Source: Marasmius tenuissimus (Eukaryota > Basidiomycota > Agaricomycetes > Agaricales > Marasmiaceae). Taken from it: a stretch of DNA of 64,000 nucleotides. The stretch lies in NCBI GenBank assembly GCA_029532415.1, contig JAQOTA010000050.1, forward strand, positions 5,332,001-5,396,000. The letters run 5' to 3'. Positions 1 to 64,000 of the stretch are shown here, piece after piece; positions within the stretch are counted from its first letter, which is position 1, and every line of letters begins with the position of its first letter. The notes beneath the pieces were generated by a model. The model saw nothing but the letters and a program-made list of their open reading frames with translations. It ran no database searches and was not told the DNA's origin. Both the position numbers and the translations under genes were made by a program.

Positions 1-1821
1 GGTAGATACACTATACATCAATCTTCTAGATATGTGAATCGAACCATGAATACCATGCAAACGAGAGAAACGTCCGTGAGACACGAGGCGACCGAGACAT
101 CAATCCTCTCAGATTTACTGACCCACAATGATTCTCGAACCTTGATCGACTCATTGCCACCCCGAAGCTCCGTTCTCCTCCCCATATTCACCACTCGTCT
201 CATTCCAGGAATTCAGTTGGGTCGGTTCCATCGCAGGTTCATGTGTGTATTACTGAGGATAGTTGGCTGGCGTGTTCCAAGGTTGGCAAGAAACGAGAGG
301 GCCACCACCGTTGAAAGTGAGCATCGGTGGATAACCCTGAGGCGTATGAACGGAAAATGGAAGGTGGTTTTGGGCGTGAAGGGTCAAATGGGGTGGGTAA
401 TGGGCGAAGCTGGGCGGTGGGAAGGAGGGTGAATTGTACGATGGGTTGTGGTGAGCGACCGGATGGTTCCAGTGTTGTTGAGGGGTATAAGAGCCTCCGC
501 CGTAGGAAGGGAACGGTGAGGGGTAGCCTGGTTCAAGTACAGGAGACGTAGCCACGGCACTGTGCGGGGAATACGTGAAGTTGATGGGATATGCTGAGTT
601 GAAATGATGGGTGACCGCGGCCATTGGGTAGGAACTTGAAGAGTACGCTGGGCCGTTGTAGTACGTGCTTACAGGGGTGGATGTTACGACCTGGGACGTC
701 CCCAACCACCCGGTATTGTGAGCAGCACCAATATCACATCTAGGTGCATTTACGATGGCATTGACACCCGAGTAAGCACCCGGAGGGGTATAGTTCAAGT
801 CCATCAGGCTTGCAGTGGGATCGCTGACCGAGTTGGCAATTTCAACACTGCTGTACGCGTTGGAGGGCAGCAATGCGTCGAAATAGGTTGCCGACGCTGT
901 TTTGCGACAGTTCGGGCCATCCTCGCGACGGGAGTTGAAAAGATGATAGATTGGACGAAGTAGGAAATGGCATGTTCACACCACGCAAAGTAGATGACAT
1001 GTCTCCTAACGAGGAGCCTGCGCGGTGAGGAGGATAGTGACAGGGCAGTTTATTGCTATGGTAGCAGAGTGGGGTAAGTGATTGGTATCCTGGGCGTGGA
1101 TGAGAGTGATTGGGAGATAGGTTGACTGGGTCTGCAAAGGGCAAAAACCTCGAGGGAAGCGGTCCCACAGGTCGAGAAGTTTGTTCGTCCATTGGGAGGT
1201 CTTGGCCATTGGCAGTATCGTTCTTGTGACGAAGTTCCTGCGGATATGTTAGTAATGCACACCACGAAAAACGAATCAGCAGCGCACCGGTTCTGGATTA
1301 TTCCTCTCGGCACCCCCAAATCGCATAACCATTTTCTGATGCTTGTTGGTAGCGCAAATCAAGCTGACGGTGGGCTTGCTCCCGTCTTGGTTACTGGCGA
1401 TACAAATTGAGTCCTCAGCCAGTTTTTGGTCCATTGTATGCGATAGACACTCGGAGTCGTTGCCAGTGACGGATCCATCAAGGCTGTCGGAATGCTCTGC
1501 ACTGAGGTAAGAGCTAGAACGAACGAATGAGAAAGGACTGCACCTTGATAGACCTCCATGAATCGGTCTGAATGGTCGATGGGTTGAAAGTTGTAGTCAC
1601 CATGTCCAAGGTGTCGAGCAAAATCGGGAGTTGTTGGGTCAAAGCTTCTGAGTGAGTGATATTGATGAATCAACTAGTAGCTGCTGATGGGCCAGGACAT
1701 TGACAATTTCTTGGTCATACACCCGGGCTCGAGCTCAAGGGGAAGGCCAAAGCTGCGACATGACTCGGGCGAAAGTCGATGTTGACCGTCTTCATAGAAA
1801 GACCAGAAGTAAAGCTTGAAG
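1..1821 (-). pseudogene. FFPNAQ-family copy 1, C-terminal half, split by a transposon
   Basis: This is the C-terminal half of a gene homologous throughout to the intact copy at 40385-43694. Exons corresponding to intact exons 8 (part), 9 and 10 are visible. Introns fall at the same places, one ending near 1507 and one with a donor at the equivalent of GAACCG|GTGCGC. Damage is clear. A TAG at 1674-1676 replaces the Gln of the intact copy. A net 2-base deletion around 888-905 shifts the frame. A TAA at 250-252 replaces a Gln codon, removing about 34 C-terminal residues that are still readable downstream. The 5' half is missing at 1821, exactly where a terminal inverted repeat begins; it resumes at 17190. 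The C-terminal exon is rich in Pro, Ser, Tyr and Asn and looks disordered. Its function is unknown. Confidence 0.85.
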
Positions 1822-1841
1822 CCCAGTGAAAACCGCACCTG
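1822..1841 (+). repeat. left terminal inverted repeat of outer element 1
   Basis: CCCAGTGAAAACCGCACCTG, a perfect inverted match to 17170-17189. The 7 bases before it (CTTGAAG) are repeated directly after the right end. The first 13 bases are shared with the element at 47465-56213. Confidence 0.9.
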
Positions 1842-2341
1842 TGCTGGTCTGGGAATATCTACCGTCTTCGGAGCAAATCTGCATGCGCAGAAAATGCCAG
1901 ATATTTGCAGAGTTTGCTCATCTGTCCAGATTATTTCTGCACCTGTCTGGCCCAATTTCCGCTGATCCCGCCAGTATCTGTACCTATCCGCGCGTATCTG
2001 CACTTATCCGACATTTTCTGTTGCTCCAATGGGTTCTCGTTAGCTGGTCCGTTCAGATCTTCATAATCGGATCCATTGTTATGATTCATGATACTTGTAG
2101 ATATGTACACAGAGAAGAGAAGAAGGACTACTACAGATGAATTACCTCGAAGACATGAAGTGATGGCAAGACTTGCCGAAACGAGTTGCAAAGCTCTTGT
2201 CCAGCCCAAGGACCCTTCCGTCTGGATCTACTCGTGTCATCTTTCCGTGCCTTGTACCTCTTGCCATCCGTCCAACCCAATACTACTCAGCCAACCCTGT
2301 CAACGCTGCTGGAGACTGCCAGATGAAGAACACAGAATAGT

Positions 2342-2650
2342 CACCAGAAAAAGATGCGGCTGTTCATGTATGAACATGAACCGCCTGAGCGGCCTTGTGG
2401 GGCCATGTACCATTTGAGGCTCACGGGGTTGATAACCGTTCGTGAGCAATGGGATTTTGTATGGCCGCCCATGATCGCCGTGAGCCTCAGCAGGTACATG
2501 TGCCGTGTGAGGTTCACAGCGTGCATGAGCGTTCATGAGACCTTTGTGAGACTCAGAGTGTTCATGGTCAACCGTGAACCCTTCGTGAACCTCACCATGA
2601 GATTCAGGCCGTTTTCATGACAGTTCATGTACGAGCTGAGTATATAGAAG
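2342..2650. repeat. left subterminal repeat region of the nested element
   Basis: Dense array of short words in both orientations: GTGAGCCTCA/TGAGGCTCAC, GTGAGGTTCA, GTTCATGA, CATGAACCG, GTGAACC. The same words occur at 16320-16550 in inverse order. No gene is seen here. Confidence 0.7.
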
Positions 2651-2869
2651 GTGATAAGTAGTGTGAATATCATAGAACATATAAGAACTGATGAGGAACG
2701 CCGTGAATATGAGCGCCCATGCGCTACGTGGATCTCACAAACGTCACATTCACACATGAAGACATCGTGAGGGAAGGAAAAAAAAATACATCCATTCAGC
2801 AAGCAAGCGATACAGTCAGTCCACTAATAGTACAGATGGCAGCAAAAAAAAAACACATTAAAGCAGATG

Positions 2870-5073
2870 TCAATTACCCGTAGCCTCAGGCTCAGAAGCC
2901 TCTTCGGCGACCCCCACACCACTATCATCATTACCTTCCGCGACCTGCACATCCTTGTCGGACTTCTTGCGGCGTTTGCGCGAGTCGTTGTCGTTGTCGT
3001 TGTCGTCCTCAGAGTCGAGTGCGTGCTTCTTGGAGTTCGGAAGATATGAAGGCGGAATGTCCATTTCGTCAAGGTCTGGCGACTGCTCCCGGTTTGATAG
3101 GAGGAGGTGGGTCTCTTGCAGCGCGGCCTTGTTGCGTTTGGGCCCAGAACGAGTTGATAGTCGAGCGCGGCCCAGCTCATTGCCGAAAAGCTGTCTGAAG
3201 CGAAGAGTTAGAAAAAGCCAAAGACGATCAGCTGTAAACTCACTTGTTCCACTCCACGATCAGCGCCTGTAGCCAACGCGTGTGCTTCTTCCTTTCACTT
3301 TCCAGACAATCATCCACAAGCTCTTCTCTAATTCTCTCAAGGTCCGCCTTGGTGTACTCTTGCCCTTCCTCGAGCAACTCCTCCATATCCTCCAACGATC
3401 CTACCGATTCGCGAATGGACCTCCGATATGGCACCTCGTCGATGTAGGCTCCCGTAATGCGGCTCAGAACGAAGTAGTATAATTCGGGGTAGCTGAAGGC
3501 CCCATCGACGTCTTTCCAGGATGTCGCTGTGGAGAGGCAATACCGAACCTGGCGAATATCACATGAGTAAACGAAACGTGAGTGAATGTTCAACAACGTA
3601 CCAGGATACAGATGTAGGCAATCATCTGCGCGGAGACTAGATGGATATCGAGCCTGGCATCGTTGCTTCTAGCCGACGACTTCTTATCCAGAAACATGGC
3701 CGACGAGGGTCCTGTGTAGACATGCCGCCCGACCTGGAACAGAGTAAGTGCGACGTGTATGGTAGACGAAAGGAAGACGTACACGGAAGAGAAGATAGCC
3801 TCTGAAGAGGCCGTCCATCCGATCCACGGCGTTATATCTATCATAGAGGAACCAAGGGAGGCCGGTGGCGAGCAGCTCGTCCTTCTTGGCTACAACCTGG
3901 TCTACCGCCCTGAAGGACATGTGAGGTGACTATTACTATAACATCAAAAAGAAACCGACTTACCACTGCCAGCGAGGATCGCTGCGCCCCAGGGTGATAA
4001 CCTTGTGCAGCTTGCGAGGTGCAAAGAGTGCGCAAATGTCGGGGTGGCGTACTCCACGACGGCCCCAGTCTGCATCAGCGCTAGAAAGCTCTGGACTCAG
4101 GGGTTCATTCGGGGTTTTCGGGAGGTAGACAACAATGAATTTGCGCAGGTTGCTGATGTCGGACGACCTGGCGCCAGATGAAATCTTCACGAGCTGTCGA
4201 GAGTTGAGTAGGCGTGGAATGGAGAGGGAGGAATATACTTGTTTGGCGAGAACTTCATAGTGTTCTAGATCGTGGGTTTCGTGAAGGACGTCGAGGACAA
4301 GTCGAAGCTTGGGAGAACGCTTGATCCATTTTCGAAACAGATCTGCCTGACGATTCTGTTCTCCTTTGTGCCTGAAGACGAGTGAGTAGATGAATCGAGA
4401 GATAGAGGCGCATATACACGTACATATCGGAGATGTGATCCTTCGTTAGTTTCCCTTCGCTGATCAAACCGACCATCAACACCTCGCGTAGTTGGGTGAA
4501 AGAGTCAACGCAGCGCATGAAAAACTTTGCCGCGAGCTTGAGGGGTTCTGCAGCACGGTTGGCTTCTCCAGTCGTGAACTCTTGACCTGGAGCATGAGTG
4601 GCGTCCGCTGGGCTACAAAGAATGTAAGTCAATGGAAGAAAAGACAACGAGAATATAGCTTACCTTTCGAAGGCAAACCGTCGGTTTTGGTATAGGTTCA
4701 GTGACTGGAGAGTCTTCGCTTCAACGGAGCTCCCTTGGAGTCCTTGCAACACCATCCTAACTCGACGGAAACGGGTTCCCTGTAGTTCCACATCATCTTC
4801 GTCTTCTTCATCGCCGGGTGGATCTTGAGATTCGGTTTGAGGAGGTGGATCTTGGTCAGTAGGCTGAGATGGATCTTGTTCAGTAGGCTGAGGTGGGTCT
4901 TTTCGTGCGGGCTGAGGGGCTTGAGGAGTTTGAGGCCGAGCACGTTGAGGAACTTGAGCTACAGGTCGAGCGACCGAACTAGCAGGAGTTGTAAGCTGAG
5001 CTTGTTGAGTTCGAGGTTGAGCGGCGCGAGTATAAGTAGCCTTTGACCGAGCATTCGTAGTAGTAGAAGACAT
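2870..5073 (-). CDS. DUF6698-family protein, 616 aa, 8 exons
   Basis: Exons (minus strand) are 4664-5073, 4424-4612, 4239-4371, 3964-4193, 3783-3909, 3602-3733, 3244-3548 and 2870-3194. All introns are 45-54 nt GT-AG, and the total is 617 codons. The start is the ATG at 5073. Residues 1-110 are low complexity (Pro/Gln/Asp-rich, acidic near 95). The middle holds the DUF6698-type core: the WGxRGVRHPDI stretch, then FLYDRYNAVDRMDGLFRG, GPSSAMF and SAQMIAYICILVRYCLS. The C terminus is acidic with a basic SRKRRKK cluster that could be a nuclear signal. Function is unknown; DUF6698 is known to me as an expanded family of basidiomycetes. It is intact, and is the first of four genes inside the nested element, transcribed in the same direction as the next. 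The assignment comes from remembered family motifs. Confidence 0.8.
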
Positions 5074-5318
5074 CGAGGACAGGAGAGTTGGTTGTGGTAG
5101 GAAGAGAAGATACGATGTGGGAGGGAAGGAATTGGGGACGCGAATTTATGGGGCGCGTATTGTTTGGTCAAGTTTGGACGCGTCTGTCAATCACGACAGT
5201 CGTGTGCCATCTATATGCTATACATTCGCGGAAAACTAAGCTAGAAAGATACATATATCGTGCTACTGATACAAGAAATGAACAATCTTAAGTAAAATGG
5301 CCGTCGAAGGGAAAGAGT

Positions 5319-8300
5319 TCAAGGTAATGGGCGAACCGGGATCATACGCTTGTTGAGGGCATGCCACTCGTCTCGCTCTGACTTCAGAACCTTGTTGAAC
5401 TTTGCTCGATTCCTGTCAGTTTCGAAAACCCTCGCCAGCATCGTCTTGGGATCCAGCTCCAGCCGTTCTGGAGTAACACGTTCTTCAGCAGTCGGGCTAT
5501 CCCTCTCGATGACCGCAACAACGATCCGAAGATTCTCATCCAACCTTGAGCCCAAGTAAAAGTTGGAGATCCGTCGCACGAGCTTGCCAATGTGCTCAGA
5601 TTGTCCACCGACGACCACCATCAAGTTCCGCTCGGTGCTGGCGTTGATCAGATTGCGAGCATGCTGGATGCTAGTAGGGTCATGAATGGCTTCCTTCTTG
5701 CCATCTGAGTTCTTCATGGCGCGCGCCCCACGGTGCCCCTTAACGATACTGAGGTAAACGTCTTCGTTCTCGAAGTTCGCTTGCACCTTGAGGCCCACGA
5801 GATTAGCATGGAGTATCCAGTGTTGGGGGACCGACGCTGCCGATGCGGCTTCCTCTTCCTCTGCCTCGCGAAAGGCCTCTAGGCAAAACGCCTCCAGTCT
5901 ATCAGCTGCAATCTGTTCAGAGTGGTCAAGGGGTTCAACTGGCGAAATAGTTGGGATTGAGGGAAGGGGAGCACAAGTCGAGGTAGTCGATGGGTCTGGA
6001 ACAGGTAGTCCAACGGAGAAGGGAGAAGATGAGTTAGGGTCCCAATGACTTCCCGGTGTCGTACCGAAGAGCATGTCCTCCATCTCGTGTCCTGACCACT
6101 GGGGAGTAGCGATTGTACTGATCGGGTAAGGAGAAATCGAATTGGGATCCCAGTGAGGTCCCAGTGTCGTATCGGAGTGCATGGTTTCTATCTCTTCTCT
6201 TGTCCACTGGGGAGTACCAGAACCCTCCGAACGATCCAACTCCTCCACTAGAACCGGGAGCTCCTCGAGGTCGGGTCGAAAGTCGTAAAAAGAGCCGGAT
6301 CTGACAGGGTACGCTTGGTTCAGCAACCTGCCGCTCTTCGTATCGCGGACGCGTAAGTAGTCGACGGTTGCCAGTCCTGTGTTCACGGCCATGTGTGTCT
6401 CGAGTTCGATCCTGAGCTGGATCCCTTTGCGATTCGACAAGGTCTTTCCTAAAACGTGCCGGTCTTTCTGCAAGTTATTCGTCTCGAAGGTGACGTTTAC
6501 CCCTCGTACCAATCCTAACTGTCCTTTGAGCTGACCCTTAGTAATGCGTACTCGAGTGCCCAACCACGGTTCACGGCCAGTCAACAATGAGCGAGAGATG
6601 CCGTAGATAACGTTCTGCCTCTCGCTCAAAGGTTGAGCATCTCGCAGTCGTTGCGCCCTACTGGTGATAAAGTTAGAATAATATCTATGAAAAAAGCCAA
6701 TGTAGAAGACTCACAGAGTTGTCAATATGTGGTCGTGGTCAGCGAAGACCAACTTCTTGAGTGCATCAACCCACAGGCCAACCATCAATCTTCTTCCAAA
6801 TCTCCCCTCCACCCTCTCCACCATCTCAACACGGCCGATGCACCCGCTTTGAGGCCCTCTGGTCACCCGTACCTCAATCCCTACCCAGGGAACCGGGACA
6901 AGCTCCCTCCTCGTACCAAACACGTCGAGACGAGTGTCTCTCTCCACAGGAGAAGGTATTCGCTTTGCTGCGTTGACATGGCAGGTTGCGAAGATGTGAT
7001 ATTCGGGTATGATCACGGTAAGGATGTCCTCGTATCTGGCGAGAACGCGACCATGTTTACCGCAATCTTTCCCTGTCATTATGATGACCCAGTCATCTTT
7101 CTTGTGAGGTTTGAGAAGATGTCGGACTTGAGCAGCATGTTCGCCCTTGCTGACTACCTCCTGAAGCCTTCGTTGTTCACGCCGAGTTTCTTCTTCCTTC
7201 CTCTCTCGCAGAAACTTCCCCTCAGGTGTCTCGTTCGCATAGTCAACGGGACCAACGATAGACTTCAAGACCTGCTCCGCGTCTACCTTGGTGCTCACGA
7301 TGGCCATCTGGGGGTTACTCAACCTAGCTTGGACCTGCAAGTGCTTGAAGGTAACGATCATTCCGCGGCGAGGGGTCTGATTCGATGCAGATGGTGGAGA
7401 AGGATCGGTCCAAACGACATCTTCGCCGTCGTCAAAGGACCACCCGGAGGGATGGGGGAAAGGAGAGGATTGAAGGATGAAGTGGTTCGACTCCCTGAAA
7501 GCTTTCTCGAGCTTGAGTGGAATCGAAGTCGCGAGTAGAAGGTCCTTTCGATGATAGTTGGTAATGAGTAGTCCCTCGGGGACAAACATCAAGTTGTTGT
7601 ATCGGTAGAGCTTGAGTTCCCCAACTTTGACCTTTTCAACATTATCGTACTCTTTGGCGTTGAATAGACGGGGAGGATTGCGGTGAACGGAGGATCCGTC
7701 AGTTTCGCTGGCAAAAGGTCGAATAATGTCCGGATCCTCCTGTTGTAGCTCAGACTTTTCGCGTTTGCTGAGAGGATGCCGTGGCACGAGGAGAACCTGA
7801 AATTCGTCGCGTTTACAGCGAAGATCCTCCAGTTCGAGGAAATCCACGCCTCTTTGTTCGTGGCGCAACTCGTGAATGAATTCCCTCTGTTCAGCCCTCA
7901 TCTGCTCGATATCCTTTTCATGCTCGAGCCTCCGCTTCTTCGCCGGGTTGTACTTCAGTTTATTCTGAAGGATCTCCTCCCGTTCCCTGTCTTCTTCGTC
8001 GTCTTCGAAGTCTCGTGGCAGCGAGATCGCTATACCCACGTCGCCACGGTATGTCCCAGAGCAAACGGTCACCCATTCGAGAGGCCCAACGTACTCTCTC
8101 AATCGGGTACTGACGGCACGAGAATATCGTTTCTTCTCTTCGCGAATGTAGCCGCGATCCAAAGTGGAGGTATTGGCGTTTTCGGCATTCCTGTTGAGTG
8201 TATGAATACGCTCCCAAGGGTCCATTCGATCAACGAGAGGGATCTGAGAGATGGGCCTCGAGAGCCGGGGAGACATGGAAGGAAACGTTGGTACAGTTGG

Positions 8301-8665
8301 TGGTTCTGAGGAAGATGGAAGGAATAACGGAGTGTGTCGAGGTGGGGATGGTCTTTCATTGGGCTTAGGATCGCGGACATAACGAGTAGTGAGGTCGTCG
8401 CAGAGAGCATCTACAAATGCCTGTTGATCTGCGCGTGCTTCGGGGGACACTTGTGTACGGGAAGAAGTGGGATCTGTGCAGAAAACAACATTGAAACCCA
8501 GTGCAATAACAAAAGTAAGGTGAACTTACCGTTGTCGTCGTCGTCGCTGAACTCGAAGTGCTCCTCGTCTTCCAATTCTCCTTCATCCTCGTCATTTCCA
8601 TCCTCTACGGCAGCAACGTCCAGAAACGAGTCAACGCCTGTTCTTTTGCGCTTTCCAGCAGCCAT
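5319..8665 (-). CDS. Spt5-like KOW-domain protein, 1078 aa, 3 exons
   Basis: Exons are 8530-8665, 6715-8473 and 5319-6660, with introns of 56 and 54 nt, giving 1079 codons. The start ATG at 8665 gives a basic AAGKRKRTG head, then a strongly acidic stretch (about residues 18-45), as in Spt5 N termini. KOW-like segments are visible at WVTVCSGTYRGDVG, WVIIMTGKDCGKHGRV, VEVRVTRG-type GIEVRVTRGPQSGCIGRV and, in the last exon, GTRVRITKGQLKGQLGLV. The C-terminal third has proline-rich and acidic parts. Spt5 is the conserved transcription elongation factor of RNA polymerase II. This protein is too divergent and too embedded in mobile DNA to be the housekeeping copy, so I read it as a lineage-specific Spt5-like paralog carried as cargo. 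It is divergent from the transposase gene across the inverted repeat at 8988-9292, whose left arm may be its untranslated first exon. Confidence 0.7.
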
Positions 8666-8987
8666 CAAGCTTCGAGTTTTCGCGGGGTGAGAGTTGTAAG
8701 TCCTGAAAACAACAGAGTCAGCGTGTCTTTTCCACAGATGCATGGAATATAGCTCGTACCAATTGAGAACGTGAAGAACGATGCACCTAGTTCATGGTGC
8801 GGCAGCAACTGAGCCTGTAAAATAGACCGTCAGCATCTTTGGCTGGGTTTTTTCGTTTTCGTCTATGGTAAAAGAATTTTTATGGGGCTTTTCGCCGCCA
8901 TTGCATTCACTCATTTACTTAGAGAACGATTGGATTGTAATTGTTATATTCTACTCTAATTATTCTACGATTGTGAGGCACACTTAC

Positions 8988-9292
8988 CTCGCAACGAGGA
9001 CCACCTGAGCTTGACGGTGGTGGTTCTGGTTCAAGAGTCGCATAGGTGGCTGTGCAGTTTGAACGCCCACGATATTCCCAGCGTGATGTGGAAATCAGCT
9101 AGCGCCCGGAAAATATCAAGCGCCGTAGAGATAACAGATAACAGGACAGATAAGACGGTCTAATCTCTACGGCGCTTGATATTTTCCGGGCGCTAGCTGA
9201 TTTCCACATCACGCTGGGAATATCGTGGGCGTTCGAACTGCACAGCCACCTATGCGACTCTTGAACCAGAACCACCACCGTCAAGCTCAGGT
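8988..9292. repeat. 130 bp near-perfect inverted repeat between divergent genes
   Basis: Arms 9003-9132 and 9163-9292 are reverse complements with a single mismatch; the spacer is 30 bases (9133-9162). On the right arm the sequence ends CTCAG|GTAAGAATCC, a splice donor facing the transposase gene. On the left arm the minus strand runs on through about 15 unique bases to GCGAG|GTAAGTGTGC (donor at 8987), facing the Spt5-like gene. Each arm also contains the same in-frame ATG (right arm 9252). The simplest reading is a head-to-head duplicated first exon and promoter region shared by two divergent genes. The alternative is a foldback element. Confidence 0.85.
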
Positions 9293-9429
9293 AAGAATCC
9301 CTACAACATTCCCTACGTAGTACAAACCGTATTATACCTACAATAACAAGCGAGTTATGTATAAGTAAGCCTTGAGAACCAAAGAAGAGTCAAAAAGACT
9401 CGCGAAAAACGGATGAAAAAAAAAAACCA

Positions 9430-9483
9430 GCACGATTCATGCTGCTAGGACGACTCATGTTCCTAGGACGACTCATGCTGCCT
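9430..9483 (+). repeat. three 18 bp tandem repeats
   Basis: Units start at 9430, 9448 and 9466 with consensus GGACGACTCATGCTGCTA; the first unit is more diverged. They lie in the leader of the transposase gene, between the inverted repeat and the first certain coding exon. Confidence 0.75.
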
Positions 9484-9635
9484 CGAATAACGATGCTGAT
9501 TCGCCCTCCTTGTTTTCTAGGTTGTTGACCGACCTGGTGTTGGCCGCTGTCTATTTATTGACCCCGATGCCGGTGAGTTCATTCTTCTGACGCCATGCAT
9601 TCCGTGCATCCAGCTGACTATTGCGTTTTTCTCAG

Positions 9636-12600
9636 TTATGTTTATATTGCTCTCGTGAATTTGATTCTCGCCGTAGCCTCAGCAATCACCACCGCTATTG
9701 TCGTGTAAAACATCTTGGTGAAGCGAGCCAGATAGATGGAACGATTGGTGTAGCTCCTCAGGAAGCTGAGGAGGACCCAGGGAGGCAGGATGAAGAAGAG
9801 ATTTTGTTGGATGAAGACCACGGCGAACCAGGGCAGTCCGAACAAACCCAGAATATCCCGGAGCCTGTCGTTGAAGAAACGCCGGTGAACTCGCAGACCA
9901 GGGAAAGGTCGCAACGGACGCGCAAAATACCGGTTCGTTACATAGAGATGGACCTCTCCTCTCGATGCGGTTTTCTCTCGCAAGCAATGCCAGAACCAGA
10001 ACCAGAACCCGCCCCCATCCCTGAACCAGAGCCAGATCCTCAGCCATCCCCCGAACCAGATCCTCAGCCAACGCCAGAGCCAGATCCACTCTTCGTCTCG
10101 TCAAAGGATGAGTTCGGACTTTTCACTGTCTATCGATTTGGACTTCCATCCCGGAACCCAGACGATGATATCGCCATGGACGATCTGGTTGATTCGGGAG
10201 GATTCGCAGTCAATCCTATACGAGGCCGTCGACCAGGTGCAGTATTTGGTACTCGAAAAGTCGATACCCCATCATCTGCATCGATTGCTATGTCTACCGA
10301 GAACATCGCAACGGCCGACCGCCCAGAAACCACAGATACCCCCGCATCTGACGAAAACGAAGGGAAATCCGCTTACCTCCCATTCTCGAACCCCACCTCA
10401 TTCCGTCTTATGGACTGGTACTACAACACGGCAGCAAATGGTCTTTCCTTGTTCAACTTCAACGAGCTCGTTGCCATCTTCCGCCATCCAGACTACGACC
10501 CTTCTCACATCGCAAAGTTTGATTGTGTCAAAGAAGGGAAGAAAATGGATGCCTACGTTGGCGGAGAAATCCCCGAGGGCAAGGGCAAGGGCAAAGGCAA
10601 ACTCGTAGCAGTAGAAGCAGTGTCCGGTGAAGAGATTCCGGCCGCTGAAAAGTCTCTAGCAACAGGACTTCCCTTCACCTCGTATTCGGGATGGAATGAA
10701 GGCTTCGTTGATATACCCCTTCCACGCGCTGGCCATAAGTGCACAGAGCACGAAACCTACAAGTTCAGAGTGGACGATATATGGTACCGGAGTGCCCTTT
10801 CCGCCATTCAGGACGACTTTCAGGACACGTCGTTCTATTCATTCCACCTCAAACCATTCAAGCAGTTCTGGCAGCCAGAACCTGACGGCCCGATTCAAAG
10901 GGTATACTCGGAGGTCTACACATCCGACAGGATGTTGGAGATGGAACAGGATGTGCTACGGAGGGTACCTGCTGACTGCAATCACGAAGTGGTCGTAGTT
11001 GCCATCATGCAGTACTCCGATAGTACCAACCTCACGCATTTCGGGGATCGGTCTATCTGGCCTGGATACATCTCGTTCGGGAATATGTCAAAGTATCGGC
11101 GGTCCAATCCGTCCATGTTTGCGATGAACCACATCGTGTATGTTCCGAAGGTGGGTTTCCCGCCTCGTCTTTCATCACTTACGTTCTAACGACTCTTCCA
11201 GATACCAGATTCTTTCAAACAGACATACAAGGACCTACTGGAACGCGCTGTCACCGACGAGGTACTCCGCTTCGTTAAGCGTGAGATGATACAGCTCGTT
11301 TGGGCGCTGATACTATCCGATCCCAACTTTGTGGATGCGTACCTCAACGGCAAGTTGGAACGATGTGCTGATGGCGTCCTTCGCCTATTGTTTCCAAGGC
11401 TTTTCGCGCACTCCGCTGACTACGTAGAAAAGTAAGCCAATCCCCTCGCACTGCAAGGCAACACTCTTAACCAGATTATTTCCAGGGTCTTGTTAGCAAG
11501 CATCAAGTTTCTATCAGCGTTTCCGTGTCCCCAATGCATGATCAAGAAGTCACAGATACACATGCTTGGAACTAAATTGGATCGTAAACGTAGAGACAAG
11601 CAGCGAGAGGACTCGGACGAGCGCAGGTCCCGTGTGGAGGAAGCTCGTGAATGCATCTTCGAATATGGGATGGCTTTGACGAGCGAGTTCGTCACGGAAC
11701 TGATGAGGGGAACATCAGAGCAAGTGGACAGGGTAAGTCTTCCTCTCCGTGGATTCCAATACCCACGAACTTACTGGTCGTTATAGAATACGTTTTCCGG
11801 GCTGCTCCACCAAGTAGGAGACAATTTCTACGATGTCATCGTCGCCGACACGATGCACGAACTCGCGGGTTTGATGGAGAATATATTCAAACAATGCAAT
11901 CGTCTTGTCTTTGCTGGAGATTCGGGAAATCTAGATGTTCTAAACGAAAGGTAAGCCTTGGACAGTTTGACACTGATCCTGGCTTACACCCTTCAAAGGT
12001 TCCGCAGAGTTCCTACGTTTGACAACGGCACCATTCGCCGATTCGTGAACAACGTCACCCTGATGAAGAAGTTTGCATTCAGGGACTTTGAGGACGTGAT
12101 ACAGGTAAGATAACTTGCGAGTTCCTTTTGTTTGGATACTGAACAATTTGACCAGTGTGCTATTCCCTGCTTTGAGGGCTTGTTGCCCGAGCCGCACAAC
12201 AAGGACCTCCTCGATCTACTCTGGGACTTCAATGTCCTCATGGCATACGCGTCGCTTGGTCTACACACAGACTCTACCGTGGCGACGCTTGACAGTACCA
12301 TTACGGAGTTGGGGAAATCGTTACGACGTTTCGTGAATACTACCTGCGCAGCTTATGAGACGAGGGAGATCCCCAAGGAGGCGGAGAAACGACGGAATGC
12401 GGAGGCCAGACGTGAGGAGAAAAGGCTGAAAGAGGGAAAACAGACGAAGAAGAGGGGCACCAAGCGGGATCACAACGACGAAGACGGACGTTTATTGAAG
12501 ACATTCAGCATCAACACGATCAAGACTCACTTGACACTACCCCTACTTCATCAAGAAGTTTGGTAGCTTGGATAGCTACACGACACGTTTGGTTGGTTGG

Positions 12601-14019
12601 TTTTTCTGTCCCAAATTCCGTTACTAATGTCTTGACAGGGAGAACGTGAACATATTTGCACCAAGAAGTTGTACAGTAGAACGAACAAGAAGAATCATGA
12701 GCCTCAAATGGCCATGTACCACAGACGATCACGAATGCTTCATTCCGTTCGTGTCAAGGCGAGGTTCGCAGATCATCACAAGAGAAAGGATGGCGTGTAT
12801 ACCCTGCCAGATCGGGAGAGGCTGCCCCCCGGAAATCCCAAGGAAAAATACCAGATATCTACCAGCGAACGATACCCGCTGTGTCTGGATGATTTTCTGT
12901 ATGAGAACGCCGGTGATCCTGCGGTGGCAGTACATAGTTATTGTGCTATTGACCAACATCATTATTGATTCTCTTCCAGAACTTTGAAGAAGACTTGCGC
13001 GCCCATCTCCTCTACCGACTTTGCAATCTCTCTGGCGACGAGAAGCTGAGCAAGGAGGAGTTGAGAAGTCTCGTTTTCGTCAAGAATCGCATCTACACTC
13101 ACCGGACCTATCATATACACTACAACACGTACAACTTGCGTCGCAAGGCTCAAACGATCAACCCTCGTACCCATCCAGACATTAAGATGCTGGCAGATGA
13201 GGTCACTGCTCAGGAGCAAGGGCACCCTTATCACTATGCTAGGGTCATCGGAATATTTCACGCGAACGTACGGGTATTCGACCCCAATCTGCCGTATGAA
13301 GACATGAAGGTTTGGAACATGAATTTCCTTTGGGTTCGATGGTACGAGTTGGACACGACGCACCGACACGGATGGAAAGCTAAACGACTCCCCAAACTAC
13401 GATTTCTACCGGCAAACGATCCCCAAGCGTTCGGATTCGTCGATCCTGCCACGGTACTTCGAGGGGCTTTCCTTGAACCCGCGTTCGAAGATGGTTTCAC
13501 TCATATCTCGACAACGATCGGCGGTATCCTTGGTGAGGATTCCGTCTGCAGAGTGTACCACGGCTTTCACAATGGGAAGCCCGCCGTTGAGCTCGGAGAC
13601 TGGCGTGCCTACTACGCCAACTTGTGAGTCCATTGTTCTTCTACGAGAATTCCCATGCTAACTGTTTGAATAGCTTTGGCGACCGTGATCTATTCATGAG
13701 GAATCGCGGTGGAGGTGTTGGACATTCAACACGTGCTTTCACTCAAGAGTTGGAACGTGAGGCGACCATGAACAATACGCCTCTCCCCAATTACGACCCA
13801 GCGACAGGAGAGATACTGGAAGATGTCCCTGAAGATCTCGAGGTTGGAGAGGATCCTGAGGAGCAGAACGAACATCGCGCGTTCTCGGACAAGGACGAAA
13901 TCAGCTCCTTGGATGGAAGCTCGTCAGATGAGCCCGGACTGGATATCTACGACTCAAACGACAGCAGCGATGAAGATGAATGGGTCGACGTGGATGAGGC
14001 TGGGGATGGCTTGGATTAG
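9636..14019 (+). pseudogene. Plavaka-like transposase, frameshifted
   Basis: Exons are 9636-11150, 11202-11431, 11486-11732, 11787-11950, 11999-12104, 12156-12591, 12639-12929, 12980-13623 and 13674-14019. The first certain exon opens with a zinc-binding LCLYCSREF...H...C motif; the true start is upstream and unresolved, possibly the ATG at 9252 with a 340 nt intron. A Pro/Glu/Asp repeat follows (residues about 120-155). The transposase core shows the family landmarks: NLTHFGDRSIWPGYISFGN, CADGVLRLLFPRLF, PCPQC, ADTMHELAG, the LGxREH-type GEREH after DSYTTRL, and the C-terminal HYNTYNLRR, INPRTHPDI, FLWVRWYELD and MRNRGGGVGH. A 2-base loss at about 12531-12534 breaks the frame between THL and the YPYFIKKFG continuation. 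Everything else is open, so inactivation looks recent. The family name is from remembered Plavaka proteins. Confidence 0.8.
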
Positions 14020-14144
14020 CGCTTCGATGCCATCCTCCACCTCGAGATCGTCGTGCGGGTACATACTCTACCAGTCGGGGCAACACCCCTCACCCGCAGG
14101 TGTTGCCCATGCCCAAGAAATGATACTACAAAAGACTACTTCTA

Positions 14145-15871
14145 CTACTTCTTCTCAACACGAATCACTTTCGAAACCAGACAATCAATTGCTTGTACCA
14201 AAGGTACAATTTTAACATCTACTGTCATGTTATCGGGAACTAATACTAACTCAAATACTTCGTTGTGCCTCCTCGTGCAGTCATCACAACGGCCTCTTGG
14301 CCTCGAAACACATTCTTGATGGAGTTTGAGGTGTACCAGTCGTTCTAGGTAAGTCAGCGGTGCAACTTATCGGCGAGACAGTATAACTTACCGGTAAGAT
14401 GGCAGTGTTGCACCTTTACTTCGTCAAACCACTCCTGGTTTTGCGAATGACACTGCCGGCGCCACTCCGTTTCCCGCCTTTTGACATCGCCGGTCCTCCC
14501 AACCTTGAAAAGGCCGGTGTCAGGATCTTTCACGTCCGTGTGGATCCGGTAACAATAGATTGAACCCTCCACCTCAAACTTCAGCAACGAAATGCCCCTG
14601 AGGGTGATGCCTAGGACCCGTTCGACAATTCTGACCATGGATGGGTCCACCCACTCCCAAGGGCGAGCATCAGATTGCCTCGGCGATGGCTGGACTTTAT
14701 CCATGGCGACGACAGAGGAACGGCGGCACACGTCGTCTAGAGGTTCATAAGTGAACAACGGTCGTTGACGAGAGGTCGATGTTGACGATCGTGTATAGTA
14801 CACCGGCGCATACTGAGGGTCAGGGCCGGAGTTGAAGGAAATGGAGCCGATCGTCGAGGGCGAAAGCTGGAGTCGTTGATCGTAGGCGTACGGATCAACG
14901 ATTGCGTTGATGGTGGAGGGATAGGCGTAATAGCCATTCAAGAAATGTGAGGAGTTGGTTGACGAGGGATGGGGAGGATACGCGTAGGCGGTCGAGGTTG
15001 ACGGATACGAGGGAAATTGCGTTCCAGATTCATAGTCTGTGGGCAAGGAATAGGCTGGATCAGCATAGGCGTTCGACGCCGAGGGATGCATGTTCAAGAT
15101 TGGGGGGTGGAGTTTCAACGTTGAGGGATGTGGGTTCATGATCGGGGTACAGTCGTTGGACGTAGAGGAATAGCCGGTCAACGTCGACGGATGAAAGTTC
15201 AAGAAGGTTGGGGGGGAATAGTTGAAGACCGGGCCTGTATGATTATACAAGGTCAGCGTGTTTTCGTTGAGCATCGTTGGACCAACGTTGAACGTCGGAG
15301 GACAATCGTCTAACCGGGGACCAAAATTACCCGACGCCGGGCCAAAACCATCCATCGTCGGCCCAAAACCGTTTATATTGGACTGATAGATGTCTTCGGC
15401 GGTCGGATCCAAAGTCGGGGGGAAGTCGTCCAACGCCGGCCCAAAGTCATCCGACATCGAGTCAAAACCGTCTAACGCCGGGCCAAAACCATCCAACGTC
15501 GGCCCAAGAACGTTCAGGTCGGACTGATGGACATGTTTGTCAGTCGGATTCAAGGTCAGGGGGAAGTCGTTCAACGCCAGCCCATAGTCGACCAACATCG
15601 AGTCAAAACCGTCCGGCGTCGGTCCAAAACTGTCCAATGTCAGCCCAAGAACGTTCAGGTCGGACTGGTAGACGTGTTCGTCAGTCGGATTCAAGGTCAA
15701 GGGGAAGTCGTTCAACGCAGGCCCAAAGTCGTCCAACATCGAGTCAAAGTCGACCAACATCGAGTCAAAATCGTCCGGCGTCGGTCCAAAACCGTCCAAC
15801 GTCGGCCCAAGAACGTTCAGGTTGGACTGGTAGACGTGCTTGGTAGTCTGAGGGAGCCAAAATTCGTTCAT
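14145..15871 (-). CDS. repeat protein with C-terminal GIY-YIG/T5orf172-type domain, 559 aa
   Basis: Two exons, 14392-15871 and 14145-14344, are separated by a 47 nt intron. The start is the ATG at 15871. Residues 1-170 are heptad-like tandem units such as GPTLDGF, DSMLVDF and GPALNDF, with a longer HVYQSDLNVLG unit recurring four times. Residues 170-400 are Pro/Ser/Tyr-rich and probably disordered. The C-terminal 140 residues fit the T5orf172/MUG113 type of GIY-YIG-related DNA-binding or nuclease domain. They include LFKVGRTGDVKRRETEWRRQC, then after the intron ERLVHLKL and a CDDC...H pair with a glutamate in HNEVF. The exon 2 match confirms the intron. The gene converges on the transposase gene (126 bp apart). 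Role unknown; a DNA-acting partner of the element is a guess. Confidence 0.75.
15340..15845 (-). repeat. in-frame tandem repeats encoding heptads
   Basis: About 21 nt units (CCAACGTCGGCCCAAAACCG-like on the plus strand) repeat within exon 1 of the preceding gene. They are grouped by a longer unit recurring near 15825, 15661, 15523 and 15381 (spacing about 140-160 bp). The unit copies are not identical, so the array is not brand new. Confidence 0.8.
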
Positions 15872-16054
15872 ATTCGACGGAAAGTGAGAAGAAAGTCGTC
15901 CTAGGAGGCAAAAATGTCCAGCAGAGGTGCAAAAAAGCCCAGTAAGTGCTCAAAACCTGTCAAAAATCGATTTGGAACGCACCTTGACCCTTTTCCTACA
16001 GTCTATATCCTTGGTTTGGGTCCTGGGATGGTGCAGAGGGCAGAGGAAGGCAGT

Positions 16055-16092
16055 TGGGGGGATGTGGGGGGAAGTGGGGGGGAAGTGGGGGG
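16055..16092 (+). other. G-rich tract, potential G-quadruplex
   Basis: Four runs of six or seven G are separated by 3-4 bases, about 185 bp upstream of the start at 15871. This is an ideal quadruplex pattern. The rest of 15872-16319 shows no gene. Confidence 0.7.
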
Positions 16093-16319
16093 TTTGATGG
16101 TGGTGGTTGATGGTCAAGAGGGAATGAGGCTGCGCCCAATGGCCGCGTGCGCCTCATGGCATCGCCGTTACGTTGTCATCGACCACCATGACGACGGCGA
16201 TGGTTTGTATGTCGTTTGGGGTAGGTACAGTACTTACACTTGTACCCCACATTATTTTTTGTCAAAAAAAATCTGTATTCATGTCTAAATATGGTAATTG
16301 TGATATTCAGGCCTAATTA

Positions 16320-16550
16320 TAAGTTTAAATGAGCCCTCTGTGAGCCTCAGACGGTACATAAGGGCCCATAAACTTGTTTGAACTTCATGAACAGACTCAG
16401 GACTGATCATAAACGATCATGAACCGCTCCTGAGCCTCAAGAAGTTCATGAGCGCTTATGAGGCGCGTGAGTCTCAGGGCCGTTCACGTACTCACATAAG
16501 CGCCCTGAGCAAATATGTGAGTACATGAACGGCCCGCACTTTTTCTGGTG
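16320..16550. repeat. right subterminal repeat region of the nested element
   Basis: Contains TGAGCCTCA, GTTCATGA, CATGAAC and GTGAGTC words in both orientations, mirroring 2342-2650, and ends with the inverted terminal motif at 16521-16550. Confidence 0.7.
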
Positions 16551-17169
16551 GTTAGCAACTAGTAGTGCATGTAAGAGGATGAACGTACCTGAACACACGA
16601 TGATTTATTAAAACCCAGATGACTGACAGATTTACATGACCGAGGAAATACAGAATGAGGAAGCGATGCCAATGAGCATAAAATGATCTGACCCTCACCG
16701 GATTACCATAACTTTCCGCATTAGATATGGCCCTCAGTTGATGATCGGAAGAATTACATGGACACAAGACGTTTGAACAGAGGGCAAAGATAATGGGGGG
16801 AGGGAAGGAAGGAGCGTTGTGGTCGATGTCAAACGCCTTCAAGTATAAGTGACAGGCGAATGATTCGAGGACCCACGCACGGACCAGTTTAGGGCAGGGC
16901 AGAGGGCACGCGTCTGAGCTGCGTTCCGAGTCGATACCAGTTGGATGTGTTCTACAATGACTTCTCCGAGCTACTTCAAAAGTTATCACGACTGGCTACG
17001 AGCAGAAGCAGAAGATTCAATGACGTGAAGGAGTTTCAAAGGAAACACGCATTCTGAATCCCCCAAAATCCCAACCATCTCCACGACTCCACCTCCCGAG
17101 GGCCTGCATCCAGATCAACGCGGAAATCACCAGACACCCCTGGATATCCCCAGATTGCCCCAGATTGTG
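16551..17169. other. right interior of outer element 1, no gene recognised
   Basis: One 145-codon frame on the minus strand (16552-16989) has no recognisable motif or intron logic and I do not support it. Near the right end ATCTGG words recur. Confidence 0.5.
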
Positions 17170-17189
17170 CAGGTGCGGTTTTCACTGGG
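17170..17189 (-). repeat. right terminal inverted repeat of outer element 1
   Basis: Exact inverted copy of 1822-1841, followed by the target duplication CTTGAAG at 17190-17196. Confidence 0.9.
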
Positions 17190-17560
17190 CTTGAAGCTTG
17201 AAGACGCGAAGTTTTGTCGTTGAGGGGGTCGGGAGTAGATGGATAGACAAAAAAGTCGATTGGCTGCTGGCGTCGTCGTTGGGATGTGGAAGGGGTTTTA
17301 TCAGGATAGCCATACAACCACGCCCGGGGATAGACAAGCTCTGGTCGATGTTAGCCAGTAAAAAAGGGAACACAAATGATAACATACAGTAAACACTCAG
17401 ATCATTCTCCAACGATATTCCCAATCACATATTCCACGAGATTGAAAGATGTTTGATGAGTGGGAAAGCCAGGCCAAATTCGCGCTCATGTTCAACTCCA
17501 CCGAAAACCTAGTCTCTCGTAGACAGACGCTTCATACCGACGAACACTTTTTGAGGGTGG
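17190..17560 (-). pseudogene. FFPNAQ-family copy 1, middle part beyond the transposon
   Basis: The frame GYPDKTPSTSQRRRQQPIDF continues the intact family's GYLDQSPPKTQQRRQQPIYL. A 46 nt intron (17347-17392) keeps the CTAAC branch and CAG acceptor seen in copy 2. Upstream exon 7 is recognisable to about 17560 but contains an extra CCCAATCACAT-like insertion. Exons 1-6 are absent, so the copy is 5' truncated as well as split. It joins 1-1821 when the element at 1822-17189 is removed. Confidence 0.8.
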
Positions 17561-17783
17561 AGGGCGTGTTGTGTACCCATTTTGTCACGCCAAATCACAT
17601 GATGATGTGGGTTTCGTATGAGCCATTGAGCCTATCTTAGATAGTATCTTACTAGAAGCACCGCTCGGCAAAAGCTGTTCCGACAGTTTGTTTGATAACA
17701 ATAGCGCTGACCTGGACCAAGCTGTGTAAGTTTTTTGTTGTTGTTTTTACTTCGCTTTCCATCGTCTTCTCAGTCACGTCGAT

Positions 17784-18983
17784 ATGCATACATACGGCCG
17801 ATTCTACTCGACTAGTCTCAAATCAGAACCTGCACATGAAGTACCACGCCAATACAGCAGTCCACAACGAGGCCACTCTTCCCAAGAACGGCCGCTGTCG
17901 GTTTCGCAGAATCTATGCTACGCATGCCAACGAACGCCTGGAGGTCATGAATATATACCTCCCACAGAAGACGATATCTGTTCTGTCTGTCCAGCATTGA
18001 ATACAATGGCCAATCACGGATACATGTGCGTGACGATCTTCCTGTTCACCTTCTCCTTGGCGGGAGCTGATCGATCTCGTATTAGCCCGCGCGATGGTCG
18101 CAACCTAACGTTTTATACTATCTTTTATGGCCTCAAGGAGTGCTACGGTCTCTCCACACCTCTCGTCATGATACTCACACTTGGTGGATTCCTCCTGATT
18201 GGAAGATCGCCCATCTGCCTACCGTTCGCTGCTCGCAGCCCTGATAGATCGAGGAGCCAGCCTGGTGTCATCGACTTGAAACTCGTCGGACTCCACGGAG
18301 GCGTAGAACACAACGCAAGCTTGGTTCACGGAGATTGTCCGATGGGAGCGATATACCCCTCGACGCGAATCCAACACAACTGGGTGGAGAAGCTCATCGG
18401 CGACGTGCGTCCCCCGGTCAGAGGGTATGGGGAGGCGACCAAATCGCAAGTTGTATGTACATGTTCATGTGACACCAGGGAGGGAGAATCTTTGTTATCT
18501 TCAACCATCCTATCACGGTTGGATTCGAGGGTCACCGTAAGCGCTTTGTCACAGAAGCAAACCTCGGGTTCGATTATACCACGGCCAGAGGGTTCGACAA
18601 CTGTTGGAGCTGATGAGGACGTACTAGATTGGAGGCGGTTTGCGACTAAGGCGTATCTGGACACGCTTGTTTCGGAAGTTGATGTGGCTCGCATGCGGGC
18701 GAGGCGGGAACGGGAATGTGAAGGGAAGACGATGACTTGGGTTAACCGCGAGATTGCTAGAGGAGAGATGGCGATTATCTTGGGTGTGTGGGAGAAAGAT
18801 GTGGATTTGAAGGATGAAAAGGTGAAGAAGGGAATTCCTTTGCCATGGCTGCTGACTTGGTTGGGGGAAGAGCGACTCCCAGAGGGATGGAAACCGGATC
18901 ATGTGCAGGGTCTATGGGATGTTATCAGGAGGATCAAGGCGATACGAAGGACAACAGAAGCGATCTGTCTCGTGGATATGTAG
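17784..18983 (+). CDS. heme-thiolate peroxidase (chloroperoxidase/unspecific peroxygenase-like)
   Basis: These enzymes use a cysteine-ligated heme to oxygenate or halogenate organic substrates with peroxide. The frame is open across a 60 nt GT-AG intron (18026-18085); splicing it gives NHGYIPRDGRNLTF, the family signature. The heme-ligand segment reads VCPALNTMANHG where the family has PCP, so the Cys is kept but the first Pro is Val. The acid-base segment reads VEHNASLVHGD where the family has EHD or EGD, so Glu is kept and Asp is Asn. The C-terminal landmarks NREIARGEMAIILG, GIPLPWLLTWLGEERLPEGWKP and QGLWDVI are present. The 5' end is unresolved: a consensus intron ending at 17773 suggests an upstream exon, but I found no ATG for it. 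A further intron in the variable stretch near 18440-18530 is possible. Activity is doubtful given the changed motifs. Confidence 0.75.
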   Translation: MHTYGRFYSTSLKSEPAHEVPRQYSSPQRGHSSQERPLSVSQNLCYACQRTPGGHEYIPPTEDDICSVCPALNTMANHGYMCVTIFLFTFSLAGADRSRISPRDGRNLTFYTIFYGLKECYGLSTPLVMILTLGGFLLIGRSPICLPFAARSPDRSRSQPGVIDLKLVGLHGGVEHNASLVHGDCPMGAIYPSTRIQHNWVEKLIGDVRPPVRGYGEATKSQVVCTCSCDTREGESLLSSTILSRLDSRVTVSALSQKQTSGSIIPRPEGSTTVGADEDVLDWRRFATKAYLDTLVSEVDVARMRARRERECEGKTMTWVNREIARGEMAIILGVWEKDVDLKDEKVKKGIPLPWLLTWLGEERLPEGWKPDHVQGLWDVIRRIKAIRRTTEAICLVDM

Positions 18984-19949
18984 TAATTTAAAGACGTTCT
19001 GTGACATCGAAGCCTATCTGCTGCCCAAGAGTCCCAAAGTGTTGATGAATTTCTTGCCTACTCGAGTATCGGTGCTGGACTGCAACGTGGAAGCTCCTTC
19101 ACACAGTGCTGTGGACAAGGTCCATAATTGCTATCGCTCCAGGTTTGCGCTGAGCGCACTTTCCTTTACCACGTGTCTACATCTTTGATCGCCCCTCAGA
19201 TCTCAGACCCGACATTTGGGAATGTAGAAAAAAAATTGTTGATCGAGGAGTGGGGCCCTGAGAGGAGCAGGACATTTGTCGCACTAAATTCGGGGATGGG
19301 AGATGAGGGAATTCTCACGTAGTGTGAATAGTCAATCATCAAAATCAGACCCCACCGCCTTCCTCATCCGGAGTCGATGGTGTACATATGTATGAGAACC
19401 CGGCTTGCGTCCCGGAGCTGGCGTTCACCCTCAGCTCGTAGACCATACTGGTTACGAGGTACGTCGTTGGACAAGTTTAGTACCATAATCCAGCCAGGCT
19501 GACCAAATATTGCCAGATCTCTGGTTCCATCTAGATTCAGCCTTCAGATTTAGCTCAAACCAGTGGAACAGCAAACTACCGGCCGTGGTGCGGGAATGAT
19601 AAGATACTGAATCTGAATAGATCCAGGCAGAACAACGGAATCCGGATCAACCGGACCACTAGAACCTACCAGACCAAGAGATTTTTGCGCGAATCTTGTT
19701 GGCGGGGTGAAATCAACCTTCCAATGATTCAGAGGAAGAGTCCCACGTACATTATTAGACAAAAGCTTCCCTACCGTGTGCTAAGTAAGCTCTGCGCTCC
19801 TTGCTTCGTCATTGGATATCGAATCTTCGGACCTCAAGCACATAATGATGGACTCACACCGTCACTGGTCGTGACTCTGGAATTTCTACCTTTCCAGACC
19901 TGTCCTTTGGAGCTTGAAGGGCGAGTACCTTCAAGACCATTGGAAATAA
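18984..19949. other. intergenic, nothing recognised
   Basis: No frame with convincing motifs or consistent splice sites was seen on either strand. It separates the peroxidase gene from the convergent minus-strand family gene. Confidence 0.5.
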
Positions 19950-22175
19950 CTACCATTCCACAGCAATATGACTAATTGACTCCGTAGTGTTCTTATGTAA
20001 AAAACCAAGAGAACGGTAATGGAACAAAAGAAAATACACAGGATACATACACGAGTCAAGGCAAGTATTGCTTCAACGACAGTGAGTTGTGAAGTGGAAG
20101 GATGGGTGAGCGACTCTGGGTATTTCAACACTTCTATCTTGGTGGCATCACGATGACCGACTGAGAAGGTGTCAGTATCATGCCAATTATAGAGCAGCAT
20201 GCTACTTGCCGTGTAACAACTCGGGATATCCATACTCGTGTGCATATTGTTTCCCGTTCAAGTCGTATCTCTTCAAGCGAAGATATTCTCTAACCACGTT
20301 GTATTGCTCGGGCTGCCAGGACGAGCCAATCCACATTTTAATATCCAATGTCGGGATACCACATTGGTCCCAATCCTCTTGAGCAATCACATCCTTTCCC
20401 TCTGGATTGTGAGACCAGTAGAACAGCATTCGAGGGAGAGGATACCGGATGTAATGCATATTGTTGAGATACTCGGTGGGCAGTGGTGGAACAAAAAGGT
20501 ATATTGGCGTTGAACGCATTGTTGGGTCGTCATGGAAGGTGCCTGTGAGGGAAAATCCGACTTGATCCATATAAACTGGCAGAAGGACACGTCAAAGGGA
20601 AGGAGGGGAGGAGGAATTGTCATAGAACACTTGCCAACACTCCTCAGGTCATTACAATCTACACGCAGCTGAAGAGACTGGCAGAGATAAGCGCAACGAA
20701 GCCAATTCTGAGCCTTTTCTGGAATGCGCAAACCAAAGCGAAGACTTTTCATTCGGACATTTAAGCCAGTCACGCGGAATAAAAGATCGACTCGCCACGG
20801 CACTGAATTGAGTCAGTAAACAGGCAAGAGACCTCACAGCTGGACATACCTGAACTGGAGTAGCTTGCTTTGACACTGGGGTTGAGGCTCTCACAGAACC
20901 ACTCCGGACTAGGAGTGGTAAGAAAGGAAGCAGAAATTCCGGGTTTATTGCGTTGAATGACAGTCCCAAATGCCAGTGTGACAGGCCATGCATAGTAGCA
21001 GGACATGTCGACGTCTCTCCTCCCTCCCCATGATGCAATTAAGTGGAAGAAATCACCAAGATTTGCCTCAACGCAGGCCGCAATCTCGACGGCATTGAGC
21101 TGAGGGAGGATCTCTTGATGAAGTGGGATTCAGTCATTGCAGCTTAATTTATAGTCTCCTTCTCCCGGCGGCGAGAGGGAGCCAGAAGTAATGTCGTACT
21201 GCCACGATAAAGTTTTGAGGTTGAAAGACCAATCATCCCACCGAAGCGTCACCTATTGCGTAATGTTATCAGTTAGTCGACACCAACAACAGTCGACTCA
21301 CTGCAGTTGACAGGCTCTCGTCAGCACGCAAAGATTCCATTGCAGCCCACTGGTGGAAAGGCACTCAGCCGAAGCAGAAACCCCAAGGTCCAGACCTACA
21401 TTTGTGTACAAAAGGTAGTGATATACGATCCAGTTCCGTTCCCGACTATGCCGATTGACAAGCTCCTGACCGTTTACCAGTTCTAAAACTGCCAATCTGT
21501 CAGTGTCCACGACCAAACTCGCGACACAAACGTACCACCGTGAGTTAACACTGTGAAGATGTCCGAGTCAGCCAAAGCAAAGAGTTGAGGGAGCAGCATT
21601 GACCTGTGATATATATACGGTCATCATGATACATAGACGAAGGGTTCAGGTTTTTCAGCGCACCTCTGAGACAACACTGCCTGAAGCACACATGCTGTTA
21701 TCTGTGACCAGTCATCAGATCCCTTCGATCGGTCTAGCTTTGACACTCACGGCTTTGAATTTGTCTTTATCATTCTTATCGATGGGCTCGAGAATGGTGG
21801 CAGTAAAATTTCCTTGGTACCCAGATAACTCGGCGCTTTGTACAGTCCTTGTCACTTTGACCACCTTAGACTGAGGCGGAATCCATGGTGACCTATGCTC
21901 ATCGGGCTCGATGGAAACGCAGAGCATTTTGGTCGACAAAAGACGACGAAAGATTATGTTGCCATCGATTATTCTTCTGAAGGTCCTTCCATTCTAGACT
22001 CAGTGCTATTCAGAATTGTGACGGACGACCGACAACGACATACACGTACCAGAACCACCCGATCCTCTCTCTCCTGGATGCTGTAGTTATACGTGATTGC
22101 ATTCCCTGCCACGGTCTGGAAATTGGCATGGTTGCCTATGGTGGTATGTTGAGCGTTGGAAAAATGAGAAGACAT
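19950..22175 (-). pseudogene. agaric-specific expanded family gene, 11 exons, one in-frame TGA
   Basis: Exons are 22050-22175, 21751-21993, 21664-21701, 21536-21603, 21400-21488, 21302-21349, 20850-21252, 20635-20802, 20210-20575, 20051-20160 and 19950-19979, totalling 563 codons in consistent phase. The N terminus (SSHFSNAQHTTIGNHANFQ) has the same style as the FFPNAQ family. Later segments match a family I remember from agarics but cannot name functionally: RTFRRIIDGNIIFRR, GYQGNFTATILEP, VPWRVDLLFRVTG, YMDQVGFSLTGTFH, YLFVPPLPTEYLNNM, YWSHNPEG and YAHEYGYPELLHG. Two introns, after 20635 and after 20210, appear to use GC-AG with a GCAAGT donor; each is the only choice that keeps phase. A TGA at 21130-21132 interrupts exon 7 within otherwise conserved sequence, so I class it as a pseudogene, though a single base change would restore it. 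Confidence 0.7.
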
Positions 22176-22561
22176 GTAGTTGGAGTCACAGAGATAAAGC
22201 AGGAAACAGAGGTGTATAAGAGAAAGTGGGAGGTAGTGGAGGGTATGATGGGCCGGGACGCTTTGACTTTAAGCCCAGGTCAGGCAACCTTCCTCCCCCC
22301 CTCCTGCTATGTATGGTAACTGCACGTGTTTCACATGTTAGATAACTATTAATTCCACTTGACGCCTCAATTCTTGGAAACATCGGGTGTTGATGGTCGA
22401 TTTCTGACTACAGCACACGCGAGGTACCTATCCGGTGTGTGTTTAACGTAGTATAATACTCGTCATAAACCATCGGAGAAGCTTCCAGGATCCCTCGGAC
22501 CCCGAAATTTCAGTAGGTACATAAAATTTTCAAGGGCCTCTGGCCCCCCCCCCTACCTCGG
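22176..22561. other. intergenic, nothing recognised
   Basis: Upstream region of the preceding minus-strand gene. It contains a C run near 22543-22552 but no gene or repeat I can support. Confidence 0.5.
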
Positions 22562-22606
22562 ACCTCCATCATAAGGTAAAGTCGACGGGGGGCATCCAGT
22601 GATATG
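22562..22606 (-). pseudogene. FFPNAQ-family copy 3, C-terminal remnant
   Basis: About 45 bases (AAGGTAAAGTCGACGGGGGG and neighbours) align with copy 5 at about 58468-58500 and continue at 31133 once the retrotransposon is removed. The rest of the 3' end is lost or diverged to the left. The last five bases, ATATG, are the target duplication. Confidence 0.75.
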
Positions 22607-22928
22607 TGTTGAATCTGTGGACTATAATTAGATCCCGGTATATCCGAAGTCCCAGTTCATACTTCCCGCCATTGTATTATGCGGGACAATGCATTCGCTA
22701 TTGTTCTATTCTTCATTTGTTCATTATGCTCATATGTACAATTTCTATTGTCATCCCTATATGGTAACTTTATTGTATCTACATGTATATAAGCTTGTAG
22801 TTCTCTACTTGAATCTACAGTGTGCTTGAGCTTCTACGTCTCGCCTCTATCTCTCTAAACTCTTCTCTGGTAAGTAGTAGTGTAGCCATGTTGTAGTCCT
22901 CTGCGCTAGGCGTCATGCCGGCTCATCA
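22607..22928 (+). repeat. LTR 1
   Basis: 322 bp, TGTTGAATC...CTCATCA, with terminal TG..CA. A TATATAA box lies at 22786-22792. A consensus splice donor GTAAGT lies at 22870 near the 3' part. Confidence 0.92.
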
Positions 22929-23195
22929 GGTTATGGGCCCCGGTTAGCCCAACTACAATGACGAGCGCCTTGATGGCTGCTGTCAACGACGAGCGCCCCT
23001 AGGCTGCTGTCATCAGCTAGCTAGGCTAGACCTGCATGTTGCCATCGACCTCTTAATTGAGTGCTCGATCTATGGCATTGATGTACGTCCTTCGACGACA
23101 TTGGATCTAAAGGATCCAATGCTCCTCGTTGAGCATAGTGCCTTGATGGCTGCTCCCTGTGTTGATTAGACGCATGCTGATGCTGTCTTTTCTAG
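22870..23195 (+). other. candidate leader intron of the first element
   Basis: GTAAGT donor inside the LTR and TTTTCTAG acceptor 32 bases before the gag ATG; 326 nt. The same pair occurs at 25013-25338. Splicing would remove the end of the LTR, the primer-binding region and the leader. Inferred from splice consensus only. Confidence 0.4.
22934..22943 (+). promoter_or_regulatory. candidate primer-binding site
   Basis: TGGGCCCCGG begins five bases after the LTR end; an identical site is at 25077-25086. The tRNA could not be identified. Confidence 0.4.
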
Positions 23196-23227
23196 ATCCA
23201 ACACCAAACTCTCAACCTCTTACTACC

Positions 23228-24749
23228 ATGTTCGACGTTAAGAAATACATCTCTGGTTGCTTCGATGGCACCAACTTCAAACAGACCTACGCCAGCGAGA
23301 TGGAAGCTGTGTGTAAGACCCAGGGTCTTGATGGTCATCTCACTGGTGATGAACTACATCCCTCCATGCCTCTTGGCACTGTCACTAGCCCCACAGGGGT
23401 TACTCCCGTTGTTCGTGACACTGTCCCTCCTGAAGAGCATGCCCCATGGCAAAAGGAGAGTCTTGCATGGGATAAGGAAGATCTCCAGCTCATGGGGATT
23501 ATCCAGATCACGACCACCAAGGAAGTCTTCGATCCGATCAAGGACATGAACGCCCAGAAGGCTTGGGAACAGCTGAATCTCACCTACGGCGAGCCCACTT
23601 TGTCTGCCATCTATGGCGACTTTGTTAAACTCGTCTCTTTCAGACTTACCACCTCTTATCCCCAAGCCGGCATCGCCAAGTTCAAGTCCTACATCAAACG
23701 ACTCTCCGAGGTAGGAGTGGTTCTCCCCAAGTTGATCAAGTCCCTCTTGCTCATTGCCGCTATTCCTCCTGAATGGGATGCCGCCTCATCCAAATCCCTT
23801 CATGACTATGTCAGGGATCCCGAGGATGAAGAATGCATCACCGTTTCGAAAGTCCATGATGCTATCATGGTCAAGTACGAACGCCAGAACCCTCAGCTTG
23901 CCAACCGCCTCTCTGCGGTGAAGCGTGCTGGTAATCGTGAACCATCGTTCGGTCAGCAGCAACGCCCGCAGCAGCAACGTCAGCAGCGTGGGTATCAGCA
24001 GCAGACCAACACCCGTCCACCACAGCAGCAGCAGCAACGCCAATCTTTGAACCAGAACAAGGGTAAGAAGAAGAAGCAGCAGCAGCGTGGTACCCGCGGT
24101 GGTATCAACCAGCACCAGGGTCCCGGCAATGCCGGCGGTAACAGCGGTAACAATCGGTCTCATGGTCACTCCCATCTTGCATCCTACGCATCCGTCGTTG
24201 CTTCCCCTCCTCCTGTTCGTCCTTACTCCTTGATCACTGACTGCAGGGAATGTATTGCGTTGAACGCAGTCAACAACTCCCTGCGCGCCAAGATTGCCAG
24301 TGCCCCTCCTAGCTGTGCTAGAGGATCTCCGCCCCCAGCGCACTTCACTGGTCACTGGGACAAGTCTTGTGACAGCACTGTCGCTCCCGCTGTCAAGAAG
24401 AATCCTGCTTCAGTCCTTCACCGGCTTCAAGCCATCTGAGTCAGTATTTGATGATGTACGTGAAGCATGTTCACTTGCTGACAGACTTGGTGTCTCTAAG
24501 ACGGCGCGGCATCTCAAACCGTTCGAACAGATCGTCACGTCCGCCGCCAATCGTTCGCTCCAGGATCGTATCTCGAAGCCTGGTTCCTCGTCGAAGCGAG
24601 TTCTGGAGGACGATTCGGAAGATGAAGGAACCGGACGTCCTTCTCCTACTCCTTCTAAACGCTCTCGCAGCGTTGATCCTGATGAAGATGTAGAGATGGA
24701 CTGGGGATCTGACGATGGTATGGACGATATGGCTTCTCTATTCAGTAAC
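23228..24749 (+). pseudogene. gag of the first copia element, frameshifted and truncated
   Basis: Starts at ATG 23228 (FDVKKYISG) and is homologous to the gag of the second element over its whole length: KEDLQLMGIIQ, YGEPTLSAIYGDFVKLVSFRLTT, PPEWDAASSKSLHD, then Gln/Arg-rich and GGxNQHQG basic stretches. Around 24411 five bases are missing relative to the second element, so the frame ends at 24439, while the continuation (QSFTGFKPSESVFDDVRE...) is readable in another frame up to 24749. There the middle LTR begins, at a point where the intact element has the word TGTTGA, which is also how the LTR starts. Protease, integrase and reverse transcriptase are absent. The gag protein is clearly diverged from the second element although the leaders are identical. 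Confidence 0.85.
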
Positions 24750-25071
24750 TGTTGAATCCGTGGACTATAATTAGATTCCGGTATATCCGAAGTCCCGGTT
24801 CATACTTCCCGCCATTGTATTATGCGGGACAATGCATTCGCTATTGTTCCATTCTTCATTGTTCTATATGCTCATATGTACAATTCCTATAGTCGTCCTT
24901 ATATGGTATTTACTATTGTCTCTACATGTATATAAGCTCGTAGTTCTCTACTTGAATTCACAGTGTGCTTGAGCTTCTACGTCTCGCCTCTATCTCTCTA
25001 AACTCTTCTCTGGTAAGTAGTAGTATAGCTATGTTGTAGTCCTCTGCGCTAGGCGTCATGCCGGCTCATCA
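24750..25071 (+). repeat. LTR 2 (middle, diverged)
   Basis: 322 bp, same ends as LTR 1 but about twenty differences, clustered in the 5' two thirds. No target duplication is associated with it. Confidence 0.92.
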
Positions 25072-25371
25072 GGTTATGGGCCCCGGTTAGCCCAACTACA
25101 ATGACGAGCGCCTTGATGGCTGCTGTCAACGACGAGCGCCCCTAGGCTGCTGTCATCAGCTAGCTAGGCTAGACCTGCATGTTGCCATCGACCTCTTAAT
25201 TGAGTGCTCGATCTATGGCATTGATGTACGTCCTTCGACGACATTGGATCTAAAGGATCCAATGCTCCTCGTTGAGCATAGTGCCTTGATGGCTGCTCCC
25301 TGTGTTGATTAGACGCATGCTGATGCTGTCTTTTCTAGATCCAACACCAAACAACCTAACCTCTTACTACC

Positions 25372-28300
25372 ATGTTCGACGTTAAGAAATTCTTCTCCGG
25401 TCGCTTCGACGGCACTGGATTCCGCCAGACCTATAACGGCGAAATGGAAGCTGTTACCAAGGCTCAAGGCCTCTATCGTCACCTCACTGGTGTGGCCAAG
25501 AAGCCTACGTACCCGCTGGGGGAACCTATTGTTCCGACCATTACGGTCACTACGCCCCCTGGTGGAACTGCTCAGCCTGCAGCTGGAACTGACAGTGACG
25601 ACGAACCTGATCGTCATCCTCCCACCGATGCCCAGATCACGGCGTATAATACCGCGCTGGAAGCATGGGAGGAGAAAGACCTCCAGCTGATGGGTATCAT
25701 TCAGTTGACCTCTACGAAGGAAGTCCTTGAACCTCTCAAGGACATGGACGCTGCCAAAGCCTGGTCCACCATTGTCACCACCTACGGCGAACCAACTCTG
25801 TCTGCCATTTATGGCGACTTCGTCAAATTGGTGTCCTTCCGGCTTACCACCAGCCATCCCCAGGCTGGCATCGCCAAGTTCAAACACTACATTGAACGTC
25901 TTGCCGAGGTCGGGGTTGAACTCCCCGAGTTGATCAAAGCCCTCCTTCTTATCGCAGCTATTCCTCCCGAATGGGACGCCGCTTCCTCCAAGTCCCTTCA
26001 TGACTTTGATAGGGATCCTGAGAGCTCCAGCGCCCTCACCGTCGCCGACGTTCATGAAGCTATCATGATCGAATACGAGCGCCAGAACCCTCAGCTTGCT
26101 AACCGCCTCTCTGCGGTCAAGCGTGCTGGTAATCGTGAGCCATCCTTTGGTCAGCAACAGCGCCCGCCGCAGCAACGTCAGCAGCGCGGACAGCAGCAGC
26201 GTGGCCAACAGCGTCAACCACAGCAGCAGCAGCAACGTCCTTCTTCGAACCAGAACAACGGTAAGAAGAAGAAGCAGCAGCAGCGTGGTACCCGCGGTGG
26301 CATCAATCAGCATCAGGGTCCCGGTAACAACGGTGGTAACAATCGGTCGCATGGTCACTCCCATCTGGCATCCTATGCATCCGTCATAGCTTCCCCCGCT
26401 CCCATCCGTCCTTATTCCTCGATCACCGACCGCAGGGAACGTATCGCATTGAACGTGGTCAACAACTCCTTGCGTGCCGAGATCGCCAGCGCCCCTCCTG
26501 TTCGCGCTATGGGATCACCGCCCCCAGCTCACTTCACCGGTCATTGGGACAAGTCCTGCGACAGCACTGTCCCTCAGCCAGCTGTCAAGAAGAACCCGGC
26601 TGCCATGCAGTCCTTCACTGGCTTCAAGCCATCTCAGTCAGTATTTGATGATGTCCGTGGAGCACGTTCTCTTGCTGACAGACTTGGTGCCCCTAAGACG
26701 GCGCGGTATCTCAAACCCTTCGAACAGATCGTCACGTCCGCCACCAATCGTTCGCTCCAGGACCGCATTGAACAACCACGTGCGTCCTCGTCCAAGCATC
26801 TTTTGGAGGATGATGAGGGATATGAGGGAGCCGGATCTCCTTCTTCTACTTCTTCTAAACGCTCTCGTAGCGCTGATCCTGATGAAGATGTAGAGATGGA
26901 CTGGGGATCTGACGACGGTATGGAAGATATGACCTCTCTATTCGGTAATGATGTTGACAACGATATTGCCGAAGCTGCAGGGGTTGAGGACGTCCCGGAT
27001 GACGTCTCTCTTGGATCGTTCCATGATGACAGGCAAGTTCCATATCTTGACCTGCTTTCCCAATCTGATGCAACCTTACAGCGATGCTCACAACTAGTTG
27101 GTATCAGTAGTTCGCGTCGTAGTCGTAGTGATCTGGCATCACTTGTATCATATTGCAATGCTATCTCCACCCACTTCGTGGGTTGTACTCAGTGCAAGGG
27201 AAAGAAAAGTGTGAACAATGCACAGGGTTGGCTCCTTGATTCTGGTGCCTCCTCTCATTTCACGAATGATTTGAATGATTTCGCTGAATATGAATCGCTT
27301 GATGGTCCTATCGTAAATACTGCAAATAAGGGCAACCCTATACAGATCAAGGGTAAAGGCACTGTCTTCATTAAGCATAATGTTGAAGGACATGACAGGA
27401 AACTTACTGAGCGTGTTTTGCGTCTCTATCCTGTCTATTACATACCTCAATTGGACATACGTCTACTATCAATGGGAGAGTTCCTTCGAGATGGTCTATC
27501 AATTCGTGGAAACGCGAAGAAGTTAGCCTTCTACTCATCACAGCAACGACAGTCGCTTGTTTCCTACCCTCATATGCCTGGTCAAACCATTTATTGGGTA
27601 CACTCACGGAAAGCATCTGCTGAGGTTTTAATGGCCAAGTCGGTCGTTTACAACGTCGACTACGATATTGAGCACAGACACTTTGGGCATCCGTCGGATA
27701 AAGCCCTGAATAAAGCTCGGAAACATACGCAAGGTTTCCCACTTGACCTTAAGATGCCTACTAAGAAGACACCTCTGTGTCGTGGTTGTGCTGAAGGCAA
27801 GATGCATGAGAAATCGTTCCCCAACTCTACAATGAGAGCTTCTAAACTGTTTGAACGCATACATTCGGATTTGAAGTCGTACCCGGCTGAATCATATCAC
27901 CGGTACAAGTACTACATCTCTTTTCTCGATGACTGCACGTCCTACGTTTGGACCTCCAAGCTCAAGACGAAAGACGAGGCAGTACCCGCTTTGAGGGACT
28001 TCCTTACTATGGTCAAGATGCAATTCAATGCTGTTGTCAAGACCTGGATGTCCGATGAAGGGGGAGAGTACAAAGGAGATAAGTTCGATGCAGTACTGAA
28101 AGAATATGGGATCCAAAGGGATCAAAGCATACCGTATACACCACAACAAAACGGTCGTGCTGAACGATTCAACAGGACTATTCATGAGAAGGCTGAAGCT
28201 CTTCGCTTTGAAGCTTGTATGCCTCAGTCCTGGTGGGAATTCTGCCATGTGCACACCGTCCACCTCTACAATCGCACTCCTGTGCAACGTTTGAGCTGGC

Positions 28301-30768
28301 GAACTCCGTTCGAAATGCTTTATGGCGAAGCACCTGATGTTTCACATCTCCGAGTTATGGGTTGTGCAGCCTACGTCTTCATTCCTGAAGATTGTAGGAA
28401 GAATAAGCTCGCTCCTTGTAGTGAGTTAATGACTTTCATCGGCTACCAGGATGGGATGAAAGGCTTCCTGTTCATGCGAAGTAATAATTCTGTATTCAAA
28501 GGTAGCACTGCACTGTTTGATGAGATGCTATACAATAAGTGTCCTGATGCCAAAACTCGTGGCTTTACACCTGTTGGTAGTAAACCATTTACTTTGGGTG
28601 AAAATCCCAACATTCCTTCGGAAGATGAAGACTCTGATGATGATTGGGACAATACTCCGTTTCCAGATCTCAGACGTCGCTCCGAACCTTCTAAGAGATC
28701 AGAACCTCAGGTTGATGAACCTGCAGGTGGCCCTGCGCCAGGGGATATGCCACTCCCTCAATCTGGTCCTCCGACGCCTCCAGGCGAACCCGCCGTTCCT
28801 CCGCCTGCACCAGCAGCGGATGGTCCACGCCGGTCTTGGAGGTAGCGGAAGGGTACAACGCAACCTGGTAATATATTTGGGGAAAAGTGGAACCCAAATA
28901 AACCTTCAGACATTATTCGCGACTTAGAGAATAAGAATACTTGGAGAAACGTCACTGGAGACAAAGAACCTTCACATCCAGTTGATCGTCCTAGCTCTTC
29001 GCGATCTAGGAAAGGCAAAGGTAGTAAAGAGGGGATTCCTGGTCCACTTCCGCCTCCGCCTGCTCCAGAACCCAGTGGAAGCACTGAGTCGCATGAGGAA
29101 GAAAGCGTAGTCGAAAGACTGACCCAAGAAGGGGGAGTAGGATTCGTGATTTACCTGTTGAACAATGCTGTTCCAGTTCACGATTCGCTTCCAATGTCCG
29201 ATACTCCTGATTTCTCTAATATCAGAGAGTGGACACTCCGCGATATTCTAAAGTTGCCTGTTGAGCAACAGAAGGAATGGAAGAACACTTGGAACGAAGA
29301 ACTTGAGGCACTTCGTAAGCGCAAGGTCTTCGAACTCTGTGACTTGCCTAAAGGTCGCAAAGCCATCAGAAATAGATGGGTCTTCGACGTCAAGTCGAAT
29401 GGTCGCAAGAAAGCGAGGCTTGTTGCCAAAGGTTTCTCTCAGGTCGAAGGTGTCGACTTTGATGAGATCTTCTCACCAGTTGTTCGTTATGAGACTGTTT
29501 GTATGATGCTTGCTCTTGCAGCTCTCAAGAACTGGTACATCACCTCTGTTGATGTTAAGAACGCCTTTCTTTATGGTGATCTTGTTGAGGAGATTTACAT
29601 GGAACAACCTGAAGGCTTCAAAGTCAAGGGCCAAGAACGTAAGGTACTACGCCTGCGTTGTGCATTATATGGACTGAAGCAAGCTGCCCTAGAGTGGTGG
29701 CGAACCCTCAGCTCATCCATGGAAGTACTAGGCTTCAAACGTCTAACTTCTGATGCTGGACTCTTCATCTGCAAAGATCCGAAGAGTGGTGAAGTTGTGT
29801 ATGCGATCATCTACGTTGACAATGCACTCTTCATGGGTCCTAACAAAGCTCTTGTTGACAAGAAGAAAGCCGAGTTCATGGCTCAATGGGAATGCCGCGA
29901 TATGGGCGATGCTAGCAAGTTTCTACGCATGAGCATTCATCGCGAAGGCAATAAGATCATGATTGACCAGAAGGATTATCTGAAGAAAGTCCTTGAACGT
30001 TTCGGAATGCAGAATGCAAAAGGTGCTCCTACGCCCTTACCTGCTGGCTATGTGCCAACTCCCAATGATGGTCCAGTCAATCCTGCCATTCGCTCTAAAT
30101 TCCAGTCTGTGATTGGGTCGCTTCTGTACATCATGCTGGGCACACATCCTGATATTGCCTATGCAGTCACGAAGCTTTCCCAGTTCTCTTCTAATCCAAC
30201 AAAGGAACACCTCGATAAAGCTCTGTATATCTGCCGATATTTAGCTGGCACATCAGATTATTCACTTGTCTACGATGGTGACTCTGATGGAGGTCTTCTT
30301 CCGTTCACAGACTCGGATTGGGCTGCCGATCCTATCAAACGCTGTTCGATCACTGGCTACGTCTTCAAGTTAGCAGGCGGCATCTTCTCGTGGCAATCAC
30401 ACGCCCAGAAGACTGTAGCTCTTTCTTCCACTGAGGCTGAGTATATGGCACTGTCGGATTGCAGTTGTCAAGCTTCCTGGATAAGATCGCTACTCTCTGA
30501 ACTTGGAATCAACTTAGGTCCTATTCCAATCTGCGGAGACAATCAGGGGTCAATCTTCATTGCATCTAATCCGGTTCAAGAATGCCGAACCAAACACATC
30601 GATATTCGATATCATTACATTCGATCGTGTGTTGAAGATGGCAAAGTCGAGTTGTTCTTTATTGAAGGAGTCTATAATCCCGCAGACATGTTTATGAAGA
30701 ATCTCGGACATGAGAAGTTCTTACGGTTTAGAGATCACCTTGGACTTGAATTCTATTTGTCCACTTGA
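25372..30768 (+). pseudogene. copia gag-pol polyprotein with one in-frame UAG and a changed catalytic Asp
   Basis: One frame of 1799 codons from ATG 25372, interrupted only by TAG at 28843-28845 (codon 1158). Gag covers residues 1 to about 400. The protease motif is LLDSGASSH (Asp623). The integrase zinc region has HRHFGH and CRGC (about 767-806); the catalytic core has Asp833, Asp895 and Glu931 (DD35E). The UAG lies in a Pro/Ser-rich linker after integrase. Reverse transcriptase starts near residue 1330 with RNRWVFDVK, RLVAKGFSQ and VDVKNAFLYGDL. Its catalytic box reads YVDN (29812-29823) where copia elements have YVDD. RNase H follows with TDSDWAAD, SSTEAEYMAL and GDNQGSI. The changed YVDD alone should abolish polymerase activity. 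The UAG could be a nonsense mutation or, less likely, a readthrough codon. Confidence 0.92.
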
Positions 30769-30801
30769 TTTGCTCAGATGCGCTTTTCAGCTGCACTTAG
30801 C

Positions 30802-30810
30802 GAGGGGGTG
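30802..30810 (+). promoter_or_regulatory. polypurine tract
   Basis: GAGGGGGTG immediately before LTR 3, the usual site of plus-strand priming. Confidence 0.75.
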
Positions 30811-31132
30811 TGTTGAATCCGTGGACTATAATTAGATCCCGGTATATCCGAAGTCCCAGTTCATACTTCCTGCCATTGTATTATGCGGGACAATGCATTC
30901 GCTATTGTTCTATTCTTCATTTGTTCATTATGCTCATATGTACAATTTCTATTGTCATCCCTATATGGTAACTTTATTGTATCTACATGTATATAAGCTT
31001 GTAGTTCTCTACTTGAATCTACAGTGTGCTTGAGCTTCTACGTCTCGCCTCTATCTCTCTAAACTCTTCTCTGGTAAGTAGTAGTGTAGCCATGTTGTAG
31101 TCCTCTGCGCTAGGCGTCATGCCGGCTCATCA
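30811..31132 (+). repeat. LTR 3
   Basis: 322 bp, differing from LTR 1 at two C/T positions. Followed by ATATG, the target duplication. Confidence 0.92.
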
Positions 31133-32273
31133 ATATGCGCATGAGGCATAGGCGCAACGCCATGAGGGGAATCTGGGAGATGAGGAAGAAGAGCTGAACT
31201 ATGTGGGTAAGGAACGGCGAGCGTGCGCTGAGAATTTGACTCATGAGCTAGATTGGTGGCCAAGGTAGCATTATTGGCGGAGGATGGTGCAACCTGCGAT
31301 GAACCGGACGGTCCAGCACTCTTGCCAGTATCGTCACCGTGGCCGAAAGCAGTAGAGACGGCGGTATCAACTGAATAGATGCCAGGATTGGTATAAGCGG
31401 AGTTCATTGCGCTATCAGTGTAATCATTGTTCGGAAAAGTGCGTTCAACAGTGCTGTATGGGTCAAATAGCGTTGCTGCGTCAAGAGAGTGTACTGACAG
31501 TTGCAGAGTCGTGTAATGCAGCGTCCCTGGCCCTTTCAAGGGATGGGAAGGCGAATCGTACGGGACCGCTTTCGAAATATTTGTGTTATTCTCAGCGAAT
31601 GATAAAGTTCCCGATGGGTGGCGTGTGGGGCGGGAGAGATAGGAATAGGGCAGTTGATCGCTATGGTAGCAAGCTGGCGGAGTGACTTGGGATTGGTGTC
31701 CTTGCTGTGGATGAGGGTTGCGGGAATGCAGGTTGACTGGCGCTGTGAAGGGCGAAAACCTGATTGGAAGTGGTCGCACAAGTCGCGGATTTTGCTCCTC
31801 TGTGGCCCAAGTATCGCTGGTAGTATCATTCTTGTGGGGAAAATCCTGCAGTCATGTTCAGTGACAAAGTACACGGTCAAATTCAAAAACCCGCAACGTA
31901 CCTGATCCGGATGATTTCTCTCTATATCTCCAAAGCTCACATCACCTCTTTGATGCTTGTTAGCGGCATGATCTGACTTGATAGTGGGTTTGCTTTCTCT
32001 ACCGCATATCTGGAGTTGACTATCCTCCATATAGACTGGGCTCTGAACCGGTGATTTTCCCTCTGTATTGGATAGATCTTCTGAGTCGTTGCTGGTGACA
32101 GAACTATCGGAGCTGTCAGAGTCCTCTGCACCAAGGTAAGAAAAAGAGCAAATGAATGGGAATTGAACACACCTTGATAGACTTCTATAAATCGGTCGGA
32201 GTGGTGGATGGGTTGAAAGACGTATTTGTCATATCCAAGGTGTCAAGCGGAATCGATAGTTGTTGGGTCGAAG

Positions 32274-32797
32274 TAGTGTTGCCAACGATCAGCTCGGCTC
32301 GGCTCCGGCTCGAGCTACTACAAAAAAAATTTTATTCAAGATAAAGTAGAAACCTAATGCATGATACACAGAGCCTATGTGGCCATTTTATATGGAAGCC
32401 TTTGGCTTTGAAAGGCTACTGTGCATCAAAAAGCGGCACCCGCACCTACATAGAGGTTCCCGCACGTGATGACCCACCAGTGGGTTGGCTTTCCCACGCC
32501 AAGGCTAGGATTCATCCACCTGAAAATGACTAGCATTTGCTAAATTTTCAATGTCTCTGTATTCTGCCTGGTCTCAAATGTCTTTAAAATCATTTACAGA
32601 GTCCATATTGTGTTTGAAACCAAAGGGAAACTTGAACATACTTTGCAGCGGCTCCAACCGGTTAAGCTGGTTCGGAGCTGGTTCGGAGCTGCTCCCGTCA
32701 TCCGGCTCCCGGTGAGCCATTTTCTCTGAGTGGCTCCGCCCCGGTCTGGCTCGGAGCCGCTCGAGCTGCAGTTCGAGCCGAGCCATTGGGAACACTA
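32274..32797 (-). mobile_element. hAT-type MITE, 524 bp
   Basis: TIRs TAGTGTTGCCAAC (left) and TAGTGTTCCCAAT (right, minus strand). The 8 bp target duplication GGTCGAAG lies at 32266-32273 and 32798-32805, and copies 2 and 5 show the empty site. The 8 bp duplication and TAGTGTTSCCAA ends are typical of hAT elements. It has no transposase. It is shorter than its sister at 34388-35006 by about 95 bp at one end, and inverted to it. Confidence 0.9.
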
Positions 32798-34387
32798 GGT
32801 CGAAGCCTCGGAGTGATTGATATTGGTGTATCAGCTTGTAGTAGTTGCTATTAGACCAAGCATTTGAACAGAAGCCACATTCTACGAATTTGAGTTTGGT
32901 GGGAAGGCTGAAGTTGTGGCATGATTCAGGTGAAAGTCGAGATTGACCATCTTTACGAAGGAACCAGAAGTGGAGATGAGATGTTTTGCGGTCATCATGG
33001 TCATGGGGAGGTGGATGGATAACAAGATGTATTGGCTGCCGGTGTCGCTGGTAGGATTTGGAAGGGGAGTCATCAACAAAGCCTTCCAAGCTTACCAGAT
33101 GGGAGAAGAGCTCTGGGCAATGTTAGCCAGTAAAAGATGGGAACACAGAACGACGACACACTGTAAGCACTGAGATCACCCTCCAATGATATTCCACGAG
33201 AATGAAAGATGTTTGATGATTGAGAAAGCCAGACCAGTTGTGCACTGTCATTCAAAATCAACTCAAACCTGCTTCTGTCTCCTTAAAGTTGGAATCTACT
33301 CGTGTATTGAATTAGAGAGCAGCCTGCAATTTCCCAAGAATCTCACCTAGTCAATCCATTTTCGAGCACCTCCCTCTCTACAACATCCTCTGCGCTCGTC
33401 CAGGCGCTGTTTGCAGAGCCGACGGGGGTTCGGGTCACAGTGGAGAAGATGGTCGGCTGATCGAATGATTGAGGTACCACTACATCATCGTCAAGATTTT
33501 CCCTCCCCATCATTGCCCACAGAAACACATGATCAGCTTGCTTCGACTTTTGACTCACCAAGAAGCGCATGAAAACATCTTCTTGGAACAGCTCGGTGGT
33601 CAAAGGTAGTTCCTCCGTCTCCACTTCCCAAGCTTCCTCCATGATAGATGACTGTGGCCCCCATGGACCTCAACAGATCACTCCTTGTGCAGCATCCACC
33701 CACAGCTCCGACTCTTCACAATCCAATTTTGCCTGCAATTGCATGATCAAACTGTTCCATTTCAATACTTTTGCTACTTACACACAAACTATAGACGTAC
33801 ACCCCACCAAGTCCCCCTGAACTCCTTCCAAGGTGCGAGATTGGCACAAGGCCTAGAGAAAATTTGAACGTCAGCTTGACCTCAGCAATCACCATGCACA
33901 TACACTAGCTTACCGTGCCAAAGAAGTAGCGATGGAGCTGTTCCGATGTCAATCGCAAATATCTGGGCAGTCTTGTACAAGCTGAAGAGCCTTCAGCACG
34001 CGAGTAAAGTTGAAACTCGATTTGACGTACCGCGCTCGCGAACTTAGCTCCCAGAAATCCTTCTCAAATGCCTATAATTGAATTGCTACCTTCATTTACT
34101 GTGCCAAAGAAAGATACAGAACTTACCCTGCGTGCATCTGGCCCACTATAAGTCACCGATGTAAACTTGCCTTCTGTCCCAATCACTTCCACAGCGCATA
34201 TAGTTTTGTACCACCATAGATGACGAACAACACAGATATCCTCCAGTTGACAGAAATCGCCACTCTTGACGTTTCGATACTGGACATCAATGAAGGGTAT
34301 GTAAGGATCTGTAAAAGTTTCTGTTTTCCAGTCAGATAACTCACGTCATCAAATTCGGTATGTTCCTTCTCTTCTTGCTGGATAAAC

Positions 34388-35006
34388 TAGTGTTCCCAAT
34401 GGCTCGGCTCGAACTGCAGCTCGAGCGGCTCCGAGCCAGACCGGGGCGGAGCCACTCAGAGAAAATGGCTCACCGGGAGCCGGATGACGGGAGCAGCTCC
34501 GAACCAGCTCCGAACCAGCTTAACCGGTTGGAGCCGCTGCAAAGTATGTTCAAGTTTCCCTTTGGTTTCAAACACAATATGGACTCTGTAAATGATTTTA
34601 AAGACATTTGAGACCAGGCAGAATACAGAGACATTGAAAATTTAGCAAATGCTAGTCATTTTCAGGTGGATGAATCCTAGCCTTGGCGTGGGAAAGCCAA
34701 CCCACTGGTGGGTCATCACGTGCGGGAACCTCTATGTAGGTGCGGGTGCCGCTTTTTGATGCACAGTAGCCTTTCAAAGCCAAAGGCTTCCATATAAAAT
34801 GGCCACATAGGCTCTGTGTATCATGCATTAGGTTTCTACTTTATCTTGAATAAAATTTTTTTTGTAGTAGCTCGAGCCGCGGTTTAGCCGCTCTGAGCGG
34901 CTCAAAGAGCTGAGCCGCTTCCTGTCAACAGCTCGTGGAGCCACGGTCCGGTTTGAGCTGCGGCTCCCGAGCCGGAGCCGAGCCGAGCTGACTGTTGGCA
35001 ACACTA
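34388..35006 (+). mobile_element. hAT-type MITE, 619 bp
   Basis: TIRs TAGTGTTCCCAATGG (left) and TAGTGTTGCCAACAG (right, minus strand). The 8 bp target duplication GGATAAAC lies at 34380-34387 and 35007-35014. The interior is nearly identical to the element at 32274-32797, including a stretch that happens to be open for about 75 codons. The ends are rich in GCTCGGCTC/GAGCCGAGC words. It inserted in exon 1 of copy 3. Confidence 0.9.
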
Positions 35007-35329
35007 GGATAAACTGATTAACTTGGTTACCACGAACGTGAATGACCATCATCGGAGACGAGCTGGTCCCCTCGGTCACAGCTATACGCCCATGAGCAGA
35101 GGAAGAAGTTGTTATTTCAGTTGTCGTGCGGCCGTTATGATAGTTGTGTTGATTGCCTTGAACGTGACTGAAGATCCCGCCAGAGATCGAAGGTTTCTGC
35201 GCATTCGGGAAAAATGTTGACATGTGTGCCGAGGGACTGGGATAGTTGGATCAGTAGGGGGGTTTAGGGTGTCTTGGGGTGAGGGGGAACGACGAACGAT
35301 GTGATGAGACGAAGCGATATATAGATATC

Positions 35330-36385
35330 TACATCTGGAATCCTGTTTTGGCTCTGTAGATGAGCCCCATCTACATAGTACTACGTAGCTCGCGTAGTCT
35401 GTGTAGCAATTGCCGCTACTACGTAGTGCTATGTAGCATCCATCAGGACCTATCACGCATGGTGCTCCAGCAAAGTCCCATTTGGCCGACCCCGAATGAC
35501 CCAACAGTCCCATTTGGATAGTAAAAGCATGTTTCTCGATATCCCTGAGGCCTGAGGGCTCACCTGGGTCCAACACTGACCCGTGTCGCCCAGCCAGCCA
35601 GGGTCTTCTGTTTCAGTACATCTGAGTCCTGATTCATGTTCCCGATTCGGAACTCGCCTTTCGCTGAGGTTGAACTTGAATGGGTGGAATTTTACAAGTC
35701 GACGTGTCAGTCTTGAACTTGAGTATTCACCGAGATTTACACGCCGAGCATAACTAGTTAAATAGTTACACCTCGGACAGACTTCTTTCTTCTGTACCAC
35801 GATCATTCTTCCTCTATCCCGTCCGCCAGACTTTTCGAGAGTCGATACCACACTCAGGCTTTATTTACTTACGCTACTACGTTTCCATAAAGATATCTCT
35901 AGCCTCTTTTTCCAGTTTCGGTATTACAATTGCTAGTGACCACAAACCTACCGTAGTACTAGTACTAAAGTTTGCTTACCGTTGTTCTAACTTCTGCGCT
36001 GTAATTGGTATCTGCTCGTTGCTGTCGTATTACTACTGAATTAATCACATCTCAGAGCGTGCCTCCCAAGCATTCTAGACCTGAAAAATATCGTACAGCA
36101 GTACGCGCATTCCTTTCAGGGCGGCTATAACTGGAAGACTCGGCTGTCATACAACTTGAATTCATCCCTGTCACTGACGGAATTTATAATTGTCTTTTAT
36201 TGGGCGGTATATTGACCATCGGGACGAGATCTTGTTGCCGACTGACTATGTAGCACTACACGGTCAAATCAAATTAACCGAGCCAGTACTACGGGTGCTA
36301 CATAGCACTACGTAGACCCTGGGCAACCTACAGGTACTATTTGACTATTTGTGCTACGTAGTGCTACATAGTCATTGAGGTTTTT
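35330..36385. repeat. clusters of CTACGTAG palindromic words flanking a 0.8 kb interval
   Basis: Words such as ACTACGTAGTGCTATGTAGC recur in both orientations at 35360-35440 and again at 36240-36375; the interval between shows no gene. This is the look of a non-autonomous DNA transposon with subterminal repeats, sitting just upstream of copy 3. Exact ends and target duplication were not found. Confidence 0.5.
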
Positions 36386-39300
36386 TCAGATGTATTTCAA
36401 ATCATCACGCTGTTTACACGTCTCGAAAAGAAAATGTCTGCCAAAGTGCCGGAACTGCGTCCATTCCAGTCTCGCATCAGATGGGTGGTAATGCCTCTCA
36501 ACAGCATGCCCACCTGGGTCCTACCGGTTCCCCTCCCTCCCCCTCTCGCTCTCCCTGTCTCCATGAGCTTTCATTCTGAACAAAATTGGACCCGCAAACT
36601 ATCGAGTCATTCAATCCTTCGCTCACCGGCCTTGAGTTGAACCTCTCGATACCAGAATTCATGCGAACGCTACTTGACGCTCTCACAACGCTGTTGTTAT
36701 GAAACCTAATCAAAATGCTGTAGAGCGCCATTCCCGAACGATCATGTATCCGGTGTTCTCTCGAGGCTCAGAAGGTCATTGCTGTAGAATACTTGGCGTT
36801 TCCGTTTCATTTCCTGATGATCATGGGGGTATAATGAACGCTCACCGATGCTACACATCGAAAGTATGCCCTTCTTTTATCTTTCTGCAAGTTCATGCTC
36901 GTTGGGATAGCATACGATCTACTACACTGGCATACGAAGTCTCTCCCCGATCCAGTCTTTGAGGTCTGGCTCGACAACGCCAAAGGAGTCGCGTCGAGAC
37001 AGGTTTGGACAAAAGGTTTCATTCATCACAAATTCAGCGAGGCACTCGAGAATGTGACTTACAAAACGATAGAATATTCATCTCGGCGGGGGCTATCTAG
37101 TTAGGGAGAGCATCATCCGAGGATCTGGCATTGGGCCCGAGGGTATTAGCACGGGGTACAGATGGGGGTGAGGACACTCATTTGGTATCACCGACCTGAG
37201 AGCATCGTGAGCTGAGAGATAAGATTATCTCAACCGTTCTTGAAGCTACCTCGACGTTGAGTGTGATAGCTTTTGTTCATGCTGGGCAGGACCCCGGGGT
37301 GAATCGTGAAGTTGAGACTGAATGTAGCGTCGAGTTTGAGTATAAGTTACCGCTGCTTTGTTATTCTCGAAGTCGGGAGTGCTGCCGCTAGTACGAGTAA
37401 ACCAGATCCTTATCTTGGGCCCGACATCCGTCGAGTGGCTTGTAAGTAACAGCCCCTTCCGTGTTTCGACACTTTAGGCCTTGAATGTGCCTCCCAAAGC
37501 CCATATTCTCGAGATTCGAGCAAAAACAGAACCGTAGATACACCCAGAAACGGTGGTACCTGTTTTTTGGACAGGCAGACGCTACCACAACATGTTGACT
37601 TTAAGAGATCGGGCCAGTGCAGGCCATTTCGAGTAGCGGGAATAGAGGTGAGTGTTTTTTCTTGGTATTCTGAGAGCAGTGTCTGAACCCGATATTTTTT
37701 GCGACGACATCCTTGGGAGATACTCGAGTGTGGTGTTATGAAAATCGTGGGCGGAGTCATTGGCAACGTTGGACGTCAGGGACAACGAGCAAATGGGCTT
37801 TGTCAGCGGCCACGGCGTTGACTATCACCAACACCCATCATCAATCACCTGACATGGCACTCGTTGACGACGAAGATCACTTGCTATCTAGCTCTCTACC
37901 TTCATCTCTCTTCAAGTCGGCCCCTTTCTGCAACTTTTTATTCTCGGCTTTGTCTCTCCCGGCGGTCCATCGACCCAGGCGAACACCGTAAAGCCTCTCT
38001 CCGAATATACGATACCGAATCAAACTGCCCATTCTGGACTCTAAGAACTCAAAGGGGATGACTTGAGATGTTGGAAAGGAGAATTCCAGTGTTTCTCGGG
38101 CAATATACCTGGTGAATCGTCGCAGCGGGATTCAAATAAAGGACTGTGCAACAAAGGCAAGTATCTTGCCATATTCGTCGTGTTCGATGCTGATTTTCGT
38201 CTCTATGAAGCCTCCTGGTAGCTCTACCGAGCCGCGAGCATCACCAACCGAAACTGGACCCGAAGGTACGATGTCCATGAACGGCCGCAGTAGTCTTTCC
38301 AAGTAATACTCGAACCCTTTCTCTCTCTCTCTCTCTCTTTAGCTCCATAGCATCGTTTCGGTAACACAATTGTTCACTCTTCGACGAATACCTCGAGGCT
38401 GAGTATAGCAGAGTGCTACTATGTCAGTCTCACTGACATTTGGTGGAATTCTGTTGTTGACGCCACAGATGAATAGACGTTAACAAGAGTGTGCCGGTGG
38501 CCATTTCTCGAGGGCGTTTCGCTGGTCAGATCCGAGCCGGAAGGACGCATTTCCGCTGCTATTAGCACATCAACTCACAGAAAACTCTCAGTAGTGTCAG
38601 CACCCGTTCAACGTTCACGCGCGCTCAGCTTCAAGTCAAACTTTCATAGATCTTTCCCCCTCTCATAACCTCTGAATATTCTTATTTCGCCTTCTCCTGC
38701 GCTTCACAACGAGCCTGATTGGGGCCAACGAGTGCTCTCTCATTATGCAGCAATCTACCCTACCGAGTTTCATTACGACTGGGTGCCCGTATGTTCAAAG
38801 TTGACTCTGTAACTTCGTAACTCGTTACGCTGCCATGCCCAATACAGGGAAATCGCACCTCCGCCAGACTTCATTTTGCCTTTGTAATCTAAGTGACCAC
38901 CAACGAATCATAGTGGTTGGCACTACAATGTTACGGCCGAAGAGCCTCATGGACGTTCTGGTTACCATCCCGTTTACCCCACTCACTCTGACCGACAGTG
39001 ACCATGCCTAGTATTATGCGGTTGCTGGAGCCATCATTGGCATTAGGCTCGCGATGGAATAGATCCGCCTTCGAGCTCGGACCAATGCTCGGAGTCTAAG
39101 CAGCGCCGGAGATTATCAGCACTCAGTGAGTCTTTTAGACGAAAAGACTCACTGAAGTCACTGAGCGCATCTTCCAAAATAATCAGAGCGCATGTGAGCC
39201 TTCATTCGAGTCTAGGGAAGTTTCGAGGTCTCAAAGAGTACACAGTTACGTTTCGCCCTTGGGGTAAATATGGGATGAGAGGCGAGGTAGCCGACAGGCT

Positions 39301-40213
39301 TTCCATGGTTTTGAGTAACCCCAATAGTCGGCAGGGACGGGCTTGCAAGGAACCAATCCGAAGCTTAGGATCATGGTATCAGTTGTGAATGAGAACTCCT
39401 GTCCAACCCACACTGTGAGTTCGTGAAGTCTACCGTTCGTTCTTGTACTTACTGTACTTCTGCCTCTAGTTATAGTTGATACGAGTCGTATCCGAGCTGT
39501 CTAAGTCTCGAAGGGACGACTTCAGATAGCTTATTCTATTACTTGTCTGTTCTCGCTGGTGGGGAGTCGGCTGGTCAGAGCAAACACGACATTTCTACTA
39601 ACTTTTACTTCTCTTTCGTAACGGTTCACTCGGACCTCAGGCCTCACTATCCAGTGCCCAAAAGGTCGAAAGGCTGACGCTGTTCGTGAGAAGTCTACAA
39701 AAGCCACAGTTGGCTTTGCATGTGGTTGGAGCACATAAAGCTCCCATAACATCCAGGTCTGGCTTTTCCCGAGCAGTCCTATCCCAATATCTAGCACACA
39801 CTGGGACCCACAAGCCTTGCCTGCGCCTCTGACTATCCCGGTCCCATATTCATCTAACCGGCAACTGGTCTCGAGGCCCTCAAATCGAGTTCCATTTGTA
39901 AATTTGAGAACGATACGTTCAGCGGGCAGACCCAGATGTTGATAATTTTATGCGTACATTGATCAATCACCGCCAGGTCAACTTGTGGCCCGTACTACAA
40001 GGAATTTCATTCGACCGTCATTCTTCTCTGAGCACTAGGAGACATACTGTACTGTATTCCCAAATCGCAGACTGACTTCACCGTCCCGGGTTGACAAGCG
40101 ATACCACCAACCCAGAAATAACTCGACGGAAACGTCGCCGGCGTCCCCTCAAAATCAGTATGTCAAAGGAGGCTAATGATAGCAATAGAGCTTATGATAC
40201 AACGAGAATCAGA
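36386..40213. other. intergenic with degraded duplicated blocks; no gene supported
   Basis: Stretch 36880-37065 aligns loosely with 44150-44340, 37745-37830 with 45650-45710, and 39600-39760 faintly with 46700-46860. These are in the same order relative to the neighbouring FFPNAQ copies, so they are relics of the duplicated unit. There is a (CT)n run at 38321-38338 and a 13 bp perfect hairpin at 39124-39154. The plus-strand frame at 36895-37104 could be a gene fragment but has no motif I recognise. Confidence 0.5.
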
Positions 40214-40384
40214 AACACGAAAACAGGTGGGCGGTAGATACACTATACATAAATCTTCTAGATATGCGAATCAAACCATGAATACCATACAAGTGATTAA
40301 ACCATCCGTGAAATATGAGGCGACCGAAACGACAATCTCCCAAAGTCCTCAACCCGAAACAATTTTTGAACCTCACCCGGTCCA

Positions 40385-43300
40385 TTAACACCCCGAAGCA
40401 CCGTTTCCCTCCCCAGATTCACCACTCGTCTCATTCCAAGAAAGCAGCTGTGTCGACTGCATCGGAGGATCGAATGTATACTGCTGAGGATAATCGGCTG
40501 GCGCGTTCCAGGATTGGCGAGAAACGAGAGGGTCAACGCCGTTGGGAATGAGCATCGAAGGATAACCCTGAGGCGTATGCGCGGAAAATGGAACGTGAGT
40601 CTGGGTGTGAGTAGTCGAATTGGACGGGTAGTAGGCAGCTCTGGGCGGGGAGAAGGGCGAGTTGGACGATGGATCGTGGTGAACTACAGCAGGGTTCCAA
40701 TGCTCTTGAGGAGCAAATGAGCCGGGGAAGAGCGAGGGATAACTCGGGTCATGCATATGAGACGTAGGCACAACATTGTGTTGGGAATACATGAGGTCGA
40801 TAGGAACTGCTGACACGGACGGATAAGTGAGTGCAGGCATAGAGTAGGAAGCTGAAGGGTGTGCTGGGCCGTTGTAGAATGTGTTTACAGCACCCGATGT
40901 TTCGACCTGGGACGTCCCCAACCACCCGGTACCCTGATCAGCACCGATATCATGTCTGGGTGCATCGGCGATGGCATTGACACCTGCATAAGCACTCGGA
41001 TGGGTATAGTTCAAGTCCATCATGCTTGTGGCAAGGTCGCTGGCCGAGTTGGCGATCTCAGCACTGCTGTACGCGTTGAAGGGCGGCAGTGCGTCAAAAT
41101 AGTTTGCCGCCACTGTGGCTCGCGACGGTTCGGGCCATCCCCGCGACTGGAGATGGGAAAATGATAGATTGGACGTGGTAGGGAATGGCATGTTCACATC
41201 ACGCGAAGCAGACAACACATTTCCTAACGAGGTGCCTGCGGGTTGAGAGGGATAGTGACACGGCGGTTGATTGCTATGGTAGCAGAGCGGAGTGAGTGAT
41301 TGGTACCCTGAGCATGGATGAGAATGATCCTGGGGATAGAGGTTGACTGGGTCTGCAAAGGGAAAAACCCTGGAGGGAAGCGGTTGCACAGGTCGAGAAG
41401 CTTGTCCATCCATCGCTAGGTCTCGGTCATCGGCAGTATCGTTCTTATGACGAAGCTCCTGAGGATATGTTAGTGATGCGCACATCGAGAAAAAAGAATC
41501 AGCAGCGCACCGGTTCTGGATCATTTCTCTTGGCACCCCCACATCCCATATCCATTCTCTGACGCTTGTTGGGAGCGTAGCTTGAGTTGATAGTGAGCTC
41601 ACTCCCGGTTTGGCTACTGGCCATACAAACTGGGTCCTCGGCCAGCTTTTGGTCTATTGTATGCGATAGACGCTTGGAATCGTTGGCAGTGATGGATCCA
41701 TCGAGGTTGTCGGAGAGCTCTGCACCGAGATAAGAGCCAGAACAAACAAATGAGGAATGATCACACCTTGATAGACCTCCATGACACGGTCTGAATGGTG
41801 GATGGGTTGAAAATCGTAGTCACCATATCCAATGTGTCGAGCGAAATCGGGAGTTGTTGGGTCAAAGCTTCTGAGTGGTTGATATTGAGGAATCAACTGG
41901 TAGCAGTCGGAGGGCCAAGACAATGAGCAAATCTCCGGGCAACGTTCCCTATCATCGAATTCGAGTTCAAGGGGAAGACCGAAGTTGCGACATGACTCGG
42001 GTGAAAGTCGATGTTGACCGTCTTCGTGAAAAGACCAGAAGTGGAGACGCAAGGTTTTGTCGTCAAGGAAGTTGCGGGGAGGTGGGCGGATGAAAAGGTA
42101 GATTGGCTGCTGGCGTCGTTGTTGGGTTTTGGGAGGGGATTGATCGAGGTAGCCAATCAACAGCACACAGGGATAGACGAGCTCTGGTCGATGTTAGCTG
42201 GTGAAAAAGGGAATACGAATGACGACGCACTGTAAACACTGAGATCATCCTCCAATGAGATTCCACGAGAATGAAAGATGTTTGATGATTGGCAAAGCCA
42301 GGCCTCTCTCACGCTCCTGTTCAGCCCCAACCAAAACCACCCTCCAGCATCGAGTCGGAATCTACTCGTGATTTTAGACAGAGTGGCTTGTGATTTCCGA
42401 GAATCTTACCTTGTCAATCCATTGTCCAGCACCTTCCTCTCTACTGCAGCACCCCAGTCACCCGTCCAGACGTTGTTTGCAAAGGCGATGGGGGTTGCGG
42501 TCAAAGTGGAAAAGATGGTAGGCCGATGGAAAGATTCAGGCACATTTACGTAGCGATACCCGGCCCCGATCGCCCGCAGAAACGTCTGATCAATTTCCTT
42601 TGACTTTTGGCTCGCCAGGAAGCGCATGAAAACATCTTCTTGGAGCAGTTCGCTGGCCAAAGGTAGATTCTCCGCGTTGAAAACATAACCGCCCACCAAG
42701 ATCTCTGACTCTGGCCCCTGTGGACCTACACAGATCTCTCCTCGGGTAGAATCCACCCACAGCCTCGACACGTCGCCGAAGCAGCCGATTTTGCACTACA
42801 TCAATTGCATGATTAAAATTGTTCCATTTCAGTACTTCCGCTACTCACAAACAAGTTCCAGATATACAACAGAGCAAGGCGCCCCAACTTACTCATATCA
42901 AAGCGCGAAAACGGTACAAGGTCTACAGAGACAATTAACCTAACCACAGGAATCGCCAGGTACACACACACTTACTGTGCCAAAGGAGTAGTGACGGTAC
43001 TGTTCTGATGTCAACGGCAAACACCTGTGCATTATTGGACGAACTGAAGGTTCTTAAGCACGTAGGTGAATTTAGAACTCCACTAGACGTACCGCGCTCG
43101 CGAACAATTTCGAAAATCCTCCTCGAAGGCCTATAATCAAATATTTGCTTTCATTTGCTCTGTCCAAAGAGGATACATAACTCACTCTGCGTGCATCCGG
43201 CCCACTATAAGTCACCAACGTAAACCTGCCCTCCACCCCAATCACTTTCACAGCACAGATGGTTTTGTTGGCGGTCGAAACCCTCTTATCATTGACATCA

Positions 43301-43694
43301 TACCACCGTGGTCTCCCATGACGATAATATTCGACAACGCAGACTTCTTTGAGTCGATAAAAATCGCCGCTCTTGACGTTCCGATACTGGGTGAAGGATA
43401 TGTGTGAGCCCTCAAGCTTTCTACTTTGTCACTCACGTTGTCAAATTCGGTATGCTCCTTCTCTTCTCGTTGGATGATCTGGTTGACCTGGTTTCCGTTG
43501 ACGTGGATAACCATTGACATAGTCGCAGTTGAGCTTGTTTCTTGTGCTCCTGCTGTACGCCCGTTAGTGGAGGGCAAAGCTATCATTCCAGTTGACGTGC
43601 GACCGTTGTGATAGTTGTGCTGGTCGCCTTGAACGTGGCTGAAGATCCCGCCAGATATTGAAGGGTTCTGCGCATCTGGGAAGAACGTTGACAT
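40385..43694 (-). CDS. FFPNAQ-family protein, copy 2, intact, 951 aa, 10 exons
   Basis: Exons are 43437-43694, 43186-43386, 43093-43130, 42976-43043, 42849-42922, 42410-42795, 42231-42361, 41767-42183, 41511-41719 and 40385-41458. All introns are 46-55 nt GT-AG and the sum is 952 codons. The N terminus (TFFPDAQNPSISGGIFSHVQ, then GDQHNYHNG) is followed by HVNGNQVNQIIQREEKEHTEFD, VKSGDFYRLKEV and CAVKVIGVEGRFTLVTYSG. The middle has NAQVFAVDI, PSLLLWHNLVPF, LWVDSTRGEICVGPQGP, LLQEDVFMRFLASQKSKEID, RPTIFSTLTATPIAFAN and RKVLDNGLTRFRL, then the basic QQRRQQPIYLF region. An NKRQR cluster sits in exon 9, and the last 358 residues are Pro/Ser/Tyr/His-rich and probably disordered. I remember this as a large family of marasmioid agarics without a known function. 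It is the only copy of five here with no lesion. Confidence 0.88.
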
Positions 43695-43844
43695 GGGTGC
43701 CGTAGGGTGAAGGAGGAAGGAAGGGAAAAGAGGGTGTAGGGTGTCAAAGAAACGCAAGTCAAACACGCTTATATTACAAGCAAACACACCGCTTACACGC
43801 CTTTGAGCTAAATCAGTACATAGCGCCAAAAACACGCGTCTTCC

Positions 43845-43885
43845 GTCCGCCTCTTGAGAGTTCTCCCAACTGAGCTACGTTTCCC
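43845..43885 (-). other. tRNA-like relic with an A box
   Basis: The minus strand reads GGGAAACG then TAGCTCAGTTGGGAGA, a perfect pol III A box and tRNA D-arm, but the D-stem partner is GAAC instead of GAGC. No anticodon arm, T arm or B box follows. Most likely a tRNA fragment or a trace of a tRNA-derived SINE; it lies about 150 bp upstream of the intact gene's start. Confidence 0.4.
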
Positions 43886-43899
43886 ATCCGTACCCCTCC

Positions 43900-46800
43900 C
43901 ACTCTCTCTGTTGCCTTGTACTTCTATCTCACGCATCTCAGACAACTAGGCCACCTCGAATCTATACGACTTTCATCGTGCCTCCAATCTAGGATTGTCG
44001 CCAGCGCCATTCGGCCTTCCCATGAGCCTTATCGATATGAAAAGGTGAGCGTTGGCATGCTGTTCTCCGGTGCATCATTCTGCACACGATCATGGTTCTA
44101 TGTAAGAAGAACTCACTGCAGTGATACACGCTGCGGGCATGCACCTATTCTCCATCGTCAAGTTCGTTCTCGTCGGAACAGCCTACGATGTCCCAGTATA
44201 TTCGCATACGAGATTTTTCCCTAGTTTTGTCTTCCAAATCTAGCTCAACGACGCTGAGGTAGTGACATGGAGACTAGGTTCGAGAAAAGGCTTCATTCAA
44301 AAATGCACCTTGAACGAGACGCTCGAGTGCCACTTACTACACGAGCTCTGTATTTCGGGCAAACCCACATACCTTTCGAACGAAAATAGGATGAAGGCAC
44401 TAAATCACGCGTACCCCAGTTTCCGTCAACATGTCGCCCATCCAAACCGTTCAGTCCATTCCCCCATCCCTCTCTTCCGTCCATGTACACTTGATCCTCG
44501 AATACATCACCTTCCATACCATTACCGTTGACCTACAGAATACTTTTGTTCGACTGTCTTGAGAGCGATTGCAGATTCATGATAACGCTAAGCTGTGCGT
44601 CCTATGCATGTGGCATTCGTCGATATCAAAACCAAATAGAAGAACGAAATGCTGTAGGCTGGCGCTTCAGTCTTTGTATTCGATTCGATCATGAGACCAG
44701 TCACAATAACGCACGGGAAACACGTTCCTTCTCACTCAAGTCCGAGTTCGTCTGAATAATCCTCGGAGACCTCTTCAAGAACGCGATTGAAGGTTAACGT
44801 GTGAAGTGGCCAGCGCTTCACTCCAACCCTCGAGATATTTCAGTAGTTCTAGCAAACCAATATCTGGGAGCCCCAATCAGCCTGGAATCGAGTAAGGTAT
44901 CGTGTATGGCCCGATGTACGACACCTGACAATAGTTTTTTCAGGCTGAACGGCATCTTGGGCGTCACGGCAAGTTGACATCGAGGACTGCTAGGGAAACC
45001 CGACTATCCGGGAGCTGATCTGTGATTGATAGGGTGAGTAGCTTCCGGGTCCGGGCGCTGGCGGCTGATGAGCTTCGAAGCACGACCAAAAATCTCAGCC
45101 ATTAGGTTAGACTTTCCTCGAGCGCTGATTGCCCGAGCGCTAATTTCTCGAGGGTACTTTTGAGTCCAACATGGTGGAGGGTCGATAGATCCGGAGGGTT
45201 TCAAGGGGGAAAATATGCGTTCTTTCGGGCCCAATGAGTCTTGAATAGCGTCAAGTATCCGACTTGTAGGAGGGGGAGGGGTTGCAGCGAACAGCAACCA
45301 GCATTTTAACTACCAGAGTTCGGGAATTCCAAGAGGTCGCTGCAAGACGATTTTCATCCATGGTGAGCTTGGTTGGACGACAGCTTTTTTCTCCTTTAGA
45401 GTACACTTGAGGTGATTTTGCAATCATAGGAGACAATCAGAAGCTGTATCCAAGGTGTCACTGTACGGTCTGAGTCGCCCCAGCGAACGCATATCGTTTG
45501 GCAACGAAGTTTGTCCCTCGGATTCCCGTCTCCAATACCAATCGGTAATGTAGCCATTCCGGACTTTCGAGCCTGCAGAGCATAGAGATTGAGACGATGT
45601 AGAAAGGGGTGTCGCCAGAGAGTCGTTGGGCAAAGAGCGCTTGAGCCGTGATGAACGTTGCAGACAACGAGCGAATGTGCTTTGTCAGCGTTCGCGACGT
45701 TGACTGGCACCACCACATCTCCCATTTCTCAACAGCTCTCACCCTCAATCTTGAACTGGCACCAATCTCTCGGTCTCTCGACCAGTCTTTTTTTTCGATG
45801 GTCTGTATTTTCGACGCCTTCACGTCAATCCACCAACAACCCTGAAAATTCCACCACCTCGAACTCAAGTGAGCGACTTCACACTCTCCGAAGGAGCACT
45901 TGCATACCCTGGGGCCTGGAATTGGCTCGACGGAAATGCTGGAGGACGTATGACAATGAGGTAGACGAGTTGGTGGCTCTGAATGGACGGGTGAGCACCT
46001 CTCAACGCCTACTCCAGTCCCCGGTTGTGCCCGAAGCTCAGGATCGTTCGATAGCGGGCAAATCTAAACTCAGGACCCTTTAACGACCTTCAAATTTAAT
46101 TCTGCTGTATTGCATTGGATTAGACACTGCGGCATTTGTCTTCAAGCCTTTGATGGACCGCAATCTACCCAAATTTCACCTAGAAATGAAGACTGTAGAT
46201 TGGCGGACGACGATGTGCTATAGCGCGGTTCTAGATTAACTCGGATGGGAATGGATTAGGGAAGGTACGTTCATGTTATTCTTTCTACGAGTTCATAGTC
46301 ATACTAACCACACGATCCAGTCACTGGACGATTTGCCAGCCTGAAGCTTTTCCAACCGCCCTTCATGGCCGATAGCCTTGTTGATAAATACGGCAGAGAA
46401 AGAGGATTCCGCTGAACAAAAAGGAGAAGTAATGAAGAGCGAGGCGAACGGGGGCCGGGTGGGATGCATAAGGTTGGTGGTGTTGGAATTATTACCGTGA
46501 GGTCAGAAACTCGCCGGTGACTTTGGAATCCTATGAGCCTCATTATGATTGGCGACTCATCACTCGGACGGCGGGCTCGCAAACCATCGAAAAATTACGG
46601 TTCGTGTACCAAGTTCTGAAGCTCAGGTGTTCGCTTCGTTGTCTTCTGTTTGGATAGTACGGTCTGGAAGTCTGTTCACGAGGTTAAAGTACCAGCCGGA
46701 GGTGAGTCGTCGGTACGAGTACTATGAGGTGTTCTTGGTATTTTGACCTCGGTTTTGTTACGATCGGCTCGGACCTCGATATCTTGTCTCAAACGAGGTC

Positions 46801-47239
46801 GAAAGACGGACATCGGTGAGCTTCTCAAGACTGTAGAGGTTGTTGTGGCCTATAAGCCCATCGTTGGGACTTGGATGTGCGTACAAAACATAGGGTCTTC
46901 ACGGCGACATGCACGAACGGTTCCCTCTCAATATTCAGCATAAGCAGGGACTCACAAGTCTTCAAAGCACCAATGGGAAGTCTCCCGTTGCATACTACAA
47001 GGGTTTCTGCCGCTATCGAGCTCCTTTGAGTTCCAAGCCACCATTCCGTATCATAGCGCGCAGCCTGAGGTTAGCTTCAGAGGTCCGGGAAGTGATATCA
47101 GATATCATCAACCCAGGGGTGTACCGAGCGACGAGGAAATCGATGATGTCGTTTCAAGGTATGTATTTCAACGGAAGGTTTACAAAAAGATTGGATTACA
47201 TATAACACGAGGGTAAGCAGCACGAAAACAAATGAACGA
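43900..47239. other. intergenic with degraded duplicated blocks; no gene supported
   Basis: Blocks at 44150-44340 and 45650-45710 match 36880-37065 and 37745-37830. The block 46610-46905 matches 56700-56955 well, including GTACGAGTACTATGAGGTGT and CATCGTTGGGACTTGGATGT, so both flanks belong to the duplicated unit. Frames here are short and lack motifs. Confidence 0.5.
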
Positions 47240-47464
47240 TAGGTACGTACCATAGTACGAGTACCGTATCTACATCCGAAGCGTTCCTTACTTACACTTA
47301 CAACGAGAAAGTTGTTCATATGACACCGCAAGACCAAATCGTCAACATCCTTAGACTCCCCAACCCGAAAGGAGCTTCACACCTTGGTAGTCATATCGCT
47401 ACCCCGAAGCTCCGTTATCAGTGGTGTTGGTTGCATCGCAGGACAGTGGCTGTTGTTCCTGAGA
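47240..47464 (-). pseudogene. FFPNAQ-family copy 4, 3' tail left of the transposon
   Basis: The stretch around 47390-47464 (ACCCCGAAGCTCCGTT and TGCATCGCAGG) aligns with the 3' end of copy 1 (160-250). It stops at the 7 bp word CCTGAGA (47458-47464), which recurs at 56214 where the rest of the exon begins. Confidence 0.75.
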
Positions 47465-47485
47465 CCCAGTGAAAACCACGTCTGA
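47465..47485 (+). repeat. left TIR of element 2
   Basis: 21 bp, perfect inverted match to 56193-56213; preceded by CCTGAGA. Confidence 0.9.
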
Positions 47486-47786
47486 GTCTATCTGCTCACT
47501 ATGTTCTAGTATTAGTACGGATGGATTTTGTCAGATAGAAAATTAAATGATAGTGCTTACCCGGGTTTGAGTGAGGCACGAGGGAGATCAGCAGGATGCT
47601 GTCTCACGATGTTTTTCCCTGACGTTCATCTGCTCACATCGTCGCCCAGATGAACTGTCATTCACCTTGCCTCAGATAACCATAAACCATTCTCATTTCT
47701 CTCGCCATGGTCATGCTGCGTTGTTTCCACGCATCGGGCACAATCACATCAAACCGACTCACCCGCTCTCTTGCCCTCACCTCCAA

Positions 47787-48974
47787 ATGAGAACAGCACC
47801 GGCACTCTCGACACCTTCGCGGAAGAGACCTCCTCTCACCTCTCTGAATCCAGCTCTCCATAACTCTCCTGAAGCAAAACGGATCCGTACATTACAGAAC
47901 CATGGCGGCCGAATTTCGGAAAAGCGCAAGAGTGCTACCAAAGCGTCCAAAAAGATTTCCGAGTACGTATTCTCACTATACTTCTCGTTCTTTTTGACTC
48001 AGTTCCAAGGTAACTCTTACCTAGCCACTATGAAAGTGGGCTTGAGGAGTCGCAAGTAGAATCACAAGTCTGGTTAGAGTCAATTTCGGGCGATTTCCGG
48101 GAGTTTTCTGGTAATCCAGGACTGCTACGTGCGTGTACCTTACTCTTCTGTCACCTCTCTAGTAACAATTTAACAGCTTCGGACAACTCTTCGGACGAAA
48201 ATGACGATGCTGCGGCCATTGATGAACAGATACTCTGTGATATCGAGTACGTATATATCTTCCACCGTTACTTTGCACGCTAATAAGGCCAGTTTCTACA
48301 GAGTGGATAAAGACGGCTCTTGCGGGCAAACAGACTATATCAGCAACTCGGCTGGTACGTGCGACACAGTTTTGTTTTTTTTGTTTTTTTTTTTTTTCAC
48401 TCATACCTGGTCCCTGGAATAATTGCTAGATGAACGAGATGGCGACCCAATCAACGAACGAGACGAGACAATTCGGAAACTGAAGGCTACCATCGAGAAC
48501 ATGGCGGAGGATGCTGAGAACAAGAGAAGATGTATGGATATCGTTGTCCGCGCTAAGAACAGGGCAGTAAGGGCCAAGGAGGAGGCAGACAACCGCTTTC
48601 AGGAGGCAGAGAATCAGCGAAGGGCAGCCGAGACAGGGCGAATTGAGGCAGAAAATCGACGAATCGACGCGGAAATTGGACTGATGAAGGCAGAGGCAAT
48701 GTTGAGGAAGAGGGATGACGATCACGCTATAGAGGTCGAGAGGCTGTCTATGGCAGCATTGAATGCAAAACGTGACGCGGGGCTTTGTTCGGAGGAGATT
48801 AAAGAGTCGGTTGCAACTATTCGTCAACTCAAGGAGGATTTGGCTCGACTTCGTGAAATGGTTACGTTGGGACAGAGTCTTCGAGACAGGGCGGAGACAG
48901 AGGTAGCAAATTGGAAGGAACTCGCAAATGAAATGGGCCGAAAATTGTTAGGTGCGAGTGGAAGCACTCTATAA
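47787..48974 (+). CDS. coiled-coil protein carried by element 2, 309 aa, 5 exons
   Basis: Exons are 47787-47962, 48025-48110, 48177-48246, 48302-48354 and 48430-48974, with GT-AG introns and 310 codons in phase. The N terminus is short and basic (RTAPALSTPSRKRPPL, then SEKRKSATKASKK), a likely nuclear signal. The middle is acidic (DNSSDENDDAAAIDE). The last 180 residues are a long coiled coil with charged heptads (RFQEAENQRRAAETG, ENRRIDAEIGLMKAE, IRQLKEDLARLREMV). No catalytic motif. I do not recognise the family. It is open, unlike the two transposase genes beside it, and precedes the transposase in the same orientation. A role in binding element DNA or the transposase is a guess. Confidence 0.75.
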
Positions 48975-49378
48975 CTACAACCTCCTTTCCTATCTATCTG
49001 TAGCTAGTCTATACGTTGTAACATGGTAATTCACCAATAGTTTCGTTAAAATGCAAAAAATTTGCAAGTTGACTTAGTAATAATGTTGTCGCGAGCAGGC
49101 CGCGGGTATTCTCCTACCTCTTCTTGAACACCACATCACAACTGCAGCTATCACTTCGAAACATAGCGACATCATCAAGAAGCTCGTTCAGCGCCCCAAG
49201 AACAAGGCTATCAGCCTTGCTTTCATTCTACATCCCATCTCGTTGTAATATTCCGCATTTGTTAGGACAGTGTATCCCGACATACAGATCATGGTGGAGG
49301 ACAGCGCCGCAAAACCAGTATTGCACCATTCATGATAGTGTTTGATTTCTGCGGCTGATCATTTATCTCTATCAGAAA
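48975..49378. other. gap between genes in element 2
   Basis: No gene motif seen. It probably holds the promoter and first exon of the transposase, whose start I could not place. Confidence 0.4.
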
Positions 49379-52300
49379 AGGTACCTCTGCAAATGCTCGC
49401 TGTATTGCGGGGGTCTGAACAGTAGCGGACGTTATCGAGCCTACTCCACCCGGCAGAAACACCTTGGAGAAGAACGGGCTCTTGCTCGAGCACCTCCAAA
49501 TAGGCCTCCACCCCAGTCATCGCTACCACCTACTACCGCATTATTCCTACAGCCAACGACCTTATCCAATCACCACATCTCTAGCTTGGCTCGAAGAGAG
49601 GATCGGGCGGGCACCATTTCGGCGCCAGTAATCCATTCACTACACCAAGCCCCAAGGCCAATTCAGGCAACCACGTTCCACGGGCATGATGAGCAGCCTC
49701 TGAGAGAGGATTCAGAGGAGAGAATGTCTGACGACTTTGGTGTTGATCAACATCTCATGGATGTTGATATGAGTAATCCTTCCCGCCCAGTATGTACCAC
49801 TACTCGATCGGTTTTCTATTTCCTTTCACTGACAGACATTATTCTGCAGGATGTCATGTCCCCATTAGAGGTGGAACCAGTTTCTCAGGACGTTGCCCAA
49901 GAGGCTGAAAGTAGCACCATCGATCCAGGGAGCTTAGACGATATCGATCAGGCAGAGCCATCACCTTCCCCTTTACCCCCACCACCTCTCAATCTACGAA
50001 ATGATGATATACCTAATCCAGCAGACCCGCCCGTTGACTTTGTACCAAACTTTGTGCCTCGTTTAGATGATATAAAGATTGCGTTGGAGTTCATCGACCT
50101 TCTCAAAGACGCAAAACTGGACAGCGACATTGAACAACTTGATCCGGAATTTCTTGCACGCCTTCGAAATCCACCCCATACTCCTTTCAAATTGCTCAAC
50201 CGAGATGAGCGACTCTCCATTGAGCTCTTCCTCGCAGACTCCCGTGGCTCAGATGACACTTACACTGAGACCTGTCAAGCCATCAAACGTGCATTTCCCG
50301 ATTGCAAGCTTCTGTCTCTTTATGAGGTTAAGGCTCGTGTTGCGGAGTATACGAACATGGTCGCAATATGGAGAGATATGTGTCTGAACAGTTGCTTGGC
50401 TTACACAGGTGCATTTCACTCACGTACGGACTGTATGTTCTGTGGAGAGGCACGATACCATGTTGTTAACGGGAAACGATCTCCACGTCAACAATATCAT
50501 ACTATCTCTGTTGCCCCAATGATACAGGCACTTTATCGGACTACAAAGGGTGCGGAGGCGATGGAATACCGAACGAGCTATACAAAGAGGCTTCTTGAGG
50601 AGCTTCGCGCCTCGGGAGGTCTATGGGAGTCTGCTTTCAGCGACTTCTTTGATGGTTCGGACCATATCGAGGCATTGAAGGATGGGCGTATTGATGAGAA
50701 TAGCATATGCTTATTGCTTTCTGTTGATGGCGCACAGCTCTATCGGAACAAGACCTCTGATTGCTGGATGTGGATTTGGGTTATCTTCGAGTTGGATCCT
50801 AACTCTCGCTATAAGGTTAAGAATATCATCCCTGGTGGTACTATTCCAGGTCCCAACAAACCGAAACACCTCGACAGCTTCCTTTTCCCCTCCCTTCATC
50901 ATGTCGCTGCCCTTTCAAAAGAAGGGTTGAAAGTCTGGAAAGCTCATCACGACACCATCACAACATCCCGCCCTTTTATTGTCCTCGCATCCGCAGAACG
51001 GGCTTGTTGGTCACCAAGGCAGAATACACTGTCGATCGTTTTGTGGGATCGCCGGGCGTCACAAGGACGGCCATTCACACTACTATCCCGCCCGTTTCAA
51101 ACCGCATAATTATCATGTTGATGGTTCCTCTCATCCCGATATCGACCTCTATCAGCTCCTCGAATCAGCCTCGAATTCAAGGCATATGTCTGCAGAGTAC
51201 CTCCGGCACCTACAGTTCTTGGTGAACTCACCCAACAAGACCCAGTATGAGAAAAGGCGGCTCGAAACGGGCATCGTTAAACCAACAATCTTCAGTGGAT
51301 TTCCTCACAACGCTATTCTCGGACAACCCCAGATGTTTGGGGGAGATATCATGCACCTCCCGAATCTCAACATTCCTGACCTGTTCATTCCCTTATGGAG
51401 AGGCAAATTCGAGTGCGACAAGCAGTCTGATTCAGTCGAAAACTGGCCTTGGGCATGCTTCAAATCTACCGCAGTGTGGAAAGCTCATGGCGCAGAGGTA
51501 GCAAGCTGTACACCCTATATTCCTGGATCCTTCGATAGACCGCCACGGAATCCTGCCGAAAAAATTTCCAGTGGCTAGAAAGCCTGGGAATTCCTGCTTT
51601 ACTTCTACGGGTTGGGTCCATGCCTCTTTTATGGCCGTCTTCCAGATGTCTATTGGAAGCACTACTGCAAACTCGTATGGTCCATTCAAATTTCATTGCA
51701 GGAGCAGATATCAGTCGATGAAAACAACGAGGCATTTGACCTGTGCACACAGTGGTCAGATGAATTTGAGGAGTTATACTACCAGCGGTGTGAGGATCGA
51801 TTACACATGGTACGACCTGCTGTCCATGCCACTTCTCACATCGCACTCGACACTGTTCGCATTGGGCCCGGTATCATCTACTCCCAGTGCACAATGGAAC
51901 GGCTGATTGGCTACCTAGTAGAGTTGATCCGACAGCATTCAAATGCCTTCGCAAATTTGGCTCAGCAATCAATCCGTGTTGCTACAGTGAACATTCTGAA
52001 GGCTCTTGATCCTACATTACAAACCGAGATGGATATACCTCTTTTGCCTCGCGGTGCAGAAGAAGTTGGTGATGGGTATTCCTTACGTCGCGCAAAGGAC
52101 ACTGCTGCACGACCGGTTACTGAAAGAGAGATGGCGGCAATCCGAGCTTACCTGCAGGAACAGGGCCTCACTATATCCGAGAGCTTCACAACCAACATAA
52201 CGCGATGGGCGCGAGTTGGCCTGCCAAATGGTCAGATCGCCTGAAGCCAATGGAAAGAGGAATTGAAGCCTCTAACTCAACTGCGGATGGCTAGAAATGT

Positions 52301-53575
52301 TCAAGTAAGATTGGTACAATCTGTTTACAGAACACTAACTGACTTCAGTGACTTAGGTTCAGATGGCGCAGGGTGGACGTACTCTTTTTGCTGAGGTTCA
52401 CTTCTATTTTCACCTCAAGGTCGGGGACACAGATCATTTCCTGGCAATGGGTTCTTTCTATGGAGAGCCTCATAGAGAGCTATACAAGGCATCTCACAAG
52501 ACTTACATTACTGTCCAGCATGCACGCGATGTCGATGTCCGTGTTTTTCCCATCAAGAGTATCCAGTCGGTGGTGATGATGGCACCCGTGTCGAAGGGTC
52601 GACAAGACCACTCGGGGAATCATATCCCGATGAGTCTTTCTTTTATGTTTCTCTTTAGTCTCTATTTCAAAAACTAAAAATCATTTCACTTATGTTTCTT
52701 TACTTTTGTTCCCTCCACGCTTCTCTCCCTTTCAGTCCTTTTCTTTCGTACCTTACGGCCTACTCCTTGGGTCCAATGCTTCCGATGGTTCCTGATCGAC
52801 GTTGAGTGCCGCTTGCTGGGACTTGTCCACCTAGTCTGCGCTATGAGGCCTGGTCATCCTCGAAATAGCACCGCGTTCATCAGGGGATCCTGAAGAGGTT
52901 GAGGATACGAGGAGGAGACCAAACCGTTGCGCTTGCAAGGTCTCTTTCGTACACATGACATCATGCCTGCCTAAAACTGTACAATTCGTTTCCCTTTTCG
53001 TTTGTTTGTATCGCGTTGGTCTCTCTGCGCACGGACCTCCTGTATTCCATAAGGCCTGTCAGGTCCTGTCGAATTACATCTCTCTCTCCCCCCTCCATCT
53101 CGAGCCCTCTCTCCCTCTGAGTTTGAGCCATCTGAGCCCATCGTGCCTCATCGAGCCCCATCCGAGCATCAGGATAAGTGTGGATAGACTCTACGAGCTA
53201 AGTCTACCATTCATTCCTCACTTTCCTTCTCATTACATTGCCATCGGACGCGCACACACGCGTCGAGCACGCGTTGTTCACTTCTCAGGTTCTTGTACCT
53301 GGCCTTTCCCTTTTCTCATAACTAGTACGTGACCAGTACTGATTTCATTATTCCTTTCTAGGAATTCTTTCAACACCAAGTCAGATCGTCGACCAGGTCC
53401 GTCCCTTATTCTATTCACCCATAGGCTGAACATCACTTCGACACCCGACCTACGATATGCAACATTCTTCCAAGATGGCACTGAGACAAACCACTATTTC
53501 TTGATGAGGAGACCTGGCCTGAAGATCGCGGAATTCCTAGGAGAAGTAGAACATGATGTAGAACATTGATTTATC
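49379..53575 (+). pseudogene. Tnp2-like (CACTA-type) transposase, several lesions
   Basis: Open from about 49379 with a cysteine motif (YLCKCSLYCGG), a 60 nt intron at 49790-49849, then a Pro-rich acidic linker. The core shows SICLLLSVDGAQLYRNKTSDCWMW, IIPGGTIPGPNKPKHLDSFLFP and PFIVLASA. It then changes frame near 50990 to NGLVGHQGRIHCRSFCG, YYPARFKPHNY, FGGDIMHLPNLNIPDLFIPLWRG, and AWEFLLYFYGLGP after a TAG at 51576-51578. A TGA at 52242-52244 replaces an expected Arg. The C-terminal FAEVHFYFHLKVG segment follows a further intron, and a last exon with YFLMRRPGLKIAEFLGE is readable at about 53420-53570. So there is one frameshift and two nonsense codons in an otherwise complete protein. The match is to remembered basidiomycete Tnp2-like proteins. 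Confidence 0.85.
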
Positions 53576-53710
53576 GTATCTGACTATGTCTGAGGTGATA
53601 TTACCAGTTATGGAGGAGTGAATGCCAAACATGGGAATGACCAGGTGCTTGGAGCGTGTGAAAGTGTTATCGACCAACGCGTCGATACGGGGAAAAATTT
53701 TAACTTGACC

Positions 53711-55857
53711 ATGGATTCCTCTGGTTTCATGTCTTCCTATCCAGATTCTCTGATGAATACTCCAACTTCGGCACCTCGGTCGAACATGCTCTCCAGCTTC
53801 GCACCACAGAACATTAGGTCGACACCCACTACCAATTCATCGCATTTTTCAGATGCTCTTGGACTTGACGCCCTACAAGGTAGTCACATGCAGCAGGCTA
53901 CAGTCCCAGGAGCTATGTCAGTCTATGGGCCGATTGAGAGCTTGCAAAAGGACGTACAGAGGTTGTCGCAAGAGAATCTATTCTTGCATGGCCAGGTCGA
54001 GGGCATGAAGTACGTTCAGCAATCTGTCACTCTATTATACTGGTTGAGCTAATCGTGCCTAAAAAGGTCCATCATGGATAGGCTTACCGAGAAATGGCCA
54101 GCTGCACCGAATATATCCGAGTCTGGCTTCTCGTCGATGTCAATATTTACAGGAGAGCTTATTCCTGTTGTGGGCCACGTCACCTACTCCTCCGATGACC
54201 AGATAAAATTCCTTGCAATCAAGTTCTGGGTGCGCTCACGATGGTTCAAGTATCTTAAAACCTTGGGAGACACAATTGATGTGGACAATGCCGCTGATGA
54301 GGGCGATGATGAAGCGCTGCCTGGAGGTCAGTTTGATACTTATTACATGCCAAAAAAACACTTACAAGTGTTGTACAGTGGCCATGGACCCACCTAATCG
54401 ACACCATGCATTCCTTGAAGATATTGATGGGAACACGATCAGTGGGCGTGAGGTGAAAGAAGCCAGGCAGTATATGCGCAAAATCTTCAACGAGTTGTTG
54501 CGCTGAGGTCTCGCTCCAAAGACATGGGCAGAAGGGGCATCAGCAGACATCAAGATGTATTTCTATTCGAAGTTGACCAAACGGTATCCATTTTTTGGAT
54601 TCTGTGAGAGCGACTGGAAGGCAGAATACTTCGCAACCAAGCAGTTCCCGCAGTGGAAAAAGTCGAAGGTAGATCAGTCGGAGACCAGGGACAAAGAAAG
54701 CTGCAGTACAAAAAAGTGCAGACGTGTCAAGACAGAAGACAAAGCCCAGAAGATGGAGGATAACACAAATGTACGAGAGGCAGCACCAGGTGCCGTAGTT
54801 GACCCCGAGGCGAATCTTCCCACGAAGAAGCAGAGAACTGGTTTGGGCTCTGACTCCAATGTGGTTCTCACCTTGACCACGTCTATCAACCAAGCTCACA
54901 ATTAGGTAGGTCCATTATCCACCATTCTTGCAAACACATACTTACTGATAGATTCTCTTGATCAATTATAATCATAGGCAGCCTCAAACACACACGTTGG
55001 GTCGGCAACCCCAACCCCAGTTCCAGATGATGAGCAAGAGGGTCAGGAAACGGAAAACTGTTGTAGAGATGTTGAAACCGAAAAAGCTGACCTTGCTGAG
55101 GTGTGTGGCTTCTAAGCTGACATCTTCATTGTCAGATTGGTGACCATGGTCCAGACGACAGCTCGGATTGACATCCCTGCCGTCATAAATTCTAAGTTTG
55201 TGTTCACTACATCGTGTTCGCTCAAATGCCCCAAAGTGTTTACTCTTTATCCACGCATAGGTTCAGCCAAGAATACGAAAGAGACTGCACTAAAGACAGC
55301 CACTCAAGAGGAAGCAATTCAGTTGCAACAAGTGGTCATCTCAGAAGAGCCCCGCAACAACACCGAGCAGCCAGATCAAACCCCAGCTCCAGCTGTCATG
55401 AATCCACCAGCCCTACCTTTGACTTCCTCAGATGTCATTTCGCCCACTACCATGCTGACTACCAAAGCAGTCAATGCCACCCCAAACCCTGGCCCAGAGG
55501 AACCTATGCAGCCCAATGGAGGGGTGTTTTGGAGACCAAAACCATCCTCAACTGCCCAGTGAGTTTGCTACCTTGTTATTATCTATGTTACTTAATGACA
55601 TTTGAATGTAGAGGGCTATGTGCTGCTGACTGGGCTCGTAAGGAAGAGAACTGCAGGAAAGTTGGCAAGGACTTTGCAGACTATTGGAAGCATGTCGTCT
55701 GTGCCAATCCAGCACTTAAAGCTGTGAGTTTGAGTTCCTTGGCAATACTAGACTGCTCTCTAACGGATTTTGCACACAGGAATGGGAGAAAAAATCAAAG
55801 GAGTCTTTTACTCGGGTCGGCTCACTGATTTTTACTCTTGTAGCTCGAAATGCCTAG
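53711..55857 (+). pseudogene. accessory gene of the Tnp2-like element, two nonsense codons
   Basis: Likely start ATG at 53711. Exon 1 (to about 54009) ends in a short coiled coil (ESLQKDVQRLSQENLFLHGQ). Later exons carry FLEDIDGNTISGREVKEARQ, LAPKTWAEGASADIKMYFY, FFGFCESDWKAEYFATKQFPQW, a basic/acidic tail, and a last part with LCAADWARKEEN...FADYWKHV. These are landmarks of the second protein that usually accompanies Tnp2-like transposases in agarics; its role is not known to me. A TGA at 54504-54506 interrupts LLR|GLAPKTW, and a TAG ends the exon at 54903-54905 just before a GTAGG donor. The remaining frames are open, so decay is modest. Confidence 0.65.
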
Positions 55858-56192
55858 GTGCGTGATTGCGGTGGTACACAAATCATCCTCGCAAAGAGGA
55901 GGGCATATCGTGGTAGTAGGACGGTCAACCCTCCGCGGTCAGAAGGTTCATATAAGGTCATATGAGGGAGGAAGACAGTACCATGTATGATCTTCACCTG
56001 ACTATTCTGCAATCATATATAGATACACTGGGCCATATACACGAAACCAATTCCATCCTGTCATCTGAATAATAGCCAATTTCTCTCGTTTTGTGTTCTT
56101 GTCTGTGAGTCACTCTGATTTACACTGAAAAATATGAATGTTGACAGGTTGAGCATACGTGAGCATAAGAAATCATAACCACGCATATTAGG
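55858..56192. other. right interior of element 2, no gene seen
   Basis: Lies between the accessory gene and the right TIR; nothing recognised. Confidence 0.5.
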
Positions 56193-56213
56193 TCAGACGT
56201 GGTTTTCACTGGG
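56193..56213 (-). repeat. right TIR of element 2
   Basis: 21 bp, exact inverted copy of 47465-47485; followed by CCTGAGA. Confidence 0.9.
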
Positions 56214-56700
56214 CCTGAGAATCAATGGTTGGCGTGTTCTACAGTAGGTGAGCAACGGGAGGGTCTCCACCATTGAAAGTTGGAAAGGATCATTGAAGAA
56301 TGTTCCTGAGGCGTATGCACAAAAGATGGAAGGTGGGCGTGGAGGCGAACAGTCAAATTGGACAAGTAGATAGTGCCTGGCAGTGAGAAGAGTTGAATTG
56401 TACCATGGGCAATACTGACTGACCGGAGTGTTCCAATAAGAAAATGGAGAGCCTCCGTCGTAGGAGGGGAAAGGCGACGGATAACTTATGTCATGCACAT
56501 GAGGCGAGGACACAGAATCGTGTTGAGGGTATGTGAAATTAGCGCGGACCGCCGAATTGAATGGATAAGTACCCAAACTGTTCCGATTCGATGGCAAATA
56601 CCTGTACATGTGCAATATTGGACGAGCCAAAGAATCTTCGGTGAGCTCCCAATAGATCAAGAATCCCGCCTTGTGCACTGAATTTCCTGTATTCTAGGTG
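56214..56700 (-). pseudogene. FFPNAQ-family copy 4, remainder right of the transposon
   Basis: The frame with HDISYPSPFPSYDGGSP and NTPVSQY...SYNS-like words matches the last exon of copy 1. At about 56560-56640 the sequence jumps to material matching exon 4 of the family (CAAATACCTGTACATGTGCA versus CAAACACCTGTGCATTATTG in copy 2). Exons 5-9 and part of 10 are therefore deleted, and exons 1-3 are not seen. It joins 47240-47464 if the transposon is removed. Confidence 0.75.
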
Positions 56701-58264
56701 ACCACCTCTTTGTCTTCCGTCATAAGGTACGACCTGGAAGTCTGCTCTTGGGGTTAACGTATCAGCGCGAGGTCGGTACGAGTACTATGAGGTGTTCTTG
56801 CTGACTTTGACTTTGGTTTGTAACAATTGGCTTGGACTTCAACATCTTGAGAAAGGTGGACATTGGTGAGCTTCTCATCAGCGTAGAGGTCGCTGTAGCC
56901 TACAAATCTATCGTTGGGACTTGGATGTACATACAAAACATAGGGTCTTCACAGTGACATCTACAGCGCTCAGAGTGATTACTCTCCCACTTACTACTTA
57001 TTAAATTTGTGTCATGGCTTGCAGATTGGCTGGATGTTGTATCTCTGTGGGATGGAAGAGCGATTCCTCGGGATAGAGTCCTATGGGCGAGCAGTCCTAT
57101 GGATTTTGATGATTGCTGTCAACCTAACTGTCAGTTCACGCTATCAATCAATTTCCTGTATTTGTACTTTACTGAATCCATTAACTTGACTATAGCCATT
57201 CCGAACGAATGACTAAGGCTGGTGCTGAATGACCAGCAGGCGTCAAGTAATGATAACGCAAGGTTTTTCAGTAAATTTCAGCCCTCACTTTTACCCCGCA
57301 ATGACCACTATCGAGTAAGTAAGGAATCTCAAGGATATCATGCCTCTGGATTTCTCCTCCATATGATTACCACTGAGACATGCATGTATAACGAACGAAA
57401 TCGACAGATGAAAGGTTTCAGGAACGGTCCAATCTCCATATCTAGCGCCCACAAGCATCCACAAGCTATCCTCCAGCGCCGCAAACGTTCGGCTTCCTCG
57501 CCCTCTTCCTCGACTCAGAGGCGTATATTCTGCATGTTTAAGAAATGCACCTGAGCTTGACACTCTTAGGATTTGATCAGATTAAACTCCACTAGTAATC
57601 TACCTCAAAACGATACCCCCGAATTCCGACTGGTAGATCAAACTCAAGACCGCCGACTCTATTCCTCTCCTAACCATCACCAGCTGTTGTATTGCAAAAA
57701 GATATTGATCAGAGCGGAGTAGGAGCTTCACCCGGGTCCACTGCCACATCTTTTTGAGCAACGAGGACCTATCCAATATCTACAGACCTGTTCCATATCT
57801 CCAACGTACACGAGACTCGTCATTTCGCTGAAGATTTGAAGGCCAAACCACTAGCCCAACCTCAACTGAAGGAAGCTCGACAGTGACGCCCCAAAAAAAG
57901 AAGTACCAATGAGTGTTCAAACTATGATAAGACGAGGGAAGTAGCCGTTCATAAGTATAGTTGTAGGTAGTTTCGATACGTAGTCGCCATAATATAAACA
58001 TTCCACAAACAAGTCATAGGGGGAGCTCGGTATGCAGTATGGAATACAAAGGAATTTCCATGCGATATAATAGTACAAGCTCGAGAGTTGAGACGTTGAT
58101 GTCATCGAACCCAAGGATCACCATCACCAGCCCAACGTGCCATTTCCATCTGCGGAATTGCTACCTATCTCGTTCTGAGAAGTTGGCGATGGCTGTATAG
58201 TGGGCTCATACATGTACCGCCCATGGGGAACAGCTGACATGCTCCAGTGCTGTTGTTGAGGAGA
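56701..58264. other. intergenic; contains duplicated block, no gene supported
   Basis: 56700-56955 aligns with 46610-46905 (see there). The remainder to 58264 has only short frames. The copy 5 last exon begins at 58265. Confidence 0.5.
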
Positions 58265-61200
58265 CTAAGAGCTGCCACTGTTGAAAGGGATGAAGGAAGG
58301 GTCACAGTGGTCATGAGACGTATGCGCAAAAGACAGGTAGGCATGGCTGTAGGCGGTCGGATGATAGGTAACACCTGCCGGGTAGAAGGAAGGAGGATTG
58401 TATGATGGATGGTGGTCAATGTATGGAGTACTCCATTGCTGTTGCGGAGCAAAATGGCCTCCACTGGAAGGTAAAGTCGACAGGAGGTATCCAGTTTTAT
58501 GCGCATGAGATATAGGCGCAACACCATGCGGGGAATCTGGGAGATGAGGATGAAGAGCCGAACTAGATGGGTAAGGAACAGCAACTGTACACTGAGAATT
58601 TGGTTCGTGAGCTAGATTGGTGGCAAAGGTAGCGTTGGCAGTGGAGGATGATGCGAATTGTGACGAGCCTGATAGTCCAGCACTCTGGCCAGTACCTTCA
58701 TCGTGACTGGAAGCAGGAGAGGCAGTGGTATAGACTGAATAGAGGACAGGGTTGGTATAAGCGGAGTTCATTGCACTATCAGTGCAATCATTGTTCGAAA
58801 TAGTGCGTTCAGCAGTGCTGTATGGGTCGGATAGTGTTGCTGCATCGAAAGAGTCTACTGACAGCTGCAGAGTCAAGTAATGCAGTGTCCCTGGCCCCTC
58901 CAATCGATGGGAAGGCGAATCATACGGGACTGCTTTCGAAACATTTGTGTCATTCTCAGGAAGCGATAAGGTTCCTGATGGGTGGTGAGTGGGGTGGGAG
59001 AGATAGGGATAGGGCAGTTGATTGCTATGGTGGCAAACTGGCGGCAGAGCCACTTGGGATTGGCGTCCTTGCTGTGGATGAGGGTGGTTGTGGGAATGCA
59101 GGTTGACTGGCGCTGTGAAGGGCAAAAACCTGATTGGAAGTGGTCGCACAAGACGCGAATTTCACTCCTCCATAGCCCAAGCATCCCTGGTAGTATCATT
59201 CTTGTGGGGAAGATCCTGCAGTCATGTTCAGTGATGAATTACACGGTTAAAATTGGAAATTGGCAACGCACCTAATCCGGATGATTTCTCTCTACCCCTC
59301 CAATGCTCACATCACCTCTTTGACGCTTGTTGGTGGCATGATATGACTCGATGGTGGGTTTACTTTCTCTACCGCATTTCTGGAGTTGACTATCCTCCAT
59401 ATAGACTGGGCTCTGAGCCAGTAATTGTTCCTCTGTATGGGATAGATCTTCTGAGCCATCGCTAGTGACAGATCTGTCGAGGCTGTCAGAGTACCCTGCA
59501 TTGAGGTGAGAGCATGAATGGATCAATGAGAATGAAACACACCTTGATAGAGTTGCATGAATTGATTAGAGTGGTGGATGGGTTGAAAGATGTGTTTGTC
59601 ATATCCAAGGTATCGAGCGAGATCAATAGTTGTTGGGTCGAAGCCTCGGAGCAATTGATATTGGTGTATTAGCTTGTAGCTGTTGGTGGTGGACCAAGAA
59701 CTTCTATTTTGGATCCAATACCACCTGGAATCGAGTTCAATGGGAAGGCCAAAGTTGTGGCATGACTCGGGTGAAAGTCAGTATTGACCAGCTTTGTGAA
59801 AAGACCAGAAGTAGAGACACGAGGCTTTGCAGCTGACAAGGCCAGGGGGAGGTGGATAGACAAAAAAGTAGATTGGCTGCTGGCGTCGTCATTGGGATTT
59901 GGAAGGGGATCTATCAAGGTACCCGAGCAAGTGTGCTCTACGGGAGAAGAGCTCTGACTCCAATGTTAGCCAGTAAAAGATGGGAACACAAAACTACGAC
60001 ACACTGTAAACGCTTAGATCGTCCTCCAGCAATATTCCACTGGATTGAAAGATGTTTGATGACTGTAAAAGCCAGGTCCGTTCTGCGTCGATGTTCAGAT
60101 GCACCTGAAGGCAGCTTTCATCTTCTTCAAGTCGGAATCTACTCATGTATTGTCAGATAGAGTGGCCTGTGATTCTCCGAGAACCTCACCTTGTCAATCC
60201 ATTTTCCAGCACCTCCCTCTCTACAAAACCCTGAATGCTTGTCCAGACATTGTTTGCAAAGGTGATGGGGGTTTTGGTCACAGTGGAGAAGATGGTCGGC
60301 TGATCAAACATTCCAGGCACCCCTATGTCAGAGCGATAATCCCCTTCTCCCTGCATCGCCCACAGAAACGTTTTGTTGACTTCCTTTAACTTTTGATTTG
60401 CCAAGAAGCGCATGAAAACATCTTCTTAGAACAGCTCGGTGCTCAAAGGTAGTTCCTCTGTCTCCACTTCCCAATTGAGGTCCACAGTATATGGCCTTGG
60501 CCCCATGGACCTCTACAGACCACTCCTTGAGCAGCATCCACCCACAGCTCCGACCCTATGCATTCCAATTTCACCTAAAAAAGCATGATCTGATTAATCA
60601 AACTGTTCCATTTTGCTACTTTCGCTACTTACACGCAGAGTGAAGACGTACACCCCACCAAGTCCCCCCGAAAGGTCACTTCCGAGGCAGTGCGCAATCG
60701 GTACAGGGCCTAGAGAAAAGCATCAACCAAACCACAGGGTCACCATGCACATACACGCACTTACCGTGCCAAAGAAGTAGTGATGGGACCGTTCTGATAT
60801 CAATAGCAAACACCTGGGCAGTCTTGGACGAACTAAAGAGTCTTTAGCACGCAAGTAAATCCGGAACTTGACTCAACGTACCATGCTTGCGAAAGCTCCC
60901 GGAAATCCTCCTCAAATGCCTACAACCAAATCTTGGCCTTCATTCCTGAGCCCAAGAGAGAATACAGAACTCACTCTGCATGCATCCAGTCCGCTATAAG
61001 TCACCGATGTGAAATTGCCCTCCGTCCCAATCACTTTCACAGCACATATAGTTTTTTTGGCAGTCGGACTACAGGGTCGCCACTGTTCCTTCCTGGGATG
61101 ATGATACTCAGTGACACAAACATCTTCGAGCCGGTAAAAATCGCCACTTTTGACGTTCCAATACTGGATGAAGCATGTATGTGAGCCCTCAAAGCTTTCC

Positions 61201-61477
61201 GCTTTCCGGTCAACCTGTAACTCATGTCGTCAAATTTGGTACATTCCTTCTCTTCTCGCATAATCTGATTAACTTGGTTACCACTAACATGAACAACCAT
61301 TGTCATAGTTCGCGAGCTGGTTTCCTGGGCTACTGCTATGCATCTGTCAGCGGAGGAGGAACTCATCATTTCAGTTATAGTGTGGCCAGTATAGTGGTTG
61401 TGTTGGTCCCCTAGAGCATGACTGAAGACCCCACCAGAAATTGAAGTGTTCTGTGCATTCGGGAAGAACATTGACAT
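58265..61477 (-). pseudogene. FFPNAQ-family copy 5, full length but multiply mutated
   Basis: All ten exons of the intact copy are recognisable (exon 1 61226-61477, exon 2 60975-61163, exon 3 60882-60919, exon 4 60765-60832, exon 5 60633-60709, exon 6 from 60574, exon 10 58265 to about 59220). Lesions by comparison with copies 2 and 3: the donor after exon 1 is ATGAGT instead of GTGAGT (61225); one G is lost from a G run near 60505, shifting exon 6; TAA at 60426-60428 replaces Gln; TAG at 59272-59274 replaces the last Gln codon of exon 9; and TGA at 59162-59164 replaces Gln early in exon 10. Downstream the C-terminal exon is open for 294 codons. No transposon has split this copy, so it decayed by point mutation. 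Confidence 0.85.
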
Positions 61478-61619
61478 GTGTGCTGAGAGACAAGGAAGGA
61501 TGAAGCAGTAGGGAGCTTTGAGGTGTGCTAGGATATGTGGGGAATGACCGACAATGTAACAAGAGAAACCAACCTATATATTCCGAGCCAATGTAAAGCG
61601 CCACTCGCGGTGTATAATA

Positions 61620-63930
61620 AAATCTAACTCATAGGTCAAATCCTCCCAACACTCAAGAGTGTAGCTGAAGGGTGCGGGAATCGGGGATTAGCGTTGATCG
61701 TAGGTTTTGCTCTTAGCCAGACTGCAATAGTAGGCTGAAGGAAATCTGACTCAAGAAACTATCCAACTAAGGTAGCTTCGCGTCTGAAACCAGTTCGGAG
61801 GTCAAAAGTGGGGTTCGGAAGAGAGGTTTATAGGTCGTTTCGGGGAGTGTAGAGTTTGTTTGGTGCTTCGGAAGTGCGTTCTTAGGCTTCAACTAGCTTC
61901 AGAACCACTCGAACAGCGAGGGGCAACAAGACAATCAAATCAAACAATGGCAATTAAGACTCCAATCAAGTCTGTCAATAACCGAAGACCAACTGTCAAC
62001 GGTGAACAATATCCTCAGCCCAATTAGCTTTGGAAGTTCAACAATAGCTCAGCCAGTCAAGTCGGCGTCGCAGACAAACAATGCAAAGTCAAGGTCGAGC
62101 AAGTGTTCAATGGATTTTCTAGGTTTGGGCAAACAAAGTTCTATTCTGTTCTAATGTCTCTCCAGAAGTGCTCCCGAGTCAACTAACTACCCAACAAGTG
62201 GAATAGCTTCGTATCCTCTGAATACTAATTGTACGGATTGCTTGGGGATTCTTGATGAAAAACCCCACTGCTTATATACTCTAGGAGGCTCTAATTCTAC
62301 CGAATTGTACAAATATCAAATAAACCATGCCTCGGAGGCATAAACTACCTACTTTGGAATATACTTGGAGAGTTTTGTGTTTACTCTACGCTTTTGAACC
62401 CCAAAGTCAAAACCAATAATTTGCTTTGGAAGTATCATCAGCCTCGAACATTCTCTAACATTCTTTTCTTCCGGGTCTCTCCTATCGATGGTTCCGTTCT
62501 GCCTATCTGCCTCCGCAGCATTGATTCTCTGGTTCTAGACTCTTCAATCATGATAGGTTGTCCTGTTCTGTCTGCCTCCGAAGCATATACTCCCTTCGTC
62601 TGAAGCAAAGTACTTGCCTCTGAAGTGCTACTAGATGCCTATATTCATGGAGTTACCCAGCCGTTCATAGCCAGGTCGATGTCCTTTCCGTAGCTCGGAT
62701 AATTCTGACATTCTGCCATCCATATGGCCGCCCCACTATATCCAATCTTGGTACCTTGGATACCGGGTAATAGTTCACTGGTTCAGCCAGAACTCCTACT
62801 CGATTCTTCGGTACATCATTCCTTTCTTTCTTCGTCCCTTGCCTTCCAGTGCAGTTGAGTACTGTGTTTTGCTACCAGCGCCAACTATGCCCTTAGTACA
62901 GTCAATATCTCCATGTACGGGTACAAGGGAGGTACGTTGACGGTGCAACTCCTTCGATCACTTCTCGATCATTGTTTAGCGCCCAGTGCCTGGTTTGGAT
63001 CCACGCCTCCGAAGCGCTAATTTCCTAGTTTCCGAAGTAAAATTTCCACTTCAGCGGCAAGTCCAGAGGTCAGTATAAGCAAATACTAGGTTGTCCCAAT
63101 TCCTTGCTTACTTTCCCCCCGAGCGCACTATGGCACACTTGCACAATATTGAAGACCACTTCCGCAACTTGCTCTATAGTAAGTCTTTCGATTTTCTAAA
63201 TTCCAAGGCGACCTTCTGACTTCCTCCCCAGAGTTGTATAAGCTCTGGTGGTATCCAGAAGACTACTCTAATAAGATCAAGGAGCGCCACATCATCCTAC
63301 CCATTCCACTCGACACAGAATGAGAGGCTATCCTCGGAATCATCTTCCAGCAGTTTTTCCTCAGTCGCCACAGATCCATCTACTGGGGCTACGTGATTCG
63401 TTATGACATGATCCAGGACGAAATCTATCTCTGCGAGGACACCTTTGACCACTTCATTCCTCACGACGCCAGGTCTGTCATTGACATGGTTGCCGAGTCC
63501 ATTGCTCAAGTTGGTTTCCTCGACTTCAAAACCGCTCGTACTCCTGGAGCCGTCAACGCTTGGATTGATGCCGTCGTCAGTTGTGCTGAGTGCCCAGCAC
63601 CTCCGAAGCTTGACTATACCAAGCTCTCGTTCTTCAAGTACTCCCCTGTCATGGGTCGTTGGCTCTCTCGATCCTTTTCTTTCTATAATCCTATTTTATG
63701 CGATCCATTCTATACCAATTATCTAGATCATGAAACCTTCATTGATTCTTATTATCCTGAGGATTCCGACATAGATAATTACTTCGGTTGGGATGAGGTA
63801 GCTTTAGCCAATATGGATGACTAGCGTAACCTGTAGTATACTTAGTATACTTGAATCAATCATGCCTCCAAAGCGAGGCTTCGACCTTATACCAAGCTTC
63901 TGAGGCTCGACTTAGTCTCACTTTCCGACC
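61620..63930. repeat. scattered CTCCGAAG/CTTCGGAG words around an unknown gene
   Basis: On the left (61740-61900) the words run TTCGGAGG, TTCGGAAG, CTTCGGAAG. On the right (62500-63930) they run CCTCCGAAGC, TTCCGAAGT, CCTCTGAAG, CCTCCAAAGC. The change of orientation across the interval resembles subterminal repeats of a DNA transposon. I could not define the ends; the right one may lie beyond the window. Confidence 0.45.
63130..63824 (+). pseudogene. unrecognised two-exon gene with one in-frame TGA
   Basis: Exon 1 is 63130-63178 (AHLHNIEDHFRNLLY) and exon 2 is 63232-63824, with a 53 nt GT-AG intron, 214 codons in phase. A TGA at 63321-63323 interrupts it after IPLDTE; the rest is open to TAG. 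Segments such as RSIYWGYVIRYDMIQDEIYL, FGWDEVALANMDD and an aromatic-rich PVMGRWLSRSFSFYNPILC match nothing I know. The gene sits within a field of CTCCGAAG repeats, so it may be a transposon gene. Whether the TGA is a true lesion cannot be judged without a homolog. Confidence 0.5.
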
Positions 63931-64000
63931 ATCCATGCGCCCGCGGTGACCTCCTCTGTCTATCCCTACTAGTACGGGTCCTCGTCAAGTCTGATTATAT

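Follow-up and report, generated by a model that had tools for sequence, protein, structure and literature searches.

A 14.2-kb Plavaka transposon nested in a short CCCAGTG-ended element with 7-bp target duplications in Marasmius tenuissimus

A 2025 survey describes the EnSpm/CMC clade as generating target duplications of 2–5 bp and having mostly CA..TG ends, with C(2)C and H(3–4)H motifs in the DDE core of the CMCT clade (PMC12730594). Plavaka elements, for which the target-duplication criterion is 2 or 3 bp, end in TGT..ACA (A) or CATCA..TGATG (B), whereas duplications of 7 bp are given for hAT7 and for Kyakuja, a member of the KDZ group with CA..TG ends and no inverted repeats (PMC12730594). 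Here we show that a gene-rich interval of 15.4 kb in the fungus Marasmius tenuissimus, which looks like one 15-kb transposon, is a nested pair. We also describe the family of CCCAGTG-ended elements to which the outer partner belongs.

The interval lies in a stretch of 64,000 nucleotides (the window) on contig C7. Its 20-bp terminal inverted repeats, CCCAGTGAAAACCGCACCTG, are exact at 1822–1841 (+) and 17170–17189 (−), and CTTGAAG borders it on both sides (1815–1821 and 17190–17196), the longest duplication being exactly 7 bp. Matches to CCCAGTGAAAACCGCACCTG with up to three mismatches number four in the window, against 0.01 expected; the remaining two mark the termini of another element, discussed below. 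Excision of positions 2342–16550 leaves an outer element of about 1,157 bp on the plus strand, made up of a left part of 520 bp (1822–2341) and a right part of 639 bp (16551–17189), with no recognized transposase. Contig C3 carries a complete copy of 1,156 bp, which matches the left and right parts with 97.5% and 98.9% identity, respectively, and a copy on C33 matches the left part with 95% identity. The initial annotation had reported the perfect repeats, the 7-bp duplication, about 1.2 kb of DNA belonging to the element itself and a nested gene-rich unit making up the rest, all of which agree with these measurements (about 1.16 kb against the uninterrupted copy). It had also staked its reading on the existence of further copies with the same ends, and such copies exist; mobility is likewise supported.

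A search for CCCAGTG-type ends found 70, compared with 11 for a reversed-pattern control; these form 20 inverted pairs spaced less than 20 kb apart, and 30 of the 70 are unpaired within that distance. Flanks were read for 22 pairs, namely these 20 and two whose ends contain mismatches (on C25 and C1). All 22 end in CCCAGTG or in CCCAGTG with one base changed. Exact 7-bp duplications flank 19 of them, every one fitting NNTNANN (T at position 3, A at position 5), and matching 7-mers are missing from the other three (one on C1 and two on C30). The motif TCTG[CG] is enriched near the ends in eight of eight end stretches from four short copies (P ≤ 0.018, 500 shuffles each), which is weak support because the motif was chosen after the sequence had been seen. 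When two short copies of 1.37–1.39 kb were compared with a large element, only the ends were in common.

The large CCCAGTG members measure 8.7–15.8 kb and carry a transposase; the 15.4-kb interval is not among them. Four full-length members have both 7-bp duplications and a transposase gene, which has an intact frame at C7:1589076, has an open frame at C10:3586445, is broken by an insertion at C28:1862087 and has decayed in the window. The window member is 8,749 bp long (47465–56213, +), has the ends CCCAGTGAAAACCACGTCTG and is flanked by CCTGAGA at 47458–47464 and 56214–56220. Its Transposase_21-type gene (49844–52313, +) consists of two overlapping frames with two stop codons, 42% and 50% identical by tblastn to the 833-amino-acid intact copy, and scores 20.9 bits against Transposase_21 (PF02992), below the cut-off of 28.6; the C7:1589076 copy passes that cut-off with 41.3 bits. 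The C7 and C28 copies share 98.6–99.9% identity over aligned DNA and occupy different sites. By eye, the motif spacing in the transposase is C(3)C, compared with C(2)C and H(3–4)H for the CMCT clade. Searching solved structures by sequence yielded nothing meaningful: one search had no match and another had one at E = 1.2, taken as chance. The AlphaFold model of the 833-amino-acid protein, built from five alignment rows, has a mean pLDDT of 32.8, too low to be used. Further transposase matches exist at 25–37% identity.

The transposase in these large copies might instead come from an EnSpm-like element that is nested in them and makes short duplications, the enzyme of the 7-bp family being another. 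Nesting does occur in the window, and the duplications published for the clade are 2–5 bp (PMC12730594). However, a CCCAGTG end lies 640–2385 bp upstream in 7 of 12 closely related transposase loci, the match beginning 640–752 bp from the end in six of them and 2385 bp from it in the window copy. The four full-length members, whose transposases show 45–100% identity to the query, share their ends and all have 7-bp duplications, at separate sites, and a second conserved gene is close to the transposase match and on the same strand in 11 of its 12 match rows. We consider a nested source of the transposase unlikely. An eighth locus of the 12 has an end with 2 mismatches in 13; at the other four, no end was found, either by pattern scan up to 4 kb away or in 151–181-base stretches placed by guess.

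The DNA removed from the outer element is a 14,209-bp Plavaka transposon (2342–16550, +) with its own ends, CACCAGAAAAAG..CTTTTTCTGGTG, and a 2-bp target duplication, GT, at 2340–2341 and 16551–16552. Contig C27 has two more copies of this transposon with the same gene order. In all three copies examined a 2-bp target duplication is present, GT in the window and TG and AG on C27. The first part of the transposase ORF (9618–11189, +) passes the Plavaka domain PF18759 (E = 2.4 × 10−15, 57 bits, cut-off 26.3); a profile comparison with the transposase of the CCCAGTG family, based on a very shallow alignment, detected nothing (probability 0.5). The cargo, all on the minus strand, includes two ORFs with DUF6698 pieces (3240–4445; PF20414, 25.2 bits against a cut-off of 23.7, and 22.4 bits, below it), an ORF with a weak SPT5 KOW5 match (5319–6710; PF23290, E = 0.0025, 17.7 bits, below the cut-off of 27), a 604-amino-acid KOW-motif ORF (6711–8525; PF00467, E = 3.6 × 10−6, 27 bits, cut-off 22.3) and a T5orf172 (GIY-YIG type) ORF (14354–15949; PF10544, 26.9 bits, cut-off 20). 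Of 22 loci, 8 have the KOW ORF close to the Plavaka ORF, and the T5orf172 ORF was found in seven of the eight closest loci with both KOW and Plavaka. A hairpin with 130-nt arms, 99% complementary, and a 30-nt loop lies at 9003–9292. No TET/JBP match was found by Pfam among the ten ORFs of the unit that were scanned.

The initial annotation had read the whole interval as a large cargo-bearing element, that is, one transposon moving as a whole between CCCAGTG ends. Perfect ends and a 7-bp duplication do enclose the entire interval, and such a composite might, in principle, move as one. This reading is nevertheless very improbable, and we rejected one giant element because both halves match the uninterrupted 1,156-bp copy across the junction, where they overlap by 2 bp. 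Moreover, the inner unit occurs with its own ends on C27, where the end-pattern scan listed no CCCAGTG-type end, and none of the 20 end pairs, some of which were read in part, showed a second composite. The gene-rich 14.2 kb is thus a separate Plavaka transposon.

The nested pair interrupts one copy of a tandemly repeated gene, and the tandem array supplies many natural empty sites against which insertions can be checked. Among the flank matches listed (42 left and 40 right, the window itself being counted once in each), the left- and right-flank matches abut within 18 bp at no fewer than 17 paralogous loci along C7. Two of these empty sites are in the window: at 42042, where the left flank matches 40233–42042 and the right flank 42042–42338, and at 59815–59816. 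The split gene claimed by the initial annotation holds in part: the flanks are contiguous in at least 17 paralogous loci, but the interrupted locus is not a plain empty site plus an insertion, because the site minus the element and one CTTGAAG still holds 14 bp that are missing from all nine aligned paralogous sites. These 14 bp may be an excision footprint. That the flanks were never contiguous, their ends being alike through recombination or assembly error, finds a foothold in the same 14 bp but is barely credible: flank matches abut at 17 or more paralogous loci, and the duplication is exact and as long as is usual for the family. The homology of the interrupted copy to its paralogs ends at 17509. 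Translating the joined flanks (400 + 393 bases) in six frames did not recover the annotated FFPNAQ exon, said to be restored on excision. The literal FFPNAQ occurs in the window at just two minus-strand positions, 35214 and 61468, and the related paralog start MSTFFPDAQ (ORF 43251–43874) lies about 1.65 kb away from where the insertion occurred.

Three stacked events very probably account for the locus. A gene of a tandemly repeated family would first have been copied along contig C7. One of the copies would then have received a non-autonomous cut-and-paste element about 1.16 kb long (ends CCCAGTGAAAACC...), which duplicated 7 bp. The 14.2-kb Plavaka, with its KOW, DUF6698 and T5orf172 genes, later entered that element and duplicated GT. 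The short element was most likely mobilized by the transposase of its larger same-end relatives (8.7–15.8 kb), which hold the Transposase_21-type gene and, in many copies, the second conserved gene; this enzyme would cut with a 7-bp stagger, preferring NNTNANN. The nesting, the ends, the duplications, the empty paralogous sites and the presence of the transposase gene in full-length members at separate sites are seen directly. No element whose sub-ends are exactly those of the short family (CGCACCTG) was found to contain a transposase, so the mobilizer of that family is inferred, as are the staggered cut and which of the first two events came first.

If the enzyme assignment is true, EnSpm-related transposases are freer in stagger length and terminal bases than the survey states (PMC12730594), and searches requiring CACTA ends and 3-bp duplications would miss a class of fungal elements.

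Compared with known systems, the inner unit resembles PlavakaB (Kojima 2025, PMC12730594) in its Plavaka transposase, 2-bp duplications, CA..TG type ends and carried genes. Its ends are CACCA..TGGTG, one base off the CATCA..TGATG pattern of PlavakaB, and its cargo matches KOW, DUF6698 and T5orf172 with no TET/JBP match among the ten ORFs scanned, unlike that comparison element. Nothing resembling a Starship-like large element appeared among the ORFs scanned. The ends of hAT elements often contain CAGTG. A hAT7 assignment requires a hAT transposase, whereas the enzyme matched here is Transposase_21, and none of the 20 ORFs scanned had a hAT or KDZ Pfam match at E 0.01; we rejected both assignments. 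The family does share 7-bp duplications with hAT7 and Kyakuja, although Kyakuja is without inverted repeats and the outer element has 20-bp inverted repeats (PMC12730594). EnSpm/CACTA (CMC or CMCT, Transposase_21/tnp2) is similar in its Transposase_21 domain, in combining large members that have a second gene with numerous short relatives and, weakly, in its short repeated words near the ends. The outer family differs in having CCC..GGG rather than CA..TG ends and 7-bp duplications (19 of 22 pairs) rather than those of 3 bp (2–5 bp for the clade). We judge it about an even call that the CCCAGTG family is an undescribed Transposase_21 (EnSpm/CMC-related) lineage, outside the published clade description, with a 7-bp stagger at NNTNANN and CCC..GGG ends, whose large members bear the transposase along with a second conserved gene and whose short relatives form two or more sets. 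Since the survey gives the clade 2–5 bp and mostly CA..TG ends (PMC12730594), CCC..GGG ends with 7-bp duplications would be a new variant.

The 15.4-kb interval at 1822–17189, which the initial annotation had read as one cargo-bearing element, consists of an outer element of about 1.16 kb with a 14.2-kb Plavaka transposon nested inside it. The 20-bp outer ends (1822–1841 and 17170–17189) are exact inverted copies and the target duplication around them, CTTGAAG, is exactly 7 bp, as first described. With up to three mismatches allowed, this end occurs four times in the window (C7:5332001–5396000, in an assembly of 71 Mb and 70 contigs, here C plus number) against 0.01 expected; the remaining two matches bound a second element (47465–56213). 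The transposon families present suggest that the DNA comes from an Agaricomycete fungus. Alignment of the interval with a 1,156-bp copy on C3 gave two blocks, at interval offsets 1–520 (97.5%) and 14730–15368 (98.9%). On the C3 copy the blocks share 2 bp, which identifies 2342–16550 as an insertion that duplicated 2 bp, GT. This nested unit has the ends CACCAGAAAAAG and CTTTTTCTGGTG and contains a Plavaka transposase domain (9618–11189), together with ORFs that match DUF6698, KOW and T5orf172. Its left-end pattern, at no more than one mismatch, has three matches, all exact, in the window and at two places on C27; because the reversed control gave five, the pattern is not decisive by itself. 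At both C27 sites the end is adjacent to matches for KOW, Plavaka and T5orf172, arranged as in the window, and the right end is at the position expected from a length of 14.2 kb; the 2-bp duplications at these two sites are TG and AG.

The KOW ORF (6711–8525) gave 34 match rows, counted as 22 loci. A Plavaka ORF lies within 20 kb of all eight of the most similar loci, and a T5orf172 match accompanies seven of these. At three of the eight (C3, C5 and C28), KOW ORF identity is 89–93% compared with 52–73% for the transposase ORF, which suggests stronger constraint or cargo exchange. Because match tables compared by eye show no Plavaka match within 20 kb of the other 14 of the 22 loci, three of which lie no more than 8 kb from a contig start (C19:7734, C60:2618 and C52:3080), other elements may also carry the KOW-motif ORF. 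A 290-bp hairpin (9003–9292) with 130-nt arms that are 99% complementary lies between the Plavaka transposase ORF and the divergently oriented KOW ORF; it may be an inverted duplication or may give rise to double-stranded RNA.

Searching the assembly with the left (800 bp) and right (804 bp) flanks of the interval returned at least 42 and 40 match rows, respectively. Among the matches listed, left and right ones abut within 18 bp at 17 loci, all on C7 at 5.22–5.62 Mb and two of them in the window (about 42042 and 59816). The flanking halves are thus contiguous without the interval, as had been proposed, at paralogous sites, indicating that the gene hit by the insertion belongs to a tandemly arrayed family. 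Copies occupy 1–1821, 17197–17509, 31–35 kb, 40–44 kb and 58–62 kb of the window, paralogue homology to the right of the insertion stopping at 17509. The literal FFPNAQ peptide, previously assigned to the split exon, lies elsewhere in the window, at 35214 and 61468, so this part of the initial annotation is not confirmed. CTTGAAG is absent from all nine paralogous empty sites that were aligned, and the window site, minus the element and one duplication copy, is 14 bp longer than these. The extra 14 bp could be the footprint of an earlier excision; it is CTTGAAG-like sequence (1808–1821 and 17190–17203). The C7 family has an MSTFFPNAQ-like start, and several copies are broken by repeats. Other repeats in the window include a 100% identical 493-bp inverted pair (32306–32798 and 34387–34879) and 324-bp direct repeats, 99.4% identical, around long ORFs (22605–22928 and 30809–31132; further copy at 24750–25071), which look like LTR retrotransposons.

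Across the assembly, a degenerate pattern of the outer ends had 70 matches, compared with 11 for the reversed control. Forty of these form 20 inverted pairs of 1.16–15.8 kb, and 30 have no partner within 20 kb. Flanks were read for 22 pairs, namely these 20 and two with mismatched ends (C25 and C1). Other end pairs with 7-bp duplications, which the initial annotation proposed to seek, do exist: identical 7-mers flank 19 of the 22, matching 7-mers being absent at C1 and two pairs on C30. None of the 19 has a duplication longer than 7 bp, and the duplicated word always fits NNTNANN. The second member in the window (47465–56213) is 8.7 kb long, about 30 kb from the first, and has a decayed transposase gene.

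Against Transposase_21 (cut-off 28.6 bits), an 833-aa open frame in a 13.1-kb element at C7:1589076 reaches 41.3 bits; the score of the decayed copy in the window, 20.9 bits, is under the cut-off. The C7 and C28 copies are 98.6–99.9% identical over aligned DNA and have different 7-bp duplications, showing that the whole unit moved with the transposase gene. A 14.5-kb copy on C10 has a 78% identical transposase and is flanked on both sides by GTTAAAG; for the window copy at 47465 the values are 45–51% and CCTGAGA. The transposase search gave 32 rows, from which 12 loci with close matches were followed, omitting the C30:265–269 kb fragments (49–62%) and more distant rows. At seven of the 12, including C61, an end lies upstream at a distance of no more than 4 kb, and at one more there is an end that mismatches at 2 of 13 positions; at the other four, no end was seen in stretches of 151–181 bases placed by guess. 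A second gene gave 12 rows; for 11, with the C30 fragments counted here, a transposase match is nearby on the same strand. An insertion interrupting the C28 transposase gene carries an ORF (L041 5602–6240) that by eye appears the same as the ORF at 63324–63821 in the window, pointing to another mobile family.

The best reading is that a Transposase_21-type enzyme would move the outer family by cut-and-paste, probably with a 7-bp stagger at targets preferred for T at position 3 and A at position 5. The same enzyme would act in trans on the short members, which measure about 1.16 and 1.37 kb. Two members of 1.37–1.39 kb have only 26–40 bp at their ends in common with the 13-kb element, and no large element with CGCACCTG sub-ends was identified.

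In passages of PMC12730594, the CMCT clade is described as having 2–5-bp duplications and mostly CA..TG ends, Plavaka duplications as 2 or 3 bp, and those of Kyakuja and hAT7 as 7 bp. Passages of PMC9674265 and PMC8290104 describe no EnSpm element with a 7-bp duplication. The outer family is predicted to work like EnSpm, with which it has a domain in common, but it departs from two clade features given in PMC12730594, and we therefore do not file it as EnSpm.
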